In this document: positions 1-64,000 of the stretch, piece by piece
Position numbering within the stretch: position 1 is the first letter of the stretch
How the letters are laid out: the number at the start of each line of letters is the position of its first letter
Position numbers and translations under genes: made by a program
NCBI GenBank assembly: GCA_963681505.1
Contig: OY811980.1
Coordinates: forward strand, 8,127,118 to 8,191,117
Length of the DNA: 64,000 bases
Origin: Eunapius fragilis
Lineage: Eukaryota; Porifera; Demospongiae; Spongillida; Spongillidae
Direction of reading: 5' to 3'
Notes under the pieces: model-generated
The model's database searches: none
Seen by the model: the letters and a program-made list of their open reading frames with translations, nothing else
What the model was told of the DNA's origin: nothing

Positions 1-1542
1 TAGCACATATGATAACAGAGCTTCATGACACAACTTGTACTGGTCCTGGGAAGGGGGAGGAGGGAAAACAGCACAGTAGGCCTATTACCAAACCACCAAT
101 CACTAGATAATCCTCACTTCCTCCTCCTTCGCCATTTTCCTTCTCCCCTCTTCTCAACTTTATCTCTCCTCTACTCGCCCTTCCCTTTCTACCATGCCCC
201 CTCCCCTCCCTCCCCTCCTCCATCTCCCTCCCCCACCCCTCCTCTCCCTCCCCTTCCCTTCCCCTCCCCTTCCCTTCCCCTCCCCTCCCCTCATCCTCCC
301 TCCACTCCTCCCCTCCCCTCCCTCTCCCCTCCTCCCCTCCCCTCCCTCTCCCCTCCTCCCCTCCCCTCCCTCTCCCCTCCTCCCCTACCCTCCCTCCTCT
401 CCCCTCCTCCCCCTCTCCTCCTCCTCCCTCCCCCCTTCCCCCTCCCCTCCTCCCCTCCCCTCCCTCTCCCCTTCTCCCCTCCCCTCCCTCCTCTCCCCTC
501 CCCCCCCTCTCCTCCTCCTCCCCTCCCCCCTTCCCCCTCCCCTCTTTCCCTTACCACTCCCTGCACAAGGACAGGTCTCTGGGTTCTGGCTGCCTTTATG
601 GCTCGAAGGACATCCACTGTGCCTTCTCCCTTCATCTGTTCCAGACATGAGTGGATGGTTATGAAGGTACCAGTGCGTCCCATACCATCACTGTGCATAT
701 GGGTAGGGGCACGAGGAGGAAGTGGGTGGAGTCATTAAACATCATTTCCATGGTAACAGACTCACTTGCACATGACCACAATAGGGCCACTCCCACTGCT
801 GCTATAGGTCTTGTTGATCTGTGCCATCATCTCCAGAAGGGAGGAGAAGTTTGGTCGTCCATTCTCCACCCACGCGGTGTAATGGGTGTGACCTATGGAT
901 ATCCACGACAACTCTAATTATCAGCTTGATTATGTCATGCCCTGATCCCCCATCAGAGGTGATGGTGATTTGAGCACATGTAGTGTGCGAACTGTGAAGT
1001 CATTGTGAGTACTGATGGTGTCCTGTGTGATCTGAAAGGGGCCCACACTGAGGGTTGTCTCCATAGTGGGGGGCCAATATACACCACTGTCCTCCTGGGG
1101 GGTAAGGTGCTGAGTCCCCAGACCTTCCCAACATGCCTCTCCTCCTCACCCTCTCCCCCTTGCTGGGTGTGTACAGCTGGACCAGTATGGAACACTTGTG
1201 TTTTACCACCATTCTCCAGAGGTCAGTCACTGTGCCAGGCAAGGGGACTTGGGTGGCTATAAGCATGGCTGGTTTACGGTACCCCTATGGGATTAATGGC
1301 AGAACAGGTATAGTGTACTGGTTGTGAGACATTTAAGGCTTACGTTGACAAAGCTGGCATTGATGTACTCACATTCCTGATAAATGCACACCCTCTTACT
1401 GTCTCCTGAAGTGACAAAGGTTATTATTTCAGGCCATGGTGGTATGCTACTTACTGCGAACGTTGTTGCTATAGCGATTCTTGGCCTTATATTTTTCATA
1501 TTGAAATTCTTTGTGTTTGTACTGACAAAGTATCTCTAAACT
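1..1542 (-). pseudogene. Orphan RPTP D2 (second phosphatase domain) fragment, decayed
   Basis: Seven exons homologous to the D2 half of genes B-D: 1455-1542 (NRYSNNV), 1344-1405 (CEYINASFVN), 1150-1284 (FIATQ equivalent LIATQ), 954-1094 (SGVYWPP), 766-892 (WVENGRP), 555-690 (DGMGRTG) and 45 to the window edge (DQYKLCHEALL). No D1 or transmembrane exon lies directly upstream; gene A ends at 2530 instead. Two lesions are visible against gene B. The donor after the 954-1094 exon reads AT where B has GT. The next exon lacks 13 bases between two CATTACAC direct repeats, which shifts the frame just before the WVENGRP motif. I read it as a partial duplicate that decayed. A remote upstream exon or alternative splicing cannot be fully excluded, and the last exon runs off the window. 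Confidence 0.75.
186..552. repeat. Polypyrimidine (C/T) low-complexity tract
   Basis: Almost pure C/T on the plus strand, with nested repeats around the core CCCCTCCCTCTCCCCTCCT. It fills the last intron of the orphan D2 fragment. Genes B (about 13200-13295) and D (about 49900-49935) have shorter C/T tracts in the same intron, so the tract has expanded here. The proline-rich and glycine-rich frames it creates are not genes. Confidence 0.85.
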
Positions 1543-2529
1543 CTGGAAAGAAAAGCAGCAAATATCACAGCTGTCAATAACATGTAATCTCATGCGGGTA
1601 TGCATGACATTATGGTATGGGCCATACATGAGATGTTCTAGGGGTTCAGCCCCACCATATTCCATGCCTGTTGATAACCAATCCAACTAGGCTGAATATC
1701 CCTTATAACCTACAATGGTCTCCTGGACAATGTAGTGTGGAATACCATCACTCCAAAGATACCTTTAAAAGGAGGTCTTGCCTATCAAAATGGTTGAATC
1801 GAAATTGATGGCAAATGTGTTTAAGTAACACTTTTAAGATGGATTTTGAACACCTTTAAGCAGAGATATTATCTCTGCTTTAAGTACATTTTTATCGACT
1901 CGACTTTCTTCAAGGTAAGAAGCCTATATCCCACAATTGTTAGACCAGAAACTGTGATGTGTGCAAAACGCTGTCACATCTACAAAGACGTTACTCCTTC
2001 ATTTAATTCTTTGTACTAATTTGTCTTTGGTCGTTCTCTCCGGAGACGCCAGACATTGCGAATTTGCTCAAAACGACGTTTCCAACAAGGCCATTCGTCG
2101 GGTTTTGAAAAGCCAAACGGTTCTGGGGGTGTTAGACGGATATTCGCCATCGCTGCACCATGTAATGGTAAGGGGTTGCCACCAAAAATTAAATAATTAT
2201 CCCCCCCCCCCCCCCCCCACAGCGAATGCGCCGTATATACATAACACTACAGGAATGGCTTAAATGAACAACATTTTGCAAAAGGCAGTCTGCTTTTTAC
2301 AACAAAATGCCAAGTAGTGTTGCAATTGATTCTACAAAAAGCAGAGTAAAATATTCATACAAATGGTGGTTAAAAAAATTCATCATTCATTTCATTTCCT
2401 GATTGCAAGTTACATTTTTAAATCTAATACAATAACCTTTAATCTTGATTTTAATGGGCTTTGATATAACTTGGCAGCAAAAACATCATCACACTAATAT
2501 TGTCTGGCCACATAATGAGTTTATAGTTT
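1543..2529. other. Intergenic spacer, nothing coding recognised
   Basis: Spacer between the orphan D2 exons and the last exon of gene A. It contains an 18-base C homopolymer at 2201-2218. I searched it on the minus strand for D1 phosphatase exons (WPD, HCSAG, YINAS) and found none. A plus-strand open frame at 1961-2263 runs into the poly-C and has no recognisable domain. Confidence 0.6.
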
Positions 2530-5500
2530 CTAGTTGTATCCAACCACTTCATAGCAGTCCTGTCCACCTATTTTCATTTCACCATATGCATCACATGACT
2601 TCATGGTGATCACATCACTGAGAGAGATGTATGTATTGATTCAAACATGAGAGAGATGTATGTATTGGTTCAAACATGGGAGAGATGTATGTATTGGTTC
2701 AAACATGAGAGAGATGTATGTATTGGTTCAAACATGAGAGAGATGTATGTACTGATTCAAATTAAAACATGGGAGAGATGTATGTATTGGTTCAAACATG
2801 ATGTATTGGTTCAAACATGAGAGATGTGTGCATTGGTTCAAAATGGTGCTGGCAGTTATGCCTTACCGAACTTTAGAATGTGTATCATTTGATCCGATAG
2901 TGAAGGCTTCACTGTGGTCCATTGTTGTAAGAAAGGCTTAAGTGTGAACGTAATGTCATATTATAACACACCTTTTTCTTCTCATGCAGATCACAAGTAC
3001 TATGACAACAATCACCATAACAACCACAAGGATAACAAACTCAACTATAAGTGAGCCAGCAAGCACTCCTCCAGAGTATGAGTTGCTCATATTGTTTATG
3101 GTACCTTCAACATCACATGTCATTAGTTTGTGATATTGCCATGATATAGTCCTAACCTGGTGTGATGGTGGGTGTGTCACCTCCTGATGAAGGAATGTCT
3201 CCATTGTATGACTGTCCTGCAATGGTCACCATGGCTACCACACTGAACTGGTACACACCATTAGAACTGAGGTTGGTGATGTCCCCAGAGGTGGTGGTTG
3301 GTGGGAAGGTCTGACTAATGTACCCACCCGACTGCCTCTTTGAAGTGTTGGGAAGAGAACGATAATACACAGTGTACCCTGTAAGGATGCCATCTTGAGG
3401 GAGCCACTGGACAGCCAGCCAGGACACTCTGACAGATGTTGTATTGGTGGCTACTACCACCACTCCGGTCACATTGGCTGAAGGGTACAACATTAAAGCA
3501 TCATGCAGGTGTATGTGTGAACAAATGTAAGATACAGTAACAGCTATACACTCACGTATAGCTGCAGTACTGGTCTGTACTTGTTGTGGTGTCCCTGGTC
3601 CTGTGATGGTGTAACCAACGACAGAGAAGGTGTAGGGGGTCCTTGGTACCAGTCCTGTTATTGTCACTGGGGGTGTGGTTGTGTTGACTATTCCATTGGT
3701 GGAGTAGGTCACCTGATACATGATGATCAACCCATTGGGGGTAGGAGGGGGTAGCCATGTGAGTGTGATGGTTGTGAAGGTATTGTTGAAGGCTTGTAGT
3801 CCACTCACTGGACCAGGTGCTAGTGTGGAGAGAAATAATTCACCTCTTCAATATTCATCCACCTCACACTTACCACTTTGCTCAGTCACCACAAAGAGAG
3901 GAGAGGTATAAGGACCCATGGCTCCATCACTGTTGACTGCTGACACCTCAATGGAGTAGTTGGTATAAGGAGCCAGTTCAGTCACAGTCACTGCCCTACC
4001 AGAGGTAACTACTGTCCCTCTCACACCACTGGTCACAGGTCCATAGAAAACACTGTACCCCACTATCACACTGTTCTGGTCCACACAGGGGACTTCCCCC
4101 CAACTGATGTTGACAGTGGAGGAGGTCTTGTTCACTTGAGTGAGGCTGTTAGGAGGAGCAGAGGGAGCTGTTGGGAAGAGAAGGGAAGGGAGTCAGCCAT
4201 CTTGAGATGAGATCATTCACCTCACCTGTTGAGGAGGTGTTGACCATCACACTAGCTGGAGGGCTACTCCCTCCACCATTGGAGGCAGTGAGGGTGAGGG
4301 TGTAGGGACTGAACTCCTGCAGTCCAGTGATGGTGTACTGGGTAGCAGTGCCAATGGACACATTCCCACCACCACCACCACCACCAGCACACGGTTCCTG
4401 GTAGGTGTAGGAGAGGGTGTAGGTGGTACCTATCTCTCCAGCAGTCTGTGACCACATGACAGTGATGGATGTTGAGGTGACCTGTGCTACCATGGGTGAG
4501 GGGGATGATGGTACTGGGGAGGAGGGAGATGGTAATGGTTAAGTACCATAACTATAACTATAATACTCACATATCCATATCGCACCAGCACTCAGAGATG
4601 GCATATAAGTGCCCACAGCTATGACAGAGATGTTGTACTGAACGCCAACTTGAAGGTTGGTTAGGACATAAGAGGTAGAAGTGGTTGAACCACCACTTGT
4701 ACTTGGGACTCCATTAGCCACATAGTAGATATCATATCTGCTCACTGGACCACCTGAGGTTGGTGCAGTCCAAGAGACACTGACAGATGTGGGACCAGAC
4801 TGCACAGCAGTGACACCAGTGGGTGGGGCAGGAGGACCTGTATAGAGGTACATGTCTATAGGTACAAGACACTCTTCATAGGCAGTTCTTACCTGATACA
4901 CTGAGGGATGAGGTAGTGGATCTTGAATTGTAAATAGGCCCATTTGTTTTACACAAGTCAGTTGTGCAGCTATTGGTGACAGTGGTGACAGTGCATGTGT
5001 ACATCCCAGGTGCTCTCCCAGTAACAGTCAGGGTGTTGTTGTAAGTAGATGTTGGTGGATTTGTCACTATCTGAGAGGAAGCATAGTTTCCACCATTCAC
5101 AGGACTTCCATTGATGGTCCACTGCACAGTTGTAGGAGGAGAACTAGTGCTGGTGCAGGTCAACTGGAACACTGATGGATCAACATTTGTAGGTGTCAAC
5201 AGCTGAATCTGGACACCTCCTGTAATGTTAGGACCATCTGTGGGAGAGTCAACACTTCCATAACACATGTGATGTACTTTCCTCTCTACTTACAAGTGGC
5301 TGCTACAGAGAGAGCATAGCTATCAGGGGCTATTGGTACTGATGCTGCTAGTGTGAGATCAGTGTACATTCCAACACAGAGTGTGATGGTGGTATTGGTA
5401 CAACATTGAACACCATGTGGGAAGTCATAAGGAGTTCCACGATACAGCTCTACTCCTACTGACACATTTCGTTGACCCAACCCTCCAGGGGTGGTTACAG

Positions 5501-5701
5501 GGTCTGGTGTTGCTAGTGGAAACAGGGCTCCATTTGGTTGATACCACTGTCCACCTGTTATACCCTCACACACCAGAGGATACTGGTATGCTGATTGGTT
5601 GAATGTGCTCACTCTGTTTGTAACTGCTGAGAGAGACCACAGGCTGTTGTTGGCAGCCATCACAAACAGTACATTCTGATTCCAGGTGATCCTAGGTTGT
5701 C
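2530..5701 (-). CDS. Gene A: Ig/FN3 receptor with short tyrosine tail, no phosphatase
   Basis: Nine exons read from splice signals: 5294-5701 N-terminal Cys-rich domain; 4893-5237 Ig; FN3 at 4571-4837, 4226-4513, 3874-4167, 3556-3819 and 3157-3477; 2972-3104 transmembrane; 2530-2617 tail and stop. The first three exons are close relatives of those in genes B-D. The membrane segment (about 22 residues rich in V/I/L, 3010-3080) ends in CMRRK. The tail exon joins in phase 2 and reads on for 28 residues to TAG, with Tyr in AYGEMK, CYEVV and GYN. So the family head is joined to five FN3 domains and a tail of about 33 residues, without any phosphatase. It is predicted to be a type I surface receptor; the ligand is unknown. 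The tyrosines are possible phosphorylation or docking sites (inference). The 5' signal exon was not found; the first exon begins with two bases of a split codon. Confidence 0.8.
2621..2850. repeat. 27-base minisatellite in the last intron of gene A
   Basis: About seven or eight copies of a 27-base unit containing GAGAGATGTATGTATTGGTT followed by CAAACAT. Some copies are shortened. The array starts only a few bases from the acceptor of the tail exon at 2617, so it sits where the branch point and pyrimidine tract would be expected. Confidence 0.85.
4570..5701 (-). CDS. Gene A family head: N-terminal domain, Ig, first FN3
   Basis: The three exons shared by all four receptors. 5294-5701: Cys-containing domain with PLVCEGITGGQWYQP and GVQCCTNTTITLC, possibly a divergent Ig fold. 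4893-5237: Ig with FQLTCTS, VQWTING and GMYTCTV. 4571-4837: FN3 with PPTGVTAVQSG, VSVSWTAP and a YNISVIAVG end. The introns between them are 56 and 55 bases. A differs from B-D mainly in the last 20 or so residues of the FN3 exon (it ends SLSAGAIWI). All three exons are phase 1 at the 3' side, which keeps the block transferable as a unit. Confidence 0.85.
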
Positions 5702-6576
5702 CTGTGTGGAGAGTATGATGTAATCAACACTGGGATAGTAGCTTCTACGTGACAAGTGCTATTATGATTACAACCATAGATATTCGAGTACTATCTATGG
5801 CCCATTACTAGGCGTAGGAACGCCCCCGGAGGGGGGGGGGGGGGGGGGGGGGGGACGTGGGCGAAAGTCATACTTAATAGGTGAAAATGAAACGCCTATA
5901 TATACATACATATACACAGATCAAACAAAATAAGGATAACATTCAAAGAAAGACAAAAAGTGCTAAAGCCTATTTCATGATTGAAGGAAGTGATGCCCCA
6001 TCGTCAAAGCCAGTCCACTCCTCCACTTTAATTACCCTCGTTCGATGAATAATATGACTTCGGTTAGGCCATGAAATGTATGCCTCAACGCTACGTAACT
6101 TGTTAAAGCTAAACACGTTAGTATTTACCTTTACAATTGTGTGCATGTGCGCGTGTGTATGCGTCTGCATATGTGTAGGCCTATGTGTGCATCTGCGTGC
6201 GCTTAAAGCTGTGTGGCACAGTGATGAAACAAATAATTTAGCAGGGGTCTTTTTATGTGGGGCCGAAGCGGCGAAGGCGCCCAACGAAACACACATGAAG
6301 CTGGTCCGCGAACGTATAAAACAGACTAACCTGCGGCTAGGTGTGGAAGCGCACAAAGAACGATGCAAGCGAACGCACACATCCAAAGCTCTAGCAGATG
6401 TGTCTGGGAACGACGCCGTGATGACTGATTAATACGTTTATATCTGCCAGTTTGAATGTAGGGGTCTGAACATATAAACAACACCCTAAAGAGGGTGTGC
6501 ACGTGGCTAAATTTTAAAGAGATCATTATTATCCCTGCTAAGTTATAATTGCGTCATGTGCTAGCTTCCACTCCTA
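5702..6576. promoter_or_regulatory. 5' flank of gene A; promoter not resolved
   Basis: The signal-peptide exon and promoter of gene A should lie here or further right, but I could not identify them. The stretch holds a 24-base G homopolymer (5831-5854) and a weak plus-strand open frame (6076-6432) that is low complexity at its start and matches nothing I know. No TATA box or start motif is convincing. Confidence 0.3.
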
Positions 6577-6990
6577 TAAGGGAGCATCCATAAATGATGT
6601 TACGCTTTTTTGATGAATATTGGACCATACATACATATGTTGCCCACATTTGTCACAAATGTAAGAACCATACCCTTATACCCCACCTTTAAATGATGTC
6701 ACATTTCATTACACCATACCCCCCGTCCCCCCTTACCCGCCACGCACAAGTATGACGTTTCTTTATCAGTTCTCATTCCACAGCAGGCTGATTTCTATCA
6801 ATCAACATATACTGATGTACTAGTATAGTGTTTTTGTATTTTTTCAAGTAATTGGCTTTGTTCACACATGCAAGCAGAGTTTTTTAATCACATTAAATGA
6901 CAATTGGCACAGTTGTTTAATTCAAGCAACAGTGTATCTTCTTCCCATGGTTCTTGAAAGTGTTCATTCAATGAAATTATTGGGAGTTGA

Positions 6991-7602
6991 TCATCTATAT
7001 ATATAATGGGAACCACTTTGAACACTATCAGGTGGAAGGTTTTTGTGTTGCTCAGTAGCAATGTCTTCAATATTCACCCAATCTGCTGCTTCTCCATCAA
7101 GGCGGTCACCAGTTATTACTAACACTTCATTTCCCAATCTTATTACAATACGATGAGGAACTACAAGTTGGTCAATGATTGGGGCTCCTATGTATTTGTC
7201 TGTGCTGCTGAAGCATCGTTTTTTACAGGCCACATGACTGACAAGACCGACCTTGTAAATCATCCTGAATTGATGGCAGTAAAGGTCATTTGGTAACCTG
7301 TGAAAGACACGTCCGTCCGCTGTAGAGATCAATCCCAATTCAGCCTGGCCTTGGCATTGAGTAATGTTTTCCTCCGCTGGCTTATAAGGTAGACTACTCC
7401 AAAACACTAAAAGCTGTCCTTTCTTCTTAAGGGACACCATTGCTTGTTCCTCAAACTTCTTTACGGCATCGGACAAATTGTCCGCCTTTTTCATGTCACT
7501 CCAGATATTGATGTTTTCATGGTTTGTTTGATCTTTTTTGATGTGTGTGTGCCTTCTAGTAGGCTTCGCGCACACGGAAATACAATTCTCTCTTGTTGCC
7601 AA
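6991..7602 (-). CDS. Unrecognised open frame inside the TIR element
   Basis: An open frame of about 200 codons with no in-frame ATG at its start; the first ATG gives a product of about 165 residues beginning MKKADNLSDAVKKFEEQ. It has basic patches near the N-terminus, scattered Cys (VACKKRCFSS) and a tail with VVPHRIVIRLGNEVLVIT. It has no repeats and looks compositionally like protein, but I recognise no domain. It lies between the inverted repeats, so it may belong to the transposon. It could also be one exon of a host gene. Function unknown. Confidence 0.35.
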   Translation of the reverse strand: MATRENCISVCAKPTRRHTHIKKDQTNHENINIWSDMKKADNLSDAVKKFEEQAMVSLKKKGQLLVFWSSLPYKPAEENITQCQGQAELGLISTADGRVFHRLPNDLYCHQFRMIYKVGLVSHVACKKRCFSSTDKYIGAPIIDQLVVPHRIVIRLGNEVLVITGDRLDGEAADWVNIEDIATEQHKNLPPDSVQSGSHYIYR

Positions 7603-7868
7603 CGGATGCCGCCATCATATTAATTCCGAGTATTTTTCATACAGATATTATTATTATTTTAAACGAAACATGAGGATGATGTACAACACACAAACACAAT
7701 TATAAGTTATTTCACTAAGTTGATACTCCATATACAACATTTACAGTTTTAAGCTACACAATGTTACTAAACAAAAAACAATAAACTGGAACGGAGAAGG
7801 TGAGGAGACTACAGATATTAATAATTAGTTCATTACATAACACATTACACACACAAACGGATCTAGCT

Positions 7869-9503
7869 CTATAACAGTGGGATAATTCTAGAGAGGATGG
7901 CTGTAGCATTGGCACGAACTAGATGGACATTAAGCCGGCCATAAATGTCATTCAGCACAACTGACTTGGACTTGCATGTAGAGGTGGCGAGTCTGGAGGC
8001 AATTGATGAAATGATAGAAGAGGCCTCATCGCCCCAAGCTCCATACGATTCTACCACCATGGGGACACATACCCATCCAAGTTCCGAACATTTGGGATCA
8101 TTAGCTTGATGTTTCCTCGCCTCTGTGGCCTGAGCAGCAGACTTGGCCAAGACTCCCGCTTCCAAAAGGGTTAAAGGGTTTAGCGGAGACATGATGGAGA
8201 CATCTAGTGCTGCTGGTTTGCCTAAGAACCAATTGGATAGCAAGATATCAGCTGGGCGAGTCTTATTGTGGTCATGTGTGAGATTGTTGCCCACTTCCAC
8301 CTGAACACCTATGTGTGCACGCCGACAGGTCTCCACCAGGATATCTCTGATCTTGTTGTGGCGGGAGACCACATCTCCACCATATTTGCAGGTGACTGCA
8401 TGGTGGCCAAGGTGATCAAGTACACCGGGACACAGGGTACACTGAGAGCCCTCTGAAGTATCGAGGCCAAGCCACCACTTTACAGCAATCTGGAAAACAG
8501 GTGGATCTAGATGGAGTCCAAGGCCCTCAGAGGGAGTTACAGACAGCCAGGCTGAAGCATGGGGTGAAGAGATGGACAATAGACGGGCTTTGTCTGCCAA
8601 TGAAGATAGAGTTAGCAGATCGTCGAATAGATGGTCATCAATTTTGGAAGACAGTGTTTTCTGAATAGGAGGGGAAAGAAGAACAGACTCAACATTAATG
8701 GCTTCTACTGGTGAAACTAAGTTGTTAAAGACCTCCACAGCTTGAGATAGGTGGTGGACTGATTTGGATCCAAAGCCCGATGAACAAATGGAGGAGATGT
8801 AAGCTGCAGAAGAGTGGTGAGACAAAGATCGCAGGCCTAGGCCTCCTCTGCTCAGGCTGAGCTGGGCTTGTTTCCAGGCAGTATCAGAAGTATCAACACC
8901 AGTGCACTCACTGAAAACCCTACGGATGTCATTGTCAAAAAGGCTGAGAGCTTGTGAAGATAGAGATGGTGGTGTTGATCGGGCTAGGTGTACCAGCTTA
9001 CAAAACCCTCCACAGAGACGAAGGACCTGGACCAATGCAACCTGGGGATCCAACACACCAACTTGCTCAAGTTGGGATAGCAGAGCACTGGCCTCCATCC
9101 GCTTGGTAGCGATGAATGAAGAGCAAAAGTCCAGGTCTCCAATGGCCACACCAAGTATTACAATGTTTGGCTCGTCAGATGCTTTCATCCCAGAAGGGAA
9201 CACATCAAGATTGTGGCGGGAGAAAACCTCACACTTTGACAAGTTGACAGAGATACCTAGAGCTGGACCCTGAACCTGGAGAAGACTGAGGCACCGGCAC
9301 AGAGACTGCCTTGGGCCAGCCAAGACACCATCATCTAGGTACCATGCATGGAAAAGGTTGCTGGAACAAGCTTTGTCTTCTGAGATTGCTTTAACAAGGA
9401 CATTTAATACAAGAGAGAATAGCAGGGGACCAAGGGGATCTCCTTGTTGGACACCCGATTCTGAGGTCAAACAACGAGTATTTAAAAAATAATAAATTAA
9501 CAA
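7869..9503 (-). CDS. 5'-truncated non-LTR retrotransposon: RT end plus R2-type endonuclease
   Basis: A 544-residue open frame. Near its start are reverse transcriptase motifs SGVQQGDPLGPLLFSLVLN and HAWYLDDG (YxDD active site), so the fingers and upstream part of the RT are missing. The C-terminal third has a zinc-binding pattern C-x2-C-x8-H-x4-C (CTLC to HHAVTC) followed by RPADILL and, 13 residues after its Asp, AALDVSI. That CCHC plus PD-x-D order is typical of R2-like restriction-type endonuclease (RLE) retrotransposons. No stop interrupts the frame, so it was inserted fairly recently. It is truncated and cannot be autonomous as seen. Two related remnants lie at 10972-11503 and 17061-17246. 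Confidence 0.8.
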   Translation of the reverse strand: MLIYYFLNTRCLTSESGVQQGDPLGPLLFSLVLNVLVKAISEDKACSSNLFHAWYLDDGVLAGPRQSLCRCLSLLQVQGPALGISVNLSKCEVFSRHNLDVFPSGMKASDEPNIVILGVAIGDLDFCSSFIATKRMEASALLSQLEQVGVLDPQVALVQVLRLCGGFCKLVHLARSTPPSLSSQALSLFDNDIRRVFSECTGVDTSDTAWKQAQLSLSRGGLGLRSLSHHSSAAYISSICSSGFGSKSVHHLSQAVEVFNNLVSPVEAINVESVLLSPPIQKTLSSKIDDHLFDDLLTLSSLADKARLLSISSPHASAWLSVTPSEGLGLHLDPPVFQIAVKWWLGLDTSEGSQCTLCPGVLDHLGHHAVTCKYGGDVVSRHNKIRDILVETCRRAHIGVQVEVGNNLTHDHNKTRPADILLSNWFLGKPAALDVSIMSPLNPLTLLEAGVLAKSAAQATEARKHQANDPKCSELGWVCVPMVVESYGAWGDEASSIISSIASRLATSTCKSKSVVLNDIYGRLNVHLVRANATAILSRIIPLL

Positions 9504-9613
9504 GTCACGCTATCGTTACCATACATACATACATACCCTACATATCATGTCCAATCCTGTCACGTTAATACATACATATGGTCAGCGTGACATCATTTTT
9601 GAACGCTCCCTAA

Positions 9614-9850
9614 ACCGCAGGTAGGTCGATTTAGAACCGTCTAACCGTATCAGCAAAATATAATTTGTGATGGTCGGGGTTTTAAATCAAGACCGATGAA
9701 GTGCTTTCGTGGAGCTTGGCGTTGAAGTACAGTAGATCCCACTTCATATCATTATCCATTATGACATGGTGTATTGGACGTTTTATGCAAAGCCAGGCTT
9801 GTGCTTTTTCAAACCCACTCTTTCGAGCTAAATGACCTTCGTATTTTTAT
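9614..9850. other. Spacer with no recognised feature
   Basis: Between the right end of the TIR element and the 22-base minisatellite. No coding signal, splice-site-flanked homology or repeat was seen. Confidence 0.5.
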
Positions 9851-9868
9851 TGCCACATAAGATGTGTT

Positions 9869-10340
9869 GCATATACTGAACTGGTCTGCTGCATGTACTG
9901 GATTGGTGTATTGCATGTACTGGACTGATGTGTTGTATGTACTGGACTGATGTGTTTTATGTACTGGACTGGTGTGTTGCATGTACTGGACTGGTGTGTT
10001 GTATGTACTGGACTGGTGTGTTGCATGTACTGGACTGGTGTGTTGTATGTACTGAACTGGTCTGCTGCATGTACTGGATTGGTGTATTGCATGTACTGGA
10101 CTGATGTGTTGTATGTACTGGACTGATGTGTTGCATGTACTGGACTGGTGTGTTGTATGTACTGGACTGGTGTGTTGCATGTACTGGACTGGTGTGTTGT
10201 ATGTACTGGACTGATGTGTTGTATGTACTGGACTGGTGTGTTGCATGTACTGGACTGGTGTGTTGCACTGGTGTGTTGTACATGTATGTACTGGACTGAT
10301 GTGTTGCATGTACTGGACTGATCATAATGTGTTGCATGTA
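9869..10340. repeat. 22-base minisatellite
   Basis: About 20 copies of a 22-base unit near TGTACTGGACTGRTGTGTTG plus CA or TA. Units alternate between -GCATG- and -GTATG- forms. A stray half-unit reappears at about 10543-10562. The long minus-strand frames full of THQSST and SPVH are products of the repeat. Confidence 0.9.
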
Positions 10341-10971
10341 TGGACCATAGTTGTCGGATTGTAAGCAGATCACTCTATCAGCTAACACTGCCTCATCATT
10401 AGATATTATTTTTTCTTGCTCAAATATGATATCAGTGTATAATGTCACCATATCAGACAGAGATGGATTTCTATTGCAAACTTTATAAGCCCTGGTTAAT
10501 ATAATTCCGTGATCCGCATACAATCCGCGATCCACTGACAGCAATGTACTGGACTGGTGTTGTTTCAACTTTGCACTGCAGGGCCATAGCGGAGGGGGGG
10601 GGAAGGGGGGGGGGGGGGGGGGGGGGGGATTGATGGGGTCTGATGACCTCCCTGTGGCCCATCACAGCTGTGCATTCCATAACATACCGCTGATTGTTTA
10701 ATGATACAATTCATCTGCATGCATTTAGATTAGAATAGGGTCACGCATATCTGATTATCCGACCAACCCCTCTTCGAAGGTCTGGCTATGGCCCTGAGTA
10801 CTATAGGATCACCTTAATTACCTTGGTCACCAGTGTCATTTATGCCTCAGTGCATAATAATTTGCATTTACAATTTAAAGTATTAACTATTAAAAATAAT
10901 AACAATATTACACCGTACAGCACACCAACAAAATCAAAGTCACAGCAGCAACCACCCCACATCCACACACC
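10341..10971. other. Spacer with G homopolymers
   Basis: No gene recognised. It contains two adjacent G runs (10594-10602 and 10605-10628) and unique AT-rich sequence. Confidence 0.5.
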
Positions 10972-11503
10972 TCAACCCCCCTCCTCCGAATGTCGAAACC
11001 TTGCACTGGAGAGCAAGGCTGTAGCATTGACTCTCACGAGCGAAAAGCTTAGCCTCTGGTACAGGATAGTGGTAGCCTGTGATTTGTTACATCCCTTTGT
11101 ATGGCTAGATGAGCTACAAGACGCAAGAAGGATTGTTGTGCTTCCGTGCCCCAGCATCCATATGACTCCACAGCTAGGGGAATGCACACCCATCCAACCT
11201 CAGCACACTTAGCTTCATTGGCACATTATGCTTTCTCACCTCAGCAACCAGAGCAGATAACCCACTCCCACACCTCACCTCTGCTTCAGTCAAAGTGGTT
11301 GGGTTAAGGGGTGAAGTGATAGTGAGGTCAAAGGCAGCAGGTTTGCCAAAGTGCCAGTTGTTAACAAGTACGCCAGCAGGACGAGAGTGCAGCCTATCAA
11401 GACCAAGACCACTTCCAACTTCGACCTGACCTCCTAAGCAAGCCCTATGACAGGACTCCACAAAAACATCACGAAGGAGGGTGGTCTTGAAAAAGCTATT
11501 CAC
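10972..11503 (-). pseudogene. Remnant of an RLE retrotransposon C-terminus
   Basis: The frame at 11174-11503 aligns with the endonuclease part of the element at 7869-9503: SCHRACLGGQVEVGSGLG, SRPAGVLVNNWHFGKPAAFD and TSPLNPTTLTEAEV. The catalytic Asp of the PAD motif is Gly here. The C-terminal continuation is in another frame (10972-11193, ending LVRVNATALLS), so at least one frameshift separates the halves. The zinc finger and RT are absent. Confidence 0.75.
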
Positions 11504-12304
11504 AGTGGTAGATCAGTTAAATGATGCCTTTAGCAAGACCCAACCTTGGTTGGCACAAAAGGCACTTACTAGAGCTGGTTGTTTAGCAGTAAGTAAGATT
11601 AGTGGGAATGCTTTACTCACAAAGACATTACAGCTTCGGAGACAGATGCAGGCTCATTACTAAAAACTGTCCGTGATTTTAATGCACTGAAGCTTACATG
11701 CAGCAACTTATTACATGGTGAAAGGAATTATTTCTATGACACCTCTTATACTCATACAAAGCTATCTGGGCCTATTCCAGTAGACCTTCAGGGAGATGTG
11801 TTGTAACAGAGGAAATAGGGGGCAGAGATGCTGTTCATATACTACCACTAATATGGTAATGCACAAAGGAATGCAGACTTCTTAGTAGTGATAAACTTGA
11901 TTTAGTGTTGCGAATAAAATCAGTATTCCAAGCATGCATTGAGGGTATCAGAGTAGAACTTGACTATCTAGATTCAGGGTGCATTTATGTTCATCATGAT
12001 GACACCACTGAGTTAGATAATCATACATAACACGCGCTTTAGTGAACTCAGTGGGCATCCCATCTGTTGTGAGCTTCCTTTGTGCTTTAGTCCGTTGAGG
12101 GTGACAAAGGCAGCAACAACACACTATCCCATTGCGAAGATTCAGTTGGCTTCTATACTCAGCTCGGAAAAGCCATAGGACCATTGGCAAGTGGCAGACA
12201 TTACTGAAAGCACAAATTTTTAATAAATAGAGGAAACAAGTAAAAAAGAAAAATGAGACAATTAGCACCTCTTTTGATTAAGTCACATTACACGCACTGA
12301 ATAT
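11504..12304. other. Spacer with possible degenerate open frames
   Basis: A short plus frame (11481-11663, ending QLRRQMQAHY) continues after its stop as readable peptide-like sequence to about 11800. A minus frame lies at 11948-12268 (Cys-rich core CCCCLCHPQR). Neither matches a family I know. They may be relics of another transposon. Confidence 0.3.
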
Positions 12305-12425
12305 TTTGTCTCATTTTTCTTTTCCTAAAACCTTGTTCCCTTTCTTTTTACACCACCTTTGCCACCAATTCCTATATCCCACCAACTTTCTCGTTAGAGA
12401 ATGTTTTTCTTTACTTGTATTTACT
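12305..12425. mobile_element. Solo copy of the foldback-arm repeat family
   Basis: Contains CCTTGTTCCCTTTCTTTTTA, CACCACC and CTCGTTAGAGAATGTTTTT in the same order as the right arm of the foldback element at 38103-38232, with point changes and small indels. Only one arm is present. It directly precedes the 25-base minisatellite. Confidence 0.7.
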
Positions 12426-12435
12426 AGGGTTTCAC

Positions 12436-12755
12436 ATTGCTCCCATCCTATGGTGCTCCGTGTACCCCCATCCTATGGTGCTCCATGTACCCACATCCTA
12501 TGGTGCTCCGTGTACCCCCGTCCTATGGTGCTCCATATACCCCCATTCTATGGTGCTCCATGTACCCCCATCCTATGGTGCTCCACATACCCCCATTCTA
12601 TGGTGCTCCATGTACCCCCATCCTATGGTGCTCCATGTACCCCCATCCTATGGTGCTCCATGTACCCCCATCCTATGGTGCTCCATGTACCCCCATCCTA
12701 TGGTGCTCCATGTACCCCCATCCTATGGTGCTCCATGTACCCCCATCCTATGATG
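12436..12755. repeat. 25-base minisatellite
   Basis: About 13 units of 25 bases built on TCCTATGGTGCTCCATGTAC plus CCCCA. Copies are 90-100 percent alike by eye. Because 25 is not a multiple of 3, the array gives similar Pro-rich frames in all three plus frames; none is a gene. Confidence 0.92.
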
Positions 12756-12924
12756 ATCTATACATGTCGCACTGCCCACATCATAAGGTCCTTCACTCAT
12801 TCTAATAAAATGCATCACATCTCACCCAAGCAGTGAGCTAAAAATGCACGACTATGTCCACACAGTGTTCTGTGCTAAACATCAAATAATCACATAACTA
12901 TCCATAATACAGTTTCAATGGACA

Positions 12925-14321
12925 TTAAACCTTTGCAGCCTCATTGAAGTTAGAATATGTGTCAAATGTGTCCACATATGCTAACAGAACTTCATGACAC
13001 AACTTGTACTGGTCCTGTGAAGGGGGAGGAGGGAAACCATAGCAACACACCTCTCACATGATCACCTAACCAGCTTTTCCACCCTCACCTATGCACAGTA
13101 GGCCCATTACCAAACCACTAATCACTAGATAATCCTCACTTCCTCCTCTCACACCATTCTCTTATTCCCTTCTCAACCCTACCCTCTTCTCTACACTCCC
13201 TTCCCTTCCTACCTCACCCCCTCCTCCTCCTCCTCCCTTCTCCCTCCTCCCCCTCTCCTCCTCCCTTCTCCCTCCTCCCCCTTTCCTCCTCCCCTTACCA
13301 CTCCCTGTACAAGGCCAGGTCTCTGGGTTCTGGTTGCCTTTATGGCTCGAAGGACATCCACTGTGCCTTCTCCCTTCATCTGTTCCAGACATGAGTGGAT
13401 GGTTATGAAGGTACCAGTGCGTCCCATACCATCACTGTGTGTATGGGGAGGGGCACGAGCAGAAAGTGGGTGGAGTCATTAAACATCATTTCCATGGTAA
13501 CAGACTCACTTGCACATGACAACAATAGGGCCACTCCCACTGCTGCTATAGGTCTTGTTGATCTGTGCCATCATCTCCAGAAGGGAGGAGAAGTTTGGTC
13601 GTCCATTCTCCACCCATGCGGTGTAATGGTATTGTGTAATGGGTATGACCTATGGATATATATATTCACGACCACTCTAATTATCAGCTTGATTGTGTCA
13701 TGCCCCAATCCCCTACCAGAGGTGATGGTGATTGGAGCACATGTAGTGTACGAACTGTGAAGTCGTTGTGAGTACTGATGGTGTCCTGTGTGATCTGAAA
13801 GGGACCCACACTGAGGGTTGTCTCCTTAGTGGGGGGCCAATATACACCACTGTCCTCCTGGGGGGTAAGGTGCTGAGTCCCCAGACCTTCCCCACATGCC
13901 CCTCGTCCCCTCACCCTCTCCCCCTCGCTGAGTGTGTACAGCTGGACCAGTATGGAACACTTGTGTTCCACCACCATTCTCCAGAGGTCAGTCACTGTGC
14001 CAGGCAAGGGGACTTGGGTGGCTATAAACATGGCTGGTTTACGGTACCCCTATGGGATTAATGGCAGAACAGGTATAGAGTACTGGTTGTAAGACATTTA
14101 AGACTTACGTTGACAAAGCTGGCATTGATGTACTCACATTCCTGATAAATGCACACCCTCTTACTGTCTCCTGAAGTGACAAAGGTTATTATTTCAGGCC
14201 ACTGTGGTATGGTATGCTACTCACTGGGAACTTTGTTGCTATAGCGATTCTTAGGCTTATGCTCTTCTGTTAATGCATATTGAAATTCTTTGACTTCAAA
14301 CTGACACAGCATCTCTAAACT
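12925..14321 (-). CDS. Gene B D2 phosphatase domain exons
   Basis: Exons: 14225-14321, 14109-14170, 13915-14049, 13717-13857, 13510-13649, 13299-13434 and 12925-13014. Landmarks in order: YINASFVN equivalent, FIATQVPLP, SGVYWPP, HYTAWVENGRP, then IVVMC joined across a 75-base intron to NDGMGRTG, and a final exon DQYKLCHEVLLAYVDTF ending EAAKV-stop. The catalytic motif is split by the intron, so reading the exon alone wrongly suggests a His in place of the Cys. The 13 bases missing from the orphan copy at 892 are present here. Confidence 0.82.
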
Positions 14322-15589
14322 CTGAATTAGATTATTATGCAGATGCAGTCAATATGCTATTGAAATTGGATTAACAGAACTCTTGTGTCATCATGCATTG
14401 TGCATAACTGGATGAGCGTTTGGCTGCCAAAAACATCAATGCTACTCATTCATTGAATGAACATGGTTCTCTTCAACGTAGAAAATGTTTTTTTTACTCA
14501 CCCATTTCACCCATTTCACCCATATTTACCCAGGTATTGTGTCCAAGAGAGATGTGCTTTGTGCACAAAAGCAGGTACATCTCCAAGAAGGTCATTTTTC
14601 CTCACACTGTCATCCCTTATAGAGAGCTCTGAAAACACTGTCATCCGACTGTGTCTTCAGAGGCCTTTATAAGGGATGACAGTGTTTCCAGAGGCCTCTA
14701 TAAGGGATGACAGTGTCTTCAGAGGCCTCTATAAGGGATGACAGTGCCTTCAGAGGCCTCTATAAGGGATGACAGTGTGAGGAAAAATGACCTTCTTGGA
14801 GATGTACCTGCTTTTGTGCACAAAGCACATCTCTCTTGGACACAATACCTGGGTAAAAATGGGTGAAATGGATGAAATGGGTGAGTAAAAAAACATTTTC
14901 TACGTTGAAGAGAACCATGTTCATTCAATGGATAACACTGCCATCCCTTATAGAGGCCTCTGAAAACCCTGTCATCCCTTATAGAGGCCTCTGAAAACAC
15001 TGTCATCCCTTATAGAGGCCTCTGAAAACACTGTCATCCCTTATAGAGGCCTCTGAAGACACTGTCATCCCTTATAGAGGCCTCTGAAGACACTACAGTC
15101 ACCTTCCTCATCATACAACTGTATCATCACATATGTCTACACACCGTGCTCACATGCTGGTAAACTATATATGACTGACTACCTGATCAGAACAATCTCT
15201 TGCTCATAAGTAAAATGATACAGACCTCGGCTTCAAATTACATCCTCCACAACTGTGTCATACTAATATGTCCACCATCTTGCTAACAGTCCATACAACA
15301 AATACTAACCTTGTACTGTTTCTCATATCCAGACATGCCCACTTCCTTCTCCACATCCTGTAACCTGCTCATCACACTGCATAGGTCAGCAATGACCATC
15401 TCAGTATCACCACACACCACCAGTTCATTCAGAGATTCATGAATGAAGATGTATTGATCCTATTAAAATAGAAGATTAAATTTGGTGCTTCCATCCAACA
15501 GAGCATCCTTCTCTTCTAGTACTGCAAAGCATTTGTCTGTTATCCTATTGTCCAAATATTATTTCTAATTATGTGGAGAGATACACCGC

Positions 15590-15621
<32 letters not shown>

Positions 15622-18600
15622 ACCATTGTTCTAACCAGTTCTTGCACCATCTGAACCCTCTGGATTCTCAGCTTCTTCACACAGTTGTAGACATCAATGG
15701 TCTGGTCTGTCTGCATTGCTTGCATCACTATGTCCAGAGCTATGAAGGTCCCTGTTCTACCAACTCCTGCACTGCAGTGGACTACAAGGGGGGCATCATT
15801 TGAAATAGGGTGGACCTTGCGAATGTGTCTGCCAAAATGAACAAGAGACATAGCGTTGCTAGGGACTCCATGATCTGGCCACCCAGTGTAGTGGAAATGG
15901 GTCACCTCTAGAGGTGAGCTCTCATTGGAAGATGACTGTGGGGTTAAATGACATCACCTCTCTTGTATACACCATGAGCACACACCCTTACATCTTTAAT
16001 GATAAGCTTTCTCACTTCATATTCAGCATATGACACCATAGTGAGCAGCTGGATAGAGAGGGTATCCATGTTCATGGTCCCTCCTACCTCCTTTGGCCAG
16101 TACTGCTCACACTTTGTCTGGGGGAGTGAGAGGGGTTGTTGTGGGAGGGAAGTTTAGATTATTTTAGTTTAACTTTGCCTATGCAGATAAATAATGACAG
16201 CATATGCAGAATGCTTCATTACCTAAAAGCAGTGAATATCATTACTGATCAATGTTATATCAAACTTCTCATTTGCCAGGCTGTGAAGTATGTATTGAGT
16301 GTTGTGGCACATGCATGAATGGACTGACATCATGTGTATGTAGTCCATGTGTATGTAGCCCATGTGTATGTAGTCCATGTGTATGTAGTCCATGTGTATG
16401 TAGTCCATGTGTATGTAGTCCATGTGTATGTAGTCCATGTGTATGTAGTCCATGTGTATGTAGTCCATGTGTATGTAGTCCATGTGTATGTAGTCCATGT
16501 GTATGTAGTCCATGTGTATGTAGTCCATGTGTATGTAGTCCATGTGTATGTAGTCCATGTGTATGTAGTCCATGTGTATGTAGTCCATGTGTATGTAGTC
16601 CATGTGTATGTAGTCCATGTGTATGTAGCCCATGTGTATGTAGTCCATGTGTATGTAGTCCATGTGTATGTAGTCCATGTGTATGTAGTCCATGTGTATG
16701 TAGTCCATGTGTATGTAGTCCATGTGTATGTAGTCCATGTGTATGTAGTCCATGTGTATGTAGCCCATGTGTATGTAGTCCATGTGTATGTAGTCCATGT
16801 GTATGTAGTCCATGTCTATGTAGTCCATGTGTATGTAGTCCATGTGTATGTAGTCCATGTGTATGTAGTCCATGTGTATATAGCCCATGTGTATGTAGTC
16901 CATGTGTATGTAGTCCATGTGTATGTAGTCCATGTGTATGTAGTCCATGTGTATGTAGTCCATGTGTATGCATGCCATTAATATTCAAAGGTCAGATTTG
17001 TAGCAATGTTACGGCCAGTTTACATTTGGATGAGTAACTGTCCCCCCCTGGTGTAAGCATCTAACTCGTAAGGGGAGGGCCCAGGAATTGGCTCACACAA
17101 GGGTCATTCAGGCGGCCATACAGGCAGGAGACCACCTTGGACTTGGGGGTGTTGGTCCTTGTGGCAAGGTGTGGTGTAAGCCAAGAAAAGGCTTGAACAG
17201 CTGCTCCAATCATTTTATATGTTGTTTTTATAAACAGTGCATGCATTGTGATATAATTTGAAATGGTGTTTATGCATTTTTGTAATGTTACCTTCTATCT
17301 CACTTTATTTATGACTAAATTAATTGATAATTGTAATACTCAATCACGCCCAATCGTTTCCTTCTTTCTAGACCACACCCACTCACACACCTTTCCAAGT
17401 TCTTTACATCTGGTCAGCATGACGATGGTTGCTAGGCGATACTCAAGCAACATTCTCAGGAAGTGTTGTGTGGTGTTTTGAAGTGGACCTAAGTAGAAAT
17501 GTGACAGCAGTGAGGTACCATTGGTGGGAAGAGTACACCATACCTTGGGCAGCTATGTAAGCCTTTGGCTTATGGAGACCCTTGGGTGAAGTGGACCAGA
17601 GTGAGATGTAAGATAAAGATGGTGTGATTGGTGTGTGAACATATCCAAAGTGGTAAATACAGCTGGTGACCACATTGCTTTTGAAGGGAATAACTTTTGG
17701 TGAAAATTGCAACTAAGTTGTTGGGTTTCCGCAAAATGTTTACAACTAAATTGAGCAAATTAATTTTAACAGCATGACAAAATTAAATAATTAGTTGTGT
17801 TCAGAGATCAGATATATCGATTATGAAACCAATAATATGCTCCACCTCTTATTTTTCCATGTGCATATTTGTGAACACTGGTATGTGTAACTTACATCGA
17901 TGAAGCTGGCATTGATGTAGTCTGAACCAGCTATGCCTGTTTGTTGCTTCAACATCACACGATTGTGGTCATCTGTGTACCAGTTGGATATTAGTAGCAG
18001 TACTCTCCATACAGGGGGGCTAGCTATATGCATTACATGGGTATATGTTCTTGAACCTGTTCAGTGAGGGATTGCTGTCTGCTACACTATGGGATGCCAC
18101 AGGCTCCTTGGGAATGGTCTGGGAAGAAATGCATACCTCATTTGCAGGGGGTAAAGGTCATTACCATACCAACACACCTCAAATAGTTTCTTAAAACCAC
18201 TGTTCAGGTCAGTATGCATTTTTTTCACATGCTCAACAAACATTAACACTGGAATGGGCTCCACTACAGATAAAAATTTGTAGACAGCAAGTTAATACAA
18301 TTATTCATTTAACCTCTTATATCTTCATTGCTCAAATCTGCAGGTACAGGAACAAATGTTGTCATGGCAACTTCTCCTTCAGTGATGTCTTTGGTCTCAG
18401 CATCCTCATCACTGTCATTATTAACCATTAATTTCATTGGAAATTCCTTATCATTTTGTTGGGTATTTGGCTTCATACGACTCCTCCCCTTCCTGCTTCT
18501 CCTCCTGATGTCATCAGGTGACCTGGTCATGTGACTACTAGTTACTTTATTTGCTTACATGGTGATAGCAATCAAGATGGCTGCCAATATGATAACAGCA

Positions 18601-21600
18601 AGGACCACTCCCCCAGCACCTCCAGCCACTCCCACTACAGTAGAGCTCCCATCAGATATGGCCACCACTGTTACTGCAGCAGAGACAGATGTGGTAACCT
18701 GTACATGCATACATGGCTATGCTACCATATACGGACATACTACCATACATGGCAATGCTACCATATGTGGCTATGCTACCACATGGCTAACACACTCACT
18801 GTATGCAGGAAAAAGATTCAAAATCCCAGCCTTGGGTTTTTAGGGTGGTTTTTAACAAAATGCCATCCTGGAATTGAGCATCTAGCTAGCATGGGAATAT
18901 CGCAAAAACCATCCTGGGATTTGGCGTCCAGGGTGGGTATAGTGTAAAACCATGCGGGTTTGTCGAACAAAAACCATGTTGAGCTCACTTTTATTCATTG
19001 CTTCAACACAGTTTTTGTTTGACAATGGTTTTTACGATATTCCCATGCTAGACGCTCAATTTAGGATGGCTTTTTGTTAAAAATCACCCTAAAAACCCAA
19101 GGCTGGGATTTGAAACATTTTCCTGTGCTACATATTTCTATTATCAGTACCATCAATGTCTGCAGTAGAACCACTGCTCCCTGCAATGAAGGCTGACTTG
19201 CTAGGACCAACGTATGCAACACATGCATATAAACCAGTTCGTACAGGGAACAGGTAAAGTGTGCTCTGGTAGGATGATCCAGTCCATGAAGGATTACTAC
19301 CACTGAGGGTAGCTCCTCCTGGTGCAGTCCATGTACTGTTCACCATCACTGTACTGTCCACTGATGGGTCCAACTGGATATTACAGGTCAGGGTGAGGCT
19401 GCCTCCTAACGGAACCACCTGACTGGGTAGCGCACTGATGGTCACTGTAGGTGGAGGGACTGGGGAGGAGATAAAATGATTTCATTGTTAGTGGTAAGAC
19501 AATGACTAACTTTGAACAGTCAGACTGACAGGAGAGATATTGAAGAGTCCTGTGGTGGATATTACTGGGAGGGAGACATTGGCTATACAGGAGTACTGTC
19601 CTCCATCAGATGTGTGGAGAGGGTTGAATTGGAGAGTGAGGGTTGTTGTGTTAGCTGAGACCACTCCAGGAGTCACTGAGATGCCATTTCCTACAACTAC
19701 ACTTGCTCCATTCTTCAACCACATCACCTGAGGAACAACTACCAGTCCATTTACTACCATCACTGTACATGTGAGTGTGTATGGACTTCCTGCAGTGGAG
19801 CTCCCTGATGGAGTGATGGTCACCTGAGGAGCAGGGAGAGCTGTGAGGGAGGAGGGGTGGATGGTGAACATCAGGTGTCATCTGCTCTAACATCTACTGA
19901 CCTTTCACTGTGATTGGTGATGTGGAAGAACTGACAGCTATTGAGGTGTCCACATACTGCTGACCTGATGCAGAAACACTAACTGAACAGTTGTACACTC
20001 CAGTATCACTGGTGTTGAGAGGATAGAACTGTACAGTGGTCTGGTTGACACCAGAGAAGAGGGAGACTCTACCAACACCACTGGAGATCTTTCCTCCTGG
20101 TCCAGTCCACAAGGAGTTAAAGGTGACAGGAGTGTCCACTTGTGGGATGAGCTGAACATTACAGGTGAGGTTGAGTGGTGTACCAGCATAGTATGAGGAG
20201 ATGATGGGTGTGGAGGTGATGGTGACAGTGGGAGGAGGGACTGTGGGAAGGAGGGTTATAATGGTTCCATTATATTGGTGTACATACATTGAACAATGAC
20301 ATTCATTATTGTATTAGCAGTAGAGTTAAACGGAGCACCCAAGGTAGACAGACAGGCATACTGTCCTCCATGAGAGGAGCGTAAAGGGTTAAATGTGAGG
20401 TTACCATTGGATACACTGATATCAGTTCTACTGGTAACCATTCCATTTGAAGTCCTCCATGTCACCACAGGGATGGTTGAGGTGTTACCTACCACTGACC
20501 CTAAACATGTCAGTGTGTACACCTGCCCTGCTAATGGACTCCCAATAACTGTGATGGTCACTGACTGACCCAATACTGCAAGGATGGAAAAGACGTTAGC
20601 TACCAATTTCATGCATGACCCATCTTCATGGTTGATCAATACCTTGAGTTATAGCACTCCCTGTTGCTGAGATGATGTACAGAGAATTGATTGGGGTCAC
20701 GGACACTGAACAGTTGTAGGATCCAATGTCTTCAGGTGTCAAATAAACCAAGGTGATAATGTTCTGGTAGAAGGAGCCATTTTTAACTGGAGCAGTCTCA
20801 TTATATCCCCTTCCTCCTGGTCCAGTCCATGTACTGTTCACCATCACTGTACTGTCCACTGATGGGTCCAACAGGATATTACAGGTCAGGGTGAGGTTGC
20901 CTCCTATGAACAAGGATGGGCTGAGGAGTGTAGCTGTGACTGTTACATTTGGTGTAGGTACTGGGGAGGAGAGCTGAATTATAACAGAAATATGATTATT
21001 TATCAAAGAAGTCTTACTTTGTACAATGACATTCGTGTTTGCTGTGGCTGTTGAAGTATTCACTGAAGTGACTACAGACTGACAGGTATACTGTCCTCCA
21101 TGAGAGATGCGCAGAGAGTTAAATGTGAGGATACCATTGGATACAGTGATGTCATTTCCACTGGCAACCACTCCAGTTGAGTTCCTCCATGTCACCACAG
21201 GAGTGAGTGAAGTGTTCCCCACCAGTGTTCCATTACAGATGAGTGTGTACATCTGTCCTGCCACTGGACTGCCTGATGTGGTGATGTTTACTGTGTGTAC
21301 ATATACTGAAGGCAATATATTTGAGTATCTGTAATGTCAAGTGATTTTTTAAACTCACCCAGTATGGTGCCAATCTGTTGCATTGGCCCCTTTATGTATT
21401 GAGAGTTATTAGGACTAACTGACACTCCACAGATGTAGTTCCCAGCATCTCCAGTTCCCAGTGAAGCCAACATCAGTGTGCTCTGGTACGATGACTCAGT
21501 CCATGAAGGATTACTACCACTGAGGGTAGCTCCTCCTGGTGCAGTCCATGTACTGTTCACCATCACTGTACTGTCCACTGATGGGTCCAACTGGATATTA

Positions 21601-24600
21601 CAGGTCAGGGTGAGGTTGCTGCCAACAATGGCAACCTGATTAGGTAGTCCAGTGGTAGTGATGATGGGAGAAGGGACTGGGGAGGAGGATGTTGAAGAAA
21701 TGTCATCCATGTTACCGAAAACGCAATAGATCCTTAGCTATTAACTTACAATATCGTTATACAAAGAGCTGTACTTATAGAGACATACATGAGCTCTAGA
21801 GAGACAGTGTCCAGCATTATCAACCTTGTGATCGTTTTTCAAATTTTCCAGGAGAAGCAAAAGAATATAACTTTCACATTGAAATATATAGTTCTAATTA
21901 TACATTCAGTGCCTTATGATTTTATGATTTTGAAAGCTGTTCACAGAAAAATGTGAAAACTGACTTGCAAAACTATCCAGAAGGGTGATTTTACTGGACA
22001 CTGTCCCATATGCATATCATGATATACACCAGATCAACCTGTCAGGGTATGTTTAAGCTGCTATAGGAATATATGATTGACACAGCATATGCAATTACTT
22101 TGAACAGTAAGCAGTGTGCTTGATGTTATGGTTGAGTTGCGTGTACTCAGAGTAGACTGACAGGTGTACTGTCCTCCATGAGAGGTGCGCAGAGGGTTAA
22201 ATGTGAGGTTACCATTGGATACAGTGATGCCATTTCCACTGGTGACCACTCCAGTTGAGTTCCACCATGTTACCACAGGAGTGAGTGAAGTGTTCCCCAC
22301 CAGTGTTCCATTACAGATGAGTGTGTACATCTGTCCTGCCACTGGACTGCCTGATGTGGTGAGGCTGATGGAGTGTACTGACACTAAGAGAACAGAGAAT
22401 GTAAATGAACACTTTTCTCAACATTGTGACCTACACACACACACTCACACACACACTCACACACACTCACACACACACACTCACACACACACTCACACAC
22501 ACACTCACACACACTCACACACACTCACACACACACACACACACTCACACACACTCACACATACACACACTCACAGGCACACTCACACACACACATATAC
22601 ACACACTCACATACATACACACACAATCATGTATGAGTGTTTATTTAATGCCAACTGCTTTATTAAAAATCAGGCTTAGTTAAAACCAATTTCTTGTATG
22701 AATGGCATGTCTCAACATTGGAAGCTTGTATGCATATTTTCATTGGTTCTAACGTTAGCTACTCTTAATAAGAGCCTCTGCCCCTATCTGTGAGCATCAG
22801 CTAATTACATATATGTCCACTGTACCCAAGATGGAGGCATTCCTTCCCATTGGTCCAGTGATGTACTGTGAGGCCATGGGAGTGACTGACACTCCACAGA
22901 TATAGTTCCCAGCATCTCCAGTCCCCAGTGAAGTCAACATCAGTGTGCTCTGGTAGGATGACCCAGTCCATGAAGAATTACTACCACTGAGGGTAGCTCC
23001 TCCTGGTGCAGTCCATGTACTGTTCACCATCACTGTACTGTCCACTGATGGGTCCAACTGGATATTACAGGTCAGGGTGAGGTTGCTGCCAACAATGGCA
23101 ACCTGATTGGGTACACCAGCGGTAGTGATGATGGGAGGAGGGACTGGGGAGGAGGATTTTACAATTAATTGAGGCAATTATACATTACTATCAAGGGGAC
23201 AAAGAACATTGTGATACAGTTGATAATTTCATTATTGGTAGGTCCTTTATCATTTAGAGAGATATGATGCTACGTTAGTCTACTGACATACAAGTAACAG
23301 ACCTGCCTGTTGGTGCATGTTTAAGCTGTTATAGGGCTATGACTGGTACACTTTATATAATGATGCATCTATTTAACCATAGCTGAAAAGTGCAGTGTAC
23401 AGAATATGCAATTACTTTGAACAGTAAGCAGTGTGCTTGATGTTATGGTTGAGTTGAGTGTACCCAGAGTAGACTGACAGGTGTACTGTCCTCCATGAGA
23501 GGTGCGCAGAGGGTTAAATGTGAGGATACCATTGGATACAGAGATCCCATTTCCACTGGTAACCACTCCAGTTGAGTTCCACCATGTCACCACAGGAGTG
23601 AGTGAAGTGTTCCCCACCAGTGTTCCATTACAGATGAGTGTGTACATCTGTCCTGCCACTGGACTGCCTGATGTGGTGAGGCTGATGGAGTGTACTGAAA
23701 CTGAAGGCAATATAAGTAGTATGAAATAACATGTATGTGCTGTAATAAATTTGAAATACCTACCAAGGATGACAGTTCTCTGTGTTGCTAGGGAGATGAA
23801 CTGAGGGTTGAGTGGGGAGACCACCACTGAGCAGGTGTAGTTGCCTGCAGCTGAGGTGGCCAATGAACCCAACATGAGTGTGTTCTGATATGGAGGGCCA
23901 GTCAGTATGGAGCTAGGTGTGAGAGAGGCTGGTCCAGTCCATGTACTGTTCACTGTCACATTACTGTCCACTGATGGGTCCAACTGGATATTACAGGTTA
24001 GGGTGAGGTTGCTTCCAACGGTTACCACCTGACTGGGGACAGCAGTGATGGTTGAAGCAGGTTGAGGAACTGAAGGAAAGGGTGTTCACCCAATTATTAA
24101 CTGTCACTTCATGGACAGATTTAGTTATTACATAATGCACTGAGAATTGCATAATATGAATATCCACTTAATGCAAGTACTGACTTATGACAGCCAAGGT
24201 GTATGATGAATTTGAAGGGAAGGTAGGTCCACTGGCAACACATGAGTACTGTCCGCCATCAGATGTGGGTAGAGGGGAGAATGACCACTGGAGTGTGTAG
24301 GTCATCCCTGGACTAGCTGATACCACATTACTGGTGAGCACACTTCCATTTGGAGCTGTCAGTTGGATGGTCAGTGATCCATTCCATCCAATGACTGGAA
24401 CAGTGCAGGTGAGTGTGTATGGTGACCCAGCAGTGGGTGTGGTCCCACTACCAGTGACGGACACATTACCTAATGCTGTGTAGGATAATAAACAGTGAGA
24501 TCATGGCTACTCATGGACCATCATGGTGAGGTTATGAGGGAGTATGGACTACTTCAGGTGTACCTGGAACAACAACTGTCCAAGTTATCTGAGATCCAAG

Positions 24601-25684
24601 GTAAGTGCCCACAGCTATGACAGAGATGTTGTACTGAACCCCAACTTGAAGGTTGGTTAGGACATAAGAGGTAAAAGTGGTTGAACCACCACTTGTACTT
24701 GGGACTCCATTAGTCACATAGTAGATATCATATTTGCTCACTGGACCACCTGAGGTTGGTGCAGTCCAAGAGACACTGACAGATGTGGGACCAGACTGCA
24801 CAGCAGTGACACCAGTGGGTGGGGCAGGAGGACCTGTATAGAGGTACATGTCTATAGGTACTCTTCATAGACAGTACTTACCTGATACACTGAGGGATGA
24901 GGTAGTGGATCTTGGATTGAGAGTAAACCCCATTGCTCCACACACTGGTGAGCAGGTAGTGAAGACAGTGCATGTGTACATCCCAGGTGCTCTTCCAGTC
25001 ACAGTCAGGGTGTTGTTGTAAGTAGATGTTGGTCGATCTATCACTATCTGAGAGGAAGCATAGTTATCACCATTCATTGGACTTCCATTGATGGTCCACT
25101 GCACAGTTGTAGGAGGAGAACTAGTGCTGGTGCAGGTCAACTGGAACACTGGTGGATCAACATTTGTAGGTGTCAACAGCTGAAACTGGACACCTCCTGT
25201 GATGTTAGGACCATCTGTGGGAGAGTCAACACTTCCATAACACATGTGATGTACTTTCCTCTCTACTTACAAGTGGCTGCTACAGAGAGAGTATAGCCCA
25301 TAGTGCCTGATGCAGCTATGCCTGATGATGCTGCTAGTGTGAGATCAGTGTACATTCCAACACAGAGTGTGATGGTGGTATTGGTACAACATTGAACACC
25401 ATGTGGAAAGACAGAAGGAGCTCCACGATACAGCTCTACTCCTACAGACACATTTCGTTGACCCCAGGATTGACTAGGGGTTACAGTGTCTGGTGTTGCT
25501 AGTGGAAACAGGGCTCCATTTGGTTGATACCACTGTCCACCTGTTATACCCTCACACACCAGAGGATACTGTGATCCAGATACCACACTCACTCTTGGTA
25601 GGACCACTGAGAGGGTCACCAGGCTGTTGTTGGCAACCATTAGATTTGCACCATTCACATTCCAAAAGATTCCAACAGTCTGGC
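12925..25684 (-). CDS. Gene B: RPTP with about 14 Ig-type exons
   Basis: A receptor-type tyrosine phosphatase read as 32 exons ending in TAA at 12925-12927. Order: N-terminal domain, Ig, FN3, twelve Ig exons, transmembrane, juxtamembrane, D1, D2. D1 keeps GWPDHGVP and HCSAGVGRTG, so it should remove phosphate from tyrosines inside the cell. D2 keeps the Cys but has Met for the P-loop His and WVE for WPD, so it is probably weak or regulatory. All shared exons have intact splice signals except where noted. Introns have been invaded by a foldback element, a MITE pair, a 15-base minisatellite and a retrotransposon scrap, which makes it the longest copy. The signal-peptide exon is missing from the model. 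It lies head-to-tail with genes A, C and D. Confidence 0.85.
14451..15094. mobile_element. Foldback (long inverted repeat) element in the gene B D1-D2 linker intron
   Basis: Left arm 14451-14625 and right arm 14757-14930 are near-perfect reverse complements, from CATTGAATGAACATGG inward to CTGTCATCCCTTATAGAG. The loop and the right flank (to 15094) carry a 31-base tandem unit (ACTGTCATCCCTTATAGAGG plus CCTCTGAAAAC): about four units in one orientation inside, five in the other outside. It occupies the intron position that holds the 20-base minisatellite in genes C and D. No coding capacity. Confidence 0.85.
15310..18263 (-). CDS. Gene B D1 catalytic phosphatase domain exons
   Basis: Exons: 18178-18263 (EPIPVLMFVEHVKKMH), 18037-18118 (NRFKNIYP), 17896-17972 (DDHNRV, DYINASFID), 17544-17580 (KPKAYIAAQ), 17391-17488 (LATIVMLTRC), 15992-16117 (CEQYWP), 15636-15935 (GWPDHGVP, VVHCSAGVGRTG) and 15310-15459 (DQYIFIHESLNELVV). 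All catalytic signatures of an active classical PTP are present. The residue matching the substrate-binding Tyr of the NRY motif is Phe in NRF. The intron between 16117 and 17391 is enlarged by a minisatellite and a retrotransposon remnant. Confidence 0.85.
15593..15621. repeat. 29-base C homopolymer just inside a D1 intron
   Basis: Starts 15 bases past the donor of the WPD/HCSAG exon on the coding strand, where it reads as G. Genes C and D have no such run in this intron. Confidence 0.95.
16334..16974. repeat. 15-base minisatellite in a gene B intron
   Basis: About 42 near-perfect copies of GTATGTAGTCCATGT (15 bases), with rare TAGCCC, TGTCTATG and GTATATAG variants. Since 15 is a multiple of 3, it stays open in several frames on both strands (HMDYI, THGLH, SPCVC, VVHVY). 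These are not proteins: it lies between D1 exons with intact splice sites. Confidence 0.95.
17061..17246 (-). pseudogene. Short RLE retrotransposon 3' scrap in a gene B intron
   Basis: Encodes SWLTPHLATRT, KSKVVSCLYGRLND and a short tail, matching the very C-terminal region of the element at 7869-9503 (ASRLATSTCKSKSVVLNDIYGRLN). Only this end remains. It sits between two D1 exons. Confidence 0.65.
18314..18673 (-). CDS. Gene B transmembrane and juxtamembrane exons
   Basis: 18559-18673: ITVVAISDGSS, then a Gly/Ala/Val/Ile-rich span that crosses the membrane. 18314-18522: juxtamembrane segment starting SPDDIRRRSRKGRSR (basic stop-transfer) followed by an acidic stretch NDSDEDAETKD. This segment is longer than, and after the basic start unlike, the one in C and D (LLRLHTQQDG). 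The transmembrane exon is phase 1 in, phase 2 out, the same phases as the unrelated transmembrane exon of gene A. Confidence 0.8.
18806..19127. mobile_element. MITE-like inverted repeat (about 320 bases)
   Basis: Outer arms of about 100 bases are reverse complements: CCCAGCCTTGGGTTTTTAGG on the left and its complement near 19090-19110. The internal motif ATGGGAATATCGCAAAAACC also appears inverted at 19020-19045. It is non-coding. It lies in the intron between the last Ig exon and the transmembrane exon of gene B, ending only 24 bases from the Ig donor. Genes C and D lack it there. Confidence 0.8.
19151..25684 (-). CDS. Gene B ectodomain: head plus twelve Ig exons
   Basis: Head: 25271-25684, 24882-25214 and 24564-24833 (FN3). 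Ig exons: 24185-24469, 23764-24069, 23416-23700, 22826-23143, 22099-22383, 21359-21676, 21018-21305, 20643-20960, 20288-20575, 19902-20240, 19511-19840 and 19151-19459. Two Ig flavours alternate: one with LTLTCNIQLDPSVDSTVMVN, the other with MYTLICNGTLVGNTSLTPVV. Typical Cys, Trp and GQYTC or GNYIC motifs are present. Exons are phase 1 at both ends. The N-terminal exon differs from A, C and D (FWNVNGANLMVANN), so B is the most diverged head. Confidence 0.83.
21800..22010. mobile_element. MITE copy 2 of the TGGGACAGTGTCCAGC family
   Basis: Left end GAGACAGTGTCCAGC (first bases degraded) and right end GGACACTGTCCCA followed by TA. The interior shares AGCAAAAGAA and AAGGGTGATT with the copy at 25905-26145. 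It lies in a gene B intron between two Ig exons. Confidence 0.7.
22431..22626. repeat. CA/CACACT microsatellite
   Basis: ACACACTCACAC-type dinucleotide and hexanucleotide array in a gene B intron, ending about 195 bases before the donor of the Ig exon at 22826. The Thr-His frames in it are artefacts. Confidence 0.95.
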
Positions 25685-25904
25685 CTGTGTGGTGTATTAA
25701 AATAATTGGTACATTAGTCTAATGCAGGGGAATTATAATAACCTTCCAAATTATTCTTAGCTTAGGATTATTGTAATTCTTGGAAAACAAAGCCATTCTC
25801 ACACATCAGTAGATGGCAACCGATGGTCTGCATTACGGGTTTGTGGTAGCTTTGCAAAATATTCATGGATGAAATATATATAATTATAATTATATATAAT
25901 TATA

Positions 25905-26145
25905 TGGGACAGTGTCCAGCTAAATCACCCTTATGGTACTTTTTCAACAAGCAAAAGAAAAGTAACGCTCGCATTGAAATGTATGGCTAATTATAAATTC
26001 AGTGCCTAATAACTTTGTGATGGATAGTCTGATTTAGGATGCGTAAGGAACATTTGACAGAAACTCATGGGTGTTCAAGGAAAATCAAAAAATTTGAAAA
26101 CTTGAAAAACTAGCCAGAAGGGTGATTCTGCTGGACACTGTCCCA
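25905..26145. mobile_element. MITE with TGGGACAGTGTCCAGC ends and TA target duplication
   Basis: The left end TGGGACAGTGTCCAGC and the right-end complement GCTGGACACTGTCCCA match over 16 bases, with AAATCACCCTT continuing imperfectly. Both ends are bordered by TA. About 240 bases with no coding. TA duplication and size suggest a mariner-type non-autonomous element (inference). It lies upstream of gene B. Confidence 0.8.
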
Positions 26146-26763
26146 TATTATATATACACACCTCGCGCTTTATAACTCCGGTCCTCGCTTTTAAATTCAA
26201 GTGCTTTGTAGAAGGCTAGTACCTGATAAACTTGAAAATATATATGAACAAGCTCACAATACCTTCAACTTTATACTGATACAACATCAACCCGGCCTTC
26301 CTGCTTAACTAACTTGGTGTCCAGATATCTTAATATGTGCATGCTTAAAAACGTTCTAGTACGCAATCATCTTGCACGAGTTCGATATTCTGTGTTGAGC
26401 TAATGTAGTTGTCAATTTCAGTTTCATTTACTAGTCACGAACGTTGTCCCTTAGTGGTAACTACCGTAACTCACCATTTGACGGCACATACAGCACGTGC
26501 ACGATAGCAAGCCATTGTACCGTTAGCTTTGTTGAGCGCTGCAGCATCTTTGGTTGGCGATATGCTTCAAAGATTATACGCGTAACGAGTAGTTGATGAC
26601 AATGTACGGACCAGATATCCGGAATTTTTTTTTTTCTTCGTGCACACCAGTACGTTGCGCTCATGCAATAACTGCCATAGTTGCAACAAAAAAGTGAAAT
26701 AGAAAATTGCGCTGAAATGGTTACAAATGTACTATAGTATAGGCAGAGAGAGAGAGTGTGTGT

Positions 26764-26818
<55 letters not shown>

Positions 26819-27004
26819 TTGTATGTGCGTGTTTGCACTTAGTTAATGCAACTCTTTCCTCATTAACTACAATGGCTAAGAAGAGGAAAGTCACCACATA
26901 ATTGGCATGTCAATTAACTCATAACCCTAGTTTAGCCCTAGCAACTGAGCTCGGCGTATTAACACTTACCAAAGTAATGAGTTCATCATAAGAAACAACA
27001 CTAG
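26146..27004. other. Upstream flank of gene B, with GT microsatellite
   Basis: No exon recognised. It holds a (GT)n run at about 26756-26814. A short stretch at 26470-26500 (ACTCACCATTTGACGGC) resembles the flank conserved upstream of C and D (ACTCACCGTTTGACGGC at 39957 and 61531). That could mark a shared 5' region; the signal-peptide exon of gene B may be here but was not seen. Confidence 0.4.
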
Positions 27005-27905
27005 TTTGCACTCTGACCACTATCTCTGCTCTGGGGCACTCTGACCATTACCTCTGCTCTGGGGCACTCTGACCATCACCTCTGCTCTGGGGCACTCTGA
27101 CCATTACCTCTGCTCTGGGGCACTCTGACCATTACCTCTTCTCTGGGGCACTCTGACCATTACCTCTGCTCTGGGGCACTCTGACCATTACCTCTGCTCT
27201 GGGGCACTCTGACCATTACCTCTGCTCTGGGGCACTCTGACCATTACCTCTGCTCTGGGGTACTCTGACCATTATCTCTGCTCTGGGGCACTCTGACCAT
27301 TACCTCTGCTCTGGGGCACTCTGACCATTACCTCTGCTCTGGGGCACTCTGACCATTACCTCTGCTCTGGGGCACTCTGACCATTATCTCTGCTCTGGGG
27401 CACTCTGACCATTACCTCTGCTCTGGGGTACTCTGACCATTACCTCTGCTCTGGGGCACTCTGACCATTACCTCTGCTCTGGGGCACTCTGACCATTACC
27501 TCTGCTCTGGGGCACTCTGACCATTACCTCTGCTCTGAGGCACTCTGACCATTACCTCTGCTCTGGGGCACTCTGACCATTACCTCTGCTCTGAAGTACT
27601 CTGACCATTATCTCTGCTCTGGGGTACTCTGACCATTACCTCTGCTCTGGGGCACTCTGACCATTACCTCTGCTCTGGGGTACTCTGACCATCACCTCTG
27701 CTCTGAGGCACTCTGACCATTACCTCTGCTCTGGGGCACTCTGACCATTACCTCTGCTCTGGGGCACTCTGACCATTACCTCTGCTCTGGGGCACTCTGA
27801 CCATTACCTCTGCTCTGGGGCACTCTGACCATTACCTCTGCTCTGGGGCACTCTGACCATTACCTCTGCTCTGGAACACTCTGACCATTACTTCTGCTCT
27901 GGAAC
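27005..27905. repeat. 28-base satellite, short array (about 32 units)
   Basis: Unit CACTCTGACCATTACCTCTG plus CTCTGGGG, with variants TATCTCTG, CATCACC, GGTACT and GAGGCA. The same unit forms the huge array at 44852-49432. In both places it ends in CTCTGGAACAATAATG and is followed by the 3' flank of an RPTP gene (C here, D there), so array plus gene were duplicated together. Confidence 0.95.
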
Positions 27906-28149
27906 AATAATGCGTCCATGTTCAAATTTCAGTCGCAGTCAATTATTTCATACCCTGCCATAACCATCACCTTAACTGCCCCACAATGTTTTAAAACATG
28001 CATGCCTCCTTCCCATGGTGCTTCACTATTTAATATTGTACACTTCATTCAAGCAATGAGCTAAGCAATGCATGGAGGTATATGTCTAGTCTTCTGTGCT
28101 AATGTCCCTGGTCACATAACTACTCATTGTATTGTGTAACTTCGATCCA

Positions 28150-29432
28150 CTAAACTTTTGCAGTCTCATTGAAGTTAGCATATGTGTCAAAGGTGTCCAC
28201 ATATGATAACAGAGCCTCATGACACAACTTGTACTGGTCCTGGGAAGGAGGAGGAGGGAAACCATAGCAACACACTCCATACCACAACAATAATAACCTC
28301 ACTACATAGGTAGTGGGGGTATTACCAGCTAAATAAGGCCCACCACACAAATTCCTCTCTTCATCCACCCCTCCTCATCCTCCTCCCTTCTCCCTCCCCT
28401 TGTCCCCCTCTCAGCTTCCCCTTACCACTCCCTGTACAAGGCCAGGTCTCTGGGTTCTGGCTGCCTTTATGGCACGAAGGACATCCACTGTGCCTTCTCC
28501 CTTCATCTGTTCCAGACATGAGTGGATGGTTATGAAGGTACCAGTGCGTCCCATACCATCACTGTGTGTATGGGGAGGGGCACGATGAGGAAGTGGGTGG
28601 AGTCATTAACCATCCTTGCCATGGTAACAGACTCACTTGCACATGACAACAATAGGGCCACTCCCACTGCTGCTATAGGTCTTGTTGATCTGCGCCATCA
28701 TCTCCAGAAAGGAGGAGAAGTTTGGTCGTCCATTCTCCACCCACACGGTGTAATGGTATTGCATAACAGCAAGGATCTATGGTAATCATGGCAACAATAA
28801 TAGCTAAACAGGCAGCTGTAATGTATCATCTCTCTGACCAGAGGAGATTTGAGCACATGTAGTTTGCGAACAGTGAAGTCATTGTGAGTACTGATGGTGT
28901 CCTGTGTGATCTGAAAGGGACCCACACTGAGGGTTGTCTCCTTAGTGGGGGGCCAATATACACCACTGTCCTCCTGGGGGGTAAGGTGATGAGTCCCCAG
29001 ACCTTCCCCACATGCCCCTCGTCCCCTCACCCTCTCCCCCTCGCTGGGTGTGTACAGCTGGACCAGTATGGAACACTTGTGTTCCACCACCATTTTCCAG
29101 AGGTCAGTCACTGTGCTAGGCAAGGGGACTTGGGTGGCTATAAACATGGCTGGTTTATGGTACCCCTATGGGATTAATGGCAGAACAGGTATAGAGTACT
29201 GGTTGTGAGACATTTAAGGCTTACGTTGACAAAGCTGGCATTGATGTACTCACATTCCTGATAAATGCACACCCTCTTACTGTCTCCTGAAGTGACAAAG
29301 GTTATTATTTCAGGCCACTGTGGTATGCTGCTTACTGGGAACTTTGTTGCTATAGCGATTCTTATGTTTGTTTACTTCATTTAATGCACATTCGAACTCC
29401 TTGTCCTTAAACTGACACAGGATTTCCAAACT
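28150..29432 (-). CDS. Gene C D2 phosphatase domain exons
   Basis: Exons: 29336-29432, 29225-29286, 29031-29165, 28839-28973, 28637-28776, 28426-28561 and 28150-28239. They end in DTYANFNETAKV-stop, the full-length C-terminus of the family. An in-frame stop just after the first exon requires an intron of about 50 bases whose acceptor is TTGTCACTTCAG; splicing there gives NKVP-RDSKRVCIYQ, a good match to the PTP fold. P-loop residues are MCNDGMGRTG and the WPD position is WVE. Confidence 0.82.
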
Positions 29433-32400
29433 CTGAAATGGAATGTACATTTCTTGCATCATGAAATGTACACTGTTGACAGCTGCCTTTGTTATGTGCA
29501 GCTTCAGAAATCATGTTTCAGTTCTGGATAGATATCAGCCAGCTAACTGCATGGAAGCAGGCCATACCCAAAAGGGTTATCTACATAATGGCACTACCTA
29601 GTGCTTAGCTCTACCATATGGCTCAGTTCCATCATGCCTATTCAATTCCCTTTTATAATTATGCATACATCATTTTGTAATGCTATAATTTGCTGACTTT
29701 AAATGCTCTTCTGGACGCCTAACAGAGGAGGTTATGGTCTAACAGAGGAGGTTATGGTCTAACAGAGGAGGTTATGCTCTAACAGAAGAGGTTATGGTCT
29801 AACAGAGGAGGTTATGGTCTAACAGAGGAGGTTATGGTCTAACAGAGGAGGTTATGGTCTAACAGAGGAGGTTATGGTCTAACAGAGGAGGTTATGGTCT
29901 AACAGAGGAGGTTATGCTCTAACAGAGGAGGTTATGGTCTAACAGAGGAGGTTATGGTCTAACAGAGGAGGTTATGGTCTAACAGAGGAGGTTATGGTCT
30001 AACAGAGGAGGTTATGGTCTAACAGAGGAGGTTATGGTCTAACAGAGGAGGTTATGGTCTAACAGAGGAGGTTATGGTCTAACAGAGGAGGTTATGGTCT
30101 AACAGAGGAGGTTATGGTCTAACAGAGGAGGTTATGGTCTAACAGAGGAGGTTATGGTCTAACAGAGGAGGTTATGGTCTAACAGAGGAGGTTATGGTCT
30201 AACAGAGGAGGTTATGGTCTAACAGAGGAGGTTATGGTCTAACAGAGGAGGTTATGGTCTAACAGAGGAGGTTATGCTCTAACAGAGGAGGTTATGGTCT
30301 AACAGAGGAGGTTATGGTCTAACAGAGGAGGTTATGGTCTAACAGAGGAGGTTATGGTCTAACAGAGGAGGTTATGCTCTAACAGAGGAGGTTATGGTCT
30401 AACAGAGGAGGTTATGGTCTAACAGAGGAGGTTATGGTCTAACAGAGGAGGTTATGCTCTAACAGAGGAGGTTATGGTCTAACAGAGGAGGTTATGGTCT
30501 AACAGAGGAGGTTATGGTCTAACAGAGGAGGTTATGCTCTAACAGAGGAGGTTATGGTCTAACAGAGGAGGTTATGGCCTAGCAGAGGAGGTTATGGTCT
30601 GATGAGGATTATTATTCATCATACTCTACCTGGTCAGAAGCCACACCCCCACTCCCTGATTGATGGTACCTTCATAATGAACCACCACTAACTTTATACT
30701 GCTTCTCATATCCTGACACGCCCCCTTCCTGTCCCACATCCTGTAGCCTGTTCATGGCACGCCTCAGGTCAGCAGTGACCACTTCAGTATCACCACACAC
30801 CACCAGCTCATTAACACAGTCATGAACAAACACATACTGATCCTGGGGAAGAGAGGAGGGGTCAAGGCCTTTCCCCACAATAACCATCCTTCCATCTAAA
30901 GCCCACCCTTCCATCTAAAGCACACCCTCCTACTCCTACAATGAATATCATTTCCGAGCTCTTCGTTACCATCCTCCTCTGAGCCCCGCCCACATTGTTA
31001 CTCCTCTCCTCTCCGTCCCATCACAGAGCCGTCATTCTCACCAGTGCCTGCACCATCTGAACCCTCTGGATTCTCAGCTTCTTCACACAGTTGTAGACAT
31101 CAATGGTCTGGTCTGTCTGCATTGCTTGCATCACTATGTCCAGAGCTATGAAGGTCCCTGTTCTACCAACTCCTGCACTGCAGTGGACTACAAGGGGGGC
31201 ATCATTTGAAATAGGGTGGACCTTGCGAATGTGTCTGCCAAAATGAACAAGAGACATAGCGTTGCTAGGGACTCCATGATCTGGCCACCCAGTGTAGTGG
31301 AAATGGGTCACCTCTAGAGGTGAGCTCTTATTGGAAGATGACTGTGGGGTTAAATGACATCATCTCTCTCTTGTACACCATGAGGACACACCCTTACATC
31401 TTTAATGATAAGCTTTCTCACTTCATACTCAGCATATGACACCATAGTGAGCAGCTGGATAGAGAGGTTATCCATGTTCATGGTACCTCCTACCTCCTTT
31501 GGCCAGTACTGCTCACACTTAACCTGGGGGAGTGGGAATGAAGGTGGGGAGGAGGGAGGGGAGGAGGGAGAGTAAGGTGGAGGAGGAGGGAAGGTGGAGG
31601 AAGAGGGAGGGTAAGGTGGAGAAGGAGGGAGGTCATTCATCTCTATCACAGCAAGAGTTTTACTGATTAGTGTGCAACATTAAATGTCGCATACATAGCC
31701 ACACCCACCATGGCCACTCCCTTTATTGCCTTCACTCACCTTGCCATCTTCTGTACATCTGGTCAGCATGACGATGGTTGCTAGGCGATACTCAAGCAAC
31801 ATTCTCAGGAAGTGTTGTGTGGTGTTTTGAAGTGGACCTAAGTAGAAATGTGACAGCAGTGAGGTACCATTGGTGGGAAGAGTACACCATACCTTGGGCA
31901 GCTATGTAAGCCTTTGGCTTATGGAGACCCTTTGATGTAGTGTGGGGTCAGGGATAATTAGAGAACATATGTGTGTAACCTACATCTATGAAGCTGGCAT
32001 TGATGTAGTCTGAACCAGCTATGCCTGTTTGTTGCTTCAACATAACACGATTGTGGTCATCTGTGTACCGGTTGGATCATTGAGTACAGGGGGGGAGGGG
32101 GGGGGGGGGGGGGGGCTAGCTATATGCCTTACATGGGTATACGTTGGTGAACCTGTTCAGTGAGGGATTGCTGTCTGCTACACTATGGGATGCCACAGGC
32201 TCCTTGGGAATAGTCTGGGAGGAGAGGATTACATCATGCAGGGGGCAGGGCAATGATTGTTACCATGCCAACATACGTACATCAAACTGATCCTTAAAGC
32301 CACCATCGTTATCAGCATGCAGGCGGTCCACATGTTCAAAGAATTTAGCAGTAGGAACAGGCTCCACTGCATAGGTGATACATGTGTGTGCACACTGTGG

Positions 32401-35400
32401 TCACATGCTCAGACATCAATACCTGTTTTATCCTCACCGGGCATATTAACAAAACTTGTCTTGATGTTTTCACTTTCATTGTGCTGGTTCGTTTTCACAT
32501 AATTCAGTCCTTTGGTTCCCATAGCTGGCGAGCCTAATGCCAACATGCTGTTACCATCCTGCTGAGTATGTAACCTCAGAAGTCCACTCCTCTTCCTCCT
32601 CCTAATGTCATCAGGTGACATGGTCATGTGACTACTAGTTACTTTATTTGCTTACATGGTGACAGCAATCAAGATGGCTGCCAATATAATAACAGCAAAG
32701 ACCACTCCCCCAGCACCACCAGCCACTCCCACTACAGTGGAGCTCCCATCAGATATGGTCACCACTGTTACTGCAGCAGAGACAGGTAAACAGCCACACT
32801 ACCATACATGGCTATACTACCATCATGGCTATACTATTATACAACTACTACCATAAGTGGCTATACAACTATTACCATACATGGCTATACAACTACTACC
32901 ATACATGGCTATACAACCATGCATGGCAATACAACTACTACCATAAGTGCGCTATACGAAGTGTTTCTACACCATGGACCACATGATGCTAATTTGATTA
33001 TTTTCTGTCGTAAAGATAAAAAAACTGAATTTTATTTCATTATTCTTCTCTGGAAATTTAAAAATGTCCCACAAGTGGGATTATTGGAACGTATACATAA
33101 TTAAATACCAAAATGCATACTATTTCCCAATGCTTACTTGGAGATACAGTGTCAACTGACCATTCACTGTGATTGTTGATGTAGAAGAACTGACAGCTAT
33201 TGAGGTGTCCACATACTGCTGACCTGAGGTGATGGTGACAGTGGGAGGAGGGACTGAGTGGAGGGGAGGCAGTAATTAGAGCTCACTACTAACACTCCAG
33301 TCACTTACTTAGAACAGTGACACTCATCAAGGCTGTGGTTGTTGAGCTGAGTGGTGAACTTAGTGTAGACTGACAGGTGTATTGTCCTCCATGAGAGGTG
33401 TGCAGAGGGTTAAATGTGAGGATACCATTGGATACAGTGATGTCATTTCCATTGGTAACCACTCCAGTTGAGTTCCTCCATGTCACCACAGGAGTGAGTG
33501 AAGTGTTCCCCACCAGTGTTCCATTACAGATGAGTGTGTACATCTGTCCTGCCACTGGGCTGCCTGATGTGGTGATGTTTACTGTGTGTACTGAAACTAA
33601 AAGAATGCATGTTACCACATTCCACCAACCTTGGGTCCTACCCCTCTCACACTTTTCACAAACCACCAAATGAACAGTATCAAGCAAGGTGTTTTGTTTA
33701 ACATCTAGAAACAGCAAAAACTTAGTAGAAATGGCATATCTCAACACTGAAGGCATGTTTCATTTGTTCTAAACATTACTGGGCATTTAAGGCCACTGAA
33801 ATATATGTGTGGGGAAATACATATATGTCCACTGTACCCAAGATGGAGGCATTCCTTCCCATTGGTCCAGTGATGTACTGGGAGGCCATGGGAGTGACTG
33901 ACACTCCACAGATATAGTTCTCAGCATCTCCAGTCCCCAGTGTAGTCAACATCAGTGTGCTCTGATAGAATGATTCAGTCCATGAGGGATTACTACCACT
34001 GAGGGTAGCCCCTCCTGGTGCAGTCCATGTACTGTTCACCATCACTGTACTGTCCACTGATGGGTCCAACTGGATATTACAGGTCAGGGTGAGGTTGCTT
34101 CCAACAATGACAACTTGATTGGGTGCATAGACCATGACAGTGGGTGAGGGGACTGGCAGTATGAGGAGATAAGGGACATATAATTAACCTCCATACCTCT
34201 ATACTTTAGTACATACTTGTCACTATGACAGAAGAGTTAGTTGCACCAAGAGTGTAGCTCTTATATGACACCACACATGAGTACTGTCCTCCATCAGATG
34301 TGTGTAGAGGGGAGAATGGCCACTGGAGTGTGTAGGTCATCCCTGGACTAGCTGATACCACATTGCTGGTGAGCACACTTCCATTTGGAGCTGTCAGTTG
34401 GATGGTCAGTGATCCATTCCATCCAATGACTGGAACAGTGCAGTTGAGTGTGTATGGTGACCCAGCAGTGGGTGTGGTCCCACTACCAGTGATGGACACA
34501 CTACCTAATGCTGTGTAGGAAGATGGTTCAGTAATGCAGCAACGGCCTTCCAGTTATACATATACCTTAATACGAAGTACCTATATCATGGGGTGGATCC
34601 AGAATTATCATTATTTTTCCCCTAGAGGCAATGTGACGTTTGATACCGCAATGTGTTTGATTAATATATCGCATTTAAAAACGTAAGGTTTCTCCAGGGG
34701 GGCTTTGGACTTTAATAATGTAATCATTTTCTTGCATAATTTTCCTAAATGCAGAAGGTGAGGGGAAAGGAGAGGGGGAATGAGGGAAAGGAGGGAGGGG
34801 GGAGAGGGGAGAAGGAGGGAGGGAAGGAGGGAGGGAAGGAGGGAGGGAAGGAGGGAGGGAGAAGGATGGAGGGAAGGAGGAAGGGGGAAGGAGGGATGGG
34901 GAGAGGGGAGAAGGAGGGAGGGAAGGAGGGTGGGGGAGAGGGGGAAGGAGACACATCCCGTGCCTGCTGTATGTCACCACATCTCATGCATTATACACAA
35001 CACAGTACTCAACTAACTTGATATAGTTGTAGCCAAAGCACTCTGAGATCCAAGGTAAGTGCCTACAGCTATGACAGAGATGTTGTACTGAACCCCAACT
35101 GGAAGGTTGGTTAGGACATAAGAGGTAGAAGTGGTTGAACCACCACTTGTACTTGGGACTCCATTAGCCACATAGTAGATATCATATCTGCTCACTGGAC
35201 CACCTGAGGTTGGTGCAGTCCAAGAGACATTGACAGATGTGGGACCAGACTGCACAGCAGTGACACCAGTGGGTGGGGCAGGAGGACCTGTATAAAGGTA
35301 CATGTCTATAGATACAATACACTCTTCATAGGCAGTACTTACCTGATACACTGTGGGATGAGGTAATAGATCGTTGATTTACAATAGGCCCTGGAATTAC

Positions 35401-36170
35401 ACACTGGTGGTGAACCAGTGCAGCTGATTAGGGGAGAGGCTATAGTGGTAACGGTGCATGTGTACATCCCAGGTGCTCTCCCAGTCACAGTCAGGGTGTT
35501 GTTGTAAGTAGATGTTGGTCGATCTGTCACTATCTGAGAGGAAGCATAGTTACCACCATTCACTGGACTTCCATTGATGGTCCACTGCACAGTTGTAGGA
35601 GGAGAACTAGTGCTGGTGCAGGTCAACTGGAACACTGGTGGATCAACATTTGTAGGTGTCAACAGCTGAAACTGGACACCTCCTGTGATGTTAGGACCAT
35701 CTGTGGGAGAGTCAACCTTTCCATAACACATGTGATGTACTTTCCTCTCTACTTACAAGTGGCTGCTACAGAGAGAGCATAGCTAGTAGGGGCTGATGTA
35801 GCTATGCCTGATGATGCTGCTAGTGTGAGATCAGAGTACATTCCAACACAGAGTGTGATGGTAGTATTGGTACAACATTGAACACCATGTGGGAAGTCAT
35901 AAGGAGTTCCACGATACAGCTCTACTCCTCGTGACACATTTCGTTGACCCAACCCTCCAGAGGTGGTTATAGGGTCTGTTGCTAGTGGAAACAGGGCTCC
36001 ATTTGGTTGATACCACTGTCCACCTGTTATACCCTCACACACCAGAGGTTTCTGGGTTGCTGTGTCGTTTAGTGTGCTCACTCTGTTTGGTACTGCTGAG
36101 AGGGACACCAGGCTGTTGTTGGCAATCATTACAAACAGTTCATTCTGATTCCAGGTGATCCTAGGTTGAC
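28150..36170 (-). CDS. Gene C: RPTP with shortened Ig ectodomain
   Basis: 24 exons ending in TAG at 28150-28152, with a possible ATTAAA poly(A) signal about 116 bases on (28029-28034). Same plan as genes B and D but only three full Ig exons follow the FN3, and a fourth has lost its core in frame. D1 has GWPDHGVP and HCSAGVGRTG. D2 reads VVMC joined to NDGMGRTG. The juxtamembrane acceptor used in B and D is changed from AG to AT. An in-frame AG 20 bases downstream would drop six residues and could rescue splicing. Otherwise the copy looks functional. Predicted membrane phosphatase acting on phosphotyrosine; ligand unknown. Confidence 0.83.
29719..30600. repeat. 20-base minisatellite in the gene C D1-D2 linker intron
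   Basis: About 44 units of CTAACAGAGGAGGTTATGGT (20 bases), with a recurrent GCT variant. Three units fit exactly every 60 bases and there are almost no indels, a sign of recent expansion. The same array in gene D (51222-52540) has about 66 units. Confidence 0.95.
30693..32366 (-). CDS. Gene C D1 catalytic phosphatase domain exons
   Basis: Exons: 32281-32366, 32133-32214, 31984-32060, 31893-31929, 31740-31837, 31398-31523, 31042-31341 and 30693-30842. Landmarks: YDDHNRVML after splicing, DYINASFID, KPKAYIAAQ, RLATIVMLTRCTEDGK, KCEQYWP, GWPDHGVP, HCSAGVGRTG and DQYVFVHDCVNELVV. The acceptor before DDHNRV is the AG of CACAG; in B and C the CAG six bases further upstream seen in D is mutated, which settles the boundary. 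Catalytically complete by motif. Confidence 0.86.
32089..32115. repeat. G homopolymer in a D1 intron of gene C
   Basis: On the coding strand this is a C run in the intron between the NRFTNVYP-type and DYINASF exons, upstream of the acceptor. Gene D has the same run, uninterrupted and slightly longer (54035-54062); gene B has only a short one. Confidence 0.95.
32423..32770 (-). CDS. Gene C transmembrane and juxtamembrane exons
   Basis: Transmembrane exon 32656-32770 (Gly/Val/Ile-rich span ending in AILIAVT). Juxtamembrane exon from 32601 or, if the lost acceptor still works, about 32619, to 32423; it carries RRRKRSGLLRLHTQQDG and later GLNYVKTNQHNESENIK. The acceptor that reads CCAG in B and D reads CCAT here. 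The next AG (CATTAG) keeps the frame through a split codon that still gives Met. Confidence 0.7.
33161..36170 (-). CDS. Gene C ectodomain: head, three Ig exons, one gutted Ig exon
   Basis: Head: 35757-36170 (N-terminal domain), 35343-35700 (Ig), 35018-35287 (FN3). Ig exons: 34217-34504, 33838-34152 and 33309-33590. The last, 33161-33253, is only 93 bases: it starts like the PPPTVTIT exons of B and D, then jumps to SGQQYVDTSIAVSS and the normal donor. The middle of the Ig fold, including its first Cys and Trp, is gone, yet phase 1 is kept at both ends. The Ig exons nearest the membrane in B and D are absent. Confidence 0.82.
34752..34953. repeat. Polypurine (GA-rich) tract in a gene C intron
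   Basis: About 200 bases of GGGAGGGAAGGAGGGAGG-like purine-only sequence on the plus strand, between an Ig exon and the FN3 exon. It can form triplex-type structure in principle (general knowledge). Glu/Gly/Arg and Pro/Ser frames in it are artefacts. Confidence 0.9.
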
Positions 36171-37624
36171 CTGTTTGGGTATAAAGTGACCATGTCTGAT
36201 CGGAACCTACGCGAGTAGGTTCCATATAGGAATCCAACAGTATCATGAATGTCATTTAAAAAATGTCACTCACGTCTAGCGGGACATTTAAGAATCGGGT
36301 CACTTCGCTCTTAGTGGCATTCGAGCGATATAAAAAAGGACAACAGTTCTGCGTTGTATTTGTGTCACAAGACGGTGTACTTTTAGAGAACAAAAATACT
36401 CGTCCCCATCGTCCGTACCCAGTCCCACCTAAAATTTCTCCTCCGTCGGCTTCTTCTTCTTCTTCTTCCTTCCGGAGAGTATAACTCACGACAGGAACGT
36501 TTGTAAAGCACGCCAAGTGTACCAATCGCTTCAGGATGCGTCCGCAGGTTATCTTCGGGGGTCTGTTAGACGCCTAACTGTTCGAGCAATTAACTAAAGC
36601 GAATAGTACCTCATTTGGTATTCGGTTAAAAATACCCAATTACATCAGCTAGCTATTTTTAAATGCAATAATAGCCACGTGTCGTGGGCGTGATTCAAAT
36701 TCTTAATATTCCCGCACGCTGTAGAAGAGGTATACGCACTGAATCCAAGAGCCTTTTCGGGTCCCTACGGCTCCATGTATAAATGTCCAACATAATGCCA
36801 AATGGTTGAGAAACGGAATGGAGCAGCGATAACGTTATAGGAAGGCTCCTGACGAATATTCAAGGTATCATTTTCTGCATGACGCCTGTGCGTTACTCTC
36901 AACTCTTATCATTCGTTACGCAGCTTGAAATGAAAGCCAAAACTACCATACACGTAAGTACCCGACACTATCGCATATAATTGTTTGACCGAATTGATTT
37001 CTATACTATAGCTTCTTATATAGCATAACTTTCGAATTCTGTCGGTGGAACTACATACGCGATCAGATACTACGATATACAGTCTACAGCAGATAATGTG
37101 AAGCAAGTGGCTCCAATTAGAATGTGTCTCCCCCACACCACCGCCCTTACAGAAAAAAAACCCGGCAACAACTAGCCACTCGTACACCTACAGATATGCC
37201 AAACGAGTGCAATACAAGACACGACAAGGTGTCAAGCGCGCTACTGAAAGGACCATCAAAGCGACCACCCCGAAGGTGCGTTAATGAATGTTGGATCTGG
37301 ACATAAATTATAGCATGTATAGTGTATCGCTAAAATATTTTATGCAACAGTTACAGCGGAAGATATTGCATCTCTCTCCGTGCTGTTGTTTGAAATATGT
37401 GCACGCTGTTCGCTGACAACAATTTCGTAATAATGTTAATGTGTATTGTGGTGCATAATTTATATCTAATAGTATCAAAGTTGCTTATGACAACGTATTG
37501 TGGTTTATCTGATAATAGCGTGAGATCAGTGGGTACATGTAATCTTTGTCTGATGTATTATATGGCTTCACTTGCCAGTGGAGGATTTGTTTTAACTAAT
37601 GGTTGTTTAAATCACCTGTTTCAG
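36171..37624. other. Upstream flank of gene C, no gene recognised
   Basis: Unique sequence with short open frames in several phases and none that I recognise. The first two bases of the gene C coding model are a split codon, so a 5' exon with the signal peptide must lie here or further right. This stretch is missing from the matching position upstream of gene D, so it was inserted or lost between the two copies. Confidence 0.4.
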
Positions 37625-37776
37625 GTCCAGGTCCAGGAGTGGTTCCATGTCCAGCTGCAGGATTAGCTCCACCTGCTCTACCTGCTATATATCCTGGATA
37701 TACAGAAGTATATCCTGGTCCAGAATATACAGCAGTATATCCTATACAAGATGACATGCTCCTGGGTTATAAATGA
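37625..37776 (+). CDS. Orphan terminal exon, Pro/Tyr-rich C-terminus
   Basis: Follows a good acceptor (CCTGTTTCAG) and reads 50 codons to TGA: PGPGVVPCPAAGLAPPALPA, then three YPG/YP-type repeats with TEVYPGPEYTAVYPI and an end DDMLLGYK. The composition is typical of a cytoplasmic tail rather than chance sequence. No upstream exon on the plus strand was recognised between 36.2 and 37.6 kb. It could be the last exon of a gene with distant 5' exons, or a displaced fragment. Function unknown. Confidence 0.5.
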
Positions 37777-37947
37777 AATACTTGTACTTATTGTTTAAAT
37801 AGTAATACTGTGTTTTTAATGGTACACCCACACCTCAAAAAATTGCATGGCCACGAGATTCTAATAAAACTGTCATTTGACATTCTTGCTACATGGTTAC
37901 TTTTCAAGAACTAAATACAATACTAAATCTACCAAAAAATGTAGGAA

Positions 37948-38232
37948 ACAAGTGATAAAAACATTCTCTATGCGAGAAGGTTGGTGGTATATAGGAATCA
38001 AAGGCGGTGGTGGTGTAAAAAGCAAGGGAACAAGGATTGTGATTGAAAAGGAAAATTGAAATAGACCTATATTAGCACACACAGTTAGACATGACGACAT
38101 GCTGCTAATATAGGTCTATTTCTTTTTTCCTTTTCAATCACAATCCTTGTTCCCTTGCTTTTTACACCACCACCGCCTTTGATTCCTATATACCACCAAC
38201 CTTCTCGCATAGAGAATGTTTTTATCACTTGT
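37948..38232. mobile_element. Foldback element: 130-base arms, 25-base loop
   Basis: Arms 37948-38077 and 38103-38232 are almost perfect reverse complements (ACAAGTGATAAAAACATTCT on the left; its complement closes the right arm). The loop is about 25 bases. It is non-coding. A solo arm-like copy is at 12305-12425. Confidence 0.88.
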
Positions 38233-38659
38233 ATAATATAAAATGCACCACAGTGTTAATGATGGGGCCATTGCATGCCAACTAGTAGTATTGATACACT
38301 GTAGTAATGATTCAATTCCTAGAACAAATTCTTGCGACGCTTTTTTAACAAGTCTTACCAAGCCTTGCCCTGATTTTATATGGCCTTGACAAGACATATC
38401 TCGACTTACACCAAGATAGTATTGTTGCCACATGAACTGATTTATTAACTATATTTAAAAATATGGAGGGTCACCGACTTCAGCTGGCTTTAAGCCGCGG
38501 ATGATCAACTTGTGTGAACCGTTGAATATCTGCAGCAACTTAACAATACAGGATATATGAATTGAATTATCCGTGTGCATGCACGTACACTATATTTACA
38601 GTAGGCACAGATCGTCATGCTTGTACATGTGTAATGGCCGATATACAAGTACTTGAGGT

Positions 38660-40080
38660 CGAGCCTAATTAAATCTATGTATTTCAATTATGTGACATGC
38701 AGACGTATTATGGCTATAGTTTTTATACGTTAACGTTAAGGGGCTGATAATTAAAAGTCACATCAGTCCAGAACATACAGCCTATGAGTTCAATTTGCAC
38801 AATTTCAAGATTTTTTAATTGTATTACTTGTACTTAAACTGCATGTTACTCATTTAAATTTCCACACCTCTATATACAAAGCTAAGCTGTAAGTGGTAAC
38901 ATTCATTTTTAAAAATGCTCATCACTTCAAATGTTAGAGGCTGAAGAGGCAACTGCAGACCAGTCTCAATCAACGATATATTATTATTATTTTAACATGT
39001 GCATTATTTGTTTTAAGTGTGATACCCCAATGATGAAAGTGCAATGTATTAATAGAGTTATAGTGAAATAACATGCGTATTTATCCGTGTTATTTATACA
39101 CATGTTCTGTCACAAAGATGACTGCATGATCAGTTATACTGACTTGTATTGTTATGTATAATAATAATCTTCCTTTTTTCAACAATATTTATTGTTTATT
39201 ATTTAATTATACTAAACAAGTAAAAAATAAAATAAAATAAAAAACAATATTTGTTGGTTTCATTTGTGTATTCATATTCATGTTATGATTATTATTTTTT
39301 ATTTGAAAAAACAGCCCAAGTGAATGTACAGTGACCAAAACCAGTCAGAAGTGTCGAGGCTGTTGAGAAACTGTGAATTGTAAATTCATTTTGATGTATT
39401 CATTATATCTGTACCAAAATGATAACAGTTTTGGTACAGATATAATTAAAACAAAAGAACAGATGTGGAATCGAAATATGATTTGCGTCTTTTTTTTTTT
39501 TTTTTTGCTGTGATAATATATCACTCATCCAGGAATCTATTATGTGGATACCCAATTTGCAGGACTATTTCGATTCATAACCTTGTTACGGCCCTGATTA
39601 AAATACATGCACTGATGCACATGAACCGTACACGCGCACATGCTGAGCATATATTTATATTTAAGCTAGCGGACCATGCACGCGCAGGTGCACAGAATGC
39701 ACCGGCTATATATACTGACGGCCAGTGCATGTGGTACAATTAAGGTTTGTATATAATGCATGGAGCCATGCATGGGACATGCATAGGCGTATTGTATACT
39801 ACACTGCATGGGGGAACGCCTGCATATCTAACCGGGGGGGCCTGCGACACTTGCACTCCGGGCCATGCAGTTATTTACGTATAAGCTAAAAGGAGCGAGG
39901 CTCATTCCCGAACTGCATGTATATACACGTACGGCATGTATACATTGGGAACAGTACTCACCGTTTGACGGCCCAGCTGCATATATTACGCTGAGAAAGC
40001 CGAACCACACCACAGAAACGTGCCGCGACATTTCGCCGGAGAAATTTATTTCAAAACAGGACTGGTAGCCGAATTCTTTT
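38660..40080. repeat. Segment duplicated upstream of genes C and D (copy 1)
   Basis: Matches 60485-61680 in order with many indels: CTATGTATTTCAATTATGTG, GGGGCTGATAATTAAAAGT, the T-run before GCTGTGATAATATA, TAAGCTAAAAGGAGCGAGGC, ACTCACCGTTTGACGGCC and CATATATTACGCTGAGAAAG. Copy 2 begins only about 260 bases from the first known exon of gene D, copy 1 about 2.5 kb from that of gene C. It may contain the promoter and first exon, but no signal peptide could be read. Confidence 0.75.
39404..39449. repeat. Perfect palindrome (hairpin)
   Basis: ATTATATCTGTACCAAAA, a short centre TGATAACAG, then the exact complement TTTTGGTACAGATATAAT. The matching place near gene D (60940-60965) has only the left half. 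Confidence 0.8.
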
Positions 40081-40919
40081 ATTCTTGGATACGTATACGT
40101 CATGCAGTTATTTCATTATTCGCGCATGCCCATAATAGATATTGTCAGCAGATGTTTTTTGGAGAGGGAGTAGGAGAAATTGAATATTTAATAAGTTTAA
40201 TTAACGTATATAGGACAAAGTAGCGTGTATAAAAGGGAAGGAGTCCACGCCGCTTTACATGTCATCGTCGGCTCATTTTAAAAAGTTAAACCTTATGTAA
40301 TTGTGACGTTATTAAAACATGCCCCCAAAGCTATGAACTTAACTTCCAACCCTAGCTCTATAATATTACGGGCTTATGTGGTCAGTTTTAATACCTCATC
40401 ATGAAGACATTTTTCCCCCCTACCAATTGATAATTAAACTGATCATCGCGCCAATGCTATGCAGAATAAACAGACATAACTGGTTCGCATGCGCAGATGT
40501 CTCACTCTACTAACCGCTAACGAACCTTTCATATTTAATGCCAGCCGACATTTGTAAATATAAAAGGCCCGTTAGCCCAGGCTTTGGTCCTGCACTTGTC
40601 CGCACGCGCTTGACCAGTGACTATGTGTATTAAGCCGCCATTCGACCAATTATGCATTATCCATTCATTCTATATTTGACTTCGTGTGAGGAGGCAAGCA
40701 TGCACGTGCCATGGAGGGGGGTGGGCCAGATGGCCGCTTGGATGCGGCTCCACACCTGGATATCATGCACCGCGAACAGCCGAATAGAGAATGAAGGTGT
40801 GGTAACCAAATAAAACATGGTTACTAAATTTAGGATACACCGTTTTAATGTAATTGATGTTTTAATTGTTGACGTCAGATGCTTGTAAAAGGTGTGGCTT
40901 CGGCAACCGCGGTATAGTG
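40081..40919. promoter_or_regulatory. 5' flank of the plus-strand FN3 gene; promoter not resolved
   Basis: Unique sequence with no recognised exon. It should contain the promoter of the gene starting at 40920. I see no motif strong enough to name. Confidence 0.35.
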
Positions 40920-42834
40920 ATGTGTAGGGGATTGCTCGGCCTCTTGGGCGTAGCGTTGCTTATTCATGCTTCGTATTCAGCAACACCACCGCCATTAGGT
41001 AAGTGGTGTGTTGGGCGGGGAGGAGATATAACGCGCGGAGCAGGTGTGCAAAGCGCAGCGGAGTAAGTTAGGTATAGCCAGTAGCCGCCAAATGGAGCAT
41101 AACAACCGAGCCATTGCACACCCACAAGGCACCCTGTCTCAACTAACGGAGTATGTGTGTGTAATTTGTCTTCGCTATTGTAGGTGTAGGCGGTTTTATT
41201 CTTTGTGTTATTAGGACTGCACACACAGCTAGGAAAAAGTACTCGAAGTATTAAACGTAGTTTGTATTGTGTTGACATCTCACGTGGAGGGTGAAGACAG
41301 GCGGCCTGGTACATAGCATAGATACCGTAGCTCCATGCAGCCACGCGGTATGCCATGAGCCCTTTCATGAAACAGGATACGCTCCTAAGAAGGGTGGGTC
41401 TGTGACGCTTTGCTGTGACGTGCCCGGAGCTTGTGACTTGAGCACCTGAACAAGCTCTAGGACTTAGGTAGTGTCCCTCTGGTACAATACTGGCCCTTCA
41501 TTACTGTATACAGCTGGAGGTCATTGTCCTTCACTGAATGGCAGCAAAGATAACTGGAGAGGGTGTGGGAGGTGTGTAGTTAGGGAGGGGGAGGGTGTGG
41601 GAGGTGTGTAGTTAGGGAGAGGGGAGGGTGTGTGAAGTGTGTAGTTAGGGAGAGTAGTGGTGTGGTGTGAATGTATTTACTCTTCTCCTCCCTAGCCACC
41701 TCCTCATCCCCAGACACCCTCCCTCCCACCATCACCAGTGTGAATGCTCTCAGCAGCTACGTGATCAGGCTGGCCTGGGCACCAGTCAAGGCCACATCTC
41801 CAATACGTGTGTACACGGTGGAATACAAGCCCGGCCATGGAGGGGCGTGGTCTAGGCTCCCTCCCACCCACCTCTACACCCTCACAGTGGGCAACCTCCT
41901 CCCTCACACCACCTACGACCTAAGGGTGTTTGCCTCTGACCACAGGGGAGAGGGGGTCCCCAGTCCTATCATCAGCACCACAACACCTGCAAGAGGTCAG
42001 CGGCACATGGGGGTGTGGTCATGTATCACGTGGGGGTGTGGTCATGTATCACGTGGGGGTGTGGTCATGTGTACAAGGACATTCTCTTACCACCACATCC
42101 TATACTGATGCTGATGCCCCTCCCCCTATACTGATGCCCCTCCCCCTATACTGATGCCCCTCCCCTATACTGATGCCCCTCCCCCTATACTGATGCCCCT
42201 CCCCCTATACTGATGCCCCTCCCCCTATACTGATGCCCCCTCCCCCTATACTGATGCCCCCTCCCCCTATACTGATGCCCCTCCCCCTATACTGATGCCC
42301 CCTCCCCCTATACTGATGCCCCTCCCCCTATACTGATGCCCCTCCCCTATACTGATGCCCCTCCCCTATACTGATGCCCCTCTTCCTATACTGATCCCCC
42401 TCCCCCTATACTGATGCCCCTCCCCCTATACTGATACCCCTCCCCCTATACTGATACCCCCTCCCCCTATACTGATGCCCCTCCCCCTACTAATGGACAC
42501 ATTTCAGTTTTGTTGATTCTAACAGCTATTTTTCCCAAACTTTGTTTGTTCTTTTTAGTGCCCACTATACCTGAGGTTACTGATATTGTAACACAAAGCC
42601 CAACGGAGGTGCTCATTAAATGGAAATCTCCCATTGAGCCAAAGGGTGTGGTCATTCAGTATATTGTTTACTACAGCCCCACCCACCAACAGGGGGAGGT
42701 TCCCCTAGTGAAGGTGGTTGGTGGTCATTCTGCCATGGTAACCATATCAGGCCTGGACCCATACACTGAGTATGACTTCAACATCACAGCTACCACCCGC
42801 CATGTTAGTCCTGTGGTGAGACATGAACGTGATG
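40920..42834 (+). CDS. FN3-domain secreted or surface protein, 3' end unresolved
   Basis: Three exons with clean splice sites, all phase 1. 40920-40998: ATG plus signal peptide MCRGLLGLLGVALLIHASYS. 41696-41995: FN3 with PPTITSVNALSSY, IRLAWAPV, YTVEYKP and PHTTYDLRVFASD. 42559-42834: FN3 with PTIPEVTDIVTQSPTEV, VLIKWKSP, YIVYYSP and DPYTEYDFNITA. The next exon is not certain; an acceptor at 43011 would add only GMQCEDH and a stop, giving a small secreted two-FN3 protein. Otherwise the gene was cut off by the minisatellites that follow. It points away from gene C and towards gene D. It is not a close paralogue of the RPTP FN3 exons. Function unknown. Confidence 0.7.
42108..42490. repeat. 20-base minisatellite
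   Basis: About 19 units of CTGATGCCCCTCCCCCTATA with one-base length variants in the C runs. It lies in the intron between the two FN3 exons of the plus-strand gene, ending about 70 bases before the acceptor. Confidence 0.93.
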
Positions 42835-43043
42835 GTAAGATGAGTGTGTGTGTGTGGTGTGTGTGCTGTGTGTATGGGTGAGTGTGTGTGTGTGCATGTG
42901 TATGGGTGAGTGTGTGTGTGCATGTGTGTGGTGTGATTCTGTGCTGTGTGTTTCTATAACTTCACATCAACCACACCCACATTCCACTCATGCAATTAGG
43001 TTCATTTGTAGGGATGCAATGTGAAGACCATTAGTGTGTGGTA

Positions 43044-43214
43044 GCCATCTTTCCCCTCCTTACAACAGTTTGTTCCTTTAAGGCAGTGGCCATGCTTGTC
43101 ACAACGAAGCTACCATAATCAAAGCAATTAATGATAATCATATTGTAGAGTTTTGACAGCACCCTTAACTACCTAAACAAACAAACTGTTGTAAGGAGGG
43201 AAAAAATGGCTACC
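43044..43214. mobile_element. MITE, about 170 bases
   Basis: The left end GTAGCCATCTTTCCCCTCCT, continuing TACAACAGTTTGTT, is matched inverted by AACAAACTGTTGTAAGGAGG near the right end, with few differences over about 35 bases. The interior is AT-rich and non-coding. Confidence 0.75.
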
Positions 43215-43685
43215 AATCATTTTATGAGCTGTCCCAGCCCGGCGAATATATGCAGCCCAGAAAGATGTTTAGCTAAACATGTTTGTGGTATGATTAGCTA
43301 ACTATGGTAAAAGTTTGGTCAGGATTGTATTTTAATATTTTTGGATAGGTCATACAAATTCATGACCCCATTCATGGTACGTGCTAAGAAGTTATTAAAA
43401 TGAATCATTTTTGTGTTCTCCTCTTTATTGTCAATGTTTTAGTACAAATTGATATGACAACAATGTTGCAGGCTAAAAATATGCTAAACCGAAATGAGCG
43501 AGGTCACAAAGAAAGTGAAAATTTTAATTCCTTGCATTTTAAAAACTGTACACTATAGGGTATACAAATGTACACTATAGGGTATACAAATGTACAGCAA
43601 TTATGCATGTTCCTATGGGGAGAGCACATAGGGAAAGTAGCATGTCCAAACTAGACTATGATGCTAAAGTATATGGAATTACTCA
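43215..43685. other. Spacer with no recognised gene
   Basis: AT-rich. Contains a tandem pair of TGTACACTATAGGGTATACAA at about 43548-43590. Confidence 0.5.
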
Positions 43686-44846
43686 GCCACCTCATGTTCA
43701 CCACATAGCTACCTCATGTTCACCACATAGCCACCTCATGTTCACCACATAGCCACCTCATGTTCACCACATAGCTACCTCATGTTCACCACATAGCTAC
43801 CTCATGTTCACCACATAGCTACCTCATGTTCACCACATAGCCACCTCATGTTCACCACATAGCTACCTCATGTTCACCACATAGCTACCTCATGTTCACC
43901 ACATAGCTACCTCATGTTCACCTCATAGCTACCTCATACCCACCTCATGTTCACCTCATAGCTACCTCATGTTCACCACATAGCCACCTCATGTTCACCA
44001 CATAGCCACCTCATGTTCACCACATAGCCACCTCATGTTCACCACATAGCTACCTCATGTTCACCACATAGCTACCTCATGTTCACCACATAGCTACCTC
44101 ATGTTCACCACATAGCTATCTCATGTTCACCTCATAGCTACCTCATACCCACCTCATGTTCACCACATAGCTACCTCATGTTCACCACATAGCCACCTCA
44201 TGTTCACCACATAGCCACCTCATGTTCACCACATAGCCACCTCATGTTCACCACATAGCTACCTCATGTTCACCACATAGCTAACTCATGTTCACCACAT
44301 AGCCACCTCATGTTCACCACATAGCTACCTCATGTTCACCACATAGCTACCTCATGTTCACCACATAGCTAACTCATGTTCACCACATAGCCACCTCATG
44401 TTCACCACATAGCTACCTCATGTTCACCTCATAGCTACCTCATACCCACCTCATGTTCACCACATAGCTACCTCATGTTCACCACATAGCTACCTCATGT
44501 TCACCACATAGCTACCTCATGTTCACCACATAGCTACCTCATGTTCACCACATAGCCACCTCATGTTCACCACATAGCCACCTCATGTTCACCACATAGC
44601 TACCTCATGTTCACCTCATAGCTACCTCATACCCACCTCATGTTCACCACATAGCTACCTCATGTTCACCACATAGCTACCTCATGTTCACCACATAGCC
44701 ACCTCATGTTCACCACATAGCCACCTCATGTTCACCACATAGCCACCTCATGTTCACCACATAGCTACCTCATGTTCACCACATAGCCACCTCATGTTCA
44801 CCACATAGCCACCTCATGTTCACCACATAGCCACCTCATGTTCATG
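43686..44846. repeat. 22-base minisatellite with higher-order pattern
   Basis: About 52 units of CTCATGTTCACCACATAGCT plus AC (or CAC variant). A distinctive block with CACCTCATAGCTACCTCATACC recurs at roughly 43920, 44130, 44430 and 44620, showing that several units have been copied together. Confidence 0.93.
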
Positions 44847-44851
44847 AGGTG

Positions 44852-47800
44852 GCTCTGCTCAGGGACACTCTGACCATTATCTCTGCTCTGGGGCACTCTG
44901 ACCATTACCTCTGCTCTGGGGTACTCTGACCATTACTTCTGCTCTGAGGCACTCTGACCATTACCTCTGCTCTGGGGTACTCTGACCATTACCTCTGCTC
45001 TGAGGCACTCTGACCATTACCTCTGCTCAGGGACACTCTGACCATTACCTCTGCTCTGGGACACTCTGACCATTATCTCTGCTCTGAGGCACTCTGACCA
45101 TTACCTCTGCTCTGGGGCACTCTGACCATTATCTCTGCTCTGGGGCACTCTGACCATTATCTCTGCTCTGAGGCACTCTGACCATTACCTCTGCTCTGGG
45201 GCACTCTGACCATCACCTCTGCTCTGGGGCACTCTGACCATTATCTCTGCTCTGGGGCACTCTGACCATTACCTCTGCTCTGAGGCACTCTGACCATCAC
45301 CTCTGCCCTGGGGCACTCTGACCATTATCTCTGCTCTGGGGCACTCTGACCATCACCTGTGCTCTGGGGCACTCTGACCATTATCTCTGCACTGGGGCAC
45401 TCTGACCATCACCTCTGCTCTGAGGCACTCTGACCATTACCTCTGCTCTGAGGCACTCTGACCATTACCTCTGCTCTGGGGCACTCTGACCATTATCTCT
45501 GCTCTGGGGCACTCTGACCATTACCTCTGCTCTGAGGCACTCTGACCATCACCTCTGCTCTGGGGCACTCTGACCATTACCTCTGCTCTGAGGCACTCTG
45601 ACCATCACCTCTGCTCTGGGGCACTCTGACCATTATCTCTGCTCTGAGGCACTCTGACCATTACCTCTGCTCTGGGGCACTCTGACCATCACCTCTGCTC
45701 TGGGGCACTCTGACCATTACCTCTGCTCTGGGGCACTCTGACCATTATCTCTGCTCTGAGGCATTCTGACCATTACCTCTGCTCTGGGGCACTCTGACCA
45801 TTATCTCTGCTCTGGGGCACTCTGACCATTACCTCTGCTCTGAGGCACTCTGACCATCACCTCTGCTCTGGGGCACTCTGACCATTATCTCTGCTCTGGG
45901 GCACTCTGACCATTACCTCTGCTCTGAGGCACTCTGACCATTACCTCTGCTCTGGGGCACTCTGACCATTATCTCTGCTCTGGGGCACTCTGACCATCAC
46001 CTCTGCTCTGGGGCACTCTGACCATTATCTCTGCTCTGGGGCACTCTGACCATTACCTCTGCTCTGGGGCACTCTGACCATTATCTCTGCTCTGAGGCAC
46101 TCTGACCATTACCTCTGCTCTGGGGCACTCTGACCATTATCTCTGCTCTGGGGCACTCTGACCATTACCTCTGCTCTGAGGCACTCTGACCATTACCTCT
46201 GCTCTGGGGCACTCTGACCATTACCTCTGCTCTGAGGCACTCTGACCATCACCTCTGCTCTGGGGCACTCTGACCATTATCTCTGCTCTGGGGCACTCTG
46301 ACCATTATCTCTGCTCTGGGGCACTCTGACCATTACCTCTGCTCTGGGGCACTCTGACCATTACCTCTGCTCTGGGGCACTCTGACCATTATCTCTGCTC
46401 TGAGGCACTCTGACCATTACCTCTGCTCTGGGGCACTCTGACCATTACCTCTGCTCTGAGGCACTCTGACCATCACCTCTGCTCTGGGGCACTCTGACCA
46501 TTATCTCTGCTCTGGGGCACTCTGACCATTATCTCTGCTCTGGGGCACTCTGACCATTACCTCTGCTCTGGGGCACTCTGACCATTACCTCTGCTCTGAG
46601 GCACTCTGACCATTACCTCTGCTCTGGAGCACTCTGACCATTACCTCTGCTCTGGGGCACTCTGACCATTACCTCTGCTCTGAGGCACTCTGACCATTAC
46701 CTCTGCTCTGGGGCACTCTGACCATCACCTCTGCTCTGGGGCACTCTGACCATCACCTCTGCTCTGGAGCACTCTGACCATTACCTCTGCTCTGGGGCAC
46801 TCTGACCATTATCTCTGCTCTGGGACACTCTGACCATTATCTCTGCTCTGGGGCACTCTGACCATCACCTCTGCTCTGGGGCACTCTGACCATTATCTCT
46901 GCTCTGGGGCACTCTGACCATCACCTCTGCTCTGGGGCACTCTGACCATTACCTCTGCTCTGGAGCACTCTGACCATCACCTCTGCTCTGGGGCACTCTG
47001 ACCATTACCTCTGCTCTGGAGCACTCTGACCATTATCTCTGCTCTGAGGCACTCTGACCATTACCTCTGCTCTGGGGCACTCTGACCATTATCTCTGCTC
47101 TGGGGCACTCTGACCATTATCTCTGCTCTGGGGCACTCTGACCATTACCTCTGCTCTGGGGCACTCTGACCATTACCTCTGCTCTGGGGCACTCTGACCA
47201 TTACCTCTGCTCTGGAGCACTCTGACCATTACCTCTGTTCTGGGGCACTCTGACCATTATCTCTGCTCTGGGGCACTCTGACCATTACCTCTGCTCTGGA
47301 GCACTCTGACCATTACCTCTGCTCTGGGGCACTCTGACCATTACCTCTGATCTGGGGCACTCTGACCATTACCACTGCTCTGAGGCACTCTGACCATTAT
47401 CTCTGCTCTGGGGCACTCTGACCATTATCTCTGCTCTGGGGCACTCTGACCATTACCTCTGCTCTGGAGCACTCTGACCATCACCTCTGCTCTGGAGCAC
47501 TCTGACCATTACCTCTGCTCTGGAGCACTCTGACCATCACCTCTGCTCTGAGGCACTCTGACCATTACCTCTGCTCTGGGGCACTCTGACCATTATCTCT
47601 GCTCTGGATCACTCTGACCATCACCTCTGCTCTGGGGCACTCTGACCATTACCTCTGCTCTGGGGCACTTTGACCATTACCTCTGCTCTGAGGCACTCTG
47701 ACCATTATCTCTGCTCTGAGGCACTCTGACCATTACCTCTGCTCTGGGGCACTCTGACCATCACCTCTGCTCTGGGGCACTCTGACCATTATCTTTGCTC

Positions 47801-49432
47801 TGGGGCACTCTGACCATCACCTCTGCTCTGAGGCACTCTGACCATTATCTCTGCTCTGAGGCACTCTGACCATTACCTCTGCTCTGGGGCACTCTGACCA
47901 TTACCTCTGCTCTGAGGCACTCTGCCCATTATCTCTGCTCTGGGGCACTCTGACCATTACCTCTGCTCTGGGGCACTCTGACCATTATCTCTGCTCTGGG
48001 GCACTCTGACCATTACCTCTGCTCTGGGGCACTCTGACCATTATCTCTGCTCTGAGGCACTCTGACCATTACCTCTGCTCTGAGGCACTCTGACCATCAC
48101 CTCTGCTCTGGGGCACTCTGACCATTATCTCTGCTCTGGGGCACTCTGACCATTACCTCTGCTCTGAGGCACTCTGACCATTACCTCTGCTCTGGGGCAC
48201 TCTGACCATTATCTCTGCTCTGGGGCACTCTGACCATCACCTCTGCTCTGGGGCACTCTGACCATTATCTCTGCTCTGGGGCACTCTGACCATTACCTCT
48301 GCTCTGGGGCACTCTGACCATTATCTCTGCTCTGAGGCACTCTGACCATTACCTCTGCTCTGGGGCACTCTGACCATTATCTCTGCTCTGGGGCACTCTG
48401 ACCATTACCTCTGCTCTGAGGCACTCTGACCATTACCTCTGCTCTGGGGCACTCTGACCATTACCTCTGCTCTGAGGCACTCTGACCATCACCTCTGCTC
48501 TGGGGCACTCTGACCATTATCTCTGCTCTGGGGCACTCTGACCATTATCTCTGCTCTGGGGCACTCTGACCATTACCTCTGCTCTGGAGCACTCTGACCA
48601 TTACCTCTGCTCTGGGGCACTCTGACCATTACCTCTGCTCTGGGGCACTCTGACCATTACCTCTGCTCTGAGGCACTCTGACCATTATCTCTGCTCTGGG
48701 GCACTCTGACCATTATCTCTGCTCTGGGGCACTCTGACCATTACCTCTGCTCTGGAGCACTCTGACCATCACCTCTGCTCTGGAGCACTCTGACCATTAC
48801 CTCTGCTCTGGAGCACTCTGACCATCACCTCTGCTCTGAGGCACTCTGATCATTACCTCTGCTCTGGGGCACTCTGACCATTATCTCTGCTCTGGATCAC
48901 TCTGACCATCACCTCTGCTCTGGGGCACTCTGACCATTACCTCTGCTCTGGGGCACTTTGACCATTACCTCTGCTCTGAGGCACTCTGACCATTATCTCT
49001 GCTCTGAGGCACTCTGACCATTACCTCTGCTCTGGGGCACTCTGACCATCACCTCTGCTCTGGGGCACTCTGACCATTATCTCTGCTCTGGGGCACTCTG
49101 ACCATCACCTCTGCTCTGAGGCACTCTGACCATTATCTCTGCTCTGAGGCACTCTGACCATTACCTCTGCTCTGGGGCACTCTGACCATTACCTCTGCTC
49201 TGAGGCACTCTGACCATTATCTCTGCTCTGGGGCACTCTGACCATTACCTCTGCTCTGAGGCACTCTGACCATTATCTCTGCTCTGGGGCACTCTGACCA
49301 TTACCTCTGCTCTGGGGCACTCTGACCATTATCTCTGCTCTGGGGCACTCTGACCATTACCTCTGCTCTGGGGCACTCTGACCATTACCTCTGCTCTGGA
49401 GCACTCTGACCATTACTTCTGCTCTGGAACAA
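44852..49432. repeat. 28-base satellite, long array (about 163 units)
   Basis: Same unit as at 27005-27905 (CACTCTGACCATTACCTCTG plus CTCTGGGG), with frequent GAGGC, GGAGC, TATCTC and CATCACC variants. Rare variants repeat at a fixed distance: GGATCACTC occurs at 47606 and 48894, 1288 bases apart, exactly 46 units, and neighbouring variants match too, so a large block was copied within the array. It has no coding capacity. Confidence 0.96.
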
Positions 49433-49699
49433 TAATGGGTTCCATATTCAAATTTCAGTTATGCAATTCTTTAATTGCCTCATACCCTGCCATAACCATC
49501 ACCTTAACTGCACCACAATGTTTTTAAAACATGTATGCCTCCTTCCCATGGTGCTTCACTATTTAATATTGTACACTTCATTCAAGCAATTAGCTAAGCA
49601 ATGCATGGAGGTATATGTCTAGTCTTCTGTGCTAATGTCCCTGGTCACATAACTACTCATTATATTTTGATCCACTAAACCTTTGCAGCCTCGTTGAAG
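49433..49699. terminator. 3' flank of gene D with possible poly(A) signal
   Basis: On the minus strand an ATTAAA at 49562-49567 lies about 133 bases after the gene D stop. The same motif and surrounding sequence are present downstream of gene C (28029-28034). No other feature seen. Confidence 0.4.
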
Positions 49700-50949
49700 T
49701 TAGCATGTGTCAAATGTGTCCACATATGATAACAGAGCTTCATGACACAACTTGTACTGGTCCTAGGAAGGGGGAGGAGGGAAACCATAGCAACACACTA
49801 CTACCCTTCATACCACAACATTAATAACCTCACTACATAGGTTGTGGGGGCATTACCAACTGAATAAAGCCCACCACACCATTTCTCTCTTCATCCACCC
49901 CTCCTCCTCTCTCCTCCCCCTCTCCTCCTCCTCTTACCACTCCCTGCACAAGGCCAGGTCTTTGGGTTCTGGCTGCCTTTATGGCTCGAAGGACATCCAC
50001 TGTGCCTTCTCCCTTCATCTGTTCCAGACATGAGTGGATGGTTATGAAGGTACCAGTGCGTCCCATACCATCACTGTGCGTATGGGGAGGGGCACGAGGA
50101 TGAAGTGGGTGGAGTCATTAAACATCATTACTATGGTAACAGACTCACTTGCACATGACAACAATAGGGCCACTCCCACTGCTGCTATAGGTCTTGTTGA
50201 TCTGTGCCATCATCTCCAGAAGGGAGGAGAAGTTTGGTCGTCCATTCTCCACCCACGCGGTGTAATGGTATTGCATTACAGCAAGGATCTATGGTAACCA
50301 TGGCAATAATAGTGGCTAAACAGGCAGCTGTAATGTATCATCTCTCTGACCAGAGGAGACTTGAGCACATGTAGTTTGCGAACTGTGAAGTCACTGTGAG
50401 TACTGATAGTGTCCTGTGTGATTTGAAAGGGGCCCACACCGAGGGTTGTCTCCTTAGTGGGGGGCCAATATACACCACTGTCCTCCTGGGGGGTAAGGTG
50501 CTGAGTCCCCAGACCTTCCCCACATGCCCCTCCTCCACTCACTCTCTCCCCCTCGCTGAGTGTGTACAGCTGGACCAGTATTGAACACTTGTGTTCCACC
50601 ACCATTCTCCAGAGGTCAGTCACTGTGCTAGGCAAGGGGACTTGGGTGGCTATAAACATGGCTGGTTCACGGTACCCCTATGGGATTAATGGCAGAACAG
50701 GTATAGAGTACTGGTTGTGAGACATTCAAGGCTTACGTTGACAAAGCTGGCATTGATGTACTCACATTCCTGATAAATGCACACCCTCTTACTGTCTCCT
50801 GAAGTGACAAAGGTTATTATTTCAGGCCACTGTGGTATGGTATGCTGCTTACTGGGAACTTTGTTGCTATAACGATTCTTATGTTTGTTTAGTTCATTTA
50901 ATGCACATTTGAATTCCTTGTCCTTAAACTGACACAGGATTTCCAAACT
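49700..50949 (-). CDS. Gene D D2 phosphatase domain exons
   Basis: Exons: 50853-50949 (NRYSNKVP), 50737-50798 (DSKRVCIYQ, YINASFVN), 50544-50677 (FIATQVPLP), 50349-50485 (SGVYWPP), 50149-50288 (HYTAWVENGRP ending IVVMC), 49938-50073 (DGMGRTGTFITIHSC) and 49700-49762 (DQYKLCHEALLSYVDTF). The P-loop Cys codon lies three bases before the donor at 50149. The preceding His is Met and the WPD Asp is Glu. The 2-base loss near 49705 changes the C-terminus. Confidence 0.83.
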
Positions 50950-53900
50950 CTGAAATGGAATGTACATTTCTTGCATCATGAAATGTACACTGTTGACAGC
51001 TGCCTTTGTTATGTGCAGCTTCAGAAATCATGTTTCAGTTCTGGATAGATATCAGCCAGCTAACTGCATGGAAGCAGGCCATACCCAAAGGGGTTATCTA
51101 CATAATGGCACTACCTAGTGCTTAGCTCTACCATCATGCCTATTCAATTCCCTTTTATAATTATGCATACATCATTTTGTAATGCTATAATTTGCTGACT
51201 TTAAATGCTCTTCTGGATGCCTAACAGAGGAGGTTATGGTCTAACAGAGGAGGTTATGCTCTAACAGAGGAGGTTATGGTCTAACAGAGGAGGTTATGCT
51301 CTAACAGAGGAGGTTATGCTCTAACAGAGGAGGTTATGGTCTAACAGAGGAGGTTATGGTCTAACAGAGGAGGTTATGGTCTAACAGAGGAGGTTATGGT
51401 CTAACAGAGGAGGTTATGCTCTAACAGAGGAGGTTATGGTCTAACAGAGGAGGTTATGCTCTAACAGAGGAGGTTATGGTCTAACAGAGGAGGTTATGGT
51501 CTAACAGAGGAGGTTATGGTCTAACAGAGGAGGTTATGGTCTAACAGAGGAGGTTATGCTCTAACAGAGGAGGTTATGCTCTAACAGAGGAGGTTAGGGT
51601 CTAACAGAGGAGGTTATGGTCTAACAGAGGAGGTTATGGTCTAACAGAGGAGGTTATGGTCTAACAGAGGAGGTTATGCTCTAACAGAGGAGGTTATGCT
51701 CTAACAGAGGAGGTTATGCTCTAACAGAGGAGGTTATGGTCTAACAGAGGAGGTTATGGTCTAACAGAGGAGGTTATGGTCTAACAGCGGAGGTTATGGT
51801 CTAACAGAGGAGGTTATGGTCTAACAGAGGAGGTTATGCTCTAACAGAGGAGGTTAGGGTCTAACAGAGGAGGTTATGGTCTAACAGAGGAGGTTATGGT
51901 CTAACAGAGGAGGTTATGGTCTAACAGAGGAGGTTATGGTCTAACAGAGGAGGTTATGGTCTAACAGAGGAGGTTATGGTCTAACAGAGGAGGTTATGCT
52001 CTAACAGAGGAGGTTATGGTCTAACAGAGGAGGTTATGGTCTAACAGAGGAGGTTATGGTCTAACAGAGGAGGTTATGCTCTAACAGAGGAGGTTATGGT
52101 CTAACAGAGGAGGTTATGGTCTAACAGAGGAGGTTATGGTCTAACAGAGGAGGTTATGCTCTAACAGGAGGTTATGGTCTAGCAGAGGAGGTTATGGTCT
52201 AACAGAGGAGGTTATGGTCTAACAGAGGAGGTTATGCTCTAACAGAGGAGGTTAGGGTCTAACAGAGGAGGTTATGCTCTAACAGAGGAGGTTATGGTCT
52301 AACAGAGGAGGTTATGGTCTAACAGAGGAGGTTATGGTCTAACAGAGGAGGTTATGCTCTAACAGAGGAGGTTATGCTCTAACAGAGGAGGTTATGCTCT
52401 AACAGAGGAGGTTATGCTCTAACAGAGGAGGTTATGCTCTAACAGAGGAGGTTATGTTCTAACAGAGGAGGTTATGGTCTAACAGCGGAGGTTATGCTCT
52501 AACAGAGGAGGTTATGGTCTAACAGAGGAGGTTATGGTCTGATGAGGATTATTATTCATCATACTCTACCTGCTCAGAAGCCACACCCCCACTCCCTGGT
52601 ACCTTCATAATGAACCACCACTAACCTTATACTGCTTCTCATATCCTGACACGCCCCCTTCCTGTCCCACATCCTGTAGCCTGTTCATGGCACGCCTCAG
52701 GTCAGCAGTGACCACCTCAGTATCACCACACACCACCAGCTCATTAACGCAGTCATGAACAAACACATACTGATCCTGGGGAAGAGAGGAGGGGTCAAGG
52801 CCTTTCCCCACAATAACCATCCTTCCATCTAAAGCCCACCCTTCCATCTAATACACACCCCTCCTACTCCTACAATGAATATCATTTTCAAGCTCTTCGT
52901 TACCATCCTCCACTGAGCTTCGCCCACATCGCTACTCCTCTCCTCTCCATCCCATCACAGAGCTGTTGATCTCACCAGTGCCTGCACCATCTGAACCCTC
53001 TGTATTCTCAGCTTCTTCACACAGTTGTAGACATCAATGGTCTGGTCTGTCTGCATTGCTTGCATCACTATGTCCAGAGCTATGAAGGTCCCTGTTCTAC
53101 CAACTCCTGCACTGCAGTGAACTACAAGGGGGGCATCATTTGAAATAGGGTGGACCTTGCGAATGTGTCTACTGAATTGAACAAGAGACATAGCGTTGCT
53201 AGGGACTCCATGATCTGGCCACCCAGTATAGTGGAAATGGGTCACCTCTAGAGGTGAGCTCTCATTGGAAGATGACTGTGGGGTTAAATGACATCATCTC
53301 TCTCTTGTACACCATGAGGACACACCCTTACATCTTTAATGATAAGCTTTCTCACTTCATACTCAGCATATGACACCATAGTGAGCAGCTGGATAGAGAG
53401 GTTATCCATGTTCATGGTCCCTCCTACCTCCTTTGGCCAGTACTGCTCACATTTAACCTGGGGGAGTGAGAATGAAGGTGGGGGAGGAGAGGGAGGGGAG
53501 AAGGGAGAAAGGTGGAGGAGGAGGGAAGGTAGAAGAGGATGGAGGGTAAGGTGGAGGAGGAGGGAGGCCATTCATCTCTATCACAGCAAGAGTTTTACTG
53601 ATTAGTGTGCAACATTTAATGTCGCATACATAGCCACACCCACCATGGCCACTCCCTTTATTGCCTTCACTCACCTTGCCATCTTCTGTACATCTGGTCA
53701 GCATGACGATGGTTGCTAGGCGATACTCAAGCAACATTCTCAGGAAGTGTTGTGTGGTGTTTTGAAGTGGACCTAAGTAGAAATGTGACAGCAGTGAAGT
53801 ACCATTGGTGAGAAGAGTACACCATACCTTGGGCAGCTATGTAAGCCTTTGGCTTATGGAGACCCTTTGATGTAGTGTGGGGTCAGGGATAATTAGAGAA

Positions 53901-56900
53901 CATATGTGTATTGTATGTGTGTAGCCTACATCGATGAAGCTGGCATTGATGTAGTCTGAACCAGCTATGCCTGTTTGTTGCTTCAACATAACACGATTGT
54001 GGTCATCTGTGTACTGGTTGGATCATTGCGTACAGGGGGGGGGGGGGGGGGGGGGGGGGGGGCTAGCTATATGCCTTACATGGGTATACGTTGGTGAACC
54101 TGTTCAGTGAGGGATTGCTGTCTGCTACACTATGGGATGTCACAGGCTCCTTGGGAATGGTCTGGGAGGAGAAGATTACATCATGCAGGGGGCAGGGCAA
54201 TGATTGTTACCATGCCAACGTACGTACATCAAACTGATCCTTAAAGCCACCATCATTATCAGCATGCAGGCGGTCCACGTGTTCAAAGAAATTAGCAGTT
54301 GGAACAGGCTCCACTGCATAGGTGATACATGTGTGTGCACACTGTGGTCACATGCTCAGACATCAATACCTGTTTTATCCTCTCTGGGCATATAAACAAA
54401 ACTTGTTTTGATGATTTCACTTTCATTGTGCTTGGTCGTTTTCACATAATTCAGTCCTTTGGTTCCCACAGCTGATGAGCCTAATGTCAACATGCTGTTA
54501 CCATCCTGCTGAGTATGTAACCTCAGAAGTCCACTCTTCTTCCTCCTCCAAATGCTATCAGGTGACCTGGTCATGTGACGACTAGTTATTTTTTTTTGAC
54601 TTACATGGGGACAGCAATCATGATAGCCGCCAATATGATAACAGCAAAGACCACTCCCCCAGCACCTCCAGCCACTCCCACTACAGTAGAGCTTGCATCA
54701 GATATGGCCACCACTGTTACTGCAGCAGAGACAGGTTATTTACTGTGACATTACGTCATCATGACTGTGCATATATAATACTTTATAACCATGCATATGT
54801 GGCCCCATACATCGCTTGATCATACAAGCTATATAGTACCTACACATGTATACATGGCTAAGCTACCATATATGGCTATACTATCATACATGACTATACT
54901 ACCATATATGGTGATACTGTTATACATGGCTATCATAATAAACATTACTTTCAATGCCTTCAGAGCCACTGTTTCCTGCAATGAAGGCTGACTTGCTAGG
55001 TCCAACGTATGCAATACATGCATATAAACCAGTTCGTACAGGGAACAGATTAAGTGTGGTCAGGTAGGATGACCCAGTCCATGAAAGATTACTACCACTG
55101 AGGGTAGCTCCTCCTGGTGCAGTCCATGTACTGTTCACCATCACTGTACTGTCCACTGATGGGTCCAACTGGATATTACAGGTCAGGGTGAGGTTGTCTC
55201 CCTCAGTGATGACCTGGCTGGGTACTGCTGTGATGGTCACTCTGGGTGAAGGGACTGGGGAGGAATGATAGGTTTAACTAAGCCAACTAGGAAAAGTAGG
55301 ATAGTGACTAACTTTGAACAGTTAGATTGACAAAAGAGGTACCACGTAGACCTGTGATGGATATTACTGGGAGGGAGACATTGGCTATACAGAAGTACTG
55401 TCCTCCATCAGATGTGTGGAGAGGGTTGAATTGGAGAGTGAGGGTTGTTGTGTTAGCTGAGACCACTCCAGGAGTCACTGAGATGCCATTTCCTACAACT
55501 ACACTTGATCCATTCTTCAACCACATCACCTGAGGAACAACTACCAGTCCATTTACTACCATCACTGTACATGTGAGTGTGTATGGACTTCCTGCAGTGG
55601 AGCTCCCTGATGAAGTGATAATCACCTGAGGAGCAGGGGGAGCTGTGAGGGAGGAGGGGTGGATAGTGAACATCAGGTGTCACCTGCTCTAACATCTACT
55701 GACCTTTTACTGTGATTGGTGATGTGGAAGAACTGACAGCTATTGAGGTGTCCACATACTGCTGACCTGATGCAGAAACACTAACTGAACAGTTGTACAC
55801 TCCAGTATCACTGGTGTTGAGAGGATAGAACTGTACAGTGGTCTGGTTGACACCAGAGGAGAGGGAGACTCTACCACCACCACTGGAGATCTGTCCTCCT
55901 GGTCCAGTCCACAAGGAGTTAAAGGTGACAGGAGTGTCCACTTGTGGGATGAGCTGAACATTACAGGTGAGGTTGAGTGGTGTACCAGCATAGTATGAGG
56001 AGGTGATGGGTGTGGAGGAGATGTTGACAGTGGGAGGAGGGACTGAGGGAAGGGGAGGCAGTAATTAGTGCTCACTACTTGCAAATCACGTACTTAGAAC
56101 AGTGACACTTGTGGCTTTAGTTGTTGAGCTAAATGGTGAACTTAGCATAGACTGACATGTGTACTGTCCTCCATGAGAGGTACAGAGAGGGTTAAATGTG
56201 AGGATGCCATTGGATACAGTGATGCCATTTCCACTGGTAACCACTCCAGTTGAGTTCCTCCATGTCACCACAGGAGTGAGTGAAGTGTTCCCCACCAGTG
56301 TTCCATTACAGATGAGTGTGTACATCTGTCCTGCCACTGGGCTGCCTGATGTGGTGATGTTTACTGTGTGTACTGAAACTAAAAGAATGCATGTTACCAC
56401 ATTCCACCATCCTTGGGTCCCACCCCTCTCACACTTTTACAAACCCACCAAATGAACTGTATCAAGCAAGGTGTTATGTTTAACATCTAGAAACAGCAAA
56501 AACTTAGTGGGAATGGCATATATCTCAACACTGAAGGCTTGTTTCATTTGTTCTAAACATTACTGGGCTCTTAAGGCCACTGAAATATATGTGTGGAGAA
56601 ATACATATATGTTCACTGTACCCAAGATGGAGGCATTCCTTCCCATTGGTCCAGTGATGTACTGTGAGGCCATGGGAGTGACTGACACTGCACAGATATA
56701 GTTCCCAGCATCTCCAGTCCCCAGTGAAGTCAACATCAGTGTGCTCTGGTAGGATGACCCAGTCCATGAAGGATTACTACCACTGAGGGTAGCTCCTCCT
56801 GGTGCAGTCCATGTACTGTTCACCATCACTGTACTGTCCACTGATGGGTCCAACTGGATATTACAGGTCAGGGTGTGGTTGTCTCCCTCAGTGATGACCT

Positions 56901-59900
56901 GGCTGGGTACTGCTGTGATGGTCACTCTGGGTGAAGGGACTGGGGAGGAATGATAGGTTCAACTAAGCCAACTAGGAAAAGTAGGATAGTGACTAACTTT
57001 GAACAGTTAGATTGACAAAAGAGGTACCACGTAGACCTGTGATGGATATTACTGGGAGGGAGACATTGGCTATACAGAAGTACTGTCCTCCATCAGATGT
57101 GTGGAGAGGGTTGAATTGGAGAGTGAGGGTTGTTGTGTTAGCTGAGACCACTCCAGGAGTCACTGAGATGCCATTTCCTACAACTACACTTGATCCATTC
57201 TTCAACCACATCACCTGAGGAACAACTACCAGTCCATTTACTACCATCACTGTACATGTGAGTGTGTATGGACTTCCTGCAGTGGAGCTCCCTGATGGAG
57301 TGATAATCACCTGAGGAGCAGGGGGAGCTGTGAGGGAGGAGGGGTGGATAGTGAACATCAGGTGTCACCTGCTCTAACATCTACTGACCTTTTACTGTGA
57401 TTGGTGACGTGGAAGAACTGACAGCTATTGAGGTGTCCACATACTGCTGACCTGATGCAGAAACACTAACTGAACAGTTGTACACTCCAGTATCACTGGT
57501 GTTGAGAGGATAGAACTGTACAGTGGTCTGGTTGACACCAGAGGAGAGGGAGACTCTACCACCACCACTGGAGATCTGTCCTCCTGGTCCAGTCCACAAG
57601 GAGTTAAAGGTGACAGGAGTGTCCACTTGTGGGATGAGCTGAACATTACAGGTGAGGTTGAGTGGTGTACCAGCATAGTATGAGGAGGTGATGGGTGTGG
57701 AGGAGATGTTGACAGTGGGAGGAGGGACTGAGGGAAGGGGAGGCAGTAATTAGAGTTCACTACTTGCAAATCACGTACTTAGAACAGTGACACTTGTGGC
57801 TTTAGTTGTTGAGCTGAATGGTGAACTTAGCATAGACTGACATGTGTACTGTCCTCCATGAGAGGTACGGAGAAGGTTAAATGTGAGGATGCCATTGGAT
57901 ACAGTGATGCCATTTCCACTGGTAACCACTCCAGTTGAGTTCCACCATGTCACCACAGGAGTGAGTGAAGTGTTCCCCACCAGTGTTCCATTACAGATGA
58001 GTGTGTACATCTGTCCTGACACTGGGCTGCCTGATGTGGTGATGTTTACTGTGTGCACTGAAACTAAAAGAATGCATGTTACCACATTCCACCAACCTTG
58101 GGTCCCACCCCTCTCACACTTTTACAAACCCACCAAATGAACTGTGTCAAGCAAGGTGTTTTGTTTAACATCTAGAAACAGCAAAAACTTAGTGGGAATG
58201 GCATATCTCAACACTGAAGGCTTGTTTCATTTGTTCTAAACATTACTGGGCTCTTAAGGCCACTGAAATATATGTGTGGAGAAATACATATATGTTCACT
58301 GTACCCAAGATGGAGGCATTCCTTCCCATTGGTCCAGTGATGTACTGTGAGGCCATGGGAGTGACTGACACTGCACAGATATAGTTTCCAGCATTTCCAG
58401 TCCCCAGTGAAGTCAACATAATTGTGCTCTGGTAGGATGACCCAGTCCATGAAGGATTACCACCACTGAGGGTAGCTCCTCCTGGTGCAGTCCATGTACT
58501 GTTCACCATCACTGTACTGTCCACTGATGGGTCCAACTGGATATTACAGGTCAGGGTGAGGTTGCTTCCTGCAATGGAAACTTGATTGGGTGCATAGGCC
58601 GTGACAGTAGGTGGAGGGACTGGCAGTATGGGGAGATAAGGGACATATAATTAACCTCCATACCTCTATACTTTAGTACATACTTGTCACTATGACAGAA
58701 GAGTTAGTTGCACCAAGAGTGTAGCTCTCATATGACACCACACATGAGTACTGTCCTCCATCAGATGTGTGGAGAGGGGAGAATGACCACAGGAGTGTGT
58801 AGGTCATCCCTGGACTAGCTGATACCACATTGCTGGTGAGCACACTTCCATTTGGAGCTGTCAGTTGGATGGTCAGTGATCCAGTCCATCCAATGACTGG
58901 AACAGTGCAGGTGAGTGTGTATGGTGACCCAGCAGTGGGTGTGGTCCCACTACCAGTGATGGACACATTACCTAATGCTGTGTATGAAGATGAACAGTGA
59001 GATCATAGCTACTCATGGACCATCATGGTGAGGGTATGAGGGAGTATGGACTACTTCAGGTGTACCTGTTAAGACAACAACTGTCCATGTTATCTGAGAT
59101 CCAAGGTAAGTGCCCACAGCTATGACAGAGATGTTGTACTGAACCCCAACTTGAAGGTTGGTTAGGACATAAGAGGTAGAAGTGGTTAAACCACCACTTG
59201 TACTTGGGACTCCATTAGCCACATAGTAGATATCATATCTGCTCACTGGACCACCTGAGGTTGGTGCAGTCCAAGAGACACTGACAGATGTGGGACCAGA
59301 CTGCATAGCAGTGACACCAGTGGGTGGGGCAGGAGGACCTGTATAGAGGTACATGTCTATAGGTACAAGACACTCTTCATAGGCAGTACTTACCTGATAC
59401 ACTGAGGGATGAGGAAGTGGATCTTTGACTTAGAATAGGTCCTACATTACACATTTGTGGTGTACCAGTGCAGCTGATTAGGGGAGAGGTTATAGTGGTG
59501 ACAGTGCATGTGTACATCCCAGGTTCTCTCCCAGTCACAGTCAGGGTGTTGTTGTAAGTAGACGTTGGTCGATCTGTCACTATCTGAGAGGAAGTATAGT
59601 TACCACCATTCACTGGACTTCCATTGATGGTCCACTGCACAGTTGTAGGAGGAGAACTAGTGCTGGTGCAGGTCAACTGGAACACTGGTGGATCAACATT
59701 TGTAGGTGTCAACAGCTGAAACTGGACACCTCCTGTGATGTTAGGACCATCTGTGGGAGAGTCAACACTTCCATAACACATGTGATGTACTTTCCTCTCT
59801 ACTTACAAGTGGCTGCTACAGAGAGAGCGTAGCTAGTAGGGGCTGATGTAGCTATGCCTGATGATGCTGCTAGTGTGAGATCAGTGTACATTCCAACACA

Positions 59901-60223
59901 GAGTGTGATGGTGGTATTGGTACAACATTGAACACCATGTGGGAAGTCATAAGGAGTTCCACGATACAGCTCTACTCCTCGTGACACATTTCGCTGACCC
60001 AACCCTCCAGGGGTGGTTACAGGGTCTGGTGTTGCTAGTGGAAACAGGGCTCCATTTGGTTGATACCACTGTCCACCTGTTATACCCTCACACACCAGAG
60101 GATACCGGGCTGCTGTGTTATCTAGTGTGCTCACTCTGTTTGAAACTGCTGAGAGGGACACCAGACTGTTGTTGGCAATCATTACAAACAGTTCATTCTT
60201 ATTCCAGGTGATCCTAGGTTGAC
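49700..60223 (-). CDS. Gene D: RPTP with ten Ig exons after the FN3
   Basis: The best-resolved RPTP of the window: 30 exons, with only the signal-peptide exon missing. Order: N-terminal domain, Ig, FN3, ten Ig exons, transmembrane, juxtamembrane, active-looking D1, divergent D2. Introns are often 50-65 bases; the exception is the D1-D2 linker intron, swollen by a 20-base minisatellite. A block of four Ig exons has been duplicated in tandem. The last coding exon lacks two bases relative to C, so the protein ends DTFDTC-stop, ten residues earlier than C. This lies beyond the phosphatase fold, so activity should be kept. Predicted role: dephosphorylation of membrane-proximal substrates in response to an extracellular partner. 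Confidence 0.87.
51222..52540. repeat. 20-base minisatellite in the gene D D1-D2 linker intron
   Basis: About 66 units of CTAACAGAGGAGGTTATGGT. Many units carry GCT instead of GGT, a few TTAGGGT or CAGCGG, and one unit is shortened near 52165. Homologous to 29719-30600 in gene C but half as long again. Confidence 0.95.
52626..54313 (-). CDS. Gene D D1 catalytic phosphatase domain exons
   Basis: Exons: 54228-54313 (EPVPTANFFEHVDRLH), 54080-54161 (NRFTNVYP), 53930-54006 (DDHNRVML, DYINASFID), 53828-53864 (GLHKPKAYIAAQ), 53675-53772 (RLATIVMLTRCTEDGK), 53332-53457 (VKCEQYWPKEVGG), 52976-53275 (THFHYTGWPDHGVP and VVHCSAGVGRTG) and 52626-52775 (DQYVFVHDCVNELVV). WPD acid, catalytic Cys, P-loop Arg and the QMVQ glutamine are all present: an active classical receptor PTP by motif. 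Confidence 0.88.
54035..54062. repeat. 28-base G homopolymer in a D1 intron of gene D
   Basis: A C run on the coding strand, 28 bases upstream of the acceptor of the DYINASF exon; it may serve as an oversized pyrimidine tract. The same place in gene C has an interrupted run. Confidence 0.95.
54370..54719 (-). CDS. Gene D transmembrane and juxtamembrane exons
   Basis: 54605-54719: ITVVAISDASSTV, then a membrane span GGVVFAVIILAAIMIAV. 54370-54566: SPDSIWRRKKSGLLRLHTQQ, with later GLNYVKTTKHNESE and EDKT. The basic RRKK after the span fits the positive-inside rule. Acceptor CCAG and donor GTATTG are intact, unlike the acceptor in gene C. Confidence 0.82.
54949..60223 (-). CDS. Gene D ectodomain: head plus ten Ig exons
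   Basis: Head: 59807-60223 (PLVCEGITGGQWYQP), 59394-59750 (Ig) and 59066-59338 (FN3). Ig exons: 58684-58971, 58305-58619, 57779-58057, 57389-57727, 56998-57327, 56622-56939, 56094-56372, 55704-56042, 55313-55642 and 54949-55254. Intron acceptors commonly read CCCCAG or CCTCAG and donors GTACGT, GTCAGT, GTTAGT or GTACAG. All are phase 1 to phase 1. Many N-x-S/T sites indicate heavy glycosylation. The last Ig exon differs at its C-terminal half (RTGLYACIAYVGPSKSAF). Confidence 0.86.
55080..58445 (-). repeat. Tandem 1685-base duplication of four Ig exons in gene D
   Basis: Exon starts at 55254, 55642, 56042 and 56372 recur at 56939, 57327, 57727 and 58057, each exactly 1685 bases further. Introns match as well. 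The left boundary falls inside the Ig exon at 54949-55254 and the right one inside that at 58305-58619, in the shared stretch TWTAPGGATLSG to WTGSSYQST. Exon 56622-56939 is therefore a hybrid of the two. Confidence 0.85.
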
Positions 60224-60484
60224 CTGTTTGGGTATAAAATTATCATGTCTGATAATTAAATGCACCACACGTATGCGCAAGTGTGATTGCGGCCGCTCTG
60301 GGCGGATTTAGGGGAGGGGGGGGGTCCGGACCTCCCCTTTTCTATATGAACAATGACGTAATGCGCCTATCATTGTTACGTGAGAACCCCCCCCCCCCCC
60401 CCCCCCCCCCCCCCGGGGCATTGGGAGGGATTTGACCTTTATTAAAGCAAACTGCCCCTGGTTGGGGGTTAATAACCGGTCAAA
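60224..60484. other. 5' flank of gene D with C homopolymer
   Basis: Contains a 28-base C run (60387-60414). No signal-peptide exon found. Confidence 0.5.
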
Positions 60485-61680
60485 TGTCTATAATTAAATA
60501 ATCTATGTATTTCAATTATGTGCAGACGTATTATGTGTTAACGTATAGGGGCTGATAATTAAAAGTTGCACCAGTCCAGAGAGGACACACAGCCTATGAA
60601 ATTTATCAGTACTGCATGTTATTCATTTAAGATTTCCACGCCTCGACTATAAATACAAAGATAAGCCGTAAGTGGTAACATTCATTTATATATGCTCATC
60701 ACTTAATTCAAATGTTAGAGGCTGATGAAGGCAACTTCAGACCAGTCTCAATCAGACCATTGACTGCATCACAAAGATGACTGCATGGTTAGTTATACTT
60801 GTATAATAACAATCTTTCTTTTCTCAACAATATAGGTACACCCCGAGTGAATGTACAGTGGCCAAACCATGCAGTCAGAAGTGTCGAGGCTATTGAGAAA
60901 CTGTGCATAGTAAGTTCATTTTGATGTATTCATTACATCTGTACCAAAATGATAACAGTTATAATGAAAACAAAAGAACAGATCATTGCATGTGAATTCA
61001 AAATATATGATTTGCGTTTTTTTTTTTTTTTTTTTGCTGTGATAATATACCACTGTACTCGTCCAGGAATAGACAATCAATTTATTTTGTGGATACCCAA
61101 TTTGCAGGACTATTTCATACATATAACCTTGTTACCCTGATTAAAATACATGCACATGCTGAGCATATTTATATTAAAGCTAGCGGACCATGCACTGACG
61201 GCCAAGTGCATGTGGTGCAATTAAGGGCTCATCCGTTTATATAGTAGGCCTACAATTGTCCGTGGACATGCACATGGGACCATGCATGCATGCATAGGCG
61301 TATTGTATAGTACACTGCATGGGGAAACGCATGCATATACATAAGGGGGGACTTATTATACTATAGGATATATATTGTCCGGGGGAAACCATAATCCTAA
61401 CGGGCCGGGGGGGGGGGGACCTGCATGCAACACTTGCATGCACACCGGGCCATGCGTATAAGCTAAAAGGAGCGAGGCTCACTCCGGAACTGCATGCATA
61501 CACGTGCCGCATGTATGCATTGGGAACTGCACTCACCGTTTGACGGCCCAGCTGCATATATTACGCTGAGAAAGCCGAACCACACAACAGAAACGTGCCG
61601 CGACATTTCGCGCCGGAGAAATGATTTTCAAAACAGGACTGATAGCCGAATTCTTTTATTCTTTTACGTCATGCAGTTAC
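60485..61680. repeat. Segment duplicated upstream of genes C and D (copy 2)
   Basis: Counterpart of 38660-40080, shortened by several deletions. The best-conserved part (61450-61640) includes TAAGCTAAAAGGAGCGAGGC, ACTCACCGTTTGACGGCCCA and GAAACGTGCCGCGACATTTC. It is a candidate for the shared promoter or first-exon region of the RPTP genes (inference). Confidence 0.75.
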
Positions 61681-62299
61681 ACTCTACTGTTTCATTTCAT
61701 TGAGAAGTTGACCTACGCCCAGAAATATTGGAATATGACGTCACGTACATAGCAACAGAATATTACTATCAAGCTGCGTAGAAATCTGGATGTTTGTTAA
61801 AAGATGCAACAAGCACGGACTTTATAGACTGAATACTGTAAGAATCCAGTCTGTTTTGTATCGATTATAACAGGTATCACGAGTACAGCTTATACCATTC
61901 GGTCACGGTGCGGCTGCAAAGTGACGGCATCTCGCGGTAGTCCCTGCACTCATTGATTTACACACACAGTCAGGAACTTTTCCTGTGTGCTATAGATGGG
62001 ATGGAGTAAGTTTTTCGTTATGTTTGAAGGTGGCTCTCGACATTCCTACAAAGTTAATCATATCTCAGGGGCCATGACAACCGGGTCGCGCTATCGCATA
62101 CACATATGATTCGGTCAAATGTTATTCGATTCTTTATTGAAGCTAAAGGTATGATCAATGTGAATAGCATGTGGAAAATAGGATAAACGATGGAGATGGT
62201 ATTATTGTGATTTTTTGGCTCTTTAACGTGGGGGTGGTTTTGCTGTTATAAGTGATATGCTAAGCAGGTGCTCCTTCATAATGTATTTAAGCTTCTCCA
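61681..62299. other. Spacer with no recognised gene
   Basis: No open frame or repeat stands out. It could hold the 3' end or terminal repeat of the transposase-like gene to the right, but no terminal repeat was identified. Confidence 0.4.
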
Positions 62300-63925
62300 C
62301 TGGATGACTGGTTGAAAACCGTGCAGTAAGTTTGGTATAGACGATTGAATCTTGCATGTATGGACTCGGCTCCTTGTTCTCCCATGAGCCCAAATCCAAT
62401 GTGCTGATTGGATCGGATCCAATCTACTGCATGGTCTTCCAGCTAATGCATCTTTATTGGGATGTTCTCACCAGGAAATGTAGCATGAAAATGTGCCATG
62501 AAAGTGGCAATGGCATGTTCTAAATGATGATTGATACAATGTATTATTTTGCATTGAGACACAGTGTGCTGCATTTCATACCTAGATCATTACATCCAGC
62601 TTCCAACACATAGTTCTCATTGTAAATGAAGTGGCACTTGGCAAACAGTGAGAAAGTCTGCCTGAATGTCCCAGCTACCAGTTCTGCTTCTTGCAAGAGG
62701 GCAGGGGCCTCTTTCTGAGCCATAGCAATTATGCATGTAAGATGATAAAGTTTCCAGGTTAGTACTCTATGAGTTATACTATATGATCAGTGCTTACATG
62801 CATGCATATTATACCTCAAGTGTCTTGTGTGTGTGTGGTTGCCCACCAATGCACCACCATGGTAGTTCTGGCGACGTACACCAAAAGATTGTAGAGCTAT
62901 GTCTAAGGCTTTGACAAAAGGCCCTTTTTTACTTCTTCAACTTTCTTATCCATAATCTGTACTTTCTTCTCCTTTAGAATTTATACATAATGCAGTGTTT
63001 ATGTAATATGCAATTATTTATACTTAACTTACTGCTGCCTTTATCTCCTTTCTACATTCCTTAATATGTTCCTCAAAATTTGCTGGTATACTGTTGGTCT
63101 GTCCAATTGCAACTGTTAGGTAAGTCTGGTGTTCAACAAAATGTAGAACTACATCCTCAAGCAAGTTGACATAGATGCTTGGAGCTGACTTGAGACTCTC
63201 AGCAGTCAGTTTGGTGCAGCAGCCCTTGCATGGACATTGCAGGCATCCATTTTTAACCAAATAATGGGCCAGACAGTCAGCACATACTACTGTTTGGCAT
63301 GGTAGCTGAATGGGCCTGTGCAGGATGTCACAGCAAAGGGAACATTTCAAGTTATCCAACACTGACATAGGTTGAACTGCTGCAAGTGGTATTCCTTTTA
63401 TCATATTCTTCTTGTTTGGTGCAAGACGATGTATGTGTTTTAGGAGCAGTTGTACTAAGGGCGTTTTAGCCTTGTGTGGGCTTTCACCATCATGTTGAGC
63501 TATAAAATGGTCAAAAACTTATGATTTGAATGTAAATTATGTATAGATTAACGTTACTACTACATTGCTCCTCACCTTGCACCCACCATCTGATGCATGA
63601 GCTTCCCACTTGTACAGCTCCATGCGGCTGCATGTTGAAATGGCGATGTTGACTCACTAGCTGCCTTTAGCATGCGCTGTATCGCGTCGTAGCAACGCTT
63701 GCAGAAAGAATGTGGGTGAATCTGCGCTTCATCCCTTGCAGCATCCAGTCCAAAGCATAAGTACAGCTTCGACGCAAACGTTGAACATAAGTAAACCCTT
63801 GGATGTCTGCATGGCCTTTAACTGTTTCCTTCCTTTCTTGTGGACCAACAAGGATCCACACAAGCGACAATGCAATTTGAGCTGGCATAAGTGGAAGTCC
63901 ATTGTAGTCTCACTTGAATCATAGG
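62300..63925 (-). pseudogene. RAG1 N-terminus-like RING/transposase gene, decayed
   Basis: Order on the minus strand. 63925-63576: Cys/His segment with CQLKLHCRLCGSLL, then, one base out of frame, LYLCFGLDAARDEAQIHP and SFCKRCYDAIQRML. 63499-63033: exon with HRLAPNKK and a RING-like CSLCCDILHRPIQLPC, CADCLAHYL, CPCKGCC, ending at donor GTAAGT. 62930-62820: VRRQNYHGGALVGNH. 62735-62590: LFAKCHFIYNENYVLE. 62535-62300: IPIKMH, an in-frame stop, then LEDHAVDW and GEQGAESIHARFN. The zinc-binding N-terminal arrangement is like that of RAG1 and of mobile elements carrying a RAG1-type N-terminus (such as N-RAG-TP of molluscs); the later motifs resemble transposase-like proteins seen in marine invertebrates. 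The frameshift and stop suggest an inactive copy. Confidence 0.6.
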
Positions 63926-64000
63926 GATCAATATAAAAATGTATAGATTATTCATACTTTTTGCGATCGCTAAACTACCAAGAGAGCTCGAGAGCCACTC

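Follow-up and report, generated by a model that had tools for sequence, protein, structure and literature searches.

One receptor outer part on two intracellular ends, phosphatase domains or a short tyrosine tail, predicted from a gene cluster of the sponge Eunapius fragilis

What kind of receptor is encoded by a gene that stands among receptor tyrosine phosphatases, carries their outer part and ends without their enzyme? The question is raised by gene A, which shares the 64,000-nucleotide stretch of the Eunapius fragilis genome analysed here (the window; G000:C10:8127118-8191117) with three receptor tyrosine phosphatase (RPTP) genes, B, C and D. An earlier note on this DNA had proposed that gene A joins the RPTP head to a tyrosine tail in the manner of paired immune receptors, and we followed the proposal within the window and across the genome searched (218.9 Mb, 24 contigs). 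The observation on gene A is borne out and its extent is larger, with the tail exon at no fewer than 40 places and a recurring block of receptor genes on the same chromosome. The genome is predicted to hold dozens of receptor genes with one outer part, whose intracellular end is either phosphatase domains or a short tyrosine tail.

Rebuilt from its splice sites, gene A comprises nine exons, E2 to E10, on the minus strand (5701-2530), which join into an 801-codon open frame whose only stop is the terminal one. All acceptors are AG and all donors GT, and the introns are of phase 1 in the extracellular part and of phase 2 between membrane and tail. The exons encode, in order, a head of 135 residues (E2, 5294-5701), an Ig domain (E3, 4893-5237; Pfam Ig_3, 4.5e-8), five FN3 domains found by Pfam as fn3 in the frames of E4 (4571-4837), E5 (4226-4513), E6 (3874-4167), E7 (3556-3819) and the membrane-proximal E8 (3157-3477), a transmembrane segment (E9, 2972-3104, with a phase-2 donor) and a short tail including the stop (E10, 2530-2617), DVITMKSCDAYGEMKIGGQDCYEVVGYN. 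The tail exon fits the splice phase, as had been claimed, since the phase-2 join of membrane to tail leaves one frame open through E2-E10. A 29-bp tandem repeat on the same strand lies in the last intron (2619-2824), and its last unit provides the pyrimidine tract beside the tail acceptor. This minisatellite, which reaches the acceptor, is far longer in some paralogues (L010, L012).

A tblastn search of the window confirmed that the first three exons of gene A match the RPTP genes, with amino acid identities to B, C and D of 73-87% for E2, 79-81% for E3 and 91-95% for E4. The heads of these genes lie on the minus strand at 25272-25670 (B), 35758-36168 (C) and 59808-60221 (D). The same search supported the claim that gene A has its own FN3 exons, membrane exon and tail: E5, E9 and E10 match gene A only, and E6-E8 find just weak FN3 similarity outside it (26-37%), with no close match in B-D. 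The head itself has no Pfam match, its profile has no PDB match up to an E-value of 1, and its AlphaFold model, at a mean pLDDT of 57, is not interpretable. Elsewhere in the window, two FN3 exons of another gene lie between C and D on the opposite, plus strand (41671-42881). At the edge of the cluster, two open frames lie within positions 63024-63817 on the minus strand; one has a weak match to the RAG1 importin-binding domain (PF12560, 7e-5; 23.0 bits, where the cut-off is 23.3), and the other has no Pfam match and a zinc-finger-like Cys/His pattern by eye.

The first coding exon of gene A must sit upstream of 5701. No candidate for a first, signal-peptide exon is common to the family in the upstream flanks searched (0.7-2.5 kb in the other genes). 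The candidate for gene A, MCAFACIVLCALPHLAA, which lies some 680 bases ahead of E2, is uncorroborated; one candidate is common to L054 and L056, another to L060 and L061, and gene D has weak ones. Among the upstream regions compared, a conserved block was found between genes C and D only, where about 1.5-2.5 kb of similar sequence, absent from A and B, precedes the heads (36168, 60221). A retroelement, seen as a 546-codon reverse-transcriptase open frame (RVT_1) at 7869-9509 on the minus strand, also lies upstream of gene A.

Below gene A, the window contains an orphan second phosphatase domain (D2; 489-1542, minus strand), which has 88-90% nucleotide identity with the D2 regions of genes B-D, and which looks broken because its first part is spread over two frames. 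Neither a D1 nor a juxtamembrane exon of gene B's kind was found within positions 1-12900. Continuation of the donor at 2972 into phosphatase exons fails for these, the only ones that the window has below gene A: E9 joined to the D2 acceptor at 1542, the one acceptor used in this join test, stops after two codons. Gene A's own protein thus has no phosphatase domain. A junction can be placed in the interval 2015-2234, above which the sequence follows the 3' flank of a tail copy (L017; 79.6% over 515 positions) and below which it follows a phosphatase gene (L001; 85.2% over 922 positions). The simplest account is that recombination left the orphan D2 behind and that gene A is a tail receptor. 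The junction and the orphan D2 would also suit a reading in which decay is confined to gene A, as a chimeric product of recombination stranded before a broken D2, even if the rest of the family works, and this reading can further point to the lack of an established first exon and to the isolation of gene A, which stands alone amid phosphatase genes on our map of the chromosome. However, none of the nine exons is interrupted, splice sites and phases are preserved throughout, and a family-wide first exon was equally not found in the other genes (flanks of 0.7-2.5 kb), so that we regard decay of gene A as unlikely, if the least unlikely of the alternatives weighed here.

The tail of gene A is not a one-off exon; that possibility is ruled out by the at least 40 genomic places and by the 44 tail units in the loci that we fetched. 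The tail exon occurs at 40 places, with ten further part-matches that represent adjoining tail units, mostly on C10, the chromosome of gene A, and otherwise on C1, C11, C16 and C19; a search with the membrane and tail sequence as query adds further tail places, with 45 on C10 alone. The 44 units come from 53 fetched, partly overlapping loci, and 38 of them terminate in the common stop, one of these terminal tails being damaged by an internal stop. The family motif pair is YGEI-x7-YEVV, within the consensus DVITMKSCDAYGEIRTGGQDCYEVVGHN, and the pattern YxxPhi-x7-YxxPhi is retained in 36 of the 38 terminal tails. Of the three tail motifs that the earlier note had picked out (AYGEMK, CYEVV and GYN), the first two correspond to the family pair; the tyrosine of GYN is not typical of the family, the position being His in 36 of the 38 and Tyr in two. 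The M of YGEM is peculiar to gene A, with I in 43 of the 44 units.

Additional tail units preserve the frame, each step being 19 codons long, and give two units each in L060 and L061 and five in L052, where the five-unit tail exon (4406-4720) supplies a single receptor with additional YGEI motifs. The data do not establish purifying selection on the tail, because the codon bootstrap of its dN/dS of 0.82 (25 of 30 distinct tails) spans 0.57-1.68; the head, also at 0.82, is not decisive, and the four motif columns of the tail are less variable than its other columns at p 0.06 only. Most tail genes of the recurring block that are built like gene A (L039-L050) have a second tail exon 1.4-2.7 kb past the first, in a different acceptor context, which is either an alternative last exon or a remnant; four of these second exons lack the acceptor AG and one lacks the stop.

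We refer to genes built like gene A as FN3-tail, or T1, genes; their recurrence speaks against a chance arrangement. The whole set E2-E10 is found in order in six of the 21 T1 genes fetched (L049, L051, L052, L053 and two in L057), a sample that includes two pairs of near-copies (L039/L040 and L042/L043). Most of the others keep the exon order without E5-E6; the exceptions are L054 and L056, which miss more exons, L044, which has only a distant tail, and L058, which was fetched from E7 on. The membrane donor was checked in 15 of the 21, and in 11 of these it lies at the same place, in phase 2 and with an open frame. Two damaged copies (L039, L050) have a stop ahead of the usual donor, and no donor position could be assigned in L041 and L045. 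Damage of this kind in tail genes counts against the paired-receptor reading.

To view the layout along the chromosome, we merged matches to the head (101), the last FN3 domain (73, weak ones counted), the membrane and tail (91) and the phosphatase domain (the listed part of 192) into a map of C10 from 6.9 Mb up, from which part of the fragmentary head matches is omitted. A block consisting of a T1 gene on the plus strand, a phosphatase gene on the plus strand and a tail gene on the opposite strand (T2) is repeated ten times from 6.97 to 7.37 Mb, as judged by eye among the matches listed; one of the ten blocks has a T2 gene to which no head was matched, and the heads of some T1 genes are truncated. 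The two kinds of receptor are thus clustered together. Directly seen as phosphatase genes are L059, B, C and D, and the phosphatase or tail labels of most heads are given by map position; two heads that are phosphatase-type by position (7692372 and 7755641) precede a last FN3 domain of the tail-gene kind.

One case of sharing is that of the T2 gene L060 and the adjoining phosphatase gene L059, which are alike from head to first FN3 (89% of nucleotides over 1.6 kb). Their membrane exons and first juxtamembrane exons are 95% identical, and they have in common a second juxtamembrane stretch with VTYEVV before they diverge into tail and D1-D2, respectively; L061 resembles L060 in the parts common with L059. 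Near-identical outer parts on different cytoplasmic ends are therefore present in T2 and phosphatase genes, while gene A and B-D stand at 73-95% amino acid identity. Genes B, C and D lack the membrane exon common to L059-L061, with no match in the window, which counts against the paired-receptor reading.

The ITAM consensus is YxxL/I-x(6-12)-YxxL/I. The tail of gene A (YxxM-x7-YxxV) and that of the family (YxxI-x7-YxxV) have a spacing within the ITAM range and V as the second +3 residue; this second motif, YxxV and not YxxL/I, counts against an ITAM reading. YxxPhi is also the endocytic signal bound by AP-2, and its presence at both sites in 36 of 38 terminal tails would suit sorting equally, with YGEM/YGEI and YEVV as the signals and the tail genes as recycling adhesion or capture receptors. 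We consider such a sorting function improbable, given that the constant seven-residue spacing, the in-frame addition of units and the tyrosine-bearing juxtamembrane sequence held in common with a phosphatase gene suit phosphotyrosine signalling better. That both ends are inhibitory, the tail tyrosines recruiting SH2-bearing phosphatases like ITIMs to make one family with two mechanisms, is the least probable alternative: the juxtamembrane VTYEVV of L059 and L060 matches the ITIM consensus, but the terminal motifs form a pair with ITAM spacing, and the tyrosine is preceded by Ala or Cys/Ser and, in most, by Asp/Glu at the second position ahead of it, features that are not known from ITIMs.

The two end types are intermingled among the heads. 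A maximum-likelihood tree of 59 of the 101 head matches requires 18 changes for each label (shuffled means 20.0 and 19.1), seven and six of them forced by well-supported branches; a recount that left two heads unlabelled (8222145 and 8223587, with no phosphatase match beside them) gave 17 changes for phosphatase and 18 for tail. With these labels, constraint to a single clade of tail-type heads lowers the log-likelihood by 225.8, and a common origin of such heads is rejected (p-AU 3.3e-6). Across eight cassettes, phosphatase genes agree with one another in 95.8% of head nucleotides, T2 genes do so in 95.4%, and the two types agree with each other in 95.6-95.8%; phosphatase and T1 heads are 85% alike. 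No private pairing was seen, because in these eight cassettes heads of the same cassette are no closer than heads of different ones (p 0.32 for nucleotides, 0.22 for amino acids). The outer parts appear to be kept alike by exchange across both kinds of receptor, for which gene conversion and unequal crossing-over are possible routes.

Gene A itself is likely a mosaic, in which a head from the pool of phosphatase and inverted-tail (T2) genes sits on an FN3-tail body, before an orphan D2 at a recombination junction. It looks so because its head is on average nearer to the phosphatase/T2 pool, its Ig domain is nearest to a gene in phosphatase position, and close copies of E5-E8 were found in T1 genes only, among the genes compared. 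The head has a nucleotide identity of 92.6% with phosphatase heads (eight), 92.5% with T2 heads (eight) and 87.2% with T1 heads (seven); the tree places it in a group of 21 (support 94/88) in which every other tail-type entry is T2, and the heads nearest to it belong to T2 genes (92.2 and 91.9%). The head of the T1 gene L053 (91.4%) counts against this, being as near to that of gene A as the head of the phosphatase gene L059 (91.2%). Among the genes compared, the Ig domain is nearest to a copy at position 5675 of L051 (94.5% of nucleotides), whose gene counts as phosphatase-type by map position, and E4 is near-identical everywhere (94.8-99.2%).

Both an opposing enzyme and a reader of the tail have candidates in this genome. 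The D1 catalytic exon of gene B (15540-15953, minus strand) carries WPDHG and HCSAGVGRTG, and both signatures are kept in genes C (starting at 31287 and 31191) and D (53221 and 53125), also on the minus strand, so that action of the D1 domains of B-D on the tail of gene A is possible. At L102, tandem SH2 exons both have SYK as their best match and ZAP-70 as the next (PDB), and kinase-like frames follow them, as judged by eye. Syk-related proteins are reported from sponges and hydra (PMC9486129).

We somewhat favour a reading in which gene A is part of a large paired-receptor system, with the shared head, Ig and first FN3 domain mounted on either phosphatases or a two-motif tail. After ligand binding, a kinase of the Src type would act on the tail, whose phosphorylated form would be the docking site for a signalling kinase of the Syk type with tandem SH2 domains, and phosphatase receptors binding the same ligand would oppose that signal. 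The likeness to paired receptors drawn at the outset gains from the existence of a family, from the recurring block and from heads unsorted by end type, which uphold the shared head and the resemblance; opposite signalling, like expression and the ligand, we infer.

KIR and SIRP are vertebrate paired immune receptors. With such receptors the family has in common near-identical outer parts, gene clusters, differing cytoplasmic ends and an exchange that homogenises the outer parts; it differs in that one end is itself the phosphatase domains and not an ITIM, that the other is a two-motif tail of its own, and in its different domains and dozens of copies. Gene conversion between paired receptors is described for primate CD300A and CD300C (PMC12447643). 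In the allorecognition complexes of Botryllus (fuhc) and Hydractinia (Alr), receptor families at one locus, as here, have motifs of the ITIM and ITAM types, and the ampullae of Botryllus express receptor phosphatases along with Syk-family kinases (PMC12065747). The likeness to these systems lies in the motifs, the locus and the kinds of enzyme present, and in the sponge the phosphatases belong to the receptor family itself and carry its head. Genes B-D resemble R3-type receptor tyrosine phosphatases (PMC5336234) in their Ig and FN3 domains and tandem D1-D2, and the D1 of gene B is nearest to RPTP alpha, epsilon, S and LAR (PDB); gene A differs from receptor tyrosine phosphatases in lacking a phosphatase domain, and its head in lacking a Pfam or PDB match. 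In the excerpts of open-licence PMC literature searched, no family is described in which the same head is combined with phosphatase ends as well as tail ends.

More tentatively, and rather doubtfully on present grounds, the locus might be a chromosome-scale self/non-self complex of an early-branching animal, in which a repeatedly exchanged pool of heads is combined with an inhibitory enzyme and an activating tail in sister receptors, instead of recruitment through ITIMs and adaptors. If the paired-receptor reading is true, paired activating and inhibitory recognition would have arisen outside the vertebrates with another inhibitory solution, in which the partner receptor contains the phosphatase itself. 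The repeated block is a concrete candidate for a recognition locus in this animal, and would offer a direct test of how shared heads stay alike across opposite signalling ends.
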